The translations under genes and the position numbers were made by a program. Positions 1 to 64,000 of a DNA stretch of 64,000 nt are shown piece by piece. Numbering within the stretch: the stretch's first letter is position 1; each line of letters begins with the position of its first letter. The stretch comes from Brooklawnia propionicigenes (GTDB lineage: Bacteria; Actinomycetota; Actinomycetes; Propionibacteriales; Propionibacteriaceae). Where the stretch lies: positions 62,001 through 126,000 of the forward strand of contig NZ_AP028056.1 of assembly GCF_030297015.1 (NCBI RefSeq). Reading direction: 5' to 3'. The notes beneath the pieces were generated by a model, which was not told the DNA's origin, ran no database searches, and saw only the letters and a program-made list of their open reading frames with translations.

Positions 1-248
1 CCAAGGTGCTGCTGATGGATGAGCCGTCGATGGGTCTGGCGCCGCTGTTCGTCCAGGAGATCTTCAACATCATCGCGAACATCAATGCCACCGGCACCAC
101 GATCCTGCTCGTCGAGCAGAACGCGAATATGGCTTTACAGGTGGCCAGTCGCGCGTATGTCATGGAGACGGGCAAGATAGTGCTCAGCGGGGATTCCGCA
201 AAACTCCTGGCGACCGATGAAGTGCGCCAGGCATATCTGGGAGGTTGA
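1..248 (+). CDS. livF: LivF-type branched-chain amino acid ABC transporter ATPase, 3' end only
   Basis: Only the last ~82 codons are present; the gene begins before the window. The visible part starts inside the Walker B region (LLMDEPSMGLAP, the typical LivF form), followed by the D-loop and the H-loop segment (TTILLVEQN) and a normal LivF-like C-terminus ending in YLGG. The family powers import of leucine, isoleucine and valine or other hydrophobic amino acids and amides, as one of two ATPases (LivF, LivG) with permeases LivH and LivM. The CBS-ACT gene begins 3 bases after the stop, and a binding lipoprotein follows, so this is the tail of a Liv operon. Substrate cannot be read from this fragment. 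Confidence 0.93.
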   Translation, partial: KVLLMDEPSMGLAPLFVQEIFNIIANINATGTTILLVEQNANMALQVASRAYVMETGKIVLSGDSAKLLATDEVRQAYLGG

Positions 249-251
249 TCA

Positions 252-893
252 ATGTTCGTCAGATGGCGGATGACGGCTCACCCGTTCACTGTCAGCCCTT
301 CGACGACCGTGCCTGAGGCCGTGGAGATGATGCAGACGCACAATGTGCGCAAGCTACCCGTGGTCTCCGAGGGACGCCTGGTCGGGATCATCTCCCAATC
401 GGATATCGACCGAGCGTCGCCCTCGATGGCGACGTCGTTCAGTGCCGGGGAACTGGTGTACCTGTTTTCGAAGCTCAAGGTTTCGAAAGTGATGACCCGT
501 GACCCGATCACGATCGGCCCGGACGCGCTGCTGGAGCAGGCCGCGATCGTGATGCGGGATCGCAAGATCGAGATACTGCCGGTCCTCGAGGATGGCGAGC
601 TTGTCGGAGTCATCACCGAATCCGACCTGCTGGACGCGTTCATCGACCTCAACGGTGCCCGGATGAACGGCACCCGCTTGGTCATCGAGGCTGACGACCA
701 GCCCGGCGTGATGGCCAGACTTGCCTCCATCACCGGCGCGGTGCGTACCAACATCACGCACATCGCGGTCTATCGTGGTGGTCTCGAACGTAGTCTCGTC
801 GTTCTGGGCGTGAACACCCTCAACACTGTCGATCTCGAGCGGCAGATCGCCGATGCCGGGTTTACGCTGAAGTACCGGCTACGCAACGAGTGA
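252..893 (+). CDS. CBS-pair and ACT domain protein (AcuB-like), Liv operon-linked
   Basis: This 213-residue soluble protein has two CBS motifs (about residues 7-55 and 80-130), followed by an ACT-like domain (about 142-213, with the phrase EADDQPGVMARLASI). CBS pairs bind adenine nucleotides and ACT domains bind amino acids, so the protein could sense energy state and amino acids together. No catalytic domain is present. A GGAGG ribosome site sits just before ATG 252. The gene lies between livF and the binding lipoprotein with short gaps, which suggests co-transcription and a possible regulatory role in uptake. That role is inference; the domain call is firm. Confidence 0.85.
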   Translation: MFVRWRMTAHPFTVSPSTTVPEAVEMMQTHNVRKLPVVSEGRLVGIISQSDIDRASPSMATSFSAGELVYLFSKLKVSKVMTRDPITIGPDALLEQAAIVMRDRKIEILPVLEDGELVGVITESDLLDAFIDLNGARMNGTRLVIEADDQPGVMARLASITGAVRTNITHIAVYRGGLERSLVVLGVNTLNTVDLERQIADAGFTLKYRLRNE

Positions 894-917
894 ACGTGGT
901 CGACTGAGGAGGTACCC

Positions 918-2090
918 GTGCGGCGCCCCATGCTCTTGGTGACAGGTCTGCTCACCGGTCTGGCATTGCTGACAGGCTGCGACTCCACTGTCGGGACTCA
1001 ACAGCATCTTGGTGACACCGTTCGGCTCGGCGTCAACGTGGAGCAGTCCGGTGACCTGGCGTCCTACGGGGATTCGATGACCAAAGGCATCCAGGTGGCG
1101 GTTGACCAGGCCAATTCGTCGGGGGGCGTTCGCGGGCGCCAGATCCAGCTGATCACGATGGACAATCAGGGCAATTCCGGCAAGGCGGTGGCCACGGCGA
1201 CCACGTTGATGAGCCAGCAGCGCGCCTTGTCAGTCATCGGTCCGGTCAGCGATGGGCTGTTCGCACTCACGTTGCCGGTGGCCGACCATCAGCAGATACC
1301 GGTCATCTCGGGTTCCGCATGCGATGCGAACAGATTGAACGACGAGAACGGCAAGGTGTACCAGTTCGGGTTCCGCACCTGCTTGGGCCTCGACCAGCAG
1401 GGTGCTGCGATGGCGACGTTTGCGCATTCGAATCTGGCGGCGTCCACCGCTGCCGTCTTCCGCACCGCGGACACGGGCTTCGCCAACGAATTCGCGGACG
1501 CATTCACCGACGCATTCACCGCCGACGGAGGCACAGTCGGCGTCCAGGACGCGTTTCCTGCGGGGGAGACGGACTACTCACGATTCGTGGACATCATGAG
1601 GAGCAGTCCCACCGATGTCGTATACGTCGCCGCACAGGCGCCGGAGGCTGCCAGCCTGATCCGCACCTTGCGCGAGGCCGGCATCGACAACCCGATCCTT
1701 GCCAGTGGCGACATGAACGCACCGGCGGCCAACGAGATCGCCGGGCCGGATGCGCTGAACCGCGTCTATTTCGTCTCGCAGTTCAGCGCGCTGGACACCG
1801 ACAACGCGGTCGCGCAGAACTTCCTGAACGCCTACCGGCAGGCCTACGGAGCCGATCCCGATACGCACGCCGCGATGGCTTACGATGCCATCCTGCTGGC
1901 CATCTACGGTATTGACCGCGCCGATGAACTGACCGGTATCAACGTGCAACGTGCCCTGGCGACGGCCCGCAACATCGACGGTGCGGGCGGCAAGTTCAGC
2001 ATCGGCCAAGGTCATCAGGTCGTCAAGGATGCTCTGGTGGTGGAACTCGCCGACGGGGCACCGGTCTCGGTCACGCACGTCGCACCGTAG
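918..2090 (+). CDS. ABC transporter substrate-binding lipoprotein, Leu/Ile/Val type
   Basis: This 390-residue type-I periplasmic binding protein has a lipoprotein signal: a charged start, a hydrophobic stretch and the lipobox LLTGC with Cys21 as the lipidated residue. The fold signature begins at VRLGVNVEQSGDLASYGDSM and continues through a GPVSDGLFALTLPVADHQQIPVISGSA-like hinge region (split here for length). The GTG start at 918 is supported by a strong GAGGAGG at 906-912. It would present the ligand to the Liv permeases encoded before the window. Ligand specificity among branched-chain amino acids, amides or urea cannot be told from sequence alone. Confidence 0.92.
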   Translation: MRRPMLLVTGLLTGLALLTGCDSTVGTQQHLGDTVRLGVNVEQSGDLASYGDSMTKGIQVAVDQANSSGGVRGRQIQLITMDNQGNSGKAVATATTLMSQQRALSVIGPVSDGLFALTLPVADHQQIPVISGSACDANRLNDENGKVYQFGFRTCLGLDQQGAAMATFAHSNLAASTAAVFRTADTGFANEFADAFTDAFTADGGTVGVQDAFPAGETDYSRFVDIMRSSPTDVVYVAAQAPEAASLIRTLREAGIDNPILASGDMNAPAANEIAGPDALNRVYFVSQFSALDTDNAVAQNFLNAYRQAYGADPDTHAAMAYDAILLAIYGIDRADELTGINVQRALATARNIDGAGGKFSIGQGHQVVKDALVVELADGAPVSVTHVAP

Positions 2091-2095
2091 CCCAC

Positions 2096-2764
2096 TCAAT
2101 CCAGATCGCGCCAGATCTGCTCGCCGATCGCGGGCTTCGCGCCGCCGGCCGTGATCGCGGCCAACGAGGTCATCGCGGCGCGCAGGTCTTCGGATTCGTC
2201 CGCGACGGCGATCCTCAGCTGAACCTTGTCGGCCTGATAGTCAACGGATTCGACGCGGCAGCCTTGAGCACGCAACCTGCTCTCGGTCCGCGCTGCCTCA
2301 GCGATCGGCAGCGCCAGGCCGATCAGCCGCATCCGCTGCCGGCCGACCAGCCGCGCGTTGTCGAGCACAGCCGCGGCCGCCTCCGAGTAGGCCTGCACGA
2401 GTCCGCCGGCACCCAGCTTGATGCCCCCGAAGTAGCGCACTACAGCGACGGTGACATCGGAGAGTTCGGTCCGACCCGGCGAGGTCTGCCGGGCGGTGAT
2501 CGCCTTGAGGATCGGGGTGCCCGCGGTTCCGGCCGGCTCGCCGTCGTCGCTGGAACGCTGGATCCTGCGATCCGGTTCCACGACGAAGGCGTGACAGACA
2601 TGCCGGGCCTCACGGTGGGCACGGCGCACCTCGGCCAGAAAATCGCGCGCCTGGTCCTCGTCGGCGGTGCGGCTCGCATACCCCAAGAAGCGCGACTTCT
2701 TGATCTCGATCTGCGACGTGGGGCGGCTACCTTGCCTCAGTACCACGTAATGGCTGAGGCTCAT
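2096..2764 (-). CDS. YigZ/IMPACT family protein
   Basis: This 222-residue protein matches the YigZ (UPF0029/IMPACT) family: an N-terminal domain with the motif VRYFGGIKLGAGGLVQAY and a smaller C-terminal domain (DUF1949-like). The reading frame is open further upstream, but ATG 2764 overlaps the yaaA stop as ATGA and gives the family's normal length, so it is chosen as start. It forms an operon with yaaA. Family members are thought to act in translation or stress regulation; the exact biochemical role is not settled. The gene ends 5 bases from the convergent lipoprotein gene. Confidence 0.88.
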   Translation of the reverse strand: MSLSHYVVLRQGSRPTSQIEIKKSRFLGYASRTADEDQARDFLAEVRRAHREARHVCHAFVVEPDRRIQRSSDDGEPAGTAGTPILKAITARQTSPGRTELSDVTVAVVRYFGGIKLGAGGLVQAYSEAAAAVLDNARLVGRQRMRLIGLALPIAEAARTESRLRAQGCRVESVDYQADKVQLRIAVADESEDLRAAMTSLAAITAGGAKPAIGEQIWRDLD

Positions 2765-3546
2765 GCTGCCTGCGGACGAACGAAAACCGGCTGGGTCGGG
2801 GTGGAGACCTGCGGATCGTAGTGGTAGCCCTCGGCATCGAACTCGCGGATCTTCCGGAGGCTGCGCACCCGATTGATGACCAGCCATCCCGCCATCGCGC
2901 CCCGCGCGTATTTCGCGTAGAACGACACCATCCGGCGTTCGCCGCTCGGCGTGATCTCCTCGAAGCGCGGCGAGATGATCGGTGCGCCGATGACGCGTGG
3001 GTTGATCACCCCGAAGTACTCCTGGGACGCCAGATTGATGACCGCATCGCTGCCCGGTGCGTCCATCAGATCGGCTCGTAGCAGTTCGCTGGGCAGGTCA
3101 CCCCAATACTCGTAGAGATCGCGGCCGCGCCCGGTGGTCAGCGCGGTGCCCATTTCCAACCGGTAGGGCTGGATGAGGTCGAGCGGACGCAGCACGCCGT
3201 ACAGGCCGGAGAGAATGCGGATCGTCTTCTGCGCCTCGGTGAAATCGCGCTCACCGAACCGGCTCGCAGCGGCCATTCCCCGATAGACGTCCCCGTTGAA
3301 GGCAAGGATCGCAGCCCGGGCGTTCCCGGGGGTGAACGGTGTCTCGAAGTCGCGGTAGCGAGCCGCATTCAGCACTGCGAGGTCGTCCGAGATCTTCATC
3401 AGCCGGGCCAGCTCATCGGGAGACTTCGTGCGCAACACCTCGATGAGCTCCTCGGAGCGATCAAGCAGCCGCGGCATGGTGTGTTTTCGGGTGACCGGAC
3501 GTGAGGTGAAGTCGAGACTCTTGGCAGGGGAGAGAAGCACCAGCAT
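2761..3546 (-). CDS. yaaA: Peroxide stress protein YaaA (UPF0246)
   Basis: This 261-residue protein begins with the family hallmark MLVLLSPAKSLDF and carries LSGLYGVLRPLDLIQPYRLEMG near the middle. In E. coli YaaA lowers free intracellular iron during peroxide stress and binds DNA. The start ATG 3546 is preceded on the minus strand by TAGCGT with a 6-base gap, fitting a leaderless transcript. It overlaps yigZ by 4 bases, implying translational coupling. Assignment to the family is secure; function in this organism is inferred from E. coli. Confidence 0.92.
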   Translation of the reverse strand: MLVLLSPAKSLDFTSRPVTRKHTMPRLLDRSEELIEVLRTKSPDELARLMKISDDLAVLNAARYRDFETPFTPGNARAAILAFNGDVYRGMAAASRFGERDFTEAQKTIRILSGLYGVLRPLDLIQPYRLEMGTALTTGRGRDLYEYWGDLPSELLRADLMDAPGSDAVINLASQEYFGVINPRVIGAPIISPRFEEITPSGERRMVSFYAKYARGAMAGWLVINRVRSLRKIREFDAEGYHYDPQVSTPTQPVFVRPQAA

Positions 3547-3552
3547 TCTTCA

Positions 3553-3558
3553 ACGCTA
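3553..3558 (-). promoter_or_regulatory. Probable -10 element of a leaderless yaaA transcript
   Basis: The minus-strand hexamer TAGCGT ends 6 bases before ATG 3546, so transcription would begin at or next to the start codon. No clear -35 is visible. Confidence 0.45.
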
Positions 3559-3740
3559 CTGGATGATCCGGTGGCCTCTGCCGGTGAGAAATCAGTGCGG
3601 AAAAACGCCTGGCCAGAATGCCTGCTATCGGCGATTCGCTTTTCTTGCGTGACCGCACAGCAGGCTCGCCTGGGAATCGCCGGTTATCGTAGGTGTGAAG
3701 TTGAACTCACAACCATCTGGGGCAGCGAGGACGAACACCG

Positions 3741-6113
3741 ATGACTGGCACCGACGCGCCGCGGACGCATCCCGCCGATCAGCATGACCTGATCCGGGTA
3801 CGTGGGGCCCGCGAGAACAATCTGAAGGGCATCGATGCCGACATCGTCAAGCGCCGGTTGACGATGTTCACGGGCTTGTCCGGATCGGGCAAGAGTTCGC
3901 TGGTCTTCGACACCATCGCGGCCGAATCACAGCGGATGATCAACGAGACCTACAGCGCATTCGTCCAGGGATTCATGCCCACTCTGGATCGTCCCGAGGT
4001 CGACCAGCTGGACGGCCTGACGACCGCGATCATCGTCGACCAGGAGCGCCTGGGAGCCAACGTGCGCTCTACGCTGGGCACCGCCACGGACGCGAATGCG
4101 CTTCTCAGGGTGCTGTTCAGCCGCATCGCGCAGCCGCATATCGGCGGGCCGCAGGCGTACTCGTTCAACACGCCGTCGGTATCGGGATCGGGTGCCATCA
4201 CCGTCCAGAGGGGAGCGGGGAGCAGAGCCGAGAAGCGCACCTACACCCTGGTCGGCGGTATGTGCCCGCGCTGCGAGGGCATGGGCTCGGTCTCCGACCT
4301 GGATCTCACCGAGCTCTACGACGACTCCAAGTCGCTCAACGACAATCCCTTCAAGATCCCCGGCTACAGCATGGACGGCTGGTATGGCCGGATCTTCAAG
4401 GGCTCCGGCTATTTCGATCCTGACAAGCCCATTCGCAGCTACACGAAGCGCGAGCTGCGCGACCTGCTCTATCGGGAGCCCACCAAGATCAAGGTCGAGG
4501 GCATCAATGTCACCTACGAGGGCCTGATCCCGAAGATCACCAAATCGATGCTCTCGAAGGACCCGGAGTCCATGCAGCCGCATGTCCGCGCCTTCGTCGA
4601 GCGCGCGGTGACGTTCCAGACCTGTCCCGAATGCGGCGGCACCAGGCTTGCCGAGCCGGCCCGTTCGTCCAAGATCAAGGGCAACTCGATCGGGGATGTC
4701 TGTGCGATGCAGATCACCGATCTGGCCGACTGGGTGCGCAGTATCGACGAGCCATCGGTACAACCGCTGCTGGCCAACCTGCGCCATCTGCTGGACTCGT
4801 TCGTGGAGATCGGGCTGGGCTATCTGAGCCTGGATCGTCCGTCCGGCACATTGTCCGGGGGAGAGGCGCAACGGACGAAGATGGTCCGCCATCTGGGTTC
4901 GTCGCTCACCGATGTCACCTACGTGTTCGATGAGCCCACGGTGGGGCTGCATCCGCACGACATCCAGCGCGCCAACGATCTGCTGCTCCGATTGCGCGAC
5001 AAGGGAAATACCGTCTTGGTGGTGGAGCACAAGCCGGAGGTGATCGCCATCGCCGACCAGATCATCGACCTGGGTCCCGGGGCCGGTGCGGGCGGCGGTG
5101 AGATCGTCTTCCAAGGGACGTTCGACGAGCTGCGGACCAGCGGCACACTCACCGGCCGCCATGTGGACGATCGGGCCAGGCTGAAGCCGCAGGTGCGGCA
5201 GGGGAGCGGGGCGCTGGAGATTCGTGGAGCGTCCACCCACAATCTGAAGAACGTCGATGTCGACATTCCGCTGGGTGTGCTGACCGTGGTCACCGGGGTC
5301 GCAGGATCCGGCAAGAGCTCGCTCATTCACGGTTCCTTCCATGGACGAGACGGCGTGGTCGAGATCGACCAGAGTCAGATCAAGGGCTCACGACGGTCGA
5401 ATCCGGCCACCTATACCGGAGCGCTGGATGCCATTCGCAAGACCTTCGCCAAGGTGAACGGCGTGAAGCCGGCCCTGTTCAGCGCGAACTCCGAAGGAGC
5501 CTGCCCGGCCTGCAACGGGGCGGGTGTCGTGTACACGGATCTGGGGTTCATGGCGACGGTGGCCAGCCGATGCCAGGAATGCGACGGCAGGCGCTATCAG
5601 GCGGCCGTGCTCGAATACCGGGTCGCTGGACGCAATATCGCCGAGGTGCTCGAGATGCCGATGGCACAAGCCCTGGAGTACTTCGCCCAGGGGGAGGCCA
5701 AGACCCCGGCGGCGAACAAGATCTTGCAGCATCTGGTGGATGTCGGACTCGGTTACCTGACGCTGGGCCAACCGCTGACCACCTTGTCAGGCGGTGAACG
5801 CCAACGGCTGAAGCTGGCCAGCAGAATGGGGGAGAGCGGCGGCGTCTACGTGCTCGACGAGCCAACATCCGGTCTTCATCTGGCCGATGTGGAGCAGCTG
5901 CTCGGCCTGCTCGACAAGCTCGTGGACTCGGGCAAGTCGGTGATCGTGATCGAGCACCACCAGGCGGTCATGGCGCACGCCGACTGGATCATCGATCTGG
6001 GGCCCGGCGCCGGTTATGACGGTGGCCGGGTGGTATTCGCCGGCACGCCGGCCCAGCTGGTGGCGGACGCCAAGACACTCACCGGCCAATACCTGGCCCG
6101 TTACGTGGCCTGA
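3741..6113 (+). CDS. Short UvrA paralogue (excinuclease ABC subunit A-like tandem ABC ATPase)
   Basis: This 790-residue protein carries two ABC ATPase halves. The first has Walker [10 protein letters not shown] (45-53), signature LSGGEAQR (about 371) and DEPTVGLHP. The second has Walker [10 protein letters not shown] (519-527), signature LSGGERQR (about 682) and DEPTSGLHL. Four CxxC pairs (175-178, 295-298, 588-591, 611-614) supply zinc-binding modules as in UvrA. It is about 150 residues shorter than housekeeping UvrA (~940). This is typical of UvrA2/DrrC-like paralogues that lack part of the UvrB-interaction region and are linked to tolerance of DNA-binding drugs. The chromosomal uvrA is presumably elsewhere. 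The ATG start follows a GCGAGGACG ribosome site. Confidence 0.9.
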
Positions 6114-6137
6114 CCCAACGCAGATGGTCGGCAGCTC

Positions 6138-6143
6138 TACGCT
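6138..6143 (+). promoter_or_regulatory. Probable -10 element, leaderless transcript of the DUF4203-like gene
   Basis: TACGCT ends 6 bases before ATG 6150, and there is no purine-rich ribosome site in the gap. The spacing places +1 at the start codon. Confidence 0.45.
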
Positions 6144-6149
6144 TGCGTC

Positions 6150-6770
6150 ATGAATGACATTGCGTTCGGGGTACTCGCCATCGCCGTAGGCTTGCTCTTC
6201 TGCTTCTTCGGCGCGACCATGCTCCGGCTGACGATCACCATCTGGGGCGCTTTCGCCGGCTTCTCGCTGGGGGCCGGGGTCATCGCGGGCTGGTTCGGTC
6301 AGGGCTTCCTGGCGACCACCGCAGGATGGGTGGTCGGCCTGATCATGGCCATCGTGTTCGCCTGGCTCGCCTACGCCTACTACGCGGTGGCGGTGCTGAT
6401 CGCAACCGCCTCGCTGGGCTTCGCGGCAGGTGCCGCGCTGATGGCCGCGCTGGGCGTCACCTGGAACTGGCTGATCATCCTGGTCGCGATCGTCGTCGCG
6501 GTCGGTATCGGCGTGGCCGCCCTGACCGTCAACATGCCGGCAGTGCTTCTGATCGTGTTGTCCACGTTGGGTGGTGCCTCGGTCGCTGTGAGCGGTCTGA
6601 TGCTGGTGCTCGGCGTTCTCACCATCGCCGACCTCACCGATCCGGCGGTCACCGCCAATCCGGCGCACGGCTGGTGGTGGACCGTGGTGTACATCGTCTT
6701 GGCGGTGCTCGGCGTCACCGTCCAGACTCGCAAGTCGCGTAGATGGCAGAGGGACGCCTGGGCGCACTGA
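6150..6770 (+). CDS. DUF4203/TMEM198-like integral membrane protein
   Basis: This 206-residue, very hydrophobic protein has about six or seven predicted membrane helices rich in Gly and Ala. The N-terminal phrase LLFCFFGATMLRLTITIWGAFAGFSLGAG resembles the DUF4203 (TMEM198-type) family. The C-terminus is short and basic (TRKSRRWQRDAWAH) and probably cytoplasmic. No catalytic residues are apparent and function is unknown. The gene is probably monocistronic; it is convergent with the truncated P-type ATPase, whose stop lies 58 bases away. Confidence 0.75.
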   Translation: MNDIAFGVLAIAVGLLFCFFGATMLRLTITIWGAFAGFSLGAGVIAGWFGQGFLATTAGWVVGLIMAIVFAWLAYAYYAVAVLIATASLGFAAGAALMAALGVTWNWLIILVAIVVAVGIGVAALTVNMPAVLLIVLSTLGGASVAVSGLMLVLGVLTIADLTDPAVTANPAHGWWWTVVYIVLAVLGVTVQTRKSRRWQRDAWAH

Positions 6771-6827
6771 TCGCTTCGCTGTGTCGTAACGCCTCGTCGT
6801 GGTAGGTGTCCGATAAGCCACATTATG

Positions 6828-7976
6828 TCAAATAGCGTTTGTTGGACGATACGACTCCGCCGAGGCAACCGCAGCGAGCAGATGATCGCCGTCGACTCCC
6901 TCACTTGCAGTGACGGCGGTGACCGCGGGCTCGCCCCTGGTCAGCGTCCCGGTCTTGTCGAAGACCACGACCCGCACTGCGGACAACTCCTCCAGATGAC
7001 TGCCGTCCTTGATGAAGGTACCGGCGCGCGCGGTCTGCCCGATCGCGCCCAGCAGGGCCAGCGGCGTACCCGCCGCTACCCCGCACGCCCCCGCCACGAT
7101 GATGACCGAGATGGTGGCCGTGAGATCACGGGTGATCAGATAGGTCAGCGCGGCACCACCGAGCGCCAGATACACCAGCCAACCCGCGAGCCGATCGGCA
7201 AGCCGCTGAATCGGCGCCTGGGAATTCTGCGCCGCGCTGATTGCCGCGACGATCTGCCCGTACGAGGACTCCGCGCCGACCCGCTCGGCACGAAGCGCGA
7301 CGGCTCCACTGTGATTGATTGAGCCCGCATAGACCTGACTGCCCTGCGAGACGTCAACCGGCAGCGGTTCTCCGGTGATCCGTGACTCGTCGACGCTGGA
7401 ATTGCCCTCCAACACCACCCCGTCCACCGGGATACGTCCGCCCGGCAGCACCATGACGACGTCTCCCACCGCCAGCTCATCGCGGTGCACGCTGCGCAGC
7501 TGACCATCGCGACGCACCTGCACCGAATCAGGCAGGAAGTTCATCAACTCGCCCAGGGCGTCGCGCCCGCGATCCATCGAGAGATCCTCCAAGATCTCGG
7601 CAGCCAGCACGAAGACCGTGATGACCAGCGCGGTCACCCACTCGCCTATCGCAGCGGCCGCCACCAGCGCGATGAACATCGACAGCTCCATGCTCATCCG
7701 ACGCGCCCGCAGCGCCGCCCAAACCTCGACGACGATCGGCCAGCAGCCGATCACCAGGCCGACCGCCGCCAATGGCGCACTGATCCACCACGGCGCCTGC
7801 AGCCAGGACGCAACGAGCACCACCACCGCCAGACCGCCCACCACACCCAGACGGACGAGATCCTCGCGGTCGATCCGCTGCCACAGCTCGCCGGCACTTC
7901 GCGGCTGGTACTCGGTTACCACACTCCCCTGCTCAACCTCCTCGGTCTGCTGCAAGGATGCTGCCGGTTTGATCAT
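6828..7976 (-). pseudogene. Truncated heavy-metal P-type ATPase, C-terminal half missing
   Basis: The frame encodes 382 residues of a P1B-type ATPase: transmembrane helices, the actuator motif TGEP (201-204), the membrane metal-site region with ACG instead of CPC (about 297-299), and the phosphorylation motif DKTGTLT with Asp340. Homology then stops after about 35 more residues, ending in an unrelated tail (SYRPTNAI). The nucleotide-binding domain, the GDGxND hinge and the last two helices, about 240 residues, are absent. The next gene occupies the space where they would be. The product cannot pump. The upstream divergent ArsR-CDF pair suggests it once exported zinc, cadmium or a similar metal. 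The 5' end and promoter region look intact. Confidence 0.88.
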
Positions 7977-8059
7977 GCCCCATGCATAGCACCATCAGCG
8001 CCCGATCCGGACGCATTCCGAAATCAATAAGTAACGAAAATGTAGCCCGCGACACATGC

Positions 8060-8075
8060 ACATCTGTTCAGATGT
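8060..8075. promoter_or_regulatory. Probable ArsR/SmtB operator (7-2-7 inverted repeat)
   Basis: ACATCTG-TT-CAGATGT is a perfect inverted repeat with 7-base arms and a 2-base centre. It lies directly upstream of the arsR start and overlaps its core promoter region. Placement and symmetry fit SmtB/ArsR-family operators. Confidence 0.65.
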
Positions 8076-8078
8076 TGC

Positions 8079-8084
8079 GATAAT
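8079..8084 (+). promoter_or_regulatory. -10 element of the arsR-CDF operon
   Basis: GATAAT is close to consensus and begins 3 bases after the inverted repeat at 8060-8075, so a repressor there would block RNA polymerase. It ends 6 bases before GTG 8091. Confidence 0.55.
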
Positions 8085-8096
8085 GGAGACGTGCAG

Positions 8097-8408
8097 ATGC
8101 CCCAGACGGACGAGATCGCCAGGGTGGCAGCGCTCTTCAAGCTGATGAGCGACCCCACCCGCACCCGGCTGCTCTACGCGCTGCTGGAGGCCGGCGAACT
8201 GTACGTCAGCGATCTCGCCGCCACCACCGGCACCAGTGAATCCACCGTCTCTCAGGCGCTGCGCATGCTGCGGGCTTCCGGGATCGTGACCGGTCGTCGC
8301 GATGGACGCAAGATCTGGTACCGGCTTTCCGACGAGCACGTCCGCGAGTTGCTCAATGTCACTTTGGAGCACACCCACCACCACCCCGGAGATGAGGATC
8401 CAGCATGA
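8097..8408 (+). CDS. ArsR/SmtB-family metal-responsive repressor
   Basis: This ~103-residue winged-helix repressor has the ArsR core FKLMSDPTRTRLLYALLEAGELYVSDLAATTGTSESTVSQALRMLRASGIV (residue order, abbreviated reading) and the wing GRRDGRKIWYRL. A His-rich tail (LEHTHHHPGDED) resembles the alpha-5 Zn/Ni/Co-sensing site of SmtB, CzrA and NmtR. Such proteins leave DNA when metal binds. ATG 8097 has GGAGA at 8085-8089 with good spacing; GTG 8091 (two residues longer) is the alternative leaderless start. The stop overlaps the CDF gene as ATGA, so the two are translationally coupled and probably autorepressed from the 8060-8075 operator. Confidence 0.9.
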   Translation: MPQTDEIARVAALFKLMSDPTRTRLLYALLEAGELYVSDLAATTGTSESTVSQALRMLRASGIVTGRRDGRKIWYRLSDEHVRELLNVTLEHTHHHPGDEDPA

Positions 8409-9304
8409 GTGGTCACCATCACTCCTCCTCCCACGCGGTCTCGGCAGCGGGCAAACACCGCTCGAGGCTGGCCATCACCTTTGCGCTGGTTGCCGGTTTC
8501 TTCGCCGTCGAGCTGATCGCTGCGCTCAGGTCAGGCTCGCTGGCATTGCTCGGCGATGCGGGCCACATGGCCGCCGACGTGACGACACTGGGCGCCGCAC
8601 TTCTGGCGCTGCATCTGGCGCCTCTGCGTGACAAGCGCGGACGCCGCACCTTCGGCAACTACCGGGTTGAGGTCTTCGCGTCCGGGCTGGCCGTGCTCAT
8701 CATGCTCGGGGTGGCGATCTTCATCACGGTCGAAGCGATCGGCCGCTTCGGCAGCGCTGTCGAACCGGCCTCCGGAATCATGCTGGCCGTCGGCATCCTC
8801 GGACTTGTCATCAACGTTGTCAGCATGCTGCTGCTGCGCCGGGGATCGTCCGAGAGCCTGAACGTCAAGGGCGCCTACCTGGAGGTGCTCGCTGACGCCC
8901 TTGGTTCGATCGGTGTCATTGCGGCCGCCGTACTTGTTTCCGTCACCGGCAGCCCCTGGTGGGATACCGTCATCGCGCTGGGTATCGCCGCATTCATCGC
9001 GGTGCGAGCCGTGATGCTCGGTCTTGAGGTACTGCGCGTGCTCGCGGAGTGCGCTCCCCCGGGCATCGAACCGGCTGAGATCCAGGTCGCCCTCGAAGAC
9101 ATCCCCGGAATGCTGGAGGTGCACGATCTGCATGTCTGGCAGCTGACATCCGGCATGAACGTCGCCTCCGCTCACATCGTCACCAGCGCGCCCGATACGA
9201 TGCTCGCCGCCCAGCACCTGCTGCGCGACGACTTCGGCATCGCTCATGTGACCTTGCAGACCGAGTCGGCCAACCGTCGCGAGTGCGATCACACGGATTG
9301 GTGA
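8405..9304 (+). CDS. Cation diffusion facilitator metal exporter (CzcD/ZitB type)
   Basis: This 299-residue CDF protein has a His-rich start (SGHHHSSSH), six membrane helices and a C-terminal cytoplasmic regulatory domain (VHDLHVWQLTSGMN, typical of CDFs). It would export Zn2+ or a similar divalent cation in exchange for protons. The TM2 site is H54-x3-D58 (in GDAGHMAADV). In TM5 the usual His position is Glu160, giving E160-x3-D164 (LEVLADALGS), a variant that may tune selectivity. It overlaps the arsR-type repressor by 4 bases. With the neighbouring P-type ATPase broken, it may be the only functional exporter at this locus. Confidence 0.92.
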   Translation: MSGHHHSSSHAVSAAGKHRSRLAITFALVAGFFAVELIAALRSGSLALLGDAGHMAADVTTLGAALLALHLAPLRDKRGRRTFGNYRVEVFASGLAVLIMLGVAIFITVEAIGRFGSAVEPASGIMLAVGILGLVINVVSMLLLRRGSSESLNVKGAYLEVLADALGSIGVIAAAVLVSVTGSPWWDTVIALGIAAFIAVRAVMLGLEVLRVLAECAPPGIEPAEIQVALEDIPGMLEVHDLHVWQLTSGMNVASAHIVTSAPDTMLAAQHLLRDDFGIAHVTLQTESANRRECDHTDW

Positions 9305-9398
9305 GCCTGGCACGGAACTGACAGCAACTCCCCTACCCTGCCTGTGGGTTCGGCGGCTACCCTCGATGTCGTAGGGGCTGACGAAAGGGCACCAATCC

Positions 9399-10379
9399 AT
9401 GCGAACCATACCGAGGCTCACTCGGGCATACCGCAACGCCAAGGTCGTCGAGATCGACTCGTCCTCCAAAATCATCATCTTCAGCGACTCGCACCGAGGC
9501 GACGGAAGCCTGGCCGACGAGTTCCACAAAGACCGCGACATCTTCGAAGCAGCGCTGCAGCACTACCTGGACGAGGGCTACACGCTCATCGAAGCCGGCG
9601 ACAACGACGAACTGTGGGAATACCCGAAGTTCCATCACATCATCAAAGCGAATCCCGAGGTCTTCGCCCTGCTGCGCAAGTTCCATACCAAGGGCCGTTA
9701 CATGCGCATCTACGGCAATCACGACATGCAGCTGCGCGATCCCGAATATGTCCGCCATCACCTCTATCTGCGTCTCAACCACGTCACCGGACGTGCGGAA
9801 CCGCTTTTCGACGGACTGAAGGTCGAGGAGGCGGTGCTGCTGCGCCACAAGGCGTCAGGGCAAGAGATCTTGACCGTGCACGGCCATCAGGGCGATTTCT
9901 CCAACGACCAGGCATGGCGTGGGTCGATGTTCACCTTCCGCATCTTCTGGCGGCACCTGCACGCGCTGGGCATCCACAGCCCCTCCAGCCCGACCCGCAA
10001 CAGCTTCCAGCGCCACAAGGTGGAACGCAACTATGTGCGCTGGATCCTCCAACACGGCACGGCGCTGATCTGCGGTCACACCCACCGCGAACGCTTCCCG
10101 CTCGGAGAGGATGCGCCCTACTTCAACTCCGGCGCCTGTGTCTTCCCCGACTACATCACCGGCTTGGAGATCGCCAACGACTCCATCAGCCTGGTGGGTT
10201 GGCAGGTCGTTCCCGATGCCAACGGCTATCTCCATGTTGCGCCCAAGGTATTGGCAGGACCACGGCCCCTCGACGACTTCCACCTGCGTCCCGATCCCAA
10301 GCCGCATCGTCGCCCGAACCGCTCGATGGACCAATCGCGCAAGGTCGAGCAAGCATCCAGTCACCCGAGTCTGCTCTGA
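9399..10379 (+). CDS. Calcineurin-like metallophosphoesterase
   Basis: This 326-residue protein shows the binuclear-metal phosphoesterase motifs in order: FSDSHRGDG (D30, H32), EAGDNDELWE, YGNHD (106-109), HGHQGD and CGHTHRERFP. It is soluble, with no signal peptide. The layout resembles LpxH/UDP-diacylglucosamine hydrolase-like enzymes, but this Gram-positive lineage makes no lipid A, so another phosphoester is the likely substrate. The C-terminal ~50 residues are Pro- and Arg-rich and probably disordered. ATG 9399 lies behind a GAAAGGG ribosome site. It converges on the MFS gene with only 6 bases between them. Confidence 0.88.
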   Translation: MRTIPRLTRAYRNAKVVEIDSSSKIIIFSDSHRGDGSLADEFHKDRDIFEAALQHYLDEGYTLIEAGDNDELWEYPKFHHIIKANPEVFALLRKFHTKGRYMRIYGNHDMQLRDPEYVRHHLYLRLNHVTGRAEPLFDGLKVEEAVLLRHKASGQEILTVHGHQGDFSNDQAWRGSMFTFRIFWRHLHALGIHSPSSPTRNSFQRHKVERNYVRWILQHGTALICGHTHRERFPLGEDAPYFNSGACVFPDYITGLEIANDSISLVGWQVVPDANGYLHVAPKVLAGPRPLDDFHLRPDPKPHRRPNRSMDQSRKVEQASSHPSLL

Positions 10380-10385
10380 CGGACC

Positions 10386-11639
10386 CTACTCGTCGGCCGA
10401 AGGCAGGCTGCGCAGCAATTGGCGGCGCTTGCGGATCACCATGATGCCCGCATAGACCCAGACCACAAGCTGAGCGGACATCGCGACACGGAAATCGTCC
10501 GCGCTCGGGTTCGGACCGCCCAGGATACTGAGCAGCACGCCGATCGCCGCGACCACCACCAGGCCCGCCGAGAAGCCGCCGACAAGGGTCACGCCCGTCG
10601 CGGTGCCGATCCGGTGGGCGGGCACATGGCTGCGGTTGATGTCGAACGCGATGTTGGACGCGGGAGCGTCGGCTCCGATGGTGATGAGTAGCAGCACCAG
10701 CAGCCAGTGCGGAGCGTATCCGGGCCACACCAGAGCCGACGTCCACACCACCGCGCTCAGCCCGACGATGCCCAGGGCAAGAAAAGTCCGCCGCGCGGCG
10801 AAGCGCCGGGTCAGCATCCCGGTCAGCGGGCCGACGATCATGCTCGCGATCACGAACACCGTGAACAGGCTTCCGGCCTGCGCATCGGTAAGGCCCTGCG
10901 CCTGGGTGAGGTACGGGAAGCCCCACAAGAAGGTGAAGGCGATCGGCGCCGAGGCGGCCAGCATGTGGATGAAGAACGCCAGCTGCGCGGCCGGCATCGC
11001 GAGCACCTCACCTACGCCCGCGAACAGACCGCCGCTGCCTCGGGAGGTCACGACCAGCCCCGGCGGCGCATCGCGCACCACCAGAACAGCGATCAACAGG
11101 CCCACGAAACAGCTCGCCGCGACGGTCAGAAAGGCCGTCGTCCAGCCCCAATTGCTCAAGATCATCACCAGCGGCACCGCCGACAACCATTGACCGGCCT
11201 GGCCGGCCGCGGCCGTGACCTGGGTGAGCACCGGAATCTTGCGCGGCGGGAACCAGAGCAGGATCAACCTGATCGCCGAGGAGAAGATCAGCGCGTCTCC
11301 CCCGCCGATGAACACCCGGGCGACCAGCCCCAAGGGGAACGAGGTCGCGAAGGCCAGGACGACCTGCCCGGCCGTCATCACCCCAAGACCGATGGCCAGC
11401 ACATTTCGGCTGCCCAGCCGGTCGAGCACCGCGCCGGCGGGAATCTGCATGGCCGCATATACGCCTGCCTGGACGATGACGAACATGCTCATCGCCCCGA
11501 CCGGAGCAGAGAACTGCTCGGCGGCAGGGATAGCGGCGACCCCGAACGAGGTTCGGGAGAACATTGCGGCGATGAAGGCGAGAGTTCCCGCCGCCCAGAC
11601 GCTCCAGGCTCGCCAACCGCCCACCTGGGCCTGGGTCAT
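10386..11639 (-). CDS. Major facilitator superfamily transporter
   Basis: This 417-residue protein has 12 predicted membrane helices, the MFS loop-2/3 motif (AGAVLDRLGSRNV) and an Arg-rich central loop. The C-terminus is basic. The closest general resemblance is to the nitrate/hexuronate-like ACS or sugar-phosphate type MFS branches, but the substrate cannot be assigned. It starts 22 bases after the DUF1846 stop in the same direction, so the two genes are probably co-transcribed. Confidence 0.85.
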   Translation of the reverse strand: MTQAQVGGWRAWSVWAAGTLAFIAAMFSRTSFGVAAIPAAEQFSAPVGAMSMFVIVQAGVYAAMQIPAGAVLDRLGSRNVLAIGLGVMTAGQVVLAFATSFPLGLVARVFIGGGDALIFSSAIRLILLWFPPRKIPVLTQVTAAAGQAGQWLSAVPLVMILSNWGWTTAFLTVAASCFVGLLIAVLVVRDAPPGLVVTSRGSGGLFAGVGEVLAMPAAQLAFFIHMLAASAPIAFTFLWGFPYLTQAQGLTDAQAGSLFTVFVIASMIVGPLTGMLTRRFAARRTFLALGIVGLSAVVWTSALVWPGYAPHWLLVLLLITIGADAPASNIAFDINRSHVPAHRIGTATGVTLVGGFSAGLVVVAAIGVLLSILGGPNPSADDFRVAMSAQLVVWVYAGIMVIRKRRQLLRSLPSADE

Positions 11640-11661
11640 GGGCGTCCGGCTTTCCGTTTCA

Positions 11662-13152
11662 TCAGCGTTTCTTGTACAGCGATTTCGATTGGTAGATCGG
11701 CTCGCAGGTCACCTGCACGCCGAGATTCCGGAGGATTCCCTCGTCGACTGATCCGAGGATCACTGTGGAATGCACATCGCAGCCACGCAATTGCGACAGT
11801 TCGGCCAGTGTTCGCCGGGCATTCTCGTCCGAGTTCGCACTCACCGACAGCGCGATCAGCACCTCGTCGGTGTGCAGTCGCGGATTGCGGCTGCCCAGAT
11901 GCCTGGTCTTCAGCGTCTGAATCGGTTCGATGGTCTGCGGTGCGAGCAGCTTCACCTCCGGATCGATGCCGGCGAGCGCCTTGAGGGCGTCCAGCAGCAT
12001 CGCCGAGCAGGCGCCCAGTAGCGGCGAGGTCTTGCCGGTGATGATTCGCCCGTCGGGAAGTTCGATGGCCGCTGCCGGGTTCTTGGTGCGTTTCTCGACG
12101 TCCAGCGCCGGCGTCACCACCGGACGATCGTGCTTGGTCAGGCCCAGTCCGCTCATCAGCAAGGCAATCGAATCGGATTGGGTGGGTTCCAGCTCGTCGC
12201 GACGTTCGGTCACCAGCGCCTTGTAGTAGCGGCGGATGATCTCCTGCTTGGACGCTTCGCGGCAGACCTGGTCATCGCTGATGCACAGGCCGGCCATATT
12301 GACACCCATGTCGGTGGGCGATTTGTAGGGCGAACGTCCCAGGATCTGCTCGAAAAGCCGGCTGAGCACGGGAAAGACTTCGACATCACGGTTGTAGTTG
12401 ACCACCTGCTCGCCGTACGCGGCCAGGTGGAACGGGTCGATCACGTTGACATCGTCCAAGTCGGCGGTGGCCGCCTCGTAGGCCATGTTGACCGGGTGGT
12501 CGAGCGGCAGATTCCAGATCGGGAAGGTCTCGAACTTGGCATAGCCCGACGTGATGCCGCGCTTGTAGTCGTGGTACAGCTGCGACAGGCAGGTCGCCAT
12601 CTTGCCGCTGCCCGGCCCCGGCGCGGTCACCACCACCAGATCACGGGTGGTGGTGATGTACTCGTTGCGTCCATAGCCGTCGTCACTGACGATCAGTGAG
12701 ACGTCGTTGGGATAGCCCTTGATCGGATAGTGCTTGTAGACCTTCAGGCCACCTCGCTCCAGCTTGCGCTTGAAGCGTCGGGCCTGCGGGTTGCTCTCGG
12801 TGACATGGGAGATCACCACCGAACTCACGTACAGACCGTAGGAGCGGAATGCATCGATCAGCCGCAGCACATCCGCCTCGTACGAGATGCCCAGATCGGC
12901 GCGCACCTTGTTGCGTGCCAGGTCTAGTGCGCTGACCACGACCACGACTTCGAGTTCGTCAGCCAGCGCTTCCAGCATGACGATCTTGTTGTCGGGGCTG
13001 AACCCGGGCAGCACTCGCGAGGCGTGCAAGTCGTCGAACAATTTGCCACCGAACTCCAGGTACAGCTTGCCGCCGAATTCGTTCCGCCTGGCCACGATCT
13101 GTTCGGTCTGAAGGGCAATGTACTTGTCTCGATCGAAGCCTACGGCGTGCAT
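11662..13152 (-). CDS. DUF1846 (UPF0371) family protein
   Basis: This 496-residue protein has the family's conserved start ([15 protein letters not shown], then [25 protein letters not shown]). A P-loop-like segment [21 protein letters not shown] follows (20-residue parts). The frame extends 12 codons further upstream, but ATG 13152 has GGGAGGG in front and matches the usual family N-terminus. The family has solved structures, but no established reaction known to me. It is the first gene of a two-gene unit with the MFS transporter, which hints that the transporter moves a substrate or product of this protein. Confidence 0.88.
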
Positions 13153-13382
13153 TGCCCTCCCCGGTGAACGCGTCAACGGGCAGATCATAGCCGGTACCGA
13201 ACGGTGGGGTCTTGTTCAGGCTCGGCACCGGGGTCGCTGAACCGATGCCGTTCTCATCCTTATCCCCTAGTCCTTCCCAAACGCGTCGAGCCGCTAGCAT
13301 GGCGAGGAAGCCGACCAAGACATGAGAATCGACGCGCTCACGACCACTGACCGCATCGTCATGGCGACGTTGGGAGGAAACG

Positions 13383-14021
13383 ATGAAGGCACCGGCTATG
13401 GCGAAAAAGATCTCGTTCCGCTCGATGGTTATCGTGCTCGTTGTCGGTCTGATCCTCGGGGTAGGGCTGACGCTTTGGGTAACCAAACCGTTCTCAGCGA
13501 CCGCTGCGTTCGACCACCAGCCGAAGAGCCGGACCAGCGAAGTCGTCAATGCGGTCACCCGTGAGCAGCAAGTAGTGCTCTTGAGTCTGGGTATCCAAGG
13601 CATCTCGCAGAAAAGCGACTCGAGCACCTTCTTCGGTGTCCATGTCCCGGGTAGTTCCCGCGCGACTTTTCTCATGTATTCCTTCGATGCGAAGCTCGGC
13701 ATCGACGGGAAACAGGTAAAGGTCGAGGAGATTGGTCAGGACGAGTACGAGGTGAAGATTCCTGAGTTCATCTTCATCGGCCACAGCAATGAAGAGTTCA
13801 CGCTTGCCGCAGAGAACAACGGCGCCCTCAGCTGGGTGACTCCCGAAATAGATCCCGTCGAGTTGATCAATGGTGTTCTGAGCGACGATTCCGAGGCGCA
13901 GTACATAGCCTCCAACGAGGAGATCCTGCGGAGCCAGACTCAGGCCTTCTATTCGTCCATAGTGACTGCCATCGATCCTGACCTCACCCTGCATTTCGAC
14001 TTCGCGGGCGACCAAGGTTGA
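13383..14021 (+). CDS. DUF4230-like membrane-anchored protein
   Basis: This 212-residue protein has a short basic start, one membrane anchor (about residues 13-32, MVIVLVVGLILGVGLTLWV) and an extracellular domain. The domain's EVVNAVTREQQVVLLSLGIQGI and FSFDAKLGIDGKQVKVEEIG-like phrases resemble DUF4230 proteins. ATG 13383 follows GGGAGGAA. No catalytic motif is visible. It stands alone between the DUF1846 operon (divergent) and the transposase remnant. Family call is moderate; function is unknown. Confidence 0.7.
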   Translation: MKAPAMAKKISFRSMVIVLVVGLILGVGLTLWVTKPFSATAAFDHQPKSRTSEVVNAVTREQQVVLLSLGIQGISQKSDSSTFFGVHVPGSSRATFLMYSFDAKLGIDGKQVKVEEIGQDEYEVKIPEFIFIGHSNEEFTLAAENNGALSWVTPEIDPVELINGVLSDDSEAQYIASNEEILRSQTQAFYSSIVTAIDPDLTLHFDFAGDQG

Positions 14022-14118
14022 GCTCCTGCTGGGGTGGTTGCCTCACGTCGAGATGTCCGGATAGCGCACGCGGCGGGGCGGGTGCCGAGCGTTCTTGCTG
14101 ATGCAAGTTGGATGAGCT

Positions 14119-14668
14119 GTGCGTGACGGTGTCCAGCTCCAGGAACCCCAGCACGGTGAGCGGGTCGTCCATGCTCGTGCGGGTCGGGATCGACGAGCGC
14201 AGGATCAGGCTCGGTCTCGTGCCGGACAGTGCGACCGGGTGGGCGGCGTCCTTGTGGGGCTTCAGATACCGGTCGATCGTCGCCGCGCTCATCAAGCGCA
14301 GTTCATCGAGCACTCCGGGACTCACTCGGGATTGCACCTTGCCCAGCTCCCGGAACCGGGCGAGCCGTTCCAAAGTATCGTCCATGACCGCGGCGAGATG
14401 CTTCCCCGACGGCTGCCCGGACAGGCGCCAGTCGCCAGACCTCCTGCAGCACCACCAGCGCATCGTAGGAGTACTTCCGTGGTCGCGGTTTGCGCGTCTG
14501 TTGACGGGCGGTGCCCTTCCGAGCGTTCGCGGCCAGGATTGCACGCCGGGCATGATCCCGGGTCCAGCCCGTCGCATGCACCAACTCGTCCAGCAGCCGG
14601 CCCTTCTCGACTTTGCCCGCCTTCGCGTACTCGCGGGCGAACTTCTTCGTGATCTTACGACGCGACAT
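14119..14668 (-). pseudogene. Integrase-type transposase remnant, frameshifted and 3'-truncated
   Basis: On the minus strand, MSRRKITKKFAREYAKAGK starts an N-terminal region typical of a transposase/integrase found in many actinobacterial insertion elements. At about 14425-14440 the homology jumps frame: VLQEVW continues in another frame as RLSGQPSGKHLAAVMDD and on to SAATIDRYLKP. It then stops at LGFLELDTVTH, exactly where the DDE catalytic domain should begin. Thus the element has a frameshift and has lost its catalytic core. No terminal inverted repeats were recognised, and the remaining bases up to 14022 hold nothing identifiable. Confidence 0.8.
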
Positions 14669-14739
14669 CATCGACAACTCCCGACTCATCAGCACGCCTC
14701 GACGTTCCCGGGCCTTTTTACGTGACTCTCGTCGGGGTC

Positions 14740-14768
14740 TTGTATTCGTACGTGTGTTCGATTATACT
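14740..14768 (+). promoter_or_regulatory. Promoter of the DUF222/HNH gene, leaderless
   Basis: TTGTAT (14740-14745), a 17-base spacer and TATACT (14763-14768) form a near-consensus sigma-70-type promoter. The -10 ends 6 bases before ATG 14775. The surrounding bases are markedly A+T-rich compared with the rest of the window. Confidence 0.65.
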
Positions 14769-14774
14769 TTGGGT

Positions 14775-16187
14775 ATGAGAACACCTCCCCCAGATGTAGA
14801 CGAGGCGCGCACGCTAGCGGCGCCGGTGCTGATCGCCGCGAGTGTTCAACCCGTGCTGTCCGGCACCGTGGTCGAGGACGAGTCGAACCACGAGATCTTG
14901 GACGCGATCGATCACGCGCATCAACAACTGATCGCCGCTGAGATCGCCGAACTGGTCGGCATCCTGCGGGCCGCAGACCGCTGGAAGATCGACCAAGACG
15001 CGGTCGGCGCGGGTATCGAACGACTCATCCAACCCGGCCACGACGGCACCCCGAGGATCGCCGAGTTCCTCGCCCTCGAAATCGGGGCGCTGCTCGGCAT
15101 CTCCCAAACCTCGGCACTGTGCCGCATCGGGGACGCCCTGGACCTGCGCCATCGCCACCCGAAACTCTGGCAAGCCGTGCTCACCGGAAAAGTCCGGGTC
15201 TGGCAAGCCACCAAAATCTGCCTCGAATGCGCCCACCTCTCCCGTAGTGCGGCGCACAACGTGGACGCAGCGATGGCCGCCAGCATCGGGATGCTGCCCT
15301 GGACCCGGATCATGAAAGCCCTACCCGGACAGATCATTGCTGCCGATCCCGACACCGCCCGGCAGCGTGAACAAGCCCGACGCGAATCCCGCAGAATCCG
15401 GATCTCACCAATCGAGGATGGCCACGTCAGTATCTACGGGGTGGTGAATCCGGTGGACGGAATCAAATTCGATCATGTCCTCAACGAGGTAGCGAAGACC
15501 TTCCCCACCGAACCCGACACGCCCCTGTGTCGTGACCTCGACCGGCGTCGCTCACTCGCGTTCGGAATGATCACTCAAGACGCCTACACCAAGCTGCACC
15601 GTGAGAAGCCGCTCCTCGATCTATCCGAGACACCGAGCAATCGCCTCCCCCAGCGCAGCACCCCGACCACACAGCAGCCGATCGGCTGCACCCTGATCGT
15701 CCACATCTCAGCCGACGATCCGGCACTGGACCCATCCCCCACGTCCACCACCGGCGTGGCACGTATCGAAGGCTGGGGCCCGTTGTTGACCGAGCAACTC
15801 CCACACTTCCTCAACGGAGCCAACATCACGGTCCGCCCCATCATCGACCCCGCCGGAATACGTCCCGTCGACAGCTACGAAACCCCCGCACGCATGCGAC
15901 TCGCACTAGAACAACGCAACCCCGTCGACGTCTTCCCCTACGGCACGACCCAAGCCTCCAGATGCGACAGCGACCACACCATCCCGTACATCGACGGCAG
16001 ATCCAGCCAAACCCACCTCGGCAACCTCGGACCCCTATCCCGCAAAGCCCACCGGGCCAAAACCCACGGAAAATGGAAACTCGAACAACCCACACCCGGC
16101 ACCTTCCACTGGACCTCACCCCACGGCTACCAATACCAAGTAACCCCAACAGGAACCATCCGAATCAGGGTGCCCGAACAGACCTGA
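14775..16187 (+). CDS. DUF222 and HNH endonuclease signature protein (13E12-repeat family)
   Basis: This 470-residue protein has an N-terminal DUF222 region (about residues 60-330) and a C-terminal HNH-type segment around CDSDHTIPYIDGRSS and NLGPLSRKAHRAKTHGKW, as in 13E12/REP13E12 proteins of actinobacteria. The frame is open 54 codons upstream, but ATG 14775 matches the promoter at 14740-14768. The HNH core Asp-His and downstream His/Lys are kept; the paired zinc cysteines of some relatives are not obvious. These genes are multi-copy and patchily distributed, with no firmly known role. Adjacent transposase debris suggests acquired DNA. Confidence 0.85.
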   Translation: MRTPPPDVDEARTLAAPVLIAASVQPVLSGTVVEDESNHEILDAIDHAHQQLIAAEIAELVGILRAADRWKIDQDAVGAGIERLIQPGHDGTPRIAEFLALEIGALLGISQTSALCRIGDALDLRHRHPKLWQAVLTGKVRVWQATKICLECAHLSRSAAHNVDAAMAASIGMLPWTRIMKALPGQIIAADPDTARQREQARRESRRIRISPIEDGHVSIYGVVNPVDGIKFDHVLNEVAKTFPTEPDTPLCRDLDRRRSLAFGMITQDAYTKLHREKPLLDLSETPSNRLPQRSTPTTQQPIGCTLIVHISADDPALDPSPTSTTGVARIEGWGPLLTEQLPHFLNGANITVRPIIDPAGIRPVDSYETPARMRLALEQRNPVDVFPYGTTQASRCDSDHTIPYIDGRSSQTHLGNLGPLSRKAHRAKTHGKWKLEQPTPGTFHWTSPHGYQYQVTPTGTIRIRVPEQT

Positions 16188-16205
16188 CGCGGCTGCTGCG
16201 GGCCC

Positions 16206-17105
16206 CTAGACGAGCGCGCCCAGCTGCGAGACCACGATGGAGATCGTCACCAAGCTCACCAGTGTGGTTGCTGCCACGATGCTGGCAATCGTCTCGGCGT
16301 CCTTGTCGTACTCGAGGGCGAGCAGGAAGACGTTCACCGCGGTCGGCATCGACAGGGCGAGGACTACCGATTGCAGGTCCTGCCCGCGCAGACCGAGCAG
16401 CCAACAGACCCCCCAGCCGAGCAGGGGCGCGACGATCAGCTTGAGGAGCATCGCCGTGATGACCGTCTTGCCGAAACGGACCCGTTTGCCATAGCCGAGC
16501 TGAATTCCCAGAGCGATCAGGATCATCGGAACCGATGCATTCCCAACCATGTGCACCGCAGTGCTCAGACCGCCGGGAAGCTCAATGCCGACCAGCCGGA
16601 ACACCGTGGCCAGCAGGATCGCCCAGATCACCGGCAGCCTCGCGATGTTGACCAAGGCGCTGCGCACGCTCGGGGCCGCCCCGAACAGGACTGGCCCGAC
16701 CGTCCAGATGAGCACGATGGCGATCATGAAGATCACGATCGCGCGGTCCAGCCCGGATTGGCCCAGCGCCAGCAGCGCGATGGGCAGCCCGAAATTGCCG
16801 TTGTTGCCGAGCAGCACCGAAGCGATCACCCCGTTGCGCACCGGTTTCGCCAACATGCGCACCGCGACCGCCGACACCAAACCGAGCACCAAGGTAGCTC
16901 CCAGGTAGCCCCGGGCGAGGTCGCCCACGTCGGAGGCCGAAACGGACGTGTCCATGATCGAGCTGAAGGCAAGTGCCGGGGTCAGCGCATAGAGCTGGAT
17001 CTTGTTCAGGCTGAGTTGGTCGATGGTGAATCGCCTGGCGAGCAAGAATCCGACTCCGGCGATAACGAAGACCGGCAGCATGACCTCGAGAAGAGCGGTC
17101 AGCAT
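16206..17105 (-). CDS. AEC family (auxin efflux carrier-type) permease
   Basis: This ~299-residue protein has about 10 membrane helices with the AEC pattern: LFARRFTIDQLSLNKIQLYALTPALAF-like helix 2 region, GVIASVLLGNNGNFGLPIALLAL and MPTAVNVFLLALEYDKD. Relatives transport malate, malonate or other organic acids. ATG 17105 is preceded by TAAGGT with a 7-base gap; GTG 17114 would add three residues. It is divergent from the PIG-L gene with under 60 bases between starts. Substrate is unknown. Confidence 0.87.
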   Translation of the reverse strand: MLTALLEVMLPVFVIAGVGFLLARRFTIDQLSLNKIQLYALTPALAFSSIMDTSVSASDVGDLARGYLGATLVLGLVSAVAVRMLAKPVRNGVIASVLLGNNGNFGLPIALLALGQSGLDRAIVIFMIAIVLIWTVGPVLFGAAPSVRSALVNIARLPVIWAILLATVFRLVGIELPGGLSTAVHMVGNASVPMILIALGIQLGYGKRVRFGKTVITAMLLKLIVAPLLGWGVCWLLGLRGQDLQSVVLALSMPTAVNVFLLALEYDKDAETIASIVAATTLVSLVTISIVVSQLGALV

Positions 17106-17112
17106 GGCGATC

Positions 17113-17118
17113 ACCTTA
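17113..17118 (-). promoter_or_regulatory. Probable -10 element, leaderless AEC permease transcript
   Basis: Minus-strand TAAGGT lies 7 bases before ATG 17105. It supports that start over GTG 17114, which would fall inside the -10. Confidence 0.45.
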
Positions 17119-17150
17119 GCGACTGCTCACCCCTCGCGGGTGGCGGACTC

Positions 17151-17156
17151 TAGAGT
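17151..17156 (+). promoter_or_regulatory. Probable -10 element, leaderless PIG-L gene transcript
   Basis: TAGAGT ends 6 bases before ATG 17163; no ribosome site is present in between. Confidence 0.5.
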
Positions 17157-17162
17157 GGACCT

Positions 17163-17888
17163 ATGACTGATCTACGTCCGGTCGCTGAGGATTTCTCCTC
17201 TGCCTTGGCCATCGTTGCTCATCCGGATGATCTGGAATACGGTGCGGCTTCAGCGATCGCCCGCTGGACCGCGCAGGGCAAGCAGATCAGCTATCTGCTT
17301 GTCACCCATGGTGAGGCCGGCATCGACGCGATCCCACCGCAGGTGTGCGGTCCGCTGCGCATGCAGGAGGAGATCACCGGTGCCGCGCTGGTCGGGGTAC
17401 ACACGGTCGATTTCCTCGACTATCCGGACGGGGTCGTGTGTTACGACCTCAACCTGCGGCGCGACATCGCCGCAGCGGTACGCAAGGCGTGCCCCGACGT
17501 GGTGATCACCATCAATCACCACGATCAGTTCGGTCCCGGGCGTTACAACCAGGCCGATCACATCGCGGTCGGACGAGCGGTACTCGACGGAACCCGGGAT
17601 GCCGCGAACCGCTGGGTCTTCCCGGAGTTGGTCTCCGACCAGGGCTTGGCGCCCTGGAAGGCACAGCGGATCCTGGTCTCTGGCAGCCCCCAGTCGAACG
17701 CGTTCGTGGACGTCACCGCAAGTTTCGATGCCGGTGTCGCCTCGCTGGCCGCGCACCAGCAGTATCTGGCCGGGCTCGGAGATCACGCGATGGGCGATCC
17801 TCGGATCTTCCTCGAACAGATCGCCCGGTCGACCGGGGAGCGGGTCGGCGTCCAGCTGGCCGTCTCGTTCGAGGTGGTGGAACTATGA
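17163..17888 (+). CDS. PIG-L/LmbE family N-deacetylase
   Basis: This 241-residue zinc deacetylase has the motif AHPDD (His20, Asp22, Asp23) at the N-terminus and the later NQADH metal-site His. The family removes N-acetyl groups from GlcNAc-linked compounds, such as GlcNAc-Ins in mycothiol synthesis (MshB) or bacillithiol and antibiotic intermediates. The protein is shorter than MshB (~300) and lacks clear MshB-specific features, so the substrate is open. It overlaps the next gene as ATGA, starting a likely three-gene operon with the NIPSNAP-like protein and TrmO. Confidence 0.9.
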   Translation: MTDLRPVAEDFSSALAIVAHPDDLEYGAASAIARWTAQGKQISYLLVTHGEAGIDAIPPQVCGPLRMQEEITGAALVGVHTVDFLDYPDGVVCYDLNLRRDIAAAVRKACPDVVITINHHDQFGPGRYNQADHIAVGRAVLDGTRDAANRWVFPELVSDQGLAPWKAQRILVSGSPQSNAFVDVTASFDAGVASLAAHQQYLAGLGDHAMGDPRIFLEQIARSTGERVGVQLAVSFEVVEL

Positions 17889-18526
17889 GCAACGACATTC
17901 TTCAGGTGCCGATCCCGGACGAACAGCTCGTACTTCATCGATTCGCGATCAAACCCCACCATCTCGACGACTATCTGCCGCTGTGGCGGCGTGAAGTCGA
18001 AATTGCTAGATGGCACGGTTTCACCACGCATCGCGCATTTCTGGAAACCAACGCCGAACCGAAGCTGACCTGGCTGTACTCGCACCCCGATCCCGAGGCC
18101 GGGAACCGGGCGGTGCGGGCCGATCCCGAGACCGTACGGGTGGAGGCGCTGAAAGCCCCGCATGTCTTCCGCAATGTGAAGATCCGGCCGGTGCGCGGCG
18201 AGTACCTCACTCATCTCGATACGACCGTCACGCCGCATCCCCTGGCGGTCATGCGGCGCTATTCGATCGTGGGTTCCTGGTCGGAGTTTCTCGATGTCTG
18301 GCAGCGCATCCGAGTGGTGCGCGAGATCTACGGCTTCGGCTGCCTCTTCGCGGTCGTCGATGAACCCGAGAACATGTTCACCTGGGCCTTCGAATACGAC
18401 GGCGAATGGCGGGACTTTGCCACTGCCCAGCTCGAGTACTACCACGATCCCGATCGGATCGCATTGCGCGGCGTCTTCGACTACATGGCCGATTACTCCA
18501 TCAACCCTGCCCAGCAACTGATGTGA
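17885..18526 (+). CDS. NIPSNAP-like protein (dimeric alpha/beta-barrel type)
   Basis: This 213-residue soluble protein resembles NIPSNAP-family ferredoxin-like barrels. The phrases LHRFAIKPHHLDDYLPLWRRE, WLYSHPDPEAG and AVMRRYSIVGSWSEFLDVWQ fit two related barrel halves. ATG 17885 overlaps the PIG-L stop by 4 bases, choosing this start from a much longer open frame. The trmO start is 2 bases after its stop. No catalytic residues are evident; the family call is moderate and the function is unknown. Tight coupling to PIG-L suggests a shared substrate or pathway. Confidence 0.65.
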   Translation: MSNDILQVPIPDEQLVLHRFAIKPHHLDDYLPLWRREVEIARWHGFTTHRAFLETNAEPKLTWLYSHPDPEAGNRAVRADPETVRVEALKAPHVFRNVKIRPVRGEYLTHLDTTVTPHPLAVMRRYSIVGSWSEFLDVWQRIRVVREIYGFGCLFAVVDEPENMFTWAFEYDGEWRDFATAQLEYYHDPDRIALRGVFDYMADYSINPAQQLM

Positions 18527-18528
18527 GC

Positions 18529-19200
18529 ATGGAGCCCATTGCCCACATCCGCAGTGCATTCCCCGCCAAGTTCGGGATCCCGAGGCAGGCCGGACTGGTG
18601 CCCGACCTGGTGGCCAGCGTGGTCTTCGAGCCGCACTACCGCAACCCGGATGCCATCCGCGGCATCGAGGACTTCAGCCATATCTGGCTGATCTGGCAGT
18701 TTTCGGCGGCCATCCGTGACGACTGGAGGCCGACCGTGCGTCCGCCCAGGCTCGGCGGTGAGCAGCGGCTGGGCGTCTTCGCCACCCGATCACCGTTCCG
18801 GCCCAACCCCATTGCCTTGTCGTCGGTGCGACTGCTCGAGGTGCGATCGGAGCCGGATCTGGGTCCGGTGCTGGTGGTCGGTGGCGCCGATCTGATGGAC
18901 GGCACCCCGATCTTCGACATCAAGCCGTACATCGCGGCAGATTTGCATACCGACGCGACCTTCGGGTTCACCACCCGCAATACCGACTATCGCGTGCAGG
19001 TCGACATCTCGGACGAGCTGATTGCCCGGGTGCCCGAGAAACTGCGCGACGGCCTGCTCGGTGTGCTCGCCGAGGACCCTCGTCCGGCCTACCAGGACGA
19101 CCCGGAGCGCAACTACGGGCTTGGTTTCGCCGGGCTGAATGTCCGATTCCGGGTCGCCGCCGGAGTACTGACCGTTGTGGAGATCGAACCGCTGGTCTGA
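18529..19200 (+). CDS. trmO: tRNA (N6-threonylcarbamoyladenosine(37)-N6)-methyltransferase TrmO
   Basis: This 223-residue protein has the TsaA/TrmO beta-barrel signatures: IRSAFPAKFGIPRQAGLVP at the start, IEDFSHIWLIWQF, and FATRSPFRPNPIALSSVRLLEV. DLMDGTPIFDIKPY and a C-terminal extension with YQDDPERNYGLGFAG complete the bacterial full-length form. TrmO uses SAM to methylate t6A37 in tRNAs reading ACY codons. ATG 18529 begins 2 bases after the preceding stop. No role is implied for the PIG-L neighbour in tRNA modification. Confidence 0.92.
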   Translation: MEPIAHIRSAFPAKFGIPRQAGLVPDLVASVVFEPHYRNPDAIRGIEDFSHIWLIWQFSAAIRDDWRPTVRPPRLGGEQRLGVFATRSPFRPNPIALSSVRLLEVRSEPDLGPVLVVGGADLMDGTPIFDIKPYIAADLHTDATFGFTTRNTDYRVQVDISDELIARVPEKLRDGLLGVLAEDPRPAYQDDPERNYGLGFAGLNVRFRVAAGVLTVVEIEPLV

Positions 19201-19220
19201 TGCGTGAGCTCGGCCCCCGG

Positions 19221-19847
19221 TCAGCTCGAGATCGCTGCGGTCGTGGCGGACTGCTGGGAAGCGATGATGTCGTGCACGGCCTTCACCACCCAATCTCGCT
19301 GCTGTAGGACGCGTTGCGATCTCCACCGTTGACGCCACCCCGCCTCGGGAGCCAGCCATTTGCCGAACTGCAGCTCCAACGCCAGCCCGCCCAGGCATGC
19401 GGCTCTGGATGTGACGCCCGCCGGATCGCGGATGGCGGTTGCGGCCAACTCGCGGGCGGCGGTCAATTCCTGGGCATTGAGTATCCGGTACCGGTCGCCA
19501 CCCAGGCCCCTCGCCGGCTTCTTGACCAGCCATCCGCTGCGGGTCATGTCATCCATTGACTGATCCAGATAGAACCCTCCCCCGGCCTGGATGATGCGGG
19601 CCGGACGATGAGCGGGATGAGTGCCCAGCACCCGCAGCATCGCATCGAGTAGCGGATCGCCGATCGGGCGCGCGTCGTGTACCTGTACTTTCTTGTCGAC
19701 CAGGCTGACCCGTTCCTGCATCGCCAGCTCCGCCAGTGTGGCCCCGGCCGCGGCCAGCTTGAGCTGTCCCCGGTTGCGGACGCGTCCGGTCTGCTCGTTG
19801 ATCGCAAGCAGGGTGATCTGGTGGGCCAGGTTTCCGAAGAACTCCAT
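19221..19847 (-). CDS. GPP34 (GOLPH3/VPS74) family protein, copy 1
   Basis: This 208-residue protein matches the bacterial GPP34 domain: NLAHQITLLAINEQTGRV, AAAGATLAELAMQERVSLVDKKVQV, the central beta-hairpin and a C-terminal helix set. In eukaryotes the fold binds phosphatidylinositol 4-phosphate and Golgi enzymes; the bacterial role is unknown. Minus-strand TAGCCT sits 6 bases before ATG 19847. A paralogue lies at 22104-22706 in the same direction. Both bracket two membrane-protein genes on the other strand. Confidence 0.88.
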   Translation of the reverse strand: MEFFGNLAHQITLLAINEQTGRVRNRGQLKLAAAGATLAELAMQERVSLVDKKVQVHDARPIGDPLLDAMLRVLGTHPAHRPARIIQAGGGFYLDQSMDDMTRSGWLVKKPARGLGGDRYRILNAQELTAARELAATAIRDPAGVTSRAACLGGLALELQFGKWLAPEAGWRQRWRSQRVLQQRDWVVKAVHDIIASQQSATTAAISS

Positions 19848-19853
19848 GGGCGC

Positions 19854-19859
19854 AGGCTA
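19854..19859 (-). promoter_or_regulatory. Probable -10 element, leaderless GPP34 copy 1
   Basis: Minus-strand TAGCCT ends 6 bases before ATG 19847, the same geometry as GPP34 copy 2. Confidence 0.5.
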
Positions 19860-19944
19860 GCGCGTTCCAGCTGAGCCGCTCCGGGAGGACACTTGACTCA
19901 ACGCAACGCGTTACATCTCACTGCTACGAGTGAATGGAGACGCC

Positions 19945-20394
19945 ATGGACGGCGGCGAAGCCGGTCTTTCGCGGGTACCCCCGAACGCGGTCTTGGGTGT
20001 GGTCGCCGCACTGGTTGTCGTCCTCGCGGTGGTGACCGCGTTGCTGACAACACAACGCGAACGCCCTGAACTGGACCCCGGCACCCCCGAAGGCACCGTC
20101 CAGATCTTCATCTTGGCATTCGTCGAAGGCGACGATGACCAGGCCGTCGCACTGCTGGACCCGGCGCTGGGCTGCAGCGCTCCGCTGAGGGATGTCTATC
20201 GGCCTTCGCGAGTCTCACTGAGCGTCGTGAGCAGCAAGATCACCGGCGAGGAGGGCGTGGTCGTGCTCGATGTCACCGAGTACTCCGGCGGCCTGTTCGA
20301 CTCGTGGTCGCACCGGGAGGACTTCTACCTGATCCGCGCCGACGGTAGCTGGTTGATCACCGGCAACCCCTGGCCGGTGTATTCCTGCAAGTGA
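19945..20394 (+). CDS. Membrane-anchored hypothetical protein with extracytoplasmic NTF2-like domain
   Basis: This 149-residue protein has one N-terminal membrane helix (VLGVVAALVVVLAVVTALL) followed by an extracytoplasmic domain. The pattern GTPEGTVQIFILAFVEGDDDQAVALLDP resembles the start of SnoaL/NTF2-like folds. Two cysteines (in GCSAPLR and at YSCK) could pair. ATG 19945 is picked because GGAGA at 19936-19940 is well spaced; GTG 19930 lies before that site. It is followed 12 bases later by the DUF5671 gene, likely one operon. Confidence 0.7.
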   Translation: MDGGEAGLSRVPPNAVLGVVAALVVVLAVVTALLTTQRERPELDPGTPEGTVQIFILAFVEGDDDQAVALLDPALGCSAPLRDVYRPSRVSLSVVSSKITGEEGVVVLDVTEYSGGLFDSWSHREDFYLIRADGSWLITGNPWPVYSCK

Positions 20395-20406
20395 GGGGCG
20401 GAGACT

Positions 20407-22098
20407 ATGACTTTTCTCGGTGTGGCGATACTCGCATTGCTCGCCGGCCTGATCACTGTGGTCGTCAATGCTGGACGTCACCGGGAGTCTCTGGATGCGC
20501 GCAATGTCCGCAGAGTCTTCCAGTACGCAGTCTTGTACGCACTGGTGGTGGTGTCGGCCATCGGTGCCACCGAACTGCTCGGCCGGTTGCTGGGCGCCGA
20601 AGCACCCGCATGGCAGGACGACTCCTACGCGCTGGCGCAGGCCCTGACATTCGTTTTGGTCGGTGTCCCGCTGGCCGCCCTGCTCGCCTGGTGGACCTGG
20701 CGCAGTCATCGTGCGTCTCCTGCCGAAACCAGTTCGCCCCTGTTCACGGCGTATCTGACGATCGCGGCGCTGACCGGCCTGGTCGTGGCTGCGGCCGGAC
20801 TACAGGTCGCGGTCTTCGAAGCGATCGACCACGCAGAATTTGACGCACAGGCGACTGCCCGGTTCGTCGTCTGGGCGGCGGTGTGGCTGGGCCACTGGAT
20901 CGTCGCGCGCCGCAGCCTGGACGTGGCCGCTGCAACGCCCCACCTGCTGCTCGGGTCACTGGTCGGGCTGGTGCTCGCCGCGACCGGGCTGATACAACTG
21001 CTCGGCACCTCCCTCGACCTGCTGCTGCGTCCGGGGGCCGTCGTACCGCCCCTCACCGGCCTTGCCCGGGGCGCGGGGCTGCTGACCGCCGGCGGGCTGG
21101 TGTGGATCAGGTATTGGGTCCTCTCGGCGTCCCGGTTGCCTCGCCAGGTCTTGTGGCTCGCCTACGTGCTGCTGATCGGGGTGGCCGGCGGACTGATCAT
21201 GGCGATCGCCGCGGTCAGCATGCTGCTGTGGACCATCCTGGTCTGGATCGTGGGCGACAGGCTCGATCAGACCTTCGCCCAGCATTTCGACAGCACGGCC
21301 ATGCAGACCGCCACCGCCGTGATCGGCGTAGTGATCTGGTGGTATCACCGCGCCGCAGTCGGGCAGTCCGCTGCCGAGCATCGCGAGATCCGCCGAACCT
21401 ATGACTATCTGGTCGGCGGGATCGCGCTCATCGCGGCCGCCTCCGGTGTCGGAACGATCATTGTTGCCCTCATCGAGGCCGCGACCCCGGGTCTCGACAT
21501 CGGCATGCCGACGATCAACACCCTCCTCGCGGCCCTCACGCTCCTGGTGGTGGGCACCCCCGTCTGGTGGTTCCACTGGCGGCGTCTCAAGGCGGCGGTC
21601 GGCGCCGATCCGGCAGCCGAGGTGGCAGCACTGAGCCGCCGGATCTACCTGGTGCTGCTGTTCGGCGTGGCCGGCGTGGCCGCGGTCGTGGCCCTCCTGG
21701 TGGCCGCCTATGCATTCTTCCGAGATCTTGTGGACGCGCAACTGGGCACCGCCACCCTGCGCGCTATGCGCTACGGCTTGGGCGTGCTGGTCGCCAGCGC
21801 CGCCGTCTCGGCCTACCATGGCGCGGTCTTCCGCCAGGATCGGCAGATCGACGTGCCCGATCGTCCGAGCCGGCCGCGCTCGGTGGTGCTGATCGGCGCC
21901 CACGACCCCGACCTGGTGCGCCGAATCCGGCAGGCCACGGACTCCCCCGCCGAACTGTGGGTACGCACCGACGCTGCCGCTGAGCAGTGGGACGAGGAGT
22001 CGGTGCTGGCCGCCCTGGACGGGTACTCCGGCAAAGACCTGCTGGTCATTGCGGACGAGACAGGACTGCGAGTGCTTGAGGTCGATCGCCGGCGCTGA
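20407..22098 (+). CDS. DUF5671-containing polytopic membrane protein
   Basis: This 563-residue protein has around 13 membrane helices. The opening SLDARNVRRVFQYAVLYALVV and the repeated AEHREIRRTYDYLVGGIALIAA fit DUF5671, a module that occurs here in more than one copy. The last ~90 residues form a soluble domain (VVLIGAHDPDLVRRIRQATDSPAELWVRTD...) of unclear type. No transport or catalytic motif is recognised. It is co-directional with the NTF2-like gene and convergent with GPP34 copy 2, whose stop is 5 bases away. Function is unknown. Confidence 0.8.
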   Translation: MTFLGVAILALLAGLITVVVNAGRHRESLDARNVRRVFQYAVLYALVVVSAIGATELLGRLLGAEAPAWQDDSYALAQALTFVLVGVPLAALLAWWTWRSHRASPAETSSPLFTAYLTIAALTGLVVAAAGLQVAVFEAIDHAEFDAQATARFVVWAAVWLGHWIVARRSLDVAAATPHLLLGSLVGLVLAATGLIQLLGTSLDLLLRPGAVVPPLTGLARGAGLLTAGGLVWIRYWVLSASRLPRQVLWLAYVLLIGVAGGLIMAIAAVSMLLWTILVWIVGDRLDQTFAQHFDSTAMQTATAVIGVVIWWYHRAAVGQSAAEHREIRRTYDYLVGGIALIAAASGVGTIIVALIEAATPGLDIGMPTINTLLAALTLLVVGTPVWWFHWRRLKAAVGADPAAEVAALSRRIYLVLLFGVAGVAAVVALLVAAYAFFRDLVDAQLGTATLRAMRYGLGVLVASAAVSAYHGAVFRQDRQIDVPDRPSRPRSVVLIGAHDPDLVRRIRQATDSPAELWVRTDAAAEQWDEESVLAALDGYSGKDLLVIADETGLRVLEVDRRR

Positions 22099-22103
22099 GT
22101 TGG

Positions 22104-22706
22104 TCACAAAGGCGTCGTCACCGAGAACTGTGTTTGCAGCGCGCGCAGCAGCCACGACCGCTTGAGCAACGCGGACCGCACCCGACGACGACCACGAAAC
22201 CCCAATCCAGCGACTTCGGAATCCAATCCGAGCAATGCAACGAACCCACCCAGATAGGCGGCCCGAGCCGGCGCCGCATGCGGATCGGTGAGCCCGCTTC
22301 GAGCCAGTTCACGGGCTGCGTTGATCCGCTCCTCGCCGATCAGTTCATAGCGCTGCGCCGACAGGCGGGAGGCAGGTATCAGCTTTGCCCAGCCATTGCT
22401 CACAAGTTCGCCCAAGGCCTGGCCGCTGTAGGTCTGGCGGGCATCCCCGATGATCTTCGCGGGCTCGCGGCCGGCGCGCCCGGTGAGGTCATGCAACATG
22501 ACATCGACGAGGTGGTCTTCGGTGGGCCGCGAATCGCTGACGTGCACCTTGCCCGAGGCCCAACGGACGCGCTCCTGCAACACGAGCTCGGCCAGCACCG
22601 CCGCTGCGGTCGCCGCGCCCAGCCGCGATGTCTTGCGGACCTCGCCGCTGAATGGGCTGATGGCGAGCATGGCGACCTGGTGGGCGAGGTTCTCCATGGT
22701 CTCCAT
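22104..22706 (-). CDS. GPP34 (GOLPH3/VPS74) family protein, copy 2
   Basis: This 200-residue paralogue of the 19221-19847 protein shares NLAHQVAMLAI, AAAVLAELVLQERVRW and a basic C-terminal part (GFRGRRRVRSALLKRSWLLRAL). The sequences are clearly related but diverged, so the duplication is not recent. TAGGCT on the minus strand lies 6 bases before ATG 22706. A second in-frame ATG three codons in is an alternative start. Confidence 0.87.
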   Translation of the reverse strand: METMENLAHQVAMLAISPFSGEVRKTSRLGAATAAAVLAELVLQERVRWASGKVHVSDSRPTEDHLVDVMLHDLTGRAGREPAKIIGDARQTYSGQALGELVSNGWAKLIPASRLSAQRYELIGEERINAARELARSGLTDPHAAPARAAYLGGFVALLGLDSEVAGLGFRGRRRVRSALLKRSWLLRALQTQFSVTTPL

Positions 22707-22712
22707 ATCCCG

Positions 22713-22718
22713 AGCCTA
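22713..22718 (-). promoter_or_regulatory. Probable -10 element, leaderless GPP34 copy 2
   Basis: Minus-strand TAGGCT is followed by 6 bases and ATG 22706. Confidence 0.5.
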
Positions 22719-22786
22719 GTGTCTGACGTACTTGACGGATCTTGGTGTGCCCCATACGTTCGTCTCACCATGGAACGGAGAAACGC

Positions 22787-23724
22787 ATGACCACCAAACG
22801 CGAACGTTTCTCGCGGCCGCCCACGGCCAGCAGACCGACCGTCCCCCGGTCGGCGCCTGGATTCACTATGGCTCGAGCTTCTGGACGCCCGAGCAGGTCG
22901 CCGAAGCCCATCTGCGCTTCTACCACCAGTACGACTGGGACTACATCAAGGTGATGGACGATTTCCGGCTGCAGGTGCCCGACGGCCTGGATGAGATCAC
23001 CGATCCCGCGCAGCTCGACGAGGTGGTGCCCGATCCGAAAGCGACGCTGACCAACCTGGTCAAGCAGGCCGAGGTGCTGCGGATCATTCGGGCCGAGGCG
23101 CCCGAGGCAGCGATCATCGACACGATCTTCTCCCCCGTCCAGACGCTGGTGCGGGCTCTGGGCGAGACGGTGATCGACTATCTGGCCGCCGACACGGAGC
23201 TGGCGCACCGCACGATCTCCCGGGTGGCCACTGCGCTGGCAGACTATGCCGCGCAGCTTCCCGACTTGGATGTGGACGGTCTCTTCCTGGCGATCAATGG
23301 TGCCAGCACCGACTCCACCAGCTTCGGATTGTCGCCCGAGCAGTTCACCGAGTGGATCTCGCCCTACGACATTCAGGTGCTGCAGGCCGCCGAGGGATTG
23401 GTGCGGATCGGTCATCTGCACGGCGAGGGCGCGGATCCCGATCTGCTGACCGACTACCCGTTCGAGGTGCTCAACTGGTCGGACAAGGTTTCGGCGCCGC
23501 GGATCCCTGAGGCCCGGCAGCGCTACGGCTGGATTCCGATGGTCGGCCTGGACGAGATCACCAGCCTCTACTGGACTCCCAGCAAGGCGCGCGAGGAGAT
23601 CCTGCAGGCCCGCCGCGCGGCCGGCGACCAGATCATCGTCGCGCCGAACTGCACGCTGCACTCCGACGGCTCCCCGCTGGTGCTGCGGGAATTGCGGGAA
23701 AGCGTCGATCTGCCCCTGGGCTGA
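22787..23724 (+). CDS. Uroporphyrinogen decarboxylase family protein with an apparent N-terminal frameshift
   Basis: From residue ~10 on, the frame encodes a UroD/MtaA-type barrel: TDRPPVGAWIHYG, MDDFRLQVPDG, HLHGEGADPDLL, and VAPNCTLHSDGSP. The expected family start (MTTKRERF then LAAAHG) is split between two frames. ATG 22787, with CGGAG in front, encodes MTTKRERF. One missing base at about 22807-22812 then shifts into the long frame, which on its own has only a weak TTG start at 22732. The gene is therefore either broken in the first ten codons or the base is a sequence error. Members include haem UroD and cobamide-dependent methyltransferases; haem UroD is not certain here. Confidence 0.8.
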
Positions 23725-23727
23725 GCC

Positions 23728-25047
23728 TCAGCAGTCGTCCAGCAGTCGGCGCAGCACCCGGGCACCGAAACGGACCGCGTCGACCGGAACTCGCTCGTCC
23801 ACACCGTGAAACAGCATCGCGAAGTTCAGGTCGGCAGGCAGCTTCAGCGGCACGAAGCCGTAGCCGTGAATGCCGAGAGCCTCCAACGCCTTGTTGTCGG
23901 TGCCCGCCGACAGGCAGTACGGCAGCAGCGCCGCATCGGGATCCTCGGCCTGGATGGCCGCCTGCATGCTTGCGACGAAAGCCGAATCACGAGGCGCGTC
24001 CACCGAGATACCCAACTGATCGATGATCAGGTCGACGTGTTCGCCGGCCAGCTCGCGGATCGTGTCGAGCAGCTCGTCCTGGTGCCCGGGCAAGAACCGG
24101 CAGTCGATGTGCGCGGTGGCCTCGCTGGGGATCACGTTGTTCTTGTAGCCGGCATCCAGCCGGGTGAAGTTCGCCGAGTCGCGCAGGGTGCCGGCCACGA
24201 AAGCCCGTCCCCCGCCGAGCAGATCGAGGAAGGCCTCCAAGCCGTCGTCGGGCGACACACCGGTGATCTCGGTCACACCGTCGAACAGCGCCCGCACGCT
24301 GGCCACATATTCCAACGGCCACTCATGCTGATTGATCCGGGTGATCGCCTCGGCCAGCCGGACGATCGCATTCTCGTCATTGGGCAGTGAGCCGTGCCCG
24401 GCCCGCCCGGAGGCGCGCAGATGTACCCAGGCGAAGCCCTTCTCGGCGGTCTGCAGCAGGTAGGCACGACGGGTCCCGCCGCCCGCCACGGGCAGTGTCA
24501 CCGAGTAGCCGCCGACCTCGCTGATCGCCTCGGTGCAGCCCGCGAAGAGCTCCGGATGCTCGCGGACCATCCACTGCGAACCCCAGGTGCCGCCCTGCTC
24601 TTCATCGGCGAAGAAGACGAAGACCAGATCCCGCGGTGGCACGATTCCCTCGCGCGCGATCCGCCGCAGATTCGCCAGCACCATGCCGACCATCGACTTC
24701 ATGTCCACTGCGCCGCGTCCCCAGATCATGCCATCGCGCTCCTCGGCGCTGAATGGATCGACGCTCCAATCGGCCGCATTCGCCGGTACCACATCCAAGT
24801 GGCCATGCACGACCAGGCCGCCCCGCGACGGGTCGGCGCCAGCGATGCGGACGATCACGCTTGCTCTGCCCGGCTGAGATTCCAGCGAGACGGGATCGAG
24901 GCCGACCTCGTGCAGCAGGCCCAGAACATATTCGGCCGCCGGGCGCTCGGTCGGCCCCGTCCCATCACCGTAGTTGGAAGTGTCGATGCGAATCAGTTCG
25001 CGGGTGATGCGTACGGCTTCGTCTTCAAGTTCGGTCCAATCGCTCAC
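23728..25047 (-). CDS. M20/M25/M40 family zinc peptidase (ArgE/DapE/CPG2-like)
   Basis: This 439-residue protein shows the M20 order: VVHGHLDVVPA (metal His-Asp), WGRGAVDMKS (bridging Asp), FFADEEQGG (catalytic Glu and metal Glu), a dimerisation domain, and a final His region (LFHGVDERVPVDAV). It hydrolyses peptides or N-acyl amino acids in the cytoplasm. Length fits the M20 subfamily of carboxypeptidases. A GTG at 25047 is the start. It ends 3 bases before the convergent UroD-family gene. Substrate is unknown. Confidence 0.9.
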   Translation of the reverse strand: MSDWTELEDEAVRITRELIRIDTSNYGDGTGPTERPAAEYVLGLLHEVGLDPVSLESQPGRASVIVRIAGADPSRGGLVVHGHLDVVPANAADWSVDPFSAEERDGMIWGRGAVDMKSMVGMVLANLRRIAREGIVPPRDLVFVFFADEEQGGTWGSQWMVREHPELFAGCTEAISEVGGYSVTLPVAGGGTRRAYLLQTAEKGFAWVHLRASGRAGHGSLPNDENAIVRLAEAITRINQHEWPLEYVASVRALFDGVTEITGVSPDDGLEAFLDLLGGGRAFVAGTLRDSANFTRLDAGYKNNVIPSEATAHIDCRFLPGHQDELLDTIRELAGEHVDLIIDQLGISVDAPRDSAFVASMQAAIQAEDPDAALLPYCLSAGTDNKALEALGIHGYGFVPLKLPADLNFAMLFHGVDERVPVDAVRFGARVLRRLLDDC

Positions 25048-25070
25048 CGGTCCAGACTGTCACATTCCGA

Positions 25071-26507
25071 TCAATCGTTCGCTCGGTGTTGAGTCGCGAG
25101 CACGCGACGCTGGAGTGGTCGGCAGGCCCACAGCGCAACCATGGCCAGCACGATGCCGGCGATCAGGACGATCGCCATCACGATCGGCCCACCGTCGGAG
25201 ACGACACCGACACTCGTGGCATAGCGGTACATCGGATAGGCCATCGCAGCCCCCAAACCCGCGCCGAGCACCACCGAGAAGACCAGCGGTCCCAGCGTTT
25301 CCAGCCACATCACCTTCGTGCTGAAGGCCAACGGGGCACCCATCTTGTACATGGCGATGGTCTGCTCGGCGCGCTCGAAGACCGCTGAGGCCTGCGTGAT
25401 GAAGATCGAAGCAGCGGTCAGAGTGAAACCGACGGCCAGAGTGATGATGACACCCTTGGTGAAGTCCCACTGAGTGGCCTGCACGAATGTCTGGCCCGCA
25501 GTGTCGTCACCACCGTTGATCTCGATCGGCATCAATGCCATGTACCCGCCGATCAATGCCAGCAGCGAGATACCCACGACCCGTTGCCAGGTCTGTTTGG
25601 GGTGCGCCTCGATCCGCCGCGCGGCCCAGATTACCGACAGTCGCGGGGCCCGGGCGATCAGTTTGCTGATCTGCTGCAGGAGCCACGGGCCGGCGATGTT
25701 GAAGCCCTGAATCATGATCACGATGATCCCCGCCATCAGCAGGAATCCCGCCACCCCGCTACCCAGCGGCAGAACCGACATCGCGACCGAGCCTGCGATC
25801 AGCACGAGCCCAGCGAGCACGATGCGCCATGCCTTCAGCCGAGGACGAGTACCGAGCCGCGCAACGCCCAACGGCGAAATACGTACCTGACGCAAGCCCC
25901 ACCATGCCGATGCGACGCCCAAGCCGATCACGGCCACACAGATGGCGGCAGTCAGCGGCCACGGCAACAGCATCTCCTCGGCACTCAGCGGCATGCCGAG
26001 CATCGTCAGCCTGCTCCACAGCGGCAGCGTCACGAGATAGATCACCGCACCGATGCCGACACCGATCGTCGCCTGCACGAGCGTGTCGATCAACGCCATC
26101 CGGGTCACATCGCCCGACGACAGGCCCAACAGCCGCAGTGCGGCAAGCCTCCGTTCGCGGCCTCGCGCGCCCAGCACCGCAGCCCCGGAGGCCAGCGAAT
26201 ATGTCGCCGGGATGAGCAGCGCGCACGCGAAGACCGCAAGGATGAAGTAGCTCTGCGGAACGATGTCGAAGGTGCTGTCCTCGGTAAGCACCTCCAGCAA
26301 CAACCCATGCGGGTGCTGCCAACGGTTGTAGAACATCCAGGTGCCGCCGGCCACGGTCAGCGCCAGCGCCGAGCTGATGATGAATGCCATGATCGCCGCC
26401 AGATAGAGCAGCGATTCACCTTGCCGGGATGCGAACCTGGCCTTGGTGAGGTGTGCGGTGAAGCTGAACAGCCCACTCACCCTAGCCGGCGCGGAACTGA
26501 TGCTCAT
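25071..26507 (-). CDS. FtsX-like ABC transporter permease
   Basis: This 478-residue membrane protein has an FtsX-type layout. An N-terminal helix precedes an extracellular region, and two three-helix blocks carry LGARGRERRLAALRLLGLSSGDVTRMALIDT and FERAEQTIAMYKMGAPLAFSTKVMW as cytoplasmic coupling phrases. Such permeases do not import; they export peptides or lipoproteins or act as mechanotransmitters. It overlaps its ATPase gene by 4 bases. The divergent two-component pair beyond the ATPase recalls LiaRS/BceRS-like stress modules, so a role against envelope-active compounds is plausible but inferred. Confidence 0.87.
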   Translation of the reverse strand: MSISSAPARVSGLFSFTAHLTKARFASRQGESLLYLAAIMAFIISSALALTVAGGTWMFYNRWQHPHGLLLEVLTEDSTFDIVPQSYFILAVFACALLIPATYSLASGAAVLGARGRERRLAALRLLGLSSGDVTRMALIDTLVQATIGVGIGAVIYLVTLPLWSRLTMLGMPLSAEEMLLPWPLTAAICVAVIGLGVASAWWGLRQVRISPLGVARLGTRPRLKAWRIVLAGLVLIAGSVAMSVLPLGSGVAGFLLMAGIIVIMIQGFNIAGPWLLQQISKLIARAPRLSVIWAARRIEAHPKQTWQRVVGISLLALIGGYMALMPIEINGGDDTAGQTFVQATQWDFTKGVIITLAVGFTLTAASIFITQASAVFERAEQTIAMYKMGAPLAFSTKVMWLETLGPLVFSVVLGAGLGAAMAYPMYRYATSVGVVSDGGPIVMAIVLIAGIVLAMVALWACRPLQRRVLATQHRAND

Positions 26508-27235
26508 CGGAGCTCCCCCGATGTCGTGGCGGCCGACAGCCTGCGGTCGGCGTGGACGATACCGTCACGGATCTCGATCAATCGCGAGCACCAGCGGGCC
26601 ACGTTGATGTCATGGGTAACCACCACCAGCGCCGCCCCGGCGATCCGACAGGTGGTGGTGAGCAACTGCATCACCTCATGGCCGGACGCCTGATCGAGTG
26701 CGCCGCTGGGTTCATCCGCGAAGACAACACGCGGGTGCCCCACCATGGCGCGCGCGATCGCGACGCGCTGGGCCTGGCCGCCGGACATGTCGCCGGGACG
26801 TCGGCCACGCAGTTCGCCCAAGCCGATACGGCCGAGCATGTCGTCTGCGGCGGCCAGCGCCAGGCGCCGAGACGTGCCGGTGAGCATCAGCGGCAGGGCA
26901 ACGTTTTCCCGGGCCGGCAGTTCGGGCAGCAATTGACCGTCCTGGAAGACGAAGCCGAACTCGCTGAGCCTCAGGTGCGAACGCTGGCGGTCGTTCAGCG
27001 CCGACAGGGGACCTCCGTCGAAGTCGACAACGCCGTCGTCGGGCACCAGCACCCCGGACAGGCAGTGCAGCAGGGTTGACTTGCCCGAACCGGACGGTCC
27101 CATGATCGCGACGGACTCGCCCTGTTCCACCCGCACGCTGATGCCGGCGAGCGCACGGACGGCGCCGAAGCTTTTCGTGATGTCGTGGGTCGCCAGCAGG
27201 GGCGAGCTGTGAGGTGATGTCGGTATTGAGATCAT
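26504..27235 (-). CDS. MacB/LolD-type ABC transporter ATPase
   Basis: This 243-residue ATPase has Walker [12 protein letters not shown]-loop EFGFVFQDGQLLPEL, signature MSGGQAQRVA, Walker B VVFADEPSGALDQ and a switch His (VVTHDINVA). It would drive the FtsX-like permease encoded immediately downstream with an ATGA overlap. The start at 27235 has only a close GGAG in front. The promoter region is shared with the divergent sensor kinase and includes the palindrome at 27291-27310. Confidence 0.92.
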   Translation of the reverse strand: MISIPTSPHSSPLLATHDITKSFGAVRALAGISVRVEQGESVAIMGPSGSGKSTLLHCLSGVLVPDDGVVDFDGGPLSALNDRQRSHLRLSEFGFVFQDGQLLPELPARENVALPLMLTGTSRRLALAAADDMLGRIGLGELRGRRPGDMSGGQAQRVAIARAMVGHPRVVFADEPSGALDQASGHEVMQLLTTTCRIAGAALVVVTHDINVARWCSRLIEIRDGIVHADRRLSAATTSGELR

Positions 27236-27290
27236 GGCTCCATTTCAGGTGAGATCGGGCACTCGCCGAACAGTGCACACACCCATCTTG

Positions 27291-27310
27291 GGGTAGTGCT
27301 GGCACTACCC
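27291..27310. promoter_or_regulatory. Perfect 9-2-9 palindrome, probable operator
   Basis: GGGTAGTGC-TG-GCACTACCC is a perfect inverted repeat centred between the divergent ABC exporter and the two-component genes. It covers the position expected for the -35 of the kinase promoter and lies about 55 bases upstream of the ATPase start. A 2-base centre suits NarL-type response regulators, which bind head-to-head half-sites. Confidence 0.7.
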
Positions 27311-27318
27311 GGCTGGGC

Positions 27319-27324
27319 TAGGTT
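27319..27324 (+). promoter_or_regulatory. Probable -10 element, leaderless sensor kinase transcript
   Basis: TAGGTT ends 7 bases before GTG 27332 and 8 bases downstream of the palindrome at 27291-27310. Confidence 0.5.
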
Positions 27325-27331
27325 GAAGAGC

Positions 27332-28045
27332 GTGAGAATGCGACGCCACAGCCAGCAGGTCTCGCACGAGGATCAAGCTGCCCAGACCATTGCCGCCTTG
27401 ACCGCATCACGGCGTGCCATCGTGGACGCCTACGAGGTCGAACGTCACCGCATCGAGCGCGACCTGCACGACGGCACCCAGCAGTACCTGGTGGCCGCAG
27501 CCATGATGATCGGCGAGGCGAGGCTGTCGGCGACCGTGGCCAGCGATCCCGAACTCGCCGAGCGACTAAGTGAGGCCCAGGCAGCGATCCAGCGAGGACT
27601 TGATGCCCTGCGCGTCACCGTGCGCGGGATTCACCCGCAGATCCTCACCGAGCAGGGCCTTGCCGCGGCGTTGGCCGATGTGGCCGAGGCGGCGGCCACC
27701 CAGGTCCGCATCGTCTGCCCGAACCCGCTGCCCGCCATACCCGAAGGGGTGCTGGCCACCGCCTATTTCTTCGCCTGCGAGGCGATCGCGAATGCCGCCA
27801 AGCACGCCCCCCGAGCAGAGGTGAGCGTGCTGCTGACCGCCGACGAGCTGCTTCGCGTCTCGGTGGTGGACAGCGGCCCGGGCGGAGCCCGCTTCGCCGC
27901 CGGCCATGGCCTGGCCGGGATGCGCGAGCGACTGGCCGCGGTCGGCGGCGAACTGACCATCTCGAGCCCAATGGGCGGCCCGACGCAGGTACTGGCGTCC
28001 ATACCGTTGTTGCTGCAGCGAGGAGAACCGGGAGTGACGCTGTGA
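27332..28045 (+). CDS. Soluble NarL-type sensor histidine kinase without sensor domain
   Basis: This ~237-residue kinase contains only the HisKA_3 dimerisation helix (ERHRIERDLHDGTQQYL with the phospho-accepting His) and the ATPase domain. The latter has N box FACEAIANAAKHA, G1 VVDSGPGGARF and G2 GHGLAGMRERLAAVGG. There is no membrane helix and no PAS/GAF domain. GTG 27332 fits the -10 at 27319-27324; ATG 27338 is possible. It overlaps the response-regulator gene by 4 bases (GTGA). Its input may come through the divergent ABC exporter or another partner, as in LiaS/BceS-like systems; this is inference. Confidence 0.88.
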   Translation: MRMRRHSQQVSHEDQAAQTIAALTASRRAIVDAYEVERHRIERDLHDGTQQYLVAAAMMIGEARLSATVASDPELAERLSEAQAAIQRGLDALRVTVRGIHPQILTEQGLAAALADVAEAAATQVRIVCPNPLPAIPEGVLATAYFFACEAIANAAKHAPRAEVSVLLTADELLRVSVVDSGPGGARFAAGHGLAGMRERLAAVGGELTISSPMGGPTQVLASIPLLLQRGEPGVTL

Positions 28046-28725
28046 CCACCGTGGCGATCGCGGACGACTCCGCACTGCTGCGCGAGGGCTTGGCCGGGTT
28101 GCTGGAGCGCCAAGGATTCGAGATCGTGGCCCAGGAATCCCGCGCGGACGCTCTGCGGCAAACCGTGCAGCAGCTTGCCGAGCAGGGCCGGTTGCCGCAG
28201 CTACTGATCACCGACGTCCGGATGCCGCCGACGATGGCCAATGACGGTCTCCAAGCGGCGCTCGACATGAAGACGGCCTACCCCGCACTGTCGGTGCTCG
28301 TGGTGAGCCAATATGTTGCCCCGGTGTATGCGCAGCAGCTGTTCGCGCTGCCTGCCGCCCCGGACTCGGGTGGCTCGGGCTATCTGTTGAAGGACCGGGT
28401 GTCCCAGGTTGCCGATTTCATCGGCACGCTGCGCGTGGTGTGCGCGGGTGGCATGGTGATCGACCCCGAGGTGGCGCGAGCAATGATGCGCGCCAGCCGA
28501 TCGGGGCTCGGCGAACTGAGCCCTCGCGAATTCGAGGTGCTCGAACTGATGGCTCGTGGTCTGTCCAATGGCCAGATCGCTGCCGAACTGGTGCTGTCGA
28601 ACGCCGCAGTCGCCAAACACGTCTCCAATATCTTCATGAAACTCGGGCTGACCCCGGACGAAGAAAACCGTCGCGTCCGGGCAATTCTGGCTTTTCTGGC
28701 CGACGACCATGGTCCGCTGATCTGA
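28042..28725 (+). CDS. NarL/FixJ-type response regulator
   Basis: This 227-residue protein has a receiver domain with an acidic pair (IADDS), phospho-Asp in LLITDVRMPP, a Ser/Lys end (VVSQYV, LLKDRV) and a C-terminal LuxR helix-turn-helix (LSPREFEVLELMARGLSNGQIAAEL). It is coupled to the soluble kinase by a GTGA overlap. The likely target is the palindrome at 27291-27310, linking it to the divergent FtsX-type exporter. The receiver carries a small insertion around PAAPDSGGSG. Confidence 0.92.
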   Translation: MTTVAIADDSALLREGLAGLLERQGFEIVAQESRADALRQTVQQLAEQGRLPQLLITDVRMPPTMANDGLQAALDMKTAYPALSVLVVSQYVAPVYAQQLFALPAAPDSGGSGYLLKDRVSQVADFIGTLRVVCAGGMVIDPEVARAMMRASRSGLGELSPREFEVLELMARGLSNGQIAAELVLSNAAVAKHVSNIFMKLGLTPDEENRRVRAILAFLADDHGPLI

Positions 28726-28847
28726 CCGGACCGGTCGTGTTTCCATTGTGTTTCGCCTCGCAGTTCCGGCAGAAAGACCGCCGAAGTCGGCCTAGCATCG
28801 CGGCGTCGGCCAAGTATCACGGTCGCGACCATGGAGGACACGTAACC

Positions 28848-31031
28848 ATGCACATCTCTCACAGGAGTCGCGCCAGCGCGGCTAGGACCGGAGCCCTGAT
28901 CACGCTTCTGCTCGGGTTCATCGGTATGACGTTCGGCGTCTCCGCGCTCCAAGCACATGCGGAGGGGCCCGTCGAAGGCCAGACGTTCGTGATCGCGACC
29001 GACACAACGTTTGCGCCATTCGAATTCCGGGATGCATCGGGCGACATGACCGGCATCGACATGGATCTGATCCGAGAAATCGCACAGCGAAAAGGCTTCA
29101 ACGTCGACATCCAGGCTCTCGGCTTCGACGCCGCATTGCAGGCCGTCACCTCGGGCCAGGCCGACGGTGTCATCGCCGGCATGTCGATCACCGACGCGCG
29201 CAAGGAGGTCTTCGACTTCTCGGCGCCCTACTTCTCCTCGGGTGTGCAGATGGCCGTGCGGGCCGATGACTCCTCGATCACCAGCTATGAGGATCTGAGG
29301 GGCAAGACCGTCGTCGCGAAGACCGGTGCCGAGGGTCTCTCCTTCGCCCAGTCGATCGCCGACCAGTACGGATTCACCGTCAAGGCCCTGGGCAGCGCCG
29401 ACACGATGTATGCCGAGGTCGCCAGCGGCAACGCAGCCGCCGTCTTCGACGACTATCCCGTGCTTGCCTATGGGATCGCGCAGGGCAACGGGCTCAAGGT
29501 CGTGACCCCCAAGGAGCAGGGTTCGAGCTACGGTTTCGCCGTCTTGAAGGGCTCCAACGCCGAACTGCTCCAGGCGTTCAACGAGGGCCTGAGCGAGATG
29601 AAGGCCGACGGCTCCTATCACGCACTGCTGACCAAGTACCTCGGCAGTAACGCCCCTGCTGATGACGCCCAGGTCGAGGGTGTGCAGGGCAAGACCTTCG
29701 TCATCGCCACCGACACCACGTTCGCGCCATTCGAATACCGCAACGAGTCGGGCGAAATGACCGGTATCGACATCGATCTGATCAATGAGATCGCGCGACG
29801 TCAGGGATTCAGCGTCGACATCAGAGCTCTTGGCTTCGACGCGGCGCTGCAGGCGGTCACCTCGGGCCAAGCCGACGGTGTCATTGCCGGCATGTCGATC
29901 ACCGATGCCCGCAAGGAGGTCTTCGACTTCTCAGCGCCCTACTTCGACTCCGGTGTGCAGATGGCGGTCAGGGCCGACGACGACACCATCACCAGCTACG
30001 AGGATCTGAGCGGCAAGACCGTCGTCGCGAAGACCGGCGCCGAAGGTCTCACCTTCGCCCAATCGATCGCCGACCAGTACGGCTTCACCGTCAAGGCCCT
30101 CGACAAAGCCGACACGATGTACTCCGAGGTGGCTACCGGCAACGCAGCAGCCGTCTTCGACGACTACCCGGTGCTCGCCTACGGGATCAACCAGGGCAAC
30201 GGACTGAAAATCGTCACACCCAAGGAGCAGGGCTCGAGCTACGGTTTCGCCGTCTTGAAGGGCTCCAACCCGGAGCTGCTCCAAGCCTTCAACGCCGGCT
30301 TGAGCGGCATGCAGACCGACGGCACCTACCAGGCGATCATCGACAAGTACCTGAAAGCACCCGATGCCGGTGGTTCCAGTCAGTCGTTCTGGGGTCTGCT
30401 CGTCCAGAGCATGCCGGCCTTGCTCAAGGGCCTGCTGCTCACCCTCGCCGCGACCGCGCTGTCCTTGGTCTTCGCCTCCGTACTCGGCGTGGTCTTCGGC
30501 TTCCTCAAGGTCAGCGGAAACAAGATCTTGCAGTCGATCGCGTCGGTCTACGTCGACATCTTCCGTGGCACGCCACTACTGGTCCAGGCCTTCTTCTTCT
30601 ATTTCGGCCTGCCGACCGCGCTCGGCATCAAGCTCGACGTACTCACCGCAGGTGTGATCACGCTCTCGCTGAACGCGGGCGCCTACATGACCGAGATCGT
30701 TCGCGGCGGTATTCAGTCGGTTGATACCGGCCAGATGGAGGCCGCGCGCTCCCTCGGCTTGAACTGGATGCAGTCGATGCGCAAGATCATCGTTCCGCAA
30801 GCAGTCAAGATTATGACGCCCTCGTTCATCAATCAGTTCGTCATCACGCTGAAGGACACGTCGCTGCTGGCCGTGCTCGGATTCGCCGAGCTGACCTATC
30901 AGGGGCAACAGATCATTGCCCGCAACTTCCGCAGCTTCGAGGTCTGGCTGATCGTCGGTGCCATGTACTTCATCGTCATCTCCGCCCTCACGAAGCTGTC
31001 GAACCGGATCGATCGGAGGATCAACAAGTGA
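28848..31031 (+). CDS. glnP: GlnP-type amino acid ABC transporter: two fused binding domains plus permease
   Basis: This 727-residue fusion has a signal/anchor segment (about 14-36), a first SBP_bac_3 domain (about 44-268), a second nearly identical one (about 281-505) and a HisM/GlnP permease domain (about 512-727). The permease has the coupling EAA loop [21 protein letters not shown]. The layout equals Lactococcus GlnP, where two tethered domains feed glutamine, glutamate or asparagine. Here the copies are separated by 237 residues (711 bases) and keep the same ligand-site phrases ([16 protein letters not shown]), so specificity is probably equal. ATG 28848 follows GGAGGA. It is followed directly by glnQ. 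Confidence 0.93.
28980..30351 (+). repeat. Tandem in-frame duplication of the binding-domain coding region
   Basis: Two copies of about 660 bases (about 28980-29640 and 29691-30351) are offset by exactly 711 bases, joined by a short linker. DNA similarity is high by eye, with long identical runs such as around 29290-29340 versus 30001-30051, and differences are mostly at third codon positions. This indicates duplication within the gene with later drift or gene conversion. Confidence 0.85.
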
Positions 31032-31771
31032 GCGAGTCAGCCAAGACCATGATCGAGGTCACCGATCTCCACAAGTCGTTCGGTTCGAACGAGGTCCTCA
31101 AGGGCATCTCCACCACTATCAACCAAGGTGAGGTCGTCGCCGTGATCGGGCCGTCGGGCTCCGGCAAGTCCACCTTCTTGCGCTGCCTGAATCTCTTGGA
31201 AGAAGTGACATCGGGCAAGGTCATCGTCGAAGGTCGTGATCTCACCGACAAGAACACCGACATCAACCAGGTGCGCCAGAAGATCGGCATGGTCTTCCAG
31301 CATTTCAACCTCTTCCCGCACCAGACGGTGGCCGAGAACATCATGCTGGCTCCCAGCATGCTGAAGAAGCTGTCCAAGACCGAGGCGAGGAGCCGTGCCG
31401 AATCCCTGCTGGCACAGGTCAAGCTCTCCGAAAAGATCGATGCTCGACCCGCCCAGCTGTCGGGCGGCCAGAAGCAGCGCGTGGCCATTGCCAGGGCTCT
31501 GGCGATGGATCCCGACATCATGCTCTTCGACGAACCCACCTCCGCGCTGGATCCCGAGATGGTCGGTGAGGTGCTCGATGTCATGAAAGCACTGGCCGCG
31601 GCAGGCATGACGATGGTCGTGGTGACTCACGAGATGGGCTTCGCCCGCGAAGTCAGCGATCGGCTGTTGTTCATGGCCGACGGCAGGGTCGTCGAGGAGG
31701 GCGACCCGCGCGAGGTGCTCGCGAATCCGCAGAACGACCGGACCAAGGACTTCTTGGCCAAGGTGCTGTAG
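31028..31771 (+). CDS. glnQ: GlnQ-type amino acid ABC transporter ATPase
   Basis: This 247-residue ATPase has Walker [12 protein letters not shown]-loop [14 protein letters not shown], signature [10 protein letters not shown], Walker [15 protein letters not shown] and switch His (VVTHEMGFA), all in the polar amino acid transporter form. GTG 31028 overlaps the glnP stop (GTGA). It dimerises on two GlnP fusion subunits, giving four binding domains per transporter. A long perfect hairpin follows the stop and probably ends the operon. Confidence 0.95.
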
Positions 31772-31777
31772 ACGTCG

Positions 31778-31816
31778 GTCGCGGCGCCCTGCCCCTCGCG
31801 GGTGGGGCGCCGCGAC
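31778..31816 (+). terminator. GC-rich 12-bp perfect hairpin after glnPQ, no U-tract
   Basis: The arms 31778-31789 (GTCGCGGCGCCC) and 31805-31816 (GGGCGCCGCGAC) are perfectly complementary with a 15-base loop that can itself pair (CCCC/GGG). It begins 6 bases after the glnQ stop. No T-run follows, as is common for actinobacterial terminators. Confidence 0.75.
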
Positions 31817-31894
31817 CCCTATAGCGCATGAGACCGCCACGTTACGGTTGGCGAACAGCCCGCGGAGCCGGCCATCATGGCGGGCCGCGTCTCA

Positions 31895-31900
31895 TATCCT
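31895..31900 (+). promoter_or_regulatory. Probable -10 element of the DUF2126-transglutaminase operon
   Basis: TATCCT ends 6 bases before GTG 31907. It supports that start rather than ATG 31877. Confidence 0.5.
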
Positions 31901-31906
31901 GAACCG

Positions 31907-34900
31907 GTGACGATCCGCATCGCCCTCAAGCATCAAACGACATACCGGTTCGATCGGCCGACCACCGTGAATCCGCACACCGTGCGGCTGCGACCGGCTC
32001 CGCACACCCGGACCCCGATCGAGGCCTATTCGCTGAGTGTGGTGCCCGGGGACCATTTCATCAACTGGCAGCAGGACCCGTTCGGCAACTACCTGGCCCG
32101 GCTGGTCTTCCCCGAGCCGGTCAACGAGCTTCAGTTCACCGTCGATCTGATCGCCGACATGACGGTCATCAATCCGTTCGACTTCTTCGTCGAGGAATAC
32201 GCCGCCGAGATGGGCTGGAGCTACCCGGACGAGCTGGCCACCGATCTGCAGCCGTACCTGCATCAGGTGCCCGCCGAACTCGACTCGCCCGCCGATGGCG
32301 ATCTGGTCGATCAGTGGATCGCCAGCCGGCTGCCCGAATCCCAGTGGCGAGATTGCGGACTGCGCACGGTCGATTTCCTGGTGCGGCTCAATGAGGCGGT
32401 GCGCGACGACGTCGCCTACACGACCCGGATGGAACCGGGAGTCCAGACACCCGGTTATACGCTGTCCCGGGCGATCGGATCGTGCCGTGACTCGGCCTGG
32501 CTCCTGGTGTCGATTCTGCGTCGCTTCGGTCTGGCCGCCCGGTTCGTCTCCGGCTACCTGGTGCAGTTGGCGGCCGACATGGAACCGGTGGACGGTCCGG
32601 CAGGCGTCAAACACGACTTCACCGATCTGCACGCCTGGGCAGAGGTCTATATCCCGGGTGCGGGCTGGGTCGGGCTGGACGCGACCAGCGGGCTGTTCGC
32701 CGGTGAGGGCCATATCCCCCTGTCCTGCACGCCCCACCCGTCGACCGCGGCCCCCATCACCGGCAGCACCGGGATCGCCGAGGTCGAGTTCAGCTTCAGC
32801 AACGAGGTCACCCGGATCCATGAGGACGTCCGGGTCACCAAGCCACTGAGCGATGACCAGTGGGATGCCATCGACACCCTCGGGCAGGTGGTCGACGCCG
32901 GCCTGGCGAACGAGGACATCGCGCTGACGATGGGTGGAGAGCCCACCTTTGTATCTGCGGCCGAGACCGCCAGCCCGCAGTGGAACTCTGCGGCCGATGG
33001 CCCAGAGAAACGCCAACTGGCCGCCAAGCTGACTGACAAGCTGCGGCAGCGCTGGGCCGACGGCGGGCTCGTGCATCACGGCCAGGGCAAGTGGTACCCG
33101 GATGAGCCGTTGCCGCGCTGGCAGATGACACTGGCCTGGCGCACCGACGGCGAGCCGATCTGGCATCACCCCGCTCTGCTGGTCAACCCGTGGACGAAGC
33201 CCTCCGCCACAGCCGGCACCGATGCGCTGGCTCATCAGATCGCCGCCCGGCTGGGTATCGCGGACGAATTCGTGCTGCCCGTCTACGAGGACACCGTGCA
33301 GGCGGCGGTGTCGGCGGCCCAGCTGCCGTGGGGTCCGCGTCCCGACATCGACCCCGACCCCTCGGATGAGCTGCTGGCGAACGAGCACGCCCGCCAGCAG
33401 CTGGTCGATCGGCTCGATGACGCCGCCACCGAACCCGCCGGCTGGGTGATCCCGGTCTTCGTCGACCCCGACGATCCGGACGGCGGAAGCTGGGCGACCA
33501 CCCGCTGGCGTCCGCGTCGACGGGCGATCTTCCTCACCGCCGGCAGCTCCCCCATCGGGTTGCGGCTGCCGCTGAACGCGCTCGCCTGGGGAGCGGCGCC
33601 CGATATCGTCCGCAATGCCGATGGCGATGCCACACGGCCGCTGCCGGACGGGCACCAGACCAGCGTGAAACCGGCCAGAGAGCTACCGATCGAATCTGCA
33701 CCACGCACCGCTTTGGCTATCGAGGAACGCGACGGTCATCTCTTCTGCTTCCTGCCGCCGATCGACCGGCTGGACGATGCGCTGCGGCTGATCGCGACCA
33801 TCGAGGACGCTTGCGCTGCGCTGCAGACCCCGATCGTCCTGGAGGGGTACCCCCTGCCCGGCGACGATCGCCTGCAGACTCTGAGCGTCACCCCCGACCC
33901 CGGGGTCATCGAAGTGAATGTGCAGCCCACCAGCTCGTGGGGCGACCTCGTCCAGCTGACCACCACATTGTTCGAAGACGCCCGGCAGGTGGGCCTGACC
34001 ACCGAGAAGTTCGATCTGGACGGCACCCACACCGGCACTGGCGGCGGAAACCACATCACCTTGGGTGGTCCCACGCCGCAGGACTCCCCGCTGCTGCGCC
34101 GTCCCGACCTGCTGCGTTCCATGGTCACCTACTGGCAGCATCATCCCGGGCTGTCGTACATCTTCACCGGCCGCTTCATCGGGCCCACCAGCCAGGCCCC
34201 GCGGGTCGACGAGGGGCTGCCGGGCACGCTCTACGAGCTCGACATCGCCTTCACCGAGCTGGACGAGATGCTGACCGACCCGACCGTGGAGCACGACATC
34301 GCGAAAGCGATCTCCGCGGACTGGAGAACGGACGAAACGCTGGAGGAGCGACTGGAACGGCAGCGTCACTCGCAGCCCTGGCTGACCGACCGGCTGCTGC
34401 GTCATCTGCTGACCGATCTGACAGGCAACACGCACCGCGCAGAGTTCTGCATCGACAAGCTGTACAACCCCGACCGGCGCGGCGGACATGCCGGCCTGCT
34501 CGAGATGCGCGGTTTCGAGATGCCACCCCACGAGCGGATGTCGTTGCTGCAGGCGCTGCTGGTGCGCGGACTGCTGTGGCGATTCGCGCGAGAGCCGTAC
34601 CGCGCGCCGCTGGTGCGGTGGGGCACCCGGCTGCACGACCGCTATCTGCTGCCAGCCTTCGCGGCCGCCGACCTGTGGAACGTGCTCGACGAGCTCAACG
34701 CCGCACTGCCCATCAGCGAGCGCTTCGACCTCGCCTGGTTCGAGTCGTTCCTGGAGTTCCGGTTCCCCATCCTGGGCGAGGTGCAGCTGGGCGATGTCGA
34801 CCTGGAGTTGCGCCAAGGCATCGAGCCCTGGCAGGTGCTCGGTGAAGAGGTCACCCTCAGCGGCACTGCCCGCTATGTCGATTCCTCGGTGGAGCGCGTG

Positions 34901-35368
34901 CAGGTGGCGTCCACCGGCCTGATTCCGGAACGCCATCTGCTGATGGTCAACGGCGTGCCGCTGCCGCTGACCCCGGTGATCGGGCACGGCTGGGGCGTCG
35001 GGTCGGTCGGACGTTCCGACGCGCTGGCGGCCGGCGTGCGCTACAAGGCGTGGTCTCCGCCGTCCTCGCTGCACCCGACCATCGGCGTACACGCCCCGCT
35101 GCGTTTCGATCTGGTCGACAAGATCAGTGGCCAATCGCTGGGCGGTTTCCGCTATCACGTGGTGCATCCCGGTGGCCGCAGCTTCGACACCTATCCGGTG
35201 AATGCGGTCGAGGCCGAATCACGGCGGGCCGCCCGGTTCGAGCCCTACCAGACATCGGGACACCTCGAGATACCCGGCGTGTCGGATTGGGGTAGCGCCG
35301 AGTACCCGGTGACATTGGATCTACGCCGATTCGAACGTTGGCACGACGTGCTGGAAGAGAGCATCTAA
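31907..35368 (+). CDS. Large transglutaminase-like protein with DUF2126
   Basis: This ~1153-residue protein has an N-terminal bacterial transglutaminase-N domain (TIRIALKHQTTYRFDRP) and a transglutaminase core with catalytic Cys in IGSCRDSAWLLVSILRRFG, His in DLHAWAEVYIPG and Asp in VGLDATSG. A ~800-residue DUF2126 part follows. The active triad is intact, so it may act as a protease or amide/ester hydrolase or transferase. GTG 31907 matches the family start; ATG 31877 would add ten residues. It is first in a cassette with an ATP-grasp/alpha-E fusion and a second transglutaminase, the combination proposed to make or attach small peptide-like tags. Confidence 0.92.
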   Translation: MTIRIALKHQTTYRFDRPTTVNPHTVRLRPAPHTRTPIEAYSLSVVPGDHFINWQQDPFGNYLARLVFPEPVNELQFTVDLIADMTVINPFDFFVEEYAAEMGWSYPDELATDLQPYLHQVPAELDSPADGDLVDQWIASRLPESQWRDCGLRTVDFLVRLNEAVRDDVAYTTRMEPGVQTPGYTLSRAIGSCRDSAWLLVSILRRFGLAARFVSGYLVQLAADMEPVDGPAGVKHDFTDLHAWAEVYIPGAGWVGLDATSGLFAGEGHIPLSCTPHPSTAAPITGSTGIAEVEFSFSNEVTRIHEDVRVTKPLSDDQWDAIDTLGQVVDAGLANEDIALTMGGEPTFVSAAETASPQWNSAADGPEKRQLAAKLTDKLRQRWADGGLVHHGQGKWYPDEPLPRWQMTLAWRTDGEPIWHHPALLVNPWTKPSATAGTDALAHQIAARLGIADEFVLPVYEDTVQAAVSAAQLPWGPRPDIDPDPSDELLANEHARQQLVDRLDDAATEPAGWVIPVFVDPDDPDGGSWATTRWRPRRRAIFLTAGSSPIGLRLPLNALAWGAAPDIVRNADGDATRPLPDGHQTSVKPARELPIESAPRTALAIEERDGHLFCFLPPIDRLDDALRLIATIEDACAALQTPIVLEGYPLPGDDRLQTLSVTPDPGVIEVNVQPTSSWGDLVQLTTTLFEDARQVGLTTEKFDLDGTHTGTGGGNHITLGGPTPQDSPLLRRPDLLRSMVTYWQHHPGLSYIFTGRFIGPTSQAPRVDEGLPGTLYELDIAFTELDEMLTDPTVEHDIAKAISADWRTDETLEERLERQRHSQPWLTDRLLRHLLTDLTGNTHRAEFCIDKLYNPDRRGGHAGLLEMRGFEMPPHERMSLLQALLVRGLLWRFAREPYRAPLVRWGTRLHDRYLLPAFAAADLWNVLDELNAALPISERFDLAWFESFLEFRFPILGEVQLGDVDLELRQGIEPWQVLGEEVTLSGTARYVDSSVERVQVASTGLIPERHLLMVNGVPLPLTPVIGHGWGVGSVGRSDALAAGVRYKAWSPPSSLHPTIGVHAPLRFDLVDKISGQSLGGFRYHVVHPGGRSFDTYPVNAVEAESRRAARFEPYQTSGHLEIPGVSDWGSAEYPVTLDLRRFERWHDVLEESI

Positions 35369-35370
35369 AG

Positions 35371-37929
35371 TTGGCTGGCGTGAGCCAAGCCGTCGATCAG
35401 CGCATCAGCCCGGTACTGCGCGATTACGTGCAGCGCGCTGGTGGCCACGATGAGTTGGCCCATGTGCTTGCCGACCGGGACATTCTGGGATTCACTCCCA
35501 GTCTCTCCGAGGTCGAGTATCCGGGTTGGCAACGGCGGCAGCGCGCGCTGACCAGGCTGGTTCGCTCCGAGGCGATCACCTACGGCGGTTCGCGTCCCGG
35601 TGAACTGGCCAATTCCTGGTCGGTCGACGTGCTGCCGTTCATCATGTCGAGCGCCGAATGGGCCGGCCTGCAGGCCGGGCTGCGGCAGCGTGCCGAGCTG
35701 TTGAACGCCATGCTGGCCGACTTCTACGGCCCGCGCACGCTGCTGCATTCGGGCGTGGTACCCAGCGAACTGGTGCTGGGGCACCGCGGGTTCCTGCCGG
35801 CGGTCGACGGCCTGACGCTCACTGGCGATCATCAGCTGACCATCGTGGCCACCGATCTGGTGCGTGCGGCCAGCGGCTGCTGGACGGTTCTGTCCGACCG
35901 CACCCAATCGCCTTCGGGCATGGGATATGCCATGGCGAACCGGCGTTTGGTGGCCAGGGTGCTCGACCGCGACTATCGGCATGTTTCCATCCACCGGCTG
36001 CGTGGCTTCTTCGACCAGATCCGGGTGGCGCTGGAGAACACCCTGCCCCCCGGTGCAGACAGCCCGCGGGTGGCCATTCTCAGCTCCGGCACCATCAGCG
36101 AAACCGCCTATGACCAGGCCCTGGTCGCCATGCTCGTCGGCTACCCGATCGCGCAATCGGGTGACCTGCAGATCGCCGACGGCTATCTGTGGCTGCGGAC
36201 CATCGGGCGCAGTCAACCGGTCAACATCCTGCACCGCCGCCTGGACGCCGAGTATGCCGATTCGCTCGACCTGCGCTCCGACTCACTGCTCGGCATTCCC
36301 GGCCTGCTGCAGGCTGCCCGCCGGCATCGGGTATCGGTGGCCAATCATCTGGGCTCCGGAATCCTCGAGAACAACGGCCTGCTGGCATACATGGACCGCA
36401 TCGCCGAGTCGCTACTCGGCGAGTCGTTGAAGCTCCCGACGGTCCCCGCCTGGTGGTGCGGCGATCCGGAGGGGCTGGCCTACGTGAAGAGCCATCTCGA
36501 CTCGTTGATCATCAAGCCGATCTCTCGGGTCCGCGGGGCACGCGCGATTCCGGCACGCCTGCTGGACGAACAAGCACGTTCCCAGCTGCTCGCCCGCATC
36601 GATGCCGAACCGTGGCGGTGGAGCGCCCAGCAGTATCTGGAGCCCAGCACCGTGCCCGTCGTGGAGGCCCGCTCGATCGAGCCTCGTCCGATGGTCTTGC
36701 GGACATTCGGCGCCGCCGACGGCGCGTCCTACTCGTTCATGCCTGGTGGCCTCGCCCGGGTGGCCTCGAGCCCGGACCAGTGGAACATCACCAATGCAAC
36801 CGGCGCCTTCAGCAAGGACGTCTGGGTGCTGGAGGACAGCCATCGCGAGGCACCGTCGGCCGGGATCTCACCGCGTCGTCCCGCCCACCTGCCGGCCGAG
36901 GCCGCCGACCTCGGCTTGCCACCCAGCGCGGCGGAGAACCTGTTCTGGCTGGGCCGTTACGCCGAACGCACCGAGATGACCTCGCGGGTGCTGAAGGTCT
37001 CCGAGCAATTGATCGCCGACAACCTGGATCGACCCGGCACCCCGGGCCATTCGGCGATGCGGACGATGCTGGAGGCGCTGTCCATGGTCACCGGGGTGCA
37101 GCCCGGCTTCGTCGGCCAGGGCGCGGCCGAGCGGCTCGACGAGCCGCTGCCGCAGATCCGCCGGCTGCTGCTCGACGAGATAACTCAGGGCTGTGTCGCC
37201 TACAACGTGGGACGGATGGCGGCCTGCGCCGCGAACGTTCGCGAATTGCTCAGCGGCGACACCTTCAGCATCTTCAATGCGCTCAATGCCACGCTGCGGC
37301 AGGCGCGCGAGGGCGAGGATCTCCTGGCTGTGCAGCCGGTGATCAATGAGGCCCTGCGTTCGCTGCTGGCCTTCGCCGGGGTGGCCAACGAGTCGCTGGT
37401 GCGCGACGCGACCTGGGCATTCGTCGAGGCCGGTCGACGCATAGAGCGGGCCGAGCTGACCGTCCAGCTGCTGCGGCACACGGTGAGCTCGGTGACCGGA
37501 CCGGTCACCGAAGCGGTGCTGAGCGAGTCAGTGCTGAGTGCCGGCGACTCGGTGATCACCTACCATCGCCGGGTGGCGGCCAGCTTCGGGGCGGTCATCC
37601 CTGCCGAGGCCACGTTGGACCTGCTGCTGCTGGACGCCTCGAACCCGAGATCGGTCCGCTACCAGCTGGACCGGCTCATCCATGTCCTCAGCGTCGCGCC
37701 CAACCCACGAATCGAGCAGGCCGCAGCCGCGCTCGTGGCCAGTCTGGCCAGTACGAACCCGCGCCGGCTCGGCGGCAATGAGCGGCAACGCGCGCGCCTC
37801 CTGCTCGACGAACTCGATGCCGGGCTTCGCGACCTCTCTGATCAGATCCAGCAGGCACATTTTGTCACTCAGTTGCCGGCGTTCTCGTTCGCGGTGCCTG
37901 AGCGGTCGGAGGATGCGTATGGCCACTGA
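35371..37929 (+). CDS. Circularly permuted type-2 ATP-grasp fused to alpha-E domain
   Basis: This ~852-residue fusion has a circularly permuted ATP-grasp domain (about residues 1-510) followed by an alpha-helical alpha-E domain (about 530-850). The former shows WTVLSDRTQSPSGMGYAMANRR, ANHLGSGILENNGLLAYM, SLIIKPISR and PMVLRTFGAADG. The latter begins SAAENLFWLGRYAERTEMTSRVL. The first is predicted to form amide bonds using ATP; the second is a partner of unknown mechanism. In the neighbouring convergent locus the same two domains are separate genes. TTG 35371, 2 bases after the previous stop, or GTG 35380 is the start; both are weakly supported. Confidence 0.9.
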   Translation: MAGVSQAVDQRISPVLRDYVQRAGGHDELAHVLADRDILGFTPSLSEVEYPGWQRRQRALTRLVRSEAITYGGSRPGELANSWSVDVLPFIMSSAEWAGLQAGLRQRAELLNAMLADFYGPRTLLHSGVVPSELVLGHRGFLPAVDGLTLTGDHQLTIVATDLVRAASGCWTVLSDRTQSPSGMGYAMANRRLVARVLDRDYRHVSIHRLRGFFDQIRVALENTLPPGADSPRVAILSSGTISETAYDQALVAMLVGYPIAQSGDLQIADGYLWLRTIGRSQPVNILHRRLDAEYADSLDLRSDSLLGIPGLLQAARRHRVSVANHLGSGILENNGLLAYMDRIAESLLGESLKLPTVPAWWCGDPEGLAYVKSHLDSLIIKPISRVRGARAIPARLLDEQARSQLLARIDAEPWRWSAQQYLEPSTVPVVEARSIEPRPMVLRTFGAADGASYSFMPGGLARVASSPDQWNITNATGAFSKDVWVLEDSHREAPSAGISPRRPAHLPAEAADLGLPPSAAENLFWLGRYAERTEMTSRVLKVSEQLIADNLDRPGTPGHSAMRTMLEALSMVTGVQPGFVGQGAAERLDEPLPQIRRLLLDEITQGCVAYNVGRMAACAANVRELLSGDTFSIFNALNATLRQAREGEDLLAVQPVINEALRSLLAFAGVANESLVRDATWAFVEAGRRIERAELTVQLLRHTVSSVTGPVTEAVLSESVLSAGDSVITYHRRVAASFGAVIPAEATLDLLLLDASNPRSVRYQLDRLIHVLSVAPNPRIEQAAAALVASLASTNPRRLGGNERQRARLLLDELDAGLRDLSDQIQQAHFVTQLPAFSFAVPERSEDAYGH

Positions 37930-38821
37930 GCACAATGACCCACGTCGCTATCAGGTCGTCCACCGCACCAGGTACCGCTATGACGCCGAGGTGACCGCAT
38001 CGTTCGCTCGGGCTTTCCTCGTCCCGCGAGTCACACCGCATCAACAGGTACTCGACCACGATGTGGAGATCTCTCCGGCGCCGGACCTGTACGAGGTGCA
38101 CACCGACTTCTTCGGCAATCACTCGCACTATGTGGAGATCCACACCCCGCATACCCAACTTCAGGTGCGCAAGTCCGCCACCTTGGCCGTCCAGTGGCCG
38201 GCCGCCGATCTGCCGAGCATGACCATCCCTGTCGATCGGACGGTCGAGCTGGTGCACCTCGATCCCCGGATCGATCCGGTCAAGCGGGCCAGCTACCTGC
38301 TGCCGTCGCCGCTGATCGAGTTGAGCACTCCGGTGCGCGAGTTCGCGTCCGGTCTGCTGGATCCTCGGATGCCGGTGGGCGAGGCGATCGGCACGGTCTA
38401 CCACGCGATCTACGAAGGCTTCAGCTACACCCAAGGTGCCACGACAGTGGCCACCACGCTGCCCGAAGTGATCAATGCCCGGGCGGGTGTCTGCCAGGAT
38501 TTCGCCCACCTGGCGGTGGCCAGTTTCCGGGCCGTCGGGCTCCCCGCCCGTTACGTCAGCGGCTACATTGAAACCTATCCGCCACCCGGCGAGGAGAAGC
38601 TGGCCGGTTCGGACGCCACCCACGCATGGGCATCGGTCTACATTCCCGAACGCGGCTGGATCGACTTGGACCCGACCAATGATCAACTGGCTGATTCGCG
38701 CTACCTGGTGACTGCGTGGGGACGCGACTTCCGTGATGTGTCACCCCTGAAGGGCGTCATCTTCAGCGAGAGCCGGGACAGCGTTCTGGACGTGGCCGTC
38801 GACGTCACCCGGCTGGACTGA
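37919..38821 (+). CDS. Transglutaminase-like cysteine protease family protein, triad intact
   Basis: This 300-residue protein has a transglutaminase-N domain (YQVVHRTRYRYDAEV) and a core with catalytic Cys in RAGVCQDFAHLAVASFRAVG, His in DATHAWASVYIPERG and Asp in WIDLDPTN. GGAGG at 37908-37912 places the start at ATG 37919, overlapping the fusion gene by 11 bases and indicating coupling. It ends the plus-strand cassette, 7 bases from the stop of its convergent, catalytically altered homologue. It is probably a hydrolase or transpeptidase acting on the amidoligase product. Confidence 0.92.
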   Translation: MATEHNDPRRYQVVHRTRYRYDAEVTASFARAFLVPRVTPHQQVLDHDVEISPAPDLYEVHTDFFGNHSHYVEIHTPHTQLQVRKSATLAVQWPAADLPSMTIPVDRTVELVHLDPRIDPVKRASYLLPSPLIELSTPVREFASGLLDPRMPVGEAIGTVYHAIYEGFSYTQGATTVATTLPEVINARAGVCQDFAHLAVASFRAVGLPARYVSGYIETYPPPGEEKLAGSDATHAWASVYIPERGWIDLDPTNDQLADSRYLVTAWGRDFRDVSPLKGVIFSESRDSVLDVAVDVTRLD

Positions 38822-38828
38822 GACCGCC

Positions 38829-39590
38829 TCAGTTCAGCCGCTCGACGGTGACCTCGCTGGTCATCTGCACTTCACCCGACGAATCGTGGACGCCGAACAG
38901 CACCGGAACATCCTCGCGAGTGGCTCCGTAGCCGACCGCCACGTGCCGGGAATCGGGCGCGCAACCCAACCGCGGATCCCAGGCGACCCACCGGCCATCC
39001 CAGTACTGCAACCAGTTGTAGACCTGTGCGGGACGCTTCACGCCACGCACCAGTTCGGTGGGGATGCTGTAGCCGGCCACATAACGCGAGGGAATCCCAG
39101 CCCAGTGCAGCGCCGTCATCGTTGCGGGCACCACGCCACCGTCGTCCGCGTCGATCAGCCCGCGATGGCCAAGTTCTTGCACGAACTCCGCGGGTGAAGC
39201 CGCCTCGGCCCGCCAGCTGCGCCACTGATCGGGCACTTCCAGGCCCTCGGGCAGCCGCAGATGATCACAGAATCGCTCGTCCACCGACGGATCCTTCAGC
39301 GCCTCCCAGCCGACACCACGTCCGTTCGGAGCAGCTGGTGCCGAATAGTCCAGTTCGGTGGCCGCCGTCACGCGCATCCGAAGATGCGTCTCGGGCACGT
39401 TGAACATCACCACTGCCGTGCCCCAGTAGTCGAAATACTCATGCCGCCAGGCCGACGGTGTGATGCTCACCACCGGATGCAGCAGCGACTGATTCGGCAG
39501 GTAGCAGGGGGTCATCCTCGCTTCGCCATGCCACGCGTGAATCGGCTCATCGGACTCAACGATCACCGTATGAACAAGTTTCAGTCGCAT
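38829..39590 (-). CDS. Transglutaminase-like protein lacking catalytic Cys and His
   Basis: This 253-residue homologue keeps the fold phrases LHWAGIPSRYVAGYSIP and RWVAWDPRLG, including the Asp position. Where active relatives have Cys (GVCxDxAHL) it reads DDGGVVPATMTAL, with no Cys in the segment. Where they have HAW it reads YNW. Both nucleophile and base are thus replaced, so it is a predicted pseudoenzyme. The start ATG 39590 has GGGAGG in front and overlaps the alpha-E stop by 10 bases. It is the last gene of a minus-strand cassette with alpha-E and ATP-grasp. It may be a scaffold or regulator; this is inference. Confidence 0.88.
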   Translation of the reverse strand: MRLKLVHTVIVESDEPIHAWHGEARMTPCYLPNQSLLHPVVSITPSAWRHEYFDYWGTAVVMFNVPETHLRMRVTAATELDYSAPAAPNGRGVGWEALKDPSVDERFCDHLRLPEGLEVPDQWRSWRAEAASPAEFVQELGHRGLIDADDGGVVPATMTALHWAGIPSRYVAGYSIPTELVRGVKRPAQVYNWLQYWDGRWVAWDPRLGCAPDSRHVAVGYGATREDVPVLFGVHDSSGEVQMTSEVTVERLN

Positions 39591-40525
39591 ACCAGAACCT
39601 CCCTGTGCCAGACCGAGACCTCGATGCCGGCGAAGTACCGGTCGGTCAGTTCCCCACTCACCTGGGCGCAGGCAACCTGCACCTGCTCCATCCGGTCTTC
39701 CAGCCCCTCGATCAGTTCGGACGCATCGAGGTACTCCATCCGGCTGCGGGTGCGTCCCACGAGTCTGGCGGTCGGATCTTGTCTGGCCTTGACGTTGATG
39801 GGGTCCAACTCGCCGAGCGAGTCCTGGACGGCCTGCAATCCGTAGACCAGCGAGTGCGGGAAACGCCGGTCGACGATGAGGAACCGGGCCGCGTCCAGAT
39901 AATCGCCTTCGCCGAAGTAGGTCCGGTTGAAGGCGTGATGGCCACCGACCGCCCGCAGCGCCCTGGTCCACGCGACCAGAGTGTTGCCCTCCACCGCCAC
40001 CGTGCTGATCAGCCGCGACGTCATGTCGACGCGCTCCAGCGACTGACCCAGCAGGAAGAAGTGATAGGCCTCGTCGTGCACCATGGTCTGGCTGGCCAGC
40101 CCGGCGATCTGCACGCAACGCAATCGCACCAGCTGCAGTGACGCGGTTGGCCGGATCGCCGTGAACGACGCGGAGAAGACCTCGTTGTACGTGGTGTTGA
40201 TGGCCTCCCACAACTCCGGCGATATCGTCTCGCGAATGCGGCGGGCCGACTGTCGCACCGCCGCGACGATCGCGCGCACCGAGCTGGGGCTGTCCGGGTC
40301 GTACCACAGGTACCGCAAGACCGCGCCGGCATCGATGAGTTCGTCGGTGTGCTCCGGCATGTCGAGTCCCATCGCGCCCAGCAGGCTGGACGATGCCGCC
40401 CGTTCGTCCACCGTGGGGTCTTCGAGGAACTGCTGCAGTTTCACTTCGAGAATGCGGCTGATGTTCTCGGCACGCTCCAGGTACCGCCCGATCCAGAACA
40501 GCGAGCCAGCAATGCGGCTGAGCAT
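39581..40525 (-). CDS. Alpha-E domain protein (DUF403)
   Basis: This 314-residue all-helical protein starts with the alpha-E hallmark LSRIAGSLFWIGRYLERAENISRILEV and contains VHDEAYHFFLLGQSLERVDMTSRLI as a second related repeat (split across helices). The gene overlaps the ATP-grasp stop by one base (TGATG) and the pseudo-transglutaminase start by 10 bases. It matches the C-terminal half of the 35371-37929 fusion. Alpha-E proteins always travel with circularly permuted ATP-grasp enzymes; their biochemical role is unproven. Confidence 0.92.
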   Translation of the reverse strand: MLSRIAGSLFWIGRYLERAENISRILEVKLQQFLEDPTVDERAASSSLLGAMGLDMPEHTDELIDAGAVLRYLWYDPDSPSSVRAIVAAVRQSARRIRETISPELWEAINTTYNEVFSASFTAIRPTASLQLVRLRCVQIAGLASQTMVHDEAYHFFLLGQSLERVDMTSRLISTVAVEGNTLVAWTRALRAVGGHHAFNRTYFGEGDYLDAARFLIVDRRFPHSLVYGLQAVQDSLGELDPINVKARQDPTARLVGRTRSRMEYLDASELIEGLEDRMEQVQVACAQVSGELTDRYFAGIEVSVWHREVLVCD

Positions 40526-42057
40526 CAGGACTCCTGACTCTGAGTAGCGACGACACCGAACATATCTCGTTCATCGGTCATGTCCGGCGGGCCCCAGAAC
40601 TGGGCGCGTGGCTGACTGCCCACGCCTTCGTCCATCAATACCCAGGTGTCTTTCGAGCCGCCGCCCTGGGAGGAGTTCACGATCAGCTGTCCCTCGCCAA
40701 GCGCGACCCGGGTCAACCCACCGGGCAGCACCTTCACGCTCTCGCCGTCGTTCACGGCGAACGGCCGAAGATCGACATGGCGAGCACCCAGCTCACCGTC
40801 GATCATCGTCGGCACCGTCGACAGTTGGACGACCGGCTGAGCGATCCAGTTGCGGGGCTCCTCCAAGATCGCGGCTCGCAAGATGTCCAACTCCTTGGGG
40901 CTCGCCTTGGGGCAGATCACCACACCCTTGCCACCCGAACCGTCCACCGGCTTCACGACCATCTCCTCCAGCCGGTCGAGCACCTCGACACGATCCTTCG
41001 GATTCTCCAGCCGCCAGGTATCCACCCCGGCCAGGATCGGCTCGGCATCCAGATAGTACCGGATCAGGTCCGGAACATAGGTGCATATCAGCTTGTCATC
41101 AGCCACTCCGTTGCCCACGGCGTTGGCGATCGTCACTCCCCCGGCCGCGGCGACGGCAAGCACCCCGGCCACTCCGAGCACCGAATCCGGACGGAAGTAC
41201 ATCGGGTCGAGGAAGTCATCGTCCACCCGGCGATAGATGACATGCACCGGCTGGGCGCCCTTGGTCGTACGCGCCTTGACCTGCCCGCTCTCGCAGAACA
41301 GGTCGCTGCCCTCCACCAGTTCGACGCCCATCATGCGGGCCAGCAGCGCATGCTCGAAATAGGCGGAGTTGTGCACACCGGGTGTCAGCACCACCACGGT
41401 CGGCTCGCTGATGCCCTCCGGAGCCGCCGCCCTCAGCGCCTCCAGCAGCAGCTGCGGGTATCCGTGCACCGGCCGCACCTGATACCGGCCCATCCACTCG
41501 GGGAACGCGGTCGACATGGCGCGGCGGTTCGTCATCACATAGCTGACACCGCTGGGAATGCGGACGTTGTCCTCCAGCACCCGGAAGACTCCGGACGCGT
41601 CGCGCACCAGGTCGGTACCGGAGACGTGGATACGTACACCATTCGGCGGCCGGATGCCGTGCGCCACCCGGTGGTAGTGCGTCGAGGTGGCGACGATGCG
41701 CCGCGGTATCACCCCGTCGCCGAAGACCTTGCCGGAGCCGTAGACGTCGGCGAGGAAAGCCTCCAGCGCCGTCACTCGCTGCTGGACGCCGGCCTCGATC
41801 TGCGCCCAGTCGGCGGCCGTGATGATGCGCGGCACGACATCGAGTGGGAAGGGGCTTTCGACACCGCCCACATCGAAGGTGACGCCCTGATCGAGGTACG
41901 TACTGCGCACATAGTCGGCACGATCGATGAACTCGGTGTTCGGCATATCCGACATGAGCTCGTAGGACAGACCATAAGACGACCGGACCTCCTCGCCGTC
42001 GAACATCTCGTCGTAGACGCCTTCGGGGGGGTGATACCGATTTACCAGGCTCTCCAT
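40525..42057 (-). CDS. Circularly permuted type-2 ATP-grasp amidoligase-like protein
   Basis: This 510-residue protein has the family's order: VLEDNVRIPSGVSYVMTNRR, VHNSAYFEHALLARMMG, ANAVGNGVADDKLICTYVP, MVVKPVDGSGGKGVV and RHVDLRPFAVNDG. The ATP-binding and metal-site residues look intact. It is predicted to form peptide-like amide bonds. ATG 42057 is preceded by minus-strand TAGGAT with a 6-base gap. It heads the three-gene minus-strand cassette and is divergent from the PAC2 gene, with 173 bases between. Confidence 0.92.
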   Translation of the reverse strand: MESLVNRYHPPEGVYDEMFDGEEVRSSYGLSYELMSDMPNTEFIDRADYVRSTYLDQGVTFDVGGVESPFPLDVVPRIITAADWAQIEAGVQQRVTALEAFLADVYGSGKVFGDGVIPRRIVATSTHYHRVAHGIRPPNGVRIHVSGTDLVRDASGVFRVLEDNVRIPSGVSYVMTNRRAMSTAFPEWMGRYQVRPVHGYPQLLLEALRAAAPEGISEPTVVVLTPGVHNSAYFEHALLARMMGVELVEGSDLFCESGQVKARTTKGAQPVHVIYRRVDDDFLDPMYFRPDSVLGVAGVLAVAAAGGVTIANAVGNGVADDKLICTYVPDLIRYYLDAEPILAGVDTWRLENPKDRVEVLDRLEEMVVKPVDGSGGKGVVICPKASPKELDILRAAILEEPRNWIAQPVVQLSTVPTMIDGELGARHVDLRPFAVNDGESVKVLPGGLTRVALGEGQLIVNSSQGGGSKDTWVLMDEGVGSQPRAQFWGPPDMTDERDMFGVVATQSQES

Positions 42058-42063
42058 GCTCGA

Positions 42064-42069
42064 ATCCTA
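42064..42069 (-). promoter_or_regulatory. Probable -10 element, leaderless ATP-grasp/alpha-E operon
   Basis: Minus-strand TAGGAT ends 6 bases before ATG 42057. Confidence 0.5.
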
Positions 42070-42170
42070 AGGAAAACATGTTTCCACCATGTTGCGGTTC
42101 GTTGACAAGCACGGTCCCCTGGGCGACAGAGCACTCGGTCACCTGCCCTCCGGATACAGTGGAAGGAATA

Positions 42171-42199
42171 CTGACAGCCTGATCCGCGTTTGATATCCT
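42171..42199 (+). promoter_or_regulatory. Promoter of the PAC2 gene
   Basis: CTGACA (42171-42176), a 17-base spacer and TATCCT (42194-42199) fit a vegetative promoter; TG precedes the -10. A ~25-base leader with GGAGGTGGTG leads to ATG 42231. Confidence 0.65.
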
Positions 42200-42230
42200 G
42201 ATCGGTCGAACAAGTAACGGAGGTGGTGAC

Positions 42231-43157
42231 ATGCTCGACCCTGCTGAACTGTTCAATCCGGAGCCACATCTGGAATCTGACGAATACCCACAGCCCGACG
42301 GTGAGCGTCCCACACTACTGATCACACTTGGAGGTTACGGGGATGCCGGCGAGGCTCAGGAGCTGATCGGCCGCCAACTGTCGGAGCGGCTGGCCAACCA
42401 CAAGCTGGGCACTTTCGACATCGATCAGCTCTATGACTACGCCGGACAGCGTCCGCAGATCATCTTCGATCGCGATCACTTCACCGACTACCAGAAGCCG
42501 GAGATCGCGCTGCACAAGGTGACCGACGACGCTGGTGCCGGGTTCTTCTGGCTGTCCGGCCCCGAACCCGCGCTCCAGTGGGAGCGGATGATCGCCTCCA
42601 TCGAACACGTGATGGATGGCTTCGACATCGGACGCGTGCTGATCCTTCAGGCAGTGCCGGCGCCCACGCCGCACACTCGGCCCATTCATGTGTCAGGCTT
42701 CGCCTCCGACCCCGTCTTGTTGGGAGATCGGGACGGTCTGCCGGGCACCTTCCAGATGAGTTCGCCGTTCATCGGTCTGCTCACCTTGCGGCTGGGTGAA
42801 CACGGCAAGGACGTCATTGGTCTGGCTGCTCATGTGCCCTACTACGTGGCCGAGTCGGGTTATCCCGATGCCGCGATCGCGTTGCTCCAGCAGGCCAGCT
42901 CGGTGAGCGGGTTGGCGTTGCCCAGCGACGGGAGCCTCGCCCAGTCGTCCGAGACAGTGAATCAGACGATTGAGCAGCAGGTCGCCGCTTCGGCTGAGGC
43001 CCAGCAGGTGGTCGCACGGCTGGAGCAGCAGTACGAGCAGTACATGAGCCATCGCCAGATCACCCCGCGTGCCAACGTGCCCACCGCCGAGGAGATCGGC
43101 GCCGAGGTTGAGGAATTCCTCAAGGGCCTGGACGACGGCGATCAGCCCACAGACTGA
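42231..43157 (+). CDS. PAC2 family protein (proteasome assembly chaperone-like)
   Basis: This 308-residue soluble protein has the PAC2 fold features: RPTLLITLGGYGDAGEAQELIG, QRPQIIFDRDHFTDY, a VMDGFDIGRVLILQAVPAPTPHTRP segment and HVPYYVAESGYPDAAIALLQ. In eukaryotes and archaea PAC2 proteins assist proteasome assembly; actinobacterial members have no firm role. A glutamate-rich C-terminal tail follows a helical QQVAASAEAQQVVARLEQQYEQY stretch. A strong Shine-Dalgarno and a leader distinguish it from the leaderless genes around it. It lies beside the amidoligase loci, a possibly functional link. Confidence 0.88.
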   Translation: MLDPAELFNPEPHLESDEYPQPDGERPTLLITLGGYGDAGEAQELIGRQLSERLANHKLGTFDIDQLYDYAGQRPQIIFDRDHFTDYQKPEIALHKVTDDAGAGFFWLSGPEPALQWERMIASIEHVMDGFDIGRVLILQAVPAPTPHTRPIHVSGFASDPVLLGDRDGLPGTFQMSSPFIGLLTLRLGEHGKDVIGLAAHVPYYVAESGYPDAAIALLQQASSVSGLALPSDGSLAQSSETVNQTIEQQVAASAEAQQVVARLEQQYEQYMSHRQITPRANVPTAEEIGAEVEEFLKGLDDGDQPTD

Positions 43158-43182
43158 GTCTGCCGACAGCCCACGACGCCGC

Positions 43183-43926
43183 TCACAGCGTCCACGCCCG
43201 CACTCCCCCGGCGATGCCGGCGGCATTCGGGACGACCACCACGTCATCCCCGAGCGCGATCAGCGCTCCGGGGGTGATACGGCGCGAGTTTCCGCCGCCC
43301 AGATAGACCCGGTCCCAGACGAAGACCGGACGCAACGAGTCGACCACCCGGCGGACGCGGCGCGACCACATCGCATTGCCGAGCCGGCGGCGTTCCGGCT
43401 CACCGATGTATTCGTCGTAGGTCGACATCCGTATCGGCCCGCGGGATATCTCCAGATGCGGGGCCAGATGCCCGCCGTCGAAGTGGGCCGAGCCCAGGCC
43501 GGTTCCCAGCGTGAGCACCACTTCGATTCCGGTACCGGTGATGACCCCGGCGCCGTGCACCTCGGCATCATTCAGCACCTTGGCGGGCATCCCGAGGGAG
43601 TCGGAGACCACCGACTGAAAGTCCAGACCCTCCCACTCGGTCACCAGTTGCGGTAACACGCGAGTGCGTGGCCCGCGTTCGGTGATGTAGTGCGGCGTGC
43701 TGATCACCACTCCGTGACGCAGCATCCCGGGCATGCCGATGGTTATCCGTTGGGCAGGCGGCAATTGGGCCGCGAGCTCTCGGAAACACTCGATGAGTCG
43801 CGCCGGCGGCAGGGGGTAGGGGGTGGGAATGCGGATGACGGGGGCTTTCATCGTTCCGGCCGCGTCCAGGACCGAGGCCTTGAGTCCGGACCCTCCGCAG
43901 TCAACGGTCAACGTAGTGATCTGCAC
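43183..43926 (-). CDS. ROK family protein, polyphosphate glucokinase-like
   Basis: This 247-residue kinase-like protein has the ROK phosphate motif VDCGGSGLKASVLD at the start, NDAEVHGAG with the catalytic Asp and LTLGTGLGSA. The final VWDRVYLGGGNSRRI matches polyphosphate/ATP glucokinases. The open frame runs further upstream, but GTG 43926 aligns with the family start and with TACAGT 6 bases before it. The usual zinc-site cysteines of ROK repressors are missing, fitting the PPGK branch. It is divergent from an MFS gene with starts about 22 bases apart. Confidence 0.82.
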   Translation of the reverse strand: MQITTLTVDCGGSGLKASVLDAAGTMKAPVIRIPTPYPLPPARLIECFRELAAQLPPAQRITIGMPGMLRHGVVISTPHYITERGPRTRVLPQLVTEWEGLDFQSVVSDSLGMPAKVLNDAEVHGAGVITGTGIEVVLTLGTGLGSAHFDGGHLAPHLEISRGPIRMSTYDEYIGEPERRRLGNAMWSRRVRRVVDSLRPVFVWDRVYLGGGNSRRITPGALIALGDDVVVVPNAAGIAGGVRAWTL

Positions 43927-43932
43927 GGGGTA

Positions 43933-43942
43933 ACTGTAAGCT
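43933..43942. promoter_or_regulatory. Overlapping divergent -10 elements (ROK and MFS genes)
   Basis: Minus-strand TACAGT (43938-43933) ends 6 bases before GTG 43926, and plus-strand TAAGCT (43937-43942) ends 6 bases before GTG 43949. The two elements share bases, so the promoters would exclude each other. Confidence 0.4.
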
Positions 43943-43948
43943 GCCTTG

Positions 43949-45127
43949 GTGCTTGGGCAGTCATCGGCTTCACCCGGGCGTGCCCGTGTCGGGGTCTCAT
44001 TGAACTTCTTCACCAACGGGCTGATGCTGACCCTGGTGCCCCGGCTGCCCGAGATCAAGCAGGCCTTCGAACTCAGCGACGACTTCTACGGGATCGTGGT
44101 GGCGGCGATGGGCGCCGGCGCTTTGGTGGTCGGCCCGCTGCCTGCACGCTTCATCGCCCGTCACGGCGCGTTGAAGGTCGCCCTGGTTAGCACCATCGGT
44201 GCCGCACTGATGCTGGCGCTGGCCTCCGGCGCAGCAAGCCCGCTGGCCTTCGCCGTCGCCTTCTTCCTGATGGGCGTGCTGGACGCCCACATCGATGCGG
44301 CTCAGAACACCCAGGGAGTGGCCGTTCAGATCTGGGCCGGACGCACCATCATGAGCTCGTTGCACGCGACCTGGAGCGTCGGGGCCACCGTGGCGACCCT
44401 GGCCGGGTCGCTGGCGGCCGGTCTTCGGGTGCCGCTGGCCGTTCATGGTGGGGTGATGGCGGCAACAATCATCGTCTTGGCGCTGGCCTGTTATCGGATG
44501 GGTGTCATCCCGCCCGACGTGCGGTTGGCGCAGCTGCACAGCAAGCAGAAGGCCGATCAGCAGGCGCCGGCGAACTGGCGGCGGCTGCTGCCGGTTCTGC
44601 CGCTCGCGCTGCTGGGTGTGGTGGGCGTTGTTCCGGAGGATGCCACCAACAACTGGGCTGCGCTGTATCTGGTCGACCATTTCGGCCTGGGCTACTCGCC
44701 GGCCGGCATGGCGGTGACCGTAATGCTGGTCGCCCAGGTGATCGGCCGCCTGCTCAGCGATCCGCTCGCCGACCGGTATGGCCAAGAAACGGTCGCCAGC
44801 GTCGGCGGTGGCCTGGTCGCGGCCGGCGCCCTGGTGGTCATCGCCACGCCGGTGGCGCCGTTGGTCTACGTCGGACTCGTGCTGATCGGGGTCGGCTGCG
44901 CACCGATCGTCCCGACCGCGTTCAGCGCGGCAGGACGATTGCCCGGGCTGGCGTCCGGCACCGGTATCTCCCTGGTCGGTTTCGCGTTGCGGCTTGGCCT
45001 GACACTCAACTCGCCGCTGATGGGTGCGGTGGCCGAACGCTCCAGTGTGCGTGCTGCTTTCGGCATCGTCGTGATCGCAGGCCTGGCGGCCTGCCTACTG
45101 GCCTGGCGATACCGCCCACGGCACTGA
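43949..45127 (+). CDS. Major facilitator superfamily transporter (YbjJ/fucose-permease-like)
   Basis: This ~392-residue protein has 12 membrane helices: VSLNFFTNGLMLTLVPRLPEIKQAFELSDDFYG opens the N-terminal half and ARFIARHGALKVA marks the loop-2/3 motif. FFLMGVLDAHIDAAQNTQGVAVQ resembles YbjJ-like permeases. GTG 43949 fits a leaderless start; GTG 43988 is the main alternative. Substrate is unknown, but its divergent arrangement with a sugar kinase suggests a sugar. Confidence 0.82.
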   Translation: MLGQSSASPGRARVGVSLNFFTNGLMLTLVPRLPEIKQAFELSDDFYGIVVAAMGAGALVVGPLPARFIARHGALKVALVSTIGAALMLALASGAASPLAFAVAFFLMGVLDAHIDAAQNTQGVAVQIWAGRTIMSSLHATWSVGATVATLAGSLAAGLRVPLAVHGGVMAATIIVLALACYRMGVIPPDVRLAQLHSKQKADQQAPANWRRLLPVLPLALLGVVGVVPEDATNNWAALYLVDHFGLGYSPAGMAVTVMLVAQVIGRLLSDPLADRYGQETVASVGGGLVAAGALVVIATPVAPLVYVGLVLIGVGCAPIVPTAFSAAGRLPGLASGTGISLVGFALRLGLTLNSPLMGAVAERSSVRAAFGIVVIAGLAACLLAWRYRPRH

Positions 45128-45181
45128 CCCGATACTGTGACTCATAGGTCCCGAGCATGACCATCGAGTGGAAGAGATGAG

Positions 45182-46384
45182 ATGAAGGTTCTGGTTCTGG
45201 GCGGCGATGGTTTCTGCGGATGGCCGGCGTCCCTGCACCTGTCGGCTCGCGGCGATGAGGTGATCATCGTGGACAACTTCTCGCGACGGCGGATCGACGA
45301 GGAGCTGGGGGTCCAGTCCCTGACCCCCATCCGCACGATGGTGGAACGCCGAGCAGCGTGGCAGGAAGTCAGCGGCCGGGCGATCTCAGTCGTCGAACTC
45401 GACGTCGCTCATGACTACCACGGGCTGCTGGCACTGCTGCGCGAGGAGTGTCCGGATGCGATCATTCACTACGCCGAACAGCGCGCTGCCCCCTATTCCA
45501 TGAAGTCCGGCAAGCACAAGCGCTACACCATCGACAACAACGTCAACGCCACCCACAACGTGCTCTGCGCGATCGTGGAATCCGGTCACGACATCCACCT
45601 GGTGCATCTGGGCACCATGGGTGTCTACGGATACGGCACGGCCGGCATGGCCATTCCGGAGGGCTATCTCGGCATCCAGGTGCCCACCGATGACGGCCTG
45701 GTCGAAACCGAGATCCTCTACCCCACCAACCCTGGCTCGGTCTACCACATGACCAAGGTGCTCGATCAGACCATGTTCGCCTACTACGCCAAGAACGACG
45801 AACTACGCATCACCGACCTCCATCAGGGCATCATCTGGGGCACCAACACCATCCAGACCAAGCTGGATGAGCGCCTGATCAATCGCTTCGACTATGACGG
45901 CGACTACGGCACCGTGCTGAACCGTTTCCTGATGCAGGCCGCGGTCGGCTACCCGCTGACCGTGCACGGCACCGGCGGTCAGACCCGCGCTTTCATCCAC
46001 ATCCAGGACATGGTGCGCTGCATCGAGATCGCGCTGAACAATCCTCCGGCCGCCGGCGACAAGGTGAAGATCTTCAACCAGATGACCGAAACCCACCGGG
46101 TGCGCGATCTGGCGGCGCTGGTCGCCGAGTTGACCGGTGCCGAGGTCGAGATGGTGCCCGACCCCCGCAAGGAGGCGGCGGAGAACGAACTCATCGTCCA
46201 CAACGACAACTTCTTGGCACTCGGCCTGGATCCGATCACCCTCAGCGAGGGCCTGCTGATGGAGATCAACGAGACCGCCGGGCGCTATGCCGATCGTGCC
46301 GATCTCAGCCGCATTCCCGCGACCTCACTGTGGACCAGGCACCAGCAGGCCGGCGTCCCGGCCTCACGGGCGTCCGCGGAGTAG
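45182..46384 (+). CDS. sqdB: UDP-sulfoquinovose synthase SqdB
   Basis: This 400-residue extended short-chain dehydrogenase/epimerase has the NAD motif VLGGDGFCGWPASLHL (residues 5-20). It follows plant SQD1 and cyanobacterial SqdB closely: AEQRAAPYSMK, LGTMGVYG (Thr145), YHMTK (Tyr188, Lys192), TDLHQGIIWG, YGTVLNRFLMQAAVGYPLTVHG and a conserved C-terminus with RKEAAENE. The enzyme converts UDP-glucose and sulfite to UDP-sulfoquinovose, the head group of sulfolipid SQDG. ATG 45182 has GAAGAGATGA before it. The downstream sqdX-like gene, 14 bases away, makes a complete two-gene route. Confidence 0.9.
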   Translation: MKVLVLGGDGFCGWPASLHLSARGDEVIIVDNFSRRRIDEELGVQSLTPIRTMVERRAAWQEVSGRAISVVELDVAHDYHGLLALLREECPDAIIHYAEQRAAPYSMKSGKHKRYTIDNNVNATHNVLCAIVESGHDIHLVHLGTMGVYGYGTAGMAIPEGYLGIQVPTDDGLVETEILYPTNPGSVYHMTKVLDQTMFAYYAKNDELRITDLHQGIIWGTNTIQTKLDERLINRFDYDGDYGTVLNRFLMQAAVGYPLTVHGTGGQTRAFIHIQDMVRCIEIALNNPPAAGDKVKIFNQMTETHRVRDLAALVAELTGAEVEMVPDPRKEAAENELIVHNDNFLALGLDPITLSEGLLMEINETAGRYADRADLSRIPATSLWTRHQQAGVPASRASAE

Positions 46385-46398
46385 GAGCGACCTCGCCG

Positions 46399-47538
46399 AT
46401 GCGCATCGCGATGTTCACCGAGGTCTTCTTGCCCAAGATCGACGGTGTGGTCACCAGGGTGCTGCGCACCTTGGACGAGTTGTCGGCGATGGGCCATGAC
46501 GTGCTGGTCTTCGCGCCCGGTTCCCCACCCCCGGTCTATGCAGGTTTCGACATCGTCAAGGTGCGTTCGGTCGGCTTCCGGCCGTGGTATCCGGAGATCA
46601 AGGTCGGGTTGCCGACCCCGAAGATAGCCGAGCAGATGATCGCCTTCCGGCCCGAGGTCGTGCACGCGGTCAACCCGGCCTGGCTGGCGGCCTACGGTGT
46701 GCTGTCCGCCAAACGCCGCGACATCCCCCTGCTCGCCTCGTATCACACCCAGCTGGCCAGCTACACCAAGGATCTGCACCTGTCCTGGCTGGCCGGTACC
46801 GCCGACCGCTGGACAACCACCCTGCACAACCGTGCGGAGGTGAACCTGTGCACATCGCCCCAGATGGTGGCTGCAGCGATCGCCGGCGGGGTCAACGACG
46901 TCGACTTGTGGCCCAAGGCCGTCGACACCGTGACGTACCATCCGGGCGCGCGTACCAAGCGGATGCGCCGCAGATTGACCGACAGCCATCCCGACATGCC
47001 GCTGGTGATCTATGTCGGCCGGCTGTCGAACGAGAAGAATCTGGACGATCTGTTGCCGGTGGTACACCAAATGCCGGATGTCCGGTTCGCTTTCGTGGGG
47101 TCCGGACCGGCCAGAGAGTCCCTGGAAAGCGCATTCTCTGGTACAAATACGGTCTTCACCGGCTATCTGCGCGGCCATGAACTGGCCGAGGCCTATGCCA
47201 GCGCCGACGTCTTCTGTTTCCCGTCGACGACCGAGACGCTCGGTCTGGCAGGGCTGGAGGCGATGGCCTCCGGCGTACCGGTGATCGGCGCGGATGCCGG
47301 CGGTATTCCCCACCTGTTCGACGACCGGATCCAAGGCTTCTTGGTGCCCCCGCATGATCCGTTCGAGTTCGCCACCAAGCTGCGGATGCTGGTCGACGAT
47401 CCGCAGTTGCGGCGGCGGATGGCGCAGGCGGCCCGCGCCGAGGCCGAGCGCCTCAGTTGGCGCTCCGCCACCGAAGCACTGGTCGGATACTACGAACTCG
47501 CCATCGAACGCCACGCACTACGGCACGAGAAATCCTGA
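46399..47538 (+). CDS. SqdX-type sulfoquinovosyltransferase (GT4)
   Basis: This 379-residue GT-B glycosyltransferase has the SqdX/SQD2 start MRIAMFTEVFLPKIDGVVTRV and a central LWPKAVDTVTYHP. GT4 nucleotide-sugar phrases include VIYVGRLSNEKNLDDLLP, FCFPSTTETLGLAGLEAMASG and VIGADAGGIP. SqdX moves sulfoquinovose to diacylglycerol at the membrane face. The overall form also resembles mannosyltransferases (PimB/MgtA), so the name rests largely on the neighbouring sqdB. ATG 46399 uses AGGAG at 46383-46387. Confidence 0.85.
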   Translation: MRIAMFTEVFLPKIDGVVTRVLRTLDELSAMGHDVLVFAPGSPPPVYAGFDIVKVRSVGFRPWYPEIKVGLPTPKIAEQMIAFRPEVVHAVNPAWLAAYGVLSAKRRDIPLLASYHTQLASYTKDLHLSWLAGTADRWTTTLHNRAEVNLCTSPQMVAAAIAGGVNDVDLWPKAVDTVTYHPGARTKRMRRRLTDSHPDMPLVIYVGRLSNEKNLDDLLPVVHQMPDVRFAFVGSGPARESLESAFSGTNTVFTGYLRGHELAEAYASADVFCFPSTTETLGLAGLEAMASGVPVIGADAGGIPHLFDDRIQGFLVPPHDPFEFATKLRMLVDDPQLRRRMAQAARAEAERLSWRSATEALVGYYELAIERHALRHEKS

Positions 47539-47605
47539 GCCGTAGCCGACCTGTCACACCGAATCTCTCCGACCAACCGGCCCTGCGCAAGAGAAACGAC
47601 CGAGC

Positions 47606-47620
47606 CTGCAACAGTTGCAG
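47606..47620. repeat. 7-1-7 perfect inverted repeat upstream of mmdA
   Basis: CTGCAAC-A-GTTGCAG is a perfect palindrome about 80 bases upstream of the mmdA -10 element. It lies among further pairing segments (47634-47640 with 47665-47671). It could be an operator or leftover of the sqdX 3' region. Confidence 0.4.
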
Positions 47621-47686
47621 AACTGGGGTCCCTGCGCTGATGGAAACCCGGTGCAACTGGCTCGTCAGCGCAAGGCTGTGTCATGC

Positions 47687-47692
47687 TAGGTT
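47687..47692 (+). promoter_or_regulatory. -10 element of the methylmalonyl-CoA decarboxylase operon
   Basis: TAGGTT with an upstream TGC (extended -10 form) would start transcription at about 47699. This gives a ~44-base leader with GAGGTG before ATG 47743. Confidence 0.45.
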
Positions 47693-47742
47693 TGCCACAG
47701 CATCGGTTATCGGTGCTCACTACTTGTGACAGCGAGGTGACA

Positions 47743-49320
47743 ATGACCGACACCGTGAGGCCAGAGCAGTCATCAGCAGATAATCATCTTTCGATTCTGC
47801 GGGACATGCGCGATAAGGCTCTCCAGGGGGGCGGGCAAAAGCGTATTGAAGCGCAACATGCCAAGGGCAAGATGACAGCGCGAGAGCGGCTGTCCATCCT
47901 GCTCGATGAAGGCTCCTTCCAGGAATTGGGGGCGTTGGCCACTCATAATCTGAGCGATTTTGGGATGGCCGATAAGCGTTATCCCGGCGATGGAGTAATT
48001 ACCGGATTCGGAAAGATCAACGGTCGTCGTGTGGCGGTTTACGCACAGGATTTCACCGTTTTGGGCGGATCTTTCAGCCAGGTACAGGCTCAGAAAATCA
48101 ACAAGATTCAAGATCTCGCGCTCGAAAGCGGCATTCCGATCGTGGGATTGAACGATTCGGGCGGCGCTCGTGTGCAGGAGGGCGTGCGTAGCCTCGCCGC
48201 CTACGGCGAGGTCTTCCAGCGCAACGTCGCGGCTTCGGGTGTGATCCCTCAGATCAGCCTGATCATGGGCCCGTGTGCCGGCGGCGCCGTCTACTCTCCC
48301 GCGCTGACCGATTTCACCATCATGGTCGACCAGACCTCGAATATGTTCCTCACCGGCCCCGAGATCGTGGCATCGGTGACCGGCGAGCAGGTCACCGCCG
48401 AAGAGCTGGGCGGCGCGGCCGTCCATGCCGGACGCAGTGGCGTTGCTCAGTTCGAGGCCAAGTCGGAGCTGGACGCCTTGGAGATGACCAAGCTGCTGCT
48501 CAGCTATCTGCCGGCCAACACATCCGAAGACGCGCCGATCCTGATCAGCGACGATGATCCTGATCGCATGAACGAGTCGCTCAACACGATCGTCTCCGAG
48601 GACGAGCGCAAGGGCTACGACATGCGCCAGGTGCTGGACCAGATCTTCGACACCGATTCGATTCTCGAGGTGCATGAGTCATTCGCACCGAACGCGATCT
48701 GCGCCTTCGCCCGTCTGGACGGCCGTCCGGTCGGCATCGTGGCGAACCAGCCGATGGTCATGTCCGGCGTGCTGGACATCGATTCGTCCGACAAGATCAG
48801 TCGCTTCATCCGGGTCTGCGATGTCTACTCGATCCCGGTGATCACGTTCGTCGACTGCCCCGGATACCTGCCGGGTGTCGAGCAGGAATACAACGGTGTG
48901 ATCCGCCATGGCGCGAAGATCATCTACGCCTACTGCCAGGCCACCGTGCCGAAGATCTCGATCGTGACCCGCAAGGCGATCGGCGGTTCTTATGTGGCCC
49001 TGAGCTCGAAGCAGATGGGTTCGGATGTCGCATTCGCCTGGCCCACGGCTCAGATCGCCGTGATGGGTCCCGAAGGCGCCGCCCGTCTGCTGCACGGCAG
49101 GCAGATCCGCGACTCCGAGGATCCCGCTGCCACCGAGATGCAGTTCATCGCGGAGTACCGCGAGCGGTTCTTCAATCCCTACCGTGCTGCCGACCTCGGC
49201 CAGATCGACGAGGTCATCGAGCCCAAGGAAACCCGGCCGCGCCTGGTGCGCGCGCTGGAGGTTCTGCAAACCAAAGTCGCCCCGACCGTTGCCAAAAAGC
49301 ACGGTCTGTTCCCGGTGTAA
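47743..49320 (+). CDS. mmdA: Methylmalonyl-CoA decarboxylase/transcarboxylase carboxyltransferase subunit (12S-type)
   Basis: This 525-residue carboxyltransferase has the PccB/MmdA/12S architecture: RIEAQHAKGKMTARERLSILLDEGSF, GLNDSGGARVQEGVRSLAAYG (acyl-CoA site), and CPGYLPGVEQEYNGVIRHGAK with AIGGSYVAL in the second half. Length equals the Propionibacterium transcarboxylase 12S subunit. It removes CO2 from methylmalonyl-CoA onto biotin. The three genes that follow encode the gamma, biotin and beta subunits of a Na+ pump, so here decarboxylation rather than transfer to pyruvate is likely. GAGGTG and ATG 47743 set the start. Confidence 0.92.
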   Translation: MTDTVRPEQSSADNHLSILRDMRDKALQGGGQKRIEAQHAKGKMTARERLSILLDEGSFQELGALATHNLSDFGMADKRYPGDGVITGFGKINGRRVAVYAQDFTVLGGSFSQVQAQKINKIQDLALESGIPIVGLNDSGGARVQEGVRSLAAYGEVFQRNVAASGVIPQISLIMGPCAGGAVYSPALTDFTIMVDQTSNMFLTGPEIVASVTGEQVTAEELGGAAVHAGRSGVAQFEAKSELDALEMTKLLLSYLPANTSEDAPILISDDDPDRMNESLNTIVSEDERKGYDMRQVLDQIFDTDSILEVHESFAPNAICAFARLDGRPVGIVANQPMVMSGVLDIDSSDKISRFIRVCDVYSIPVITFVDCPGYLPGVEQEYNGVIRHGAKIIYAYCQATVPKISIVTRKAIGGSYVALSSKQMGSDVAFAWPTAQIAVMGPEGAARLLHGRQIRDSEDPAATEMQFIAEYRERFFNPYRAADLGQIDEVIEPKETRPRLVRALEVLQTKVAPTVAKKHGLFPV

Positions 49321-49326
49321 TCCGCG

Positions 49327-49713
49327 ATGGCAGACATTGGATGGGGTTTGTGGATGATGCTGCTGGGTATGGGGAGCGTCTTCCTCATGCTCATAGCACT
49401 CATGGTCGTGTTGATGCTTCTGGGTCGCCCAGGCAAGCAGCCGGCCCCTGCCGCTATCGAAGAAGCACCAAGTGAACCTGAACTGGAGTCGGTCGAGCCG
49501 GCCGACGAGAATGCCTGGATGACGATCGCTGACGACAGCGGCCTGACTCCTGAGCAGATCGCCGCGGTCTCGGTCGCCGTCGCCGTGCATGCGGATGTGC
49601 GCCGCAAGCAGGGCGCTCCTGCTAATCGCGTCTATGCTCCCGGTTCGCGCCTGTGGGCGAGCCGCTGGGTAGCCATGGGGCGCAGTTCCCAGATGACTAA
49701 CCAGAGGAGATGA
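49327..49713 (+). CDS. OadG/MmdD-like small membrane subunit of a Na+-pumping decarboxylase
   Basis: This 128-residue protein has a single N-terminal membrane helix (WGLWMMLLGMGSVFLMLIALMVVLMLLG), an acidic Pro-rich linker (PAAIEEAPSEPELESVE) and a soluble tail (LTPEQIAAVSVAVAVH). It resembles the gamma/delta assembly subunit of oxaloacetate and methylmalonyl-CoA decarboxylases. Its stop overlaps the biotin-subunit start region. It begins 6 bases after mmdA. It lacks a strong ribosome site, suggesting coupling. Confidence 0.82.
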   Translation: MADIGWGLWMMLLGMGSVFLMLIALMVVLMLLGRPGKQPAPAAIEEAPSEPELESVEPADENAWMTIADDSGLTPEQIAAVSVAVAVHADVRRKQGAPANRVYAPGSRLWASRWVAMGRSSQMTNQRR

Positions 49714-49715
49714 CA

Positions 49716-50222
49716 GTGCGTCGCTATCAGCTCACCGTCAACAACAATCAGTACGACATTGATGTCGAGGAACTCTCGGCAACCGATTTCTCTGTCTCGA
49801 TCGATGGCCAGACCGTCGCCGTGACGCTCAACTCACAGGCCGACACGGCTCAGGCTGCGATCACTCCGCAGATCGAGGCCCGCTCCGCTGCAGCAGCAGC
49901 GTCGGCGGCCTCCGGTGTGCCGGTGGCTCCCAAGGTGCCGGCGACCATGCGCGCCGCCAAGCCGCGGACCCCGTCCCCGGCCGTCGCCGGTGGCGCCGAT
50001 CTGGCCTATTCGATGAGCGCGCCGATGCCCGGCGTCATCATCGAGATCAATGTGACCCCGGGCTCCAGCGTCAGCAAGGGTGACGTGGTGATGGTGCTGG
50101 AGGCCATGAAGATGAAGAACGACCTGCATGCCAGCCAGGACGGTGTGGTGGAGTCGGTGGATGTTTCGCAGGGCGACCAAGTGAAGTACGGCCAGGTCCT
50201 GCTGCGGTTCGTGAAGGACTGA
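49716..50222 (+). CDS. mmdC: Biotin carboxyl carrier subunit (MmdC/1.3S-like)
   Basis: This 168-residue protein has an N-terminal part (RRYQLTVNNNQYDIDVEEL), an Ala/Pro linker and a C-terminal biotinyl domain with MSAPMPGVIIEINVTPGSS and the biotin-accepting Lys in VLEAMKMKND. GAGGAG (49704-49709) is too close to ATG 49710 but ideally placed for GTG 49716, so the latter is chosen. Biotin carries CO2 from MmdA to the membrane beta subunit. It is longer than the 1.3S transcarboxylase subunit (~123 residues). Confidence 0.9.
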   Translation: MRRYQLTVNNNQYDIDVEELSATDFSVSIDGQTVAVTLNSQADTAQAAITPQIEARSAAAAASAASGVPVAPKVPATMRAAKPRTPSPAVAGGADLAYSMSAPMPGVIIEINVTPGSSVSKGDVVMVLEAMKMKNDLHASQDGVVESVDVSQGDQVKYGQVLLRFVKD

Positions 50223-50223
50223 G

Positions 50224-51357
50224 ATGGACGCATCCACTATCCAAAACCTACTTACGGGGTTCTATAACCTGAGCTGGCAGGGCCTGGTCATGATCGCAGT
50301 AGGCATTCTGCTGATCTACCTGGCCATCGCCAAGGAGTACGAACCTCTCCTGCTGTTGCCGATCGGCGCCGGCTGTCTGCTGGCGAACATGCCGATCTCG
50401 ATGATGCTGGGCACCGCTGAGGAACCCGGCATGCTGCAGTTCCTTTACGACATCGGTGTTGGCAACGAGTTGTTTCCGCTGCTGATCTTCATCGGTATCG
50501 GTGCCATGACCGACTTCGGGCCCCTGTTGGAGAATCCGAAGATGGTGCTGCTCGGTGCTGCCGGCCAGTTCGGTATCTTCCTGACGCTGATCTTGGCCCT
50601 GCTGCTCGGCTTCACTCGTCCTGAGGCTGCCTCGATCGGCATCATCGGTGCAATCGATGGCCCGACCTCGATCTACGTCTCGGCGCAGCTGGCTCCGCAT
50701 CTGCTCGGCCCGATCACGGTCGCGGCCTACAGCTACATGTCGCTGGTGCCCATCATCATGCCGCCGGTGATGCGCTTGCTCACCACCCAGAAAGAACGTT
50801 CCATCCGCATGCCGTACTCGTCACGCGAGATCAGCCAGCGGACCCGGATCATGTTCCCGATCGTGGTGACGATCATCGTCGGCATCCTGGTGCCGTTCGC
50901 TCTGCCGCTGATCGGCACCCTGATGCTCGGCAACCTGATGCGCGAGTCGAAGGTCGTGGAGCGGCTGTCCGGTGCGGCGCAGAACGAACTGAACAACATC
51001 GTCACCCTTTTCCTGGGCCTGGCGATCGGTTCGACCATGGTCGGCCAGAACTTCATCAAGCCCCAGACCCTGTTCATCCTGGTGCTCGGTCTGCTGGCGT
51101 TCTGCCTGGACACCGCTGCCGGTGTGCTCTTCGGCAAGTTGATGAATCTGTTCAGCGGTGGCAAGTTCAACCCGCTGATCGGCGCGGCCGGTATCTCGGC
51201 CTTCCCGATGGCCGCCCGCGTGGTCCAGAAGGAAGTCAGCAGGGAAGACAACACCAACTTCGTTCTCATGCACGCCATGGGCGCGAATGCAGCGGGTCAG
51301 GTCGCCTCGGCCATGGCCGGCGGTGTCGTCCTGGCGCTGATGGCGGGAGCCATCTGA
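50224..51357 (+). CDS. mmdB: Na+-translocating decarboxylase beta subunit (OadB/MmdB)
   Basis: This 377-residue, very hydrophobic protein has about 10 helices and the OadB hallmarks: EPLLLLPIGAGCLLANMP, FPLLIFIGIGAMTDFGPLL, GAIDGPTSIYVSAQLAP (Na+/H+ site Asp in DGPT), YSYMSLVPIIMPPVMRLLT and NPLIGAAGISAFPMAARVVQK. It couples decarboxylation of carboxybiotin to Na+ export. It starts 1 base after mmdC's stop. With mmdA, the gamma subunit and mmdC this makes a full pump. Confidence 0.95.
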   Translation: MDASTIQNLLTGFYNLSWQGLVMIAVGILLIYLAIAKEYEPLLLLPIGAGCLLANMPISMMLGTAEEPGMLQFLYDIGVGNELFPLLIFIGIGAMTDFGPLLENPKMVLLGAAGQFGIFLTLILALLLGFTRPEAASIGIIGAIDGPTSIYVSAQLAPHLLGPITVAAYSYMSLVPIIMPPVMRLLTTQKERSIRMPYSSREISQRTRIMFPIVVTIIVGILVPFALPLIGTLMLGNLMRESKVVERLSGAAQNELNNIVTLFLGLAIGSTMVGQNFIKPQTLFILVLGLLAFCLDTAAGVLFGKLMNLFSGGKFNPLIGAAGISAFPMAARVVQKEVSREDNTNFVLMHAMGANAAGQVASAMAGGVVLALMAGAI

Positions 51358-51444
51358 TCGCTGATCGTGCGCAAGCACACTTTGATCGACCGGTGGGGTC
51401 GCGTCCTAATGGCGCGGCTCCACGGCTGTTCTGCGGGACCACGT

Positions 51445-51450
51445 TAGGCT
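51445..51450 (+). promoter_or_regulatory. Probable -10 element, leaderless Hsp70-like gene
   Basis: TAGGCT ends 7 bases before ATG 51458. Confidence 0.5.
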
Positions 51451-51457
51451 TGCCCAT

Positions 51458-52984
51458 ATGCAGTTGGGCATAGATTTCGGCACTACCCGCACCGTCGTCG
51501 CTTATGCGGATCGCGGTAACTACCCCGTGGTGGGATTCACCGACAGCCATGGCGACGCACATGAGTTCCTGCCGTCGCTGGTGGCATCGGCCGATCAGGG
51601 CCTGGTCTACGGATTCGCTGCCGCGCAGGCGCGCGCGGCCGGTCGTCCCGTTCTACGCTCGATGAAGCGGGAGCTGGCCTCGGCGATGGCCTCGACCTCC
51701 AGCCGGGTTCACGTCGGTCACGAGCAGTATCAGCTCCTGGACGTCATGGTCGGCTATCTGAACCACGTACGCACTCAGCTGGAGACCTCGTCGACCATCG
51801 CCCCCCTATTGAAGTCCGATCCGATCGCCGGCGTGGTCGTGGCGGTGCCCGCCCACGCGAACAGCGGGCAGCGGTTCCTCACTCTCGAGGCCTTCCGGCA
51901 GGCCGGTTTCCCGGTCACCGCGATGCTCAACGAGCCGTCGGCCGCCGGCTTCGAATACACTCACCGGCTGGCCGGCTCCCCCAGTGCCCGCCGCAGCCGA
52001 CTGGTGGTCTACGACCTGGGAGGTGGCACCTTCGACGCCTCCCTGGTGGCGATCCATGATCGTAGCCATGCGGTTCTCGGCTCGGTCGGTGTCAACCGGC
52101 TCGGCGGGGACGATTTCGATGCCGTGCTGGCTGATCTGGCCTGTGAACTCGCCGGCATCCGTCCCGACGATCTGGGCGTGGACGGCTACTTCCAGCTGCT
52201 CGGCGACGCCCAGGCCGCCAAGGAGCAGCTCGCTCCCCAATCCCGCCGCATCGTGCTGGAGGTTCAAGACCAGACCGTCATCGTCCCAGTGGCCGACTAC
52301 TACCAGGCCTGCGCTCCCCTGACCGAGCAGTCGATCAAGGCCATGGGAGTGCTGGTCGACGGCCTGGATGCCGGCACGCCGGACCTGTCGGCCATCGCGG
52401 GTCTGTATCTGGTCGGCGGCGCAAGCTCACTGCCACTGGTGCCCCGGATGCTTCGCGAGCGCTTCGGGCGACGGGTCTACCGCTCGCCATACCCTGCCGC
52501 GTCCACCGCCATCGGACTCGCGATCGCCTCGGATCCGGAATCCGGGTACACCCTGTCCGATCGCGTCTCGCGCGGTTTCGGTGTCTTCCGGGAGGCCGAT
52601 GCCGGCGAACGCATGCAGTTCGACTCGATCTTCGACCGCGACCAGACCATGAGCGTGGGCGGCGATCTGACCATCCAACGCCGCTACCGCGCCGCTCACA
52701 ACATCGGGTGGTACCGCTTCATCGAATACGCCGGACTTGCCAATGGTCAGCCCGAAGGCGACATCGTGCCCTACGCCGACGTCCTTTTTCCCTTCGAGGA
52801 CGCGCTGCAAGCCGAACCACCGGCAGTCGACGAGGTCGAGGTGAGACGCACCGGCGAAGGCCATCTGATCGAGGAGACCTACCACCTCGACCAGCACGGC
52901 ATCGTCTCGGTCAGCATCACCGATCTGGACACTGGCTACCGGCAGTCCCACCAGCTCGGGCTGGCGGGAAGCGCACGACTGTAG
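51458..52984 (+). CDS. Hsp70 family (DnaK-like) protein
   Basis: This 508-residue protein has a full actin-like ATPase domain: phosphate-1 LGIDFGTTRTVVAYAD, connect region, phosphate-2 VVYDLGGGTFDASL, adenosine motif LYLVGGASSLPLVPRML. A short C-terminal part of ~120 residues is unlike DnaK's substrate-binding and lid domains. It is smaller than DnaK (~620) and may be an atypical chaperone or a ligand-sensing ATPase. The rhomboid gene starts 9 bases later; the stop codon TAG is part of that gene's presumed -10. Confidence 0.88.
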   Translation: MQLGIDFGTTRTVVAYADRGNYPVVGFTDSHGDAHEFLPSLVASADQGLVYGFAAAQARAAGRPVLRSMKRELASAMASTSSRVHVGHEQYQLLDVMVGYLNHVRTQLETSSTIAPLLKSDPIAGVVVAVPAHANSGQRFLTLEAFRQAGFPVTAMLNEPSAAGFEYTHRLAGSPSARRSRLVVYDLGGGTFDASLVAIHDRSHAVLGSVGVNRLGGDDFDAVLADLACELAGIRPDDLGVDGYFQLLGDAQAAKEQLAPQSRRIVLEVQDQTVIVPVADYYQACAPLTEQSIKAMGVLVDGLDAGTPDLSAIAGLYLVGGASSLPLVPRMLRERFGRRVYRSPYPAASTAIGLAIASDPESGYTLSDRVSRGFGVFREADAGERMQFDSIFDRDQTMSVGGDLTIQRRYRAAHNIGWYRFIEYAGLANGQPEGDIVPYADVLFPFEDALQAEPPAVDEVEVRRTGEGHLIEETYHLDQHGIVSVSITDLDTGYRQSHQLGLAGSARL

Positions 52985-52987
52985 GCT
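52982..52987 (+). promoter_or_regulatory. Probable -10 element for the rhomboid gene, overlapping the hsp70 stop
   Basis: TAGGCT, whose first three bases are the stop codon of the preceding gene, ends 6 bases before GTG 52994. Confidence 0.4.
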
Positions 52988-52993
52988 TGCTGG

Positions 52994-53893
52994 GTGGCAG
53001 CTGATCAGCCTTCGTCCAACCCCGAGTGGCCCGACTTCGTCCCACCGGAGTTCGAACAGTCGATTCCGCAGGCGCCGAAGGAGCCAGTCGTACCCAGCAC
53101 ACCGCCACCGGCCAACTGGTCGTCCGGCTCCGGCGCCTGGACGCCGGGACCCGCGCCTCGACAATCCAGCGATCGCTGGTTCAATCGTCCCCCGGACAAC
53201 AACGGAGCCAGCTTCCTGCCCGGGGCAGCCGCCCGTACGCCGGTCACCAACGCGTTGATGGCGATCTGCGTGGTGGTGTGGATACTGCAGAACCTGTCTC
53301 CCGCGTTCAACGATCTGGTCATGCTCATCCCGTCGGTGGCCGCCACCGAGCCGTGGCGGTTCCTGACCTCCGCCTTCGCCCACGCGCCACGTTCGTTCAC
53401 CCATATCGGTTTCAACATGCTGACGCTGTGGCTGATGGGACGCTACCTCGAGCCGATCCTGCGCGCGCGACGATTCCTGGCCGTCTATCTCATCTCCGCA
53501 CTGGGCGGAGGCACGCTTTTCGTCCTGTTGGCCTTCCCCGCCGGCCAGGGGCCCGGTGGCACCGGCTCCAACTGGAACACCGCCGTGCTCGGGGCATCGG
53601 GTGCGATCTTCGGCCTGTTCGGCGCCTATCTGGTCCTCGCCTGGGCGATGAAGCGGTCACTCACCCCGATGCTGATCCTGCTCGGTCTCAATCTCGTCGT
53701 CATGGTGCTGTTCCCGACCATCGCCTGGAGCGCCCATATCGGAGGCTTCCTGGCCGGCGCCGCGGCCACCGGCGTCATCTTCTGGGATCTGCGCCGAGTG
53801 GCCAACGGACGCAGGTCACACCTGCGGGGAGGACTACTGGCGGTCACCGCGGCCCTCATCGTCGCCCTCATCATCAAGTACCTGAGCGTGTGA
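52994..53893 (+). CDS. Rhomboid-family intramembrane serine protease
   Basis: This 299-residue protein has a ~75-residue Pro-rich cytoplasmic lead and a six-helix rhomboid core. Key phrases are FLTSAFAHAPRSFTHIGFNMLTLWLMGRYLEP, the catalytic Ser in LGASGAIFG and the catalytic His in AWSAHIGGFLAGA. It cleaves membrane-spanning substrates within the bilayer; its target is unknown. The long extended N-terminus is common in actinobacteria. It may be co-transcribed with hsp70 or use its own leaderless promoter. Confidence 0.92.
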   Translation: MAADQPSSNPEWPDFVPPEFEQSIPQAPKEPVVPSTPPPANWSSGSGAWTPGPAPRQSSDRWFNRPPDNNGASFLPGAAARTPVTNALMAICVVVWILQNLSPAFNDLVMLIPSVAATEPWRFLTSAFAHAPRSFTHIGFNMLTLWLMGRYLEPILRARRFLAVYLISALGGGTLFVLLAFPAGQGPGGTGSNWNTAVLGASGAIFGLFGAYLVLAWAMKRSLTPMLILLGLNLVVMVLFPTIAWSAHIGGFLAGAAATGVIFWDLRRVANGRRSHLRGGLLAVTAALIVALIIKYLSV

Positions 53894-53959
53894 GCAAGCC
53901 GTCCGCGAAAGTCTCGACTCTCAACCTCGCAGATTTGCCCTCGACCGGTGCACAACCGA

Positions 53960-53965
53960 TATCGT
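53960..53965 (+). promoter_or_regulatory. Probable -10 element, leaderless PP2C gene
   Basis: TATCGT ends 6 bases before GTG 53972, favouring that start over the upstream GTG 53948. Confidence 0.45.
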
Positions 53966-53971
53966 CAAGGA

Positions 53972-54775
53972 GTGCCTTCCACACGCGCCTACCGTTTGTC
54001 ATCCGGCGCGCGTTCTGACATCGGGCCCAGACGCAGTGATAACCAGGATTCTGGTTATGCCAGTGACCGACTACTGCTGGTCGCTGATGGTGTCGGTGGT
54101 GCCCCGGCAGGCCACCTCGCGTCCTCCCTGGTTGTCGAATCCCTGGTAACGGGGCTGGAACCCCTCGTCCAGCCGAATGCCGGTCAGATCCGCGATGAGG
54201 TGATCCGCGCCAATGCCGCGCTGGCGCGAGCCGGGCGCGAGGACTCCGACGCACGCGGCATGGCTACCACCGTGACGGGCCTGGTGATGACCGATGACAT
54301 CGGCTATCTCGTGCACGTCGGCGACTCACGGGCCTACCGCTGCCGCGATGGCGTCTTCGAACAACTGACCGTGGACCAGTCGTGGGTGCAGATGCTGCTG
54401 GACGAGGGCATGCTTGACCCCGCCGACGCGTCCACCCACCCGATGCGCAATATGCTGATGCACTCGTTGTCCGGCGCGCTGCGCGATCCTGAGGCGGTGC
54501 ACATCACGCCGATCGATCTGCAGATCGGCGACCGCTGGTTGCTGGCCACCGATGGCCTGACCAGCTATCTTCCGCGGGACGTCATCAGCTCGCAGGTCAC
54601 CTCGGTCAGCGCTCCGCAAGAACTCGCGAACATCCTGGTCGACCTGTGCTGGCCGCACAGCCTCGACAACATCACCGTGCTCATCGGTGATGTCATCGAC
54701 TCCGAAGCCAAGCAGCAGAGCCAGTTCGTCGGCGCCGTGCAAGGCTACGAGCTGCGGCGCAGCCGGGTCAGCTGA
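53972..54775 (+). CDS. PP2C-type serine/threonine protein phosphatase
   Basis: This 267-residue protein has the bacterial PP2C motifs: GPRRSDNQDSG, LLLVADGVGG (metal Asp), VHVGDSRAYRCRDGVFEQLTVDQSW, LLATDGLTSYL and LDNITVLIGD. It reverses Ser/Thr phosphorylation by actinobacterial kinases such as those acting on FHA proteins. No membrane helix follows, so it is soluble, unlike PstP. GTG 53972 (PSTRAYRL) agrees with the -10 at 53960-53965; GTG 53948 would add eight residues. Confidence 0.92.
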   Translation: MPSTRAYRLSSGARSDIGPRRSDNQDSGYASDRLLLVADGVGGAPAGHLASSLVVESLVTGLEPLVQPNAGQIRDEVIRANAALARAGREDSDARGMATTVTGLVMTDDIGYLVHVGDSRAYRCRDGVFEQLTVDQSWVQMLLDEGMLDPADASTHPMRNMLMHSLSGALRDPEAVHITPIDLQIGDRWLLATDGLTSYLPRDVISSQVTSVSAPQELANILVDLCWPHSLDNITVLIGDVIDSEAKQQSQFVGAVQGYELRRSRVS

Positions 54776-54790
54776 GGCGCTGACGCCCGG

Positions 54791-55414
54791 TCAGGGCACG
54801 AAGAGTTCCGGATCGCCGCCACCTTGACGCAGGATCTCCGGCTCCGCCCCGGTCAGATCCACCACGGTGGTCGGCGTCCGTCCGGCGTCTCCCGAGTCGT
54901 AGACCGCGTCGATGAGATGACCGATCTCCTCGTTGATCTGCCAGCCATCGGCCATCGGCTCCTCGGCTCCCGGCAGGATCAGGGTGGACGAGACCAACGG
55001 TTCGCCGATCCGATCGAGCAGCGCCAGCGCGGCAGTGTGGGCGGGCACCCGCACCCCGATGGTGCGCTTCTTCGGATGCTGCATCGTCCGCGGCACCTCG
55101 CGAGAGGCCGGCAGGATGAACGTATAGGGGCCGGGCGTGGCGGCCTTGATCGCGCGGAAGACCCAGTTGTCCATCTGCACATATCGGCCCAACTGAGCGA
55201 ACTCGCTGACCACCACGGTCAGGTGATGGCGATCGTCCAGGTGGCGGATCTCTCGGATGCGATCGGCACCGGCATGATTGCCCAGCAGCGCGCCCAGCGC
55301 GAAGCCGGAGTCCGTCGCATAGGCGATCACTCCGGAATCCTGCAGTATCCTCGCGACCTGATCGAGCGCGCGGGGCTGGGGGTTCTCGGGATGTACGTCG
55401 AAATACCTGGCCAT
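54791..55414 (-). CDS. YciO-type L-threonylcarbamoyladenylate synthase family protein
   Basis: This 207-residue protein has the YrdC/Sua5 fold with the YciO phrasing throughout: YFDVHPENPQPRALDQVA, GVIAYATDSGFALG, TPGPYTFILPASREVPR and RTIGVRVPAH. TsaC and Sua5 make the threonyl-AMP-type intermediate for t6A37; YciO-type paralogues have a less certain role. Minus-strand TAAACT lies 6 bases before ATG 55414. TrmO, which modifies t6A, is encoded 36 kb away in the window. The gene converges on the PP2C gene. Confidence 0.9.
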   Translation of the reverse strand: MARYFDVHPENPQPRALDQVARILQDSGVIAYATDSGFALGALLGNHAGADRIREIRHLDDRHHLTVVVSEFAQLGRYVQMDNWVFRAIKAATPGPYTFILPASREVPRTMQHPKKRTIGVRVPAHTAALALLDRIGEPLVSSTLILPGAEEPMADGWQINEEIGHLIDAVYDSGDAGRTPTTVVDLTGAEPEILRQGGGDPELFVP

Positions 55415-55420
55415 TGAACC

Positions 55421-55426
55421 AGTTTA
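55421..55426 (-). promoter_or_regulatory. Probable -10 element, leaderless YciO gene
   Basis: Minus-strand TAAACT ends 6 bases before ATG 55414. Confidence 0.5.
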
Positions 55427-55430
55427 GGGC

Positions 55431-55850
55431 TCAGCGCATCCGCAACTCGACTATCGCGGAGCCCCGCCCGGGAAGCTCATCGATACCGGCCAGCGAGAGG
55501 AAGGTGGTCCGAACGGTGGTGGACGTGGTGACCTGCAACGTGACCTCACCGCCGACAACGGCCATCCCCTCCATATCGGGATGCGACGCGATCACCTGCT
55601 CGGCTGCCCGCACCGCGATCTGACCCGCTCCGGCCTCGGATGTCATCCCGGACACCAGTGCCGGAGCGGCGGCATCCAGCCCCGCCCGGGCCGCCTGCGC
55701 GGCGACCGCCTCGGCCCGGCGGTCGGCCGCGGCCTTGGCTGCCCCGTCCACGGCCAGACCAATGCACACCAGCAGGATCGGGATGAGCAGGCAGACCAGC
55801 ACCGACACACTGAATCCTCGCTGACCACGTCCGGGGTTCTTGGCCGGCAT
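55431..55850 (-). CDS. TadE/TadG-like pilus-type membrane protein
   Basis: This 139-residue protein begins with a basic stretch (PAKNPGRGQRG) and one hydrophobic helix (FSVSVLVCLLIPILLVCIGLAVDGA). A DRRAEAVAAQAARAGLDA helix follows, typical of TadE-like minor pseudopilins, then a short beta-rich C-terminus (GEVTLQVTTSTTVRTTFLSLAG). ATG 55850 is chosen for its GAGGAG; the frame extends 16 codons further. No other tad genes are in view, so it is solitary here or the end of a displaced locus. Confidence 0.72.
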   Translation of the reverse strand: MPAKNPGRGQRGFSVSVLVCLLIPILLVCIGLAVDGAAKAAADRRAEAVAAQAARAGLDAAAPALVSGMTSEAGAGQIAVRAAEQVIASHPDMEGMAVVGGEVTLQVTTSTTVRTTFLSLAGIDELPGRGSAIVELRMR

Positions 55851-55976
55851 CGAGACTCCTCGGGGTGAGATGGAGTGTCTTTCGAGCCAGTTTGCCATGG
55901 ATGTCGGTCGCCGAGAAGGGTGGTCCCCATTAGGCTGGGGACAGTCGCTTGACCGAAGAAGAAAGGTTCTCCCGCT

Positions 55977-57191
55977 ATGGTCAACAAGGTTGGATTGCTC
56001 ACCGCCGGTGGATTCGCCCCCTGCCTGTCATCGGCGGTGGCCGGCCTCATCACGCGCTACACCGAACTCGCTCCCGAAATCGAGATCATCGCCTACCGCC
56101 ATGGCTACGAGGGACTACTCAAGGGTGACTCGGTCGTCGTCACGCCGGAGGTGCGCGCCCACGCCGATCGGCTGTACAAGTTCGGTGGCTCCCCCATCGG
56201 CAACTCACGGGTCAAGCTGACCAATGTCGCCGACCTGGTCAAACGCGGGCTGGTTGCCGAGGGCGAGAACCCTCTCGAAGTCGCAGCCAAGCAGCTGGTG
56301 GCCGATGGCGTCGACGTGCTGCACACCATCGGTGGTGACGACACCAACACCACCGCCGCCGACCTGGCGGCCTACCTCGCCGACAACGACTTCGATCTGA
56401 CCGTGGTCGGGCTGCCGAAGACGATCGACAACGACATCGTCCCGATCCGTCAGTCGCTGGGCGCATGGACGGCCGCCGACGAGGCTGCTGACTACGCCAA
56501 GAACATCATCGCCGAGCACAATGCCGCTCCCCGCGAGTTGATCATCCACGAGATTATGGGGCGCAACTGCGGCTATCTCGCCGCCGAGACCACCAAGCGC
56601 TACCAGGCCTGGCTGGACGAGCAGGAATGGCTGCCCGAGATCGGCCTGTCCAGGGAGGCTTGGGCCGTGCATGCGGTCTACCTGCCCGAGGTCGCCGTCG
56701 ATCTGGACGCCGAGGCGGAGCGCCTGTCCAAGATCATGGACGAGGTCGGCAACGTCAACATTTTCCTCTCCGAAGGTGCCGGGGTGGCCGAGATCGTCGA
56801 GCAGATGGAGAAGAACGGTGAGAAGGTGCCCAAGGACGCCTTCGGCCATGTTCAGATCGACAAGATCAATCCGGGTGCCTGGTTCGGCAAGCAGTTCAGC
56901 AAGCGGATCGGCGCTCAGAAAACCATGGTGCAGAAGTCCGGCTACTTCAGCCGCTCGGCTCCGTCCAACGATGAGGACCTGGCGCTGATCGGACGCACCT
57001 GCGTGATGGCTGTCGATGCCGCCCTGGCCGGTACCCCCGGCGTGATCGGCCTGGACGAGGAGAACAACGACCAGCTCTCCGTGATCGATTTCCCGCGGAT
57101 CGCCGGTCACAAGCCCTTCGACATCACCCAGCCCTGGTTCGTCGAGCTGTCCGAGTCGATCGGCATGCCCAAGCCGGAGCACGCCAAGTAA
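55977..57191 (+). CDS. pfp: Pyrophosphate-dependent 6-phosphofructokinase
   Basis: This 404-residue enzyme matches the Propionibacterium PPi-PFK type. The GGDD motif (119-122), where ATP-dependent enzymes have GGDG, and PKTIDND (147-153, Lys148 and catalytic Asp151) mark PPi use. It interconverts fructose 6-phosphate and fructose 1,6-bisphosphate with PPi/Pi, reversibly, so serves glycolysis and gluconeogenesis. ATG 55977 lies behind AGAAGAAAGG, and TAGGCT at about 55933 may be its -10, giving a leader. Confidence 0.95.
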   Translation: MVNKVGLLTAGGFAPCLSSAVAGLITRYTELAPEIEIIAYRHGYEGLLKGDSVVVTPEVRAHADRLYKFGGSPIGNSRVKLTNVADLVKRGLVAEGENPLEVAAKQLVADGVDVLHTIGGDDTNTTAADLAAYLADNDFDLTVVGLPKTIDNDIVPIRQSLGAWTAADEAADYAKNIIAEHNAAPRELIIHEIMGRNCGYLAAETTKRYQAWLDEQEWLPEIGLSREAWAVHAVYLPEVAVDLDAEAERLSKIMDEVGNVNIFLSEGAGVAEIVEQMEKNGEKVPKDAFGHVQIDKINPGAWFGKQFSKRIGAQKTMVQKSGYFSRSAPSNDEDLALIGRTCVMAVDAALAGTPGVIGLDEENNDQLSVIDFPRIAGHKPFDITQPWFVELSESIGMPKPEHAK

Positions 57192-57192
57192 T

Positions 57193-58311
57193 TCAGCGCT
57201 TGTGAATCCGACGCCCCGCCGGGCCGGCTCCGCGACGAATGCGGAGTCGCAGCCTGGCGGGGCGTCGTCCGTCCGCAGGCGACTGCGTCGTCCCGAGCTG
57301 GGACGCGGACCGGTCGGCCTGCAGGCGTTGCTCGACCTCGGCGTCCGCGTGGGCCCAATGATCCTCCACGGTCACCGTGAGCTCCTGGCCACGCAGGATT
57401 TCGTCGCCCAGGGAGTGCCGCCGCGCCACGGCAGGTTGATTCGAGGTGGCGATCCACGCCGCCCACAGCAGAATCAGATTCGCGAAGAAATTGATGAACA
57501 GCATCGCGAGGATCACCGGGCCGAAGAGCTGGGTCGCGCGTGCCGCACTGAGCAGCCCGGTGAGCCAGCTCACCGCGGTCTGCAGGATGACGAAACATAC
57601 CCCGGCGCCGACCGAGCCCCGCTTCAAGGCGGACGCCGGCGGCCGCTCATCGGGCAGAAAGCGGTACATCAGCCAGAAGAGCAGGGTTGCTCCGGCCAAC
57701 GAGAAGGCAAGTGAAGCCACCCGCACCAGCGCGCTCGAGATGCCGACAGCCAGACTGCTCACATGCAGCCAGTCGACGATCGTGCCGGCCAGCTGCGTGC
57801 CGATCACCGTGGCGGTGAAGGTCGTTGCCACCAGCACCAAGATGACCAGCAGCAGGCCCATGTTGATCAGCGGCTCCTGCCAGGGCTTGTGGCGCTGCAC
57901 CATGTCGAAACTGGGCCGGCCCATCCCCCGGATGACACCTTTGAGGTTCGCCACCCAGCTCGTCCCGACAACCAGCGCGATCCCGATCGCCAGAATGCCG
58001 ACGTTGCGCCAGTTCAGCAGATACTGGCTGAGCAGAATGAGGATCTGATCCTGCAGCGGCCCGGCCGAGAGATTGTCGACGAGAAAGATCTGGACGACTC
58101 CCAGCAGATCGGGACGCAGCACCGTCAGGGTGAATCCGACAGCCGCGAACGCGAACATCAAGACGGGGACGATGGCCAAGATGGTGAAGAACGCCATCGC
58201 TGCCGAGAGCTGGTTGCCCAGCCGGTTCATGTAGCGGACGTAGGCGCGCAGCAGATGCGAGCCAGCGGGGCTGGCCTGCAGCCACTCCAGCAACGAATGT
58301 ACCGACGACAT
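57193..58311 (-). CDS. YihY/BrkB family membrane protein
   Basis: This 372-residue protein has six membrane helices of the YihY fold: RYMNRLGNQLSAAMAFFTILAIVPVLMFAF, NWRNVGILAIGIALVVGTSWVANLKGVIRGM, and a last helix LIFANLILLWAAWIATSN-like. An Arg-rich C-terminal tail follows. Family members were once called RNase BN by mistake; function is unknown. It follows gcvP in the same direction with a 22-base gap. It ends 1 base from the convergent pfp gene. The tail's basic repeats suggest a cytoplasmic, nucleic-acid- or lipid-contacting end. Confidence 0.85.
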   Translation of the reverse strand: MSSVHSLLEWLQASPAGSHLLRAYVRYMNRLGNQLSAAMAFFTILAIVPVLMFAFAAVGFTLTVLRPDLLGVVQIFLVDNLSAGPLQDQILILLSQYLLNWRNVGILAIGIALVVGTSWVANLKGVIRGMGRPSFDMVQRHKPWQEPLINMGLLLVILVLVATTFTATVIGTQLAGTIVDWLHVSSLAVGISSALVRVASLAFSLAGATLLFWLMYRFLPDERPPASALKRGSVGAGVCFVILQTAVSWLTGLLSAARATQLFGPVILAMLFINFFANLILLWAAWIATSNQPAVARRHSLGDEILRGQELTVTVEDHWAHADAEVEQRLQADRSASQLGTTQSPADGRRPARLRLRIRRGAGPAGRRIHKR

Positions 58312-58333
58312 GGCCCCATCATCTCAGCCTGAC

Positions 58334-61153
58334 CTATTGGACGTAGTCAGCGACCGGCGGGCAGGTGCACATGAGATGGCGGTCGCCGTAGGCATTGTCG
58401 ATGCGCGCGGACCACGGCCAGTACTTCTGGGAGTCGGCCGGGCCCAGCTGCCCGGTGCTGCGTCCGGCCGGGTAGGCCGCCAGCCGACGCGAATACGGAT
58501 GCGTCCACTCGTCGGCGGTGCAGCGTCCCAGGGTATGCGGGGCGTTGACCAGCGGGTTGTCATCATGGGGCCACTCGCCGGCGATCAGCAGGTCGATCTC
58601 GGCACGGATGGCGATCATCGCATCGCAGAACCGGTCGAGTTCGCGCTGGTCCTCGCTCTCGGTCGGCTCGATCATCAACGTGCCGGGCACCGGGAAGCTC
58701 ATGGTCGGGGCATGAAAACCGTAGTCGATGAGTCGTTTCGCGATGTCGTCGATGGTCAGCCCGGCGTGCTTGCAGACCGCCCGCGGGTCGATGATGCACT
58801 CGTGGGCGACCAGGCCGCCCTGGCCGGTGTAGAGCACCGGGAACGCCTCGTTGAGCACCTTGGCGATGTAGTTGGCGTTCAGCAACGCAACCTGGCTGGC
58901 CTGACGCAGTCCGTCGGCTCCCATCATCGCGATGTACGCGTAGGTGATGGGCAGCACGCCGGCCGAACCGAACGCGGACTCCGAGACCGGGTGCTCGGCA
59001 TCGGGCAGATAGGGCGCCAGATGCGCGCGCACCGCGATCGGCCCGACCCCCGGCCCGCCCCCGCCGTGCGGGATGGCGAAGGTCTTGTGCAGGTTCAGGT
59101 GGCTGACATCGGCCCCGAACTTGCCCGGCCTGGCCAGACCGACCAGGGCGTTCATGTTCGCGCCGTCGACATAGACCTGCCCACCTGCCGAGTGCACCAG
59201 CTCGCAGGCTGTGCTGATGGTGTCTTCGAAGACGCCGTGGGTGGACGGATAGGTGATCATGATCGCAGCCAGCCGGCCGGCGTGGGCGGCCACCTTGGCG
59301 CGCAGATCATCCAGGTCGATCGAGCCGTCCTCGGTGGCCTTCACCACGACCACCTTCAGCCCGGCCATCGTGGCCGACGCGGCGTTCGTGCCGTGCGCCG
59401 AGGACGGGATCAGGCAGACGGTTCGTCCGTCTTCGCCGCGTGCCCGGTAGTAGCGGCGGATGGCCATCAGCCCGGCGAACTCGCCCTGGGCGCCGGAGTT
59501 GGGTTGCAGTGAGACCTTGTCGTAGCCGCTGATCTCGGCCAGCCAGCCGCTCAGCTCGTCGATCAGCTCGTGCATGCCCTGGGCATCGCTGTCCGGGACG
59601 AACGGGTGCAGCCCGGCGAAGCCCGGATAGCTGATCGGCTCCAGTTCGGCGGCCGAATTGAGCTTCATGGTGCAGCTGCCCAGCGGAATCATGCCGCGGT
59701 CGAGCGCGAAATCCCGGTCGGCCAGTGAGCGCAGATAGCGCATCAGGCTGGTCTCGGAATGGTGTGAGCCGAAGACCGGGTGTGTGAGGTACTCACTGGT
59801 ACGCGCGTCGGCCGCCAGCCCGCCCCAGAACTGGTCGCCTGCTATCTCGGCTCCGAACGCCTGGGCCACCGCGACCAGATCGTCGTCGGTGGCATCCTCC
59901 CCGATCGATACGCCGACATGGCCGGCATCGACTCGCCGCAGGTGAATGCCGGCCGCCCGAGCACGCCGGACGACCTGATCCGCGTCCGGCACCCCGACCA
60001 GCAAGGTGTCGAAGAAGCTCTCGTGGACGACCTGCGCCCCGGCCGCACGAAGTGCGCCGGCGAGCTGTCGTGCGCTCAGATGAATCCCCGTGGCGATCTC
60101 CCGCAGGCCCTCGGGACCGTGGTAGAGGGCATAGGCCGCCGCGGTCACCGCGAGCAGCACCTGCGCGGTGCAGATGTTCGACGTCGCCTTCTCCCGGCGG
60201 ATGTGCTGTTCGCGGGTCTGCAGTGCCAGCCGCAGCGCGGGTGCGCCGTCGGCATCGGTCGAGACGCCGACCAGCCGGCCGGGCAGCCTGCGTTCGGCTC
60301 CGGCCCTGGCCGCGATGTAGCCGGCGTGCGGGCCGCCGTAGAACAACGGAACGCCGAATCGCTGAGTGCTGCCGACCGCGATATCGGCACCCCACTCCCC
60401 CGGCGGTGTCACCAAGGTGAGCGCGAGCAGATCGGCGGCTGCGACCAGCTGCGCACCGACAGCATGCGCAGCCTCGGCCAGCGCGGCCAACTCGGCGGTG
60501 GACTGCAGGCGCCCGTCTGCGGTGGGAGTCTGCACCACGACGCAGAATGCCCGCGCAAGGTTGTCGTCGGCGGCCAGATCGTCGCCGCCGATGACGATCT
60601 CGATACCGGCAGCGTCCATCCGGGTGCGCAGGACCGCCAGTGAGGCAGGCAGCAGGCCGGGATCTACCAGCACCACCTGACCCGAACGCACGGCGCGCCG
60701 GGCCATCGCCACCCCCTCGGCGACCGCGGTGGCCTCGTCCAGCAGGCTGGCGCCCGCCAGTGGCAGCCCGGTGAGGTCTGCGACCATGGTCTGGAAGTTC
60801 AGCAGCATCTCGAGGCGACCCTGGCTGATTTCGGGTTGATACGGGGTGTAGGCCGTGTACCAGGCGGGGTTCTCGAGGATATTGCGCCGGATCACCGCCG
60901 GGGTGATGGTGCCGTGGTAGCCGAGTCCGATCATCGCGCGGCCGGGGTTGTTGCGCGCCGCCAACGATCTCAGCCGCTCCAGTGCGGCCGCCTCGTCGAT
61001 GCCCGCCGGCAGGCTCAGCCCGTCGTCGACGCGGATGGCCGCGGGCATCGCCTTATCGACCAGTTCATCGAGACTCGACAGTCCCAGACGGTCGAGCATC
61101 CTGGTCTGCTGGATGGCATCCGGACCGATGTGGCGGTGCAGGAATGACGACAA
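58334..61153 (-). CDS. gcvP: Glycine dehydrogenase (decarboxylating), P-protein
   Basis: This 939-residue PLP enzyme begins [20 protein letters not shown] and contains both halves of the fused P-protein. The PLP Lys is in [22 protein letters not shown]. It decarboxylates glycine and passes the aminomethyl group to lipoyl GcvH. The TTG start at 61153 is backed by GGAGG 5-6 bases ahead. It lies in the conserved actinobacterial block with gcvH-FHA-ftsR-BFN-merR. gcvT is not in the window. Confidence 0.96.
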
Positions 61154-61212
61154 GCGAGCCTCCTTGGATGGCGCACTGGACGGGCTCGGTTACCGGCCGG
61201 TGGAGTGGAAAA

Positions 61213-61779
61213 TCAGTTGGCCGCCCGCTGCTGACGGCGGCGGGACAGTTCGTCGTCCATCGGCTCCGCCGCGACCGCAGCGGTTCGCTCGCCGGGCAGT
61301 GCCAGCAGAGTACCTTCGATGTCTCGCCAGACCCCACCCAGGGCGATGGCGAACATACCCTGCCCGCCGCGCAGCAGGTCGATCACCTCATGATCGGTGG
61401 TGCATTCGTAGACCGAGATGCCATCGCTCATCAAGGTGACCTGTGAGAGGTCCTGGACACCACGCTCGCGCAGGTGATCGATGGCCGTGCGGATCTGCTG
61501 CAGTGAGATGCCGGCGTCCAGCAGTCGCTTGACGACCTTGAGCATCAGGATGTCCCGGAATGAATAAAGTCGCTGGGTGCCGGATCCGCCGGCGTCACGG
61601 ATCTCGGGAGTGACCAGGCCGGTACGCGCCCAGTAGTCGAGTTGCCGGTAGCTAATGCCCGCAACATTGCAGGCAACCGGTCCGCGGAACGCCAGGTCAT
61701 CGGGCAGGGGTCCGAAGTCGCCCTCGAACAGCGCATCTTGTGCGCTGACAACGCTCAGGCTCTCTTGGGGACTACTCAC
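61213..61779 (-). CDS. MerR-family regulator (Rv1830-type)
   Basis: This 188-residue protein has an N-terminal winged helix (ACNVAGISYRQLDYWARTGLVTPEIRDAGGSGTQRLYSFRDILMLK, read in order) and an effector helix (LLDAGISLQQIRTAIDHLRERG). A ~70-residue C-terminal domain follows, ending in a basic tail. It is the second MerR of the conserved block, like Mycobacterium Rv1830. No Cys pair typical of metal-sensing MerR is present. GTG 61779 is backed by GAGGAG. It precedes gcvP by 59 bases. Confidence 0.88.
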   Translation of the reverse strand: MSSPQESLSVVSAQDALFEGDFGPLPDDLAFRGPVACNVAGISYRQLDYWARTGLVTPEIRDAGGSGTQRLYSFRDILMLKVVKRLLDAGISLQQIRTAIDHLRERGVQDLSQVTLMSDGISVYECTTDHEVIDLLRGGQGMFAIALGGVWRDIEGTLLALPGERTAAVAAEPMDDELSRRRQQRAAN

Positions 61780-61911
61780 GGTGCTCTCCTCACGTGCCCT
61801 GCAGACCTGAACTCGCGCTCGACTACAGCTGTGTAACTACTCCGCTGCCTTTCAAACGGTAGGCGTGATCGAACCGGTGAGCAATCACCGCGGCCTCAAG
61901 GCTCTCGGCGT

Positions 61912-61927
61912 GTCCCGGCACCGGGAC
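61912..61927. repeat. 7-2-7 perfect inverted repeat between BFN and MerR genes
   Basis: GTCCCGG-CA-CCGGGAC is a perfect palindrome in the 186-base gap. No T-run follows on either strand, so it is more like an operator than a terminator. A MerR site would be longer, so the binding factor is unknown. Confidence 0.4.
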
Positions 61928-61965
61928 TCGACGCGATACGATCAAACACCGCTTGGCTTGCTGAT

Positions 61966-62427
61966 TCAGTTCTCGAAGTCGTCAGGGCTGATCTGGTCGA
62001 GAAACTCCCGGAACTTCTCCACCTCGTCCTCGGCGGGTTCGAAAAGCTCAACCCCTACTTGATCCAGCAGCTCGTCGGGACATTTGACCTTGAAACCGGA
62101 ACGCAACGCCAGTGCGACCACGTCGGATGGACGGGCGGTGATGGCATGGCCGTCCACCCACAGTTCGGCGTAGAACGTGCCGTCGGCGACCGTGGTGATG
62201 CGCCCCTCGAGGTCGACATGCCCCAGTTGCGACAGCACGTCGGCCATCAGATCGTGGGTCATCGGACGCGGCGGGACGATGCCCTCGAGCGCGTTGACGA
62301 TCGCTGATGCCTCAGCCGCGCCTATCCAGATCGGGAGATACCGTTGACCACCCGATTCCTTGAGCAACAGCATTGGTGCGTTGGAGGGCACCTCCACGCG
62401 TACTCCCATGATGTCGAGCTCTATCAC
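61966..62427 (-). CDS. Bifunctional nuclease (BFN/DUF151) family protein
   Basis: This 153-residue protein shows the BFN/DUF151 pattern: GVRVEVPSNAPMLLLKESGGQRYLPIWIGAAEASAI, DLMADVLSQLG and ARPSDVVALALRSG, with an acidic C-terminal helix (EPAEDEVEKFREFLDQ). Plant BFN1-like members show nuclease activity; the actinobacterial homologue (Rv1829) has no settled role. Minus-strand TAGACT lies 7 bases before GTG 62427. Confidence 0.9.
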   Translation of the reverse strand: MIELDIMGVRVEVPSNAPMLLLKESGGQRYLPIWIGAAEASAIVNALEGIVPPRPMTHDLMADVLSQLGHVDLEGRITTVADGTFYAELWVDGHAITARPSDVVALALRSGFKVKCPDELLDQVGVELFEPAEDEVEKFREFLDQISPDDFEN

Positions 62428-62434
62428 GCGACCC

Positions 62435-62440
62435 AGTCTA
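62435..62440 (-). promoter_or_regulatory. Probable -10 element, leaderless BFN gene
   Basis: Minus-strand TAGACT ends 7 bases before GTG 62427. Confidence 0.45.
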
Positions 62441-62454
62441 TCGGCGTCGCCCGA

Positions 62455-63165
62455 TCAGCCCTCCAACAGGGTGTAGATCATCGCGGCATGCGCATGCACC
62501 ACCAGCTGGCTGACCTCGTGCAAGGTCTGCGCGGGTTTGGCGCTGATCGCCAGATAGGGACGCACCGCCTGCTCGACCAGACCGGCCTCCCGTTCGGCGG
62601 CCTGCTTGATGGCGCGCATGTGACGGCTGTCCATGCCGTATTCCTGCAAGCGCCGGGCGACCACGCACACCGTGAGCGCCTCGCGTCCGTAGTAGATCGA
62701 ACCCCGTTTGGGCACCACCATCTGCTGACGCTCCAGCTCGATCAGGGTTGCCTCCGACAGGCCGCTGACCTGCAGGAGCTCGCGGCGGGTCAGCTTCATC
62801 GGGCGTTTCTGGGCCGGTCTCGGCGCTGTCGCCGGATCCTGCGGATCGGTCTCGGGTGCGGCCGACGCCGCCGAATTGGACGAGGCCGGAGATTCGATGG
62901 TCGGGGGCTCGATCCCGCGATCCATCATTTCGAGGTTCTGCCGGATCACCTTCAAGGGCAGATAGTGATCGCGCTGCATCCTCAGGATGTAGCGCAGCCG
63001 ATCGATGTCCGCCTCGGCATAGCGGCGGTATCCGGACGGCGCGCGCTCGGGCGAAACCAGGCCCTCGCTCTCCAGAAACCTGATCTTCGAAATAGAAATA
63101 TCCGGAAACTCGTTCTTGAGCAGCGGAAGGACCTGGCCGATGCTTCGCTTGGCCGGTGGCGGCAT
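62455..63165 (-). CDS. ftsR: FtsR-type MerR regulator
   Basis: This 236-residue MerR-like protein has an N-terminal domain SIGQVLPLLKNEFPDISISKIRFLESEGLVSPERAPSGYRRY (partly quoted), a long helix, a linker rich in Ala/Pro and a second helical domain (LTRRELLQVSGLSEATLIELERQQMV). It matches Mycobacterium Rv1828 and Corynebacterium FtsR, an activator of ftsZ. ATG 63165 overlaps the FHA stop by one base (TGATG), so the pair is coupled. Confidence 0.9.
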   Translation of the reverse strand: MPPPAKRSIGQVLPLLKNEFPDISISKIRFLESEGLVSPERAPSGYRRYAEADIDRLRYILRMQRDHYLPLKVIRQNLEMMDRGIEPPTIESPASSNSAASAAPETDPQDPATAPRPAQKRPMKLTRRELLQVSGLSEATLIELERQQMVVPKRGSIYYGREALTVCVVARRLQEYGMDSRHMRAIKQAAEREAGLVEQAVRPYLAISAKPAQTLHEVSQLVVHAHAAMIYTLLEG

Positions 63166-63656
63166 CAGCGCAGTCCGTGCTCGCTCACGAAGAACAGCAT
63201 CCGGAACTTGCCGATCTGTACCTCGTCGCCAGGACGCAACACAGCGGCCTGGTCGACCAGCGTGCGGTTGACGTACGTGCCGTTGAGACTGCCCTTGTCC
63301 ACCAGGCTTATCTGGCCGTCGCGCATCACGAACTCGGCGTGATCGCGTGAGACGGTGATGTCATCGAGGAAAATATCGGACTTCGGGCTACGGCCGGCCG
63401 TCACGATGTCCTTGTCGAGCAGGTAACGAGCTCCGACGTCAGGCCCGCGAGTGACGATCAGAAGAGCATTGCCGGCCGGCAGGGTGCTGAGCGCATCCGC
63501 GTCCTCGGCACTGATCTCCAGGGTGCGGGGGTCCTCTTCGGGCACGATGATCACGCGCGTTGTCTCGGACACCGACGCCGGTAGCGCGTTGCCGCACTTG
63601 GAGCAGAAGTTGCTCCCGACCGGGTTTGAGTGACCGCACTTGCTGCAATCGATCAT
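63165..63656 (-). CDS. FHA-domain protein of the GarA/OdhI group, with N-terminal zinc ribbon
   Basis: This 163-residue protein has a zinc ribbon (Cys4, Cys7, Cys18, Cys21), an ETT motif (Thr32, Thr33) and a C-terminal FHA domain with GRSPKSDIFLDDITVSRDHAEF and GSLNGTYVNR. In GarA and OdhI, unphosphorylated protein inhibits 2-oxoglutarate dehydrogenase, and phosphorylation of a Thr in ETT by Pkn kinases makes it bind itself. The zinc ribbon is not in those two. ATG 63656 is chosen from a longer frame because it starts at the ribbon. Function by homology and synteny. Confidence 0.9.
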   Translation of the reverse strand: MIDCSKCGHSNPVGSNFCSKCGNALPASVSETTRVIIVPEEDPRTLEISAEDADALSTLPAGNALLIVTRGPDVGARYLLDKDIVTAGRSPKSDIFLDDITVSRDHAEFVMRDGQISLVDKGSLNGTYVNRTLVDQAAVLRPGDEVQIGKFRMLFFVSEHGLR

Positions 63657-63750
63657 TATCGGAGGCTTTCTTGTCTGCGTGCCATCGGGGGAAGCCGATG
63701 GATGGTTGGGTGACAGTTTAGTCGAGCAGCGTGAGGCTGCGGGCAAACTC

Positions 63751-64000
63751 CTACTCGCCGATGTGCTCAGCGTAGGCGTCTTCGTCCAGTAGATCGTCCA
63801 ACTCGCTGGTATCGGCGAGTTCGACGTCGAACAACCAGCCTTCTCCGAATGGATCCTGGCCGATCAACTCGGGTTCATCGGCGACCGTCTCGTTGATCCT
63901 CACCACCACGCCAGAAACCGGCGCGAAGATGTCGGCAACCGACTTGGTCGACTCCAGCTCGCCGCAGCTGTCGCCTGCCACCACCGATGAACCGACCGTG
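63751..64000 (-). CDS. gcvH: Glycine cleavage system H protein, 3' part
   Basis: The last ~82 codons are present; the gene runs past the window's end. The lipoyl-accepting Lys is in GELESTKSVADIFAPVSG, followed by the standard ending GEGWLFDVELADTSELDDLL. The upstream codons in frame read TVGSSVVAGDSC, normal for GcvH. It carries the aminomethyl group from GcvP. It opens the conserved block in the window. Confidence 0.95.
   Translation of the reverse strand, partial: TVGSSVVAGDSCGELESTKSVADIFAPVSGVVVRINETVADEPELIGQDPFGEGWLFDVELADTSELDDLLDEDAYAEHIGE

What the first reader, a model, noticed from the sequence alone, without database searches (positions are those of the whole stretch)
31907..42057. 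Two convergent, differently built amidoligase/transglutaminase loci
Six genes form two opposing cassettes that share domain types. The plus strand has DUF2126-transglutaminase, ATP-grasp/alpha-E fusion and transglutaminase. The minus strand has ATP-grasp, alpha-E and a transglutaminase homologue. The stops of the two transglutaminase genes are 7 bases apart. Circularly permuted ATP-grasp plus alpha-E plus transglutaminase is a known conserved set, proposed in comparative genomics to make peptide-like products or tags. The product is not known to me. Having both forms back to back suggests two linked routes, or one system with a catalytic and a regulatory arm.
Basis: partly seen in the sequence, partly recalled or inferred. 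Interest (0 to 1): 0.75.

Follow-up and report, generated by a model that had tools for sequence, protein, structure and literature searches.

The report
Split ligase system with pseudoenzyme halves
Two facing gene sets in this actinobacterium look like two halves of one widespread but uncharacterised peptide-ligase system, in which one half carries an inactive-looking copy of the ligase and the other an inactive-looking copy of the transglutaminase-like enzyme.

Summary
The six genes are real, at the stated coordinates, stops 7 bases apart. They belong to a known, functionally uncharacterised set (circularly permuted ATP-grasp, alpha-E, transglutaminase-like, DUF2126). Three results change the picture. 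(1) The plus cassette's ATP-grasp, fused to alpha-E, lacks the Glu and Asn of the E-D-N motif. Of 80 fused relatives from many phyla, 80 lack the Glu (one has Asp) and 79 the Asn; 30 of 30 standalone ATP-grasps in the same loci keep both. It is probably a conserved pseudo-ATP-grasp. (2) The minus cassette's transglutaminase has lost its Cys-bearing segment. Among loci read in the family sample, only the convergent ones show this (window species, one congener, G082 of another genus); 79 of 80 genomes whose fetched minus-type locus holds no plus cassette keep Cys-His-Asp. (3) In 28 of 80 named loci active ATP-grasp, alpha-E, pseudo-ATP-grasp fusion and transglutaminase lie in one row on one strand. 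So the cassettes are best read as halves of one system, mostly split in the Actinomycetes sampled and re-joined here. In the family sample 53 of 147 genomes have the plus cassette, 52 of them also the minus one. Substrate and product remain unknown.

The parts
31907..35368 (+). transglutaminase-like domain fused to DUF2126 (putative amidoligase); triad motifs GSCRDS / DLHAWAE / GLDATSG present (GTG start; ATG possible at 31877)
35371..37929 (+). fusion of a circularly permuted pseudo-ATP-grasp (Glu, Asn of the E-D-N motif replaced by Ser, Arg; Gly loop eroded) with an alpha-E domain; start 35338 or 35371
37919..38821 (+). transglutaminase-like protein with intact Cys-His-Asp
38829..39590 (-). 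pseudo-transglutaminase: fold kept in the model, Cys-bearing segment missing, His replaced, Asp kept
39581..40525 (-). standalone alpha-E protein
40525..42057 (-). standalone circularly permuted ATP-grasp with intact E-D-N motif and Gly loop
42231..43157 (+). PAC2-family gene (context): in five related loci it follows cassette A on the same strand with no cassette B between

Best explanation
The six genes encode one ATP-dependent amide-ligation system made of an active and an inactive copy of each key enzyme. The minus-strand ATP-grasp (40525-42057) with its alpha-E partner is the working ligase. The plus-strand ATP-grasp/alpha-E fusion is a conserved pseudo-ATP-grasp that I infer pairs with it as a regulatory or substrate-holding subunit. 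The plus-strand transglutaminase-like proteins supply the papain-type Cys-His-Asp activity that trims, transfers or reverses the amide. In this lineage cassette B lies reversed between cassette A and the PAC2 gene; its own transglutaminase lost the active-site segment but was kept as a protein. Shown: gene content, motif losses, phylogeny, co-occurrence, single-row loci elsewhere. Inferred: complex formation and division of labour. Chemistry (ligation of an amine to a peptide or peptide-like carboxylate, in the manner of glutathionylspermidine synthetase/amidase or YgiC/YjfC) is inferred from fold only; the substrate is unknown.
For: Fused ATP-grasps lack Glu and Asn in 29 of 29 rows (Actinomycete sample); in named genomes of many phyla 80 of 80 lack the Glu and 79 of 80 the Asn. 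Standalone ones keep both in 35 of 35 and 30 of 30. The Asn site is Arg in 72 of 80 fused copies, a conserved replacement rather than drift. Minus transglutaminase: Cys segment missing in the window species, G016 and G082, whose ATP-grasps form one clade at 100/99; 79 of 80 genomes whose fetched B locus holds no cassette A keep the triad. Single-strand rows AG-AE-(TG/DUF2126)-fusion-TG in 28 of 80 loci: 22 of 40 Pseudomonadota, 1 of 2 Planctomycetota, 1 of 1 Spirochaetota, 2 of 2 Poribacteria, 1 of 24 Actinomycetota, 1 without phylum. Family sample: 67 of 147 genomes have alpha-E, 52 two copies, 14 only B, 1 only A (G137, 72% complete). Two further linked lineages in the family: G034 and g25 (across a contig break). 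Cassette A is followed by PAC2 without B in G122, G093, G132, G052, G055. The fusion model (pLDDT 86.7) matches 3n6x, glutathione synthetases, GspS, YgiC, YjfC.
Against: No activity, complex or product is known for these proteins. Pull-downs with Anbu as bait found no specific interaction with the other proteins of a related Anbu operon (PMC6376114, passages). The motif loss has soft spots: the fused copy of a Thiomargarita contig (L217) keeps the Asn and that of a Pseudonocardia contig (L206) has Asp for Glu. G327 (100% complete) has only a truncated fusion-type alpha-E and no standalone copy. B-transglutaminase loss is not a rule of linkage: in G034 and g25 the linked B copy keeps the triad. 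The A tree does not unite G082 with the window genus: G082 pairs with G137, and the AU test was not finished. Lost metal ligands make catalysis unlikely but do not prove inactivity.
Confidence: 0.6

Rival explanations
1. Two separate routes: each cassette is a complete ligase/transglutaminase system with its own product, and they merely became neighbours here.
For: In most Actinomycetes sampled the two lie at separate loci; B alone occurs in 14 of 67 alpha-E genomes of the family sample; 50 of 80 named loci show no standalone ATP-grasp in the stretch held, though 23 of the loci have under 6 kb before the fusion.
Against: The fused ATP-grasp lacks the Glu in 80 of 80 named loci; cassette A occurs without B in 1 of 53 family genomes (G137, 72% complete) and lies in one row with the active ATP-grasp in 28 of 80 loci.
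Confidence: 0.15
2. The minus transglutaminase is a decaying redundant gene without function; the rest works as a four- or five-gene system.
For: It is the fastest-changing of the five genes compared with G016 (46% identity against 77% for the ATP-grasp; NG86 dN/dS about 0.42 against 0.22); in the single-strand rows no separate transglutaminase gene follows the standalone alpha-E except where the DUF2126 gene is split.
Against: Open frame kept in three species, with differences still concentrated at third codon positions (0.38, 0.38, 0.57 against G016); confident transglutaminase-fold model (pLDDT 93.1); its start overlaps the alpha-E gene by 10 bases. dS is near saturation, so the ratio is weak evidence.
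Confidence: 0.3
3. The fusion ATP-grasp is an active enzyme with other metal ligands or other chemistry, not a pseudoenzyme.
For: Asp149, Lys469, Asp470 and Gln407 equivalents are kept (28, 28, 29 and 27 of 29); Arg is strongly conserved at the Asn site (72 of 80); one copy keeps the Asn and one has Asp for Glu.
Against: Glu absent in 80 of 80 and Asn in 79 of 80, Gly loop eroded, Asp321/Lys322 equivalents lost in 29 of 29.
Confidence: 0.2

Closest known systems
ATP-grasp / alpha-E / transglutaminase sets of Iyer et al. 2009 (paper not held; known here from citing papers) and the Anbu operon (ATP-grasp, alpha-E, transglutaminase, Anbu)
   Same: Same domain types and order for the minus cassette; nitrogen-starvation expression of Anbu and phosphate release from ATP by an Anbu-operon ATP-grasp are reported (PMC6376114, abstract and passages)
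   Different: No proteasome-family (Anbu-type) gene near it: the genome's two PF00227 matches lie at 3.195 Mb, the cassettes at 94-104 kb; minus transglutaminase dead; second cassette with pseudo-ATP-grasp fusion and DUF2126 facing it
Five-gene row AG, AE, TG-DUF2126, ATP-grasp/alpha-E fusion, TG, as on Enterobacter plasmid NZ_CP116251.1
   Same: Same five protein types, annotated in the plasmid record as two ATP-grasp, one alpha-E and two transglutaminase-family proteins, and seen in Pseudomonadota, Planctomycetota, Spirochaetota, Poribacteria
   Different: One strand and one row there; here two convergent cassettes plus an extra dead transglutaminase
E. coli glutathionylspermidine synthetase/amidase and YgiC/YjfC peptide-spermidine ligases
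   Same: ATP-grasp fold match of the fusion model (2io7_B E 6e-8, 7uk8 E 2e-7); pairing of a ligase with a papain-like hydrolase (recalled for GspS)
   Different: Sequence identity 11-15%; substrate here unknown; ligase and hydrolase are separate genes and one ligase copy is inactive-looking
Rlo operon of Pseudomonas (ATP-grasp RloC, membrane-bound inactive transglutaminase RloB, protease RloA)
   Same: An inactive transglutaminase encoded with an ATP-grasp protein; mutations in these two rescue loss of the Rlo proteases (PMC12239564, abstract and passages)
   Different: RloC is compared with RimK, RloB is a seven-helix membrane protein; no alpha-E was mentioned in the passages seen

Membership tests
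CP ATP-grasp / alpha-E / transglutaminase set | circularly permuted ATP-grasp, alpha-E and transglutaminase genes side by side | tested here: met
   Pfam matches in both cassettes
CP ATP-grasp / alpha-E / transglutaminase set | ATP-grasp with E-D-N motif and Gly loop | tested here: met
   met by the minus protein; not met by the plus fusion
CP ATP-grasp / alpha-E / transglutaminase set | catalytic Cys-His-Asp in the transglutaminase | tested here: met
   met by 37919-38821 and by the DUF2126 protein; not met by 38829-39590
Transglutaminase core family PF01841 (for 38829-39590) | score above curated cut-off and catalytic triad | tested here: not met
   18.8 bits against cut-off 23; no Cys, His replaced
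Anbu operon | Anbu peptidase gene beside the three genes | tested here: not met
   PF00227 has two matches in the genome, both at 3.195 Mb, none near the cassettes
Glutathionylspermidine-synthetase-like ligase | ATP-dependent amide bond formation | not testable with these tools
   needs enzymology

The most novel reading that the evidence does not exclude
A bacterial heteromeric ligase built, across phyla, from an active ATP-grasp and an obligate pseudo-ATP-grasp/alpha-E partner; in this lineage both pairs of paralogues have split roles (active plus dead ligase, active plus dead transglutaminase), so the two convergent cassettes each contribute one working enzyme and one pseudoenzyme to a single complex.
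Probability: 0.4. Interest if true: 0.7.

Novelty: new variant of a known kind. Interest (0 to 1): 0.5.

Why it matters
The system is widespread, its function is open, and it has been discussed as peptide synthesis, protein tagging or a nitrogen-starvation function. If the fused copy is a pseudoenzyme that depends on the standalone copy, assays of single proteins, or of the three-gene set alone, may miss the working complex. The window lineage is a natural experiment that shows which transglutaminase can lose its active site.

Tried and rejected
Literature: searches in the held open-access library gave no listing that reports a pseudo-ATP-grasp in the fusion or a functional study of the plus cassette (listings read; passages read only for the papers named in the report, and for PMC8407117). 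The key paper (Iyer et al. 2009) is not held, so it may already describe inactive versions; the novelty claim is limited by this.

Rejected or corrected: a first tree of the fusion was wrong because a script overwrote some fusion rows with standalone rows; one search supersedes it. The typing used the motif itself to name A and B and is circular for the motif claim, which rests on (typed by best phmmer score; typed by fusion to alpha-E on the same ORF). In one search, 3 rows (split or contig-edge) were dropped, rows with 4 or more of 6 positions missing were dropped, transglutaminase rows under 90 bits were dropped. 'Linkage kills the B transglutaminase' was considered and weakened: G034 and g25 are linked with an intact triad, while one Chromatiaceae contig (L222) shows an independent loss (Ser/Arg for Cys/His). 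One A-type transglutaminase with Ser for Cys was seen in Georgenia (L233). The family genomes added only (beyond the 147) were not read for the triad. One search timed out; redid it with ORFs of 140 aa or more. Rfam search of 31000-43500: no match. No terminator-like or promoter-like site in 38500-39200. NCBIfam: no match for the six proteins.
Full report
What is there. The six genes stand as described. Plus cassette (A): transglutaminase-DUF2126 (31907-35368), ATP-grasp/alpha-E fusion (start 35338 or 35371, to 37929), transglutaminase (37919-38821). Minus cassette (B): ATP-grasp (42057-40525), alpha-E (40525-39581), transglutaminase-like (39590-38829). Neighbours within each cassette overlap or abut, as expected of operons; the facing stops are 7 bases apart and no terminator-like site was found in 38500-39200.

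Active sites. I aligned standalone and fused ATP-grasps from fetched Actinomycete loci, typed by their best score against the two window proteins. Glu162, Asn164 and Arg166 of the minus protein (the E-D-N-x-R motif) are invariant in 35 of 35 standalone rows and absent from 29 of 29 fused rows; Asp321 and Lys322 behave the same, and the Gly loop is eroded. In these, 80 of 80 ATP-grasps fused to alpha-E lack the Glu and 79 of 80 lack the Asn, while 30 of 30 not fused keep both. The exceptions: a Thiomargarita contig (L217) keeps the Asn, and a Pseudonocardia contig (L206) has Asp for Glu. The Asn position is Arg in 72 of 80. In yeast glutathione synthetase, of the same superfamily, four acidic residues hold the two magnesium ions (PMC2845819, passages); that the E-x-N pair is the matching metal site in glutathionylspermidine synthetase is recalled, not tested. 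The AlphaFold model of the fusion is confident (pLDDT 86.7, pTM 0.86), and its nearest solved folds include 3n6x, eukaryotic glutathione synthetases, the fungal ligase Cp1B, GspS, YgiC and YjfC. So the fold is kept and the motif is not.

The minus transglutaminase. In the window species (two genomes), its congener G016 and G082 the protein lacks a segment of about 15-18 residues that carries the catalytic Cys; by alignment the His is replaced in the window species and G082 and kept in G016; the Asp is kept. Of 80 genomes whose fetched B locus holds no cassette A, 79 keep Cys-His-Asp and one (G058) has its parts in two frames; one of the 80, G046, is probably linked across a contig break. A search of the 198 held genomes of the family with the window protein gave these four genomes as its best matches; G082 stands only modestly above the next (100.8 against 82 bits), so its place rests on the missing segment and on the ATP-grasp tree. 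The protein is still read: frames are open, differences concentrate at third codon positions, and NG86 dN/dS against G016 is about 0.42 (0.32 for the plus transglutaminase, 0.22 for the ATP-grasp; dS is high, so this is only indicative). Its model keeps the transglutaminase fold (pLDDT 93.1; best match 3isr).

One system or two. In the family sample, alpha-E occurs in 67 of 147 genomes: 52 have two copies, 15 one. Of the 52, 50 were typed as one A and one B by their ATP-grasps; G064 and G090 count as both by an A-type ATP-grasp and a standalone-type alpha-E match. Of the 15, 14 are B and 1 is A (G137, 72% complete). Under independence about 24 genomes would hold both (66 x 53 / 147); shared descent inflates such a contrast. 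G327, outside the family and 100% complete, has a truncated fusion type only. In the named loci, standalone ATP-grasp, alpha-E, optional TG-DUF2126, fusion and transglutaminase lie on one strand in 28 of 80 loci: Pseudomonadota 22 of 40, Actinomycetota 1 of 24, Planctomycetota 1 of 2, Spirochaetota 1 of 1, Poribacteria 2 of 2, phylum unknown 1 of 1; two more (L194, L222) have both types on opposite strands; 23 of the rest have under 6 kb before the fusion. The same row is annotated on an Enterobacter plasmid. DUF2126 is optional: it is found in 29 of 147 family genomes, and G016 has cassette A without it. These facts favour one system whose ligase is the standalone ATP-grasp.

How the locus arose. 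The B-type ATP-grasps of the window species, G016 and G082 form one clade with 100/99 support among 84 rows. In the A tree (59 rows) the window species and G016 unite at 100/100, but G082 pairs with G137 and the deeper order is weak. G082 belongs to a genus (g12) that is probably Propioniciclava, as a contig of G132 has the length of a named Propioniciclava contig. In five genomes (G122, G093, G132, G052, G055) cassette A is followed, on the same strand, by a PAC2 gene without B; in the window species and G016 cassette B lies reversed between A and PAC2. This is what insertion of B behind A would give. In the genus, 3 of 8 genomes (two of them one species) carry alpha-E, with both cassettes, and 5 carry none. 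Linkage also arose in other forms: G034 (B minus, A plus, other orientation, triad intact) and g25 (A then B on one strand, read across a contig break in two draft genomes). A Chromatiaceae contig (L222) shows a divergent A/B pair whose B transglutaminase has Ser and Arg in place of Cys and His.

Mechanism. I think the standalone ATP-grasp activates a carboxylate with ATP and joins it to an amine; the fusion is a pseudoenzyme partner that positions alpha-E or the substrate, or senses nucleotide; the papain-type transglutaminase transfers or hydrolyses the amide. The ligase/hydrolase pairing resembles glutathionylspermidine synthetase/amidase (recalled). Nitrogen starvation is a plausible cue: ATP-grasp (DUF404/DUF407) and alpha-E (DUF403) genes stand in the NtrC regulon table of Burkholderia cenocepacia at -8.2 and -9.4 (PMC5491218, passage), Anbu is highly expressed under nitrogen starvation (PMC6376114, passage), and an Acidithiobacillus plasmid copy lies close to ntrC and glnL. 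None of this names the substrate. The genome has two proteasome-family genes, far from the cassettes, and no Anbu-type gene beside them.

Known or new. The set itself is known from comparative genomics (Iyer et al. 2009, seen only through PMC5666114, PMC3597751 and PMC6376114, passages). I found no printed note of the motif loss in the fused copy or of the dead transglutaminase in the searches listed under Tried and rejected, but the key paper could not be read. I file it as a new variant of a known kind.

Noticed in passing
28440-31771: One ORF with two closely similar solute-binding domains fused to a permease, next to its ATPase, directly before the DUF2126 gene; in the congener G016 the relatives found lie elsewhere in the fetched stretch.
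   Followed up: partly
L256 (NZ_CP116251.1) 6603-15794: A complete five-gene row of this system on a 90 kb Enterobacter roggenkampii IncFII plasmid, with IS elements on both sides and arsC upstream.
   Followed up: partly
L257 (NZ_CP005987.1): An Acidithiobacillus caldus plasmid carries transglutaminase, ATP-grasp and alpha-E genes close to ntrC and glnL, hinting at nitrogen control.
   Followed up: no
L222 772-2331: Chromatiaceae B-type transglutaminase with Ser and Arg in place of Cys and His beside a divergent cassette A: an independent loss.
   Followed up: partly
L233 10870-13344: Georgenia cassette-A transglutaminase with Ser in place of the catalytic Cys.
   Followed up: no
L035 13382-14242, L060 9320-10237, L068 4969-6633, L056 1781-2698: An additional transglutaminase of another type (GVCRD motif) lies next to cassette A in several genomes.
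   Followed up: no
phage records MT835541.1, MT835738.1, CAKLQH020000004.1, CAKLQF020000002.1: Relatives of the ATP-grasp fusion occur in 4 phage records (27.9 to 28.9% identity), annotated DUF404 in two of them; the other two have no annotation.
   Followed up: no
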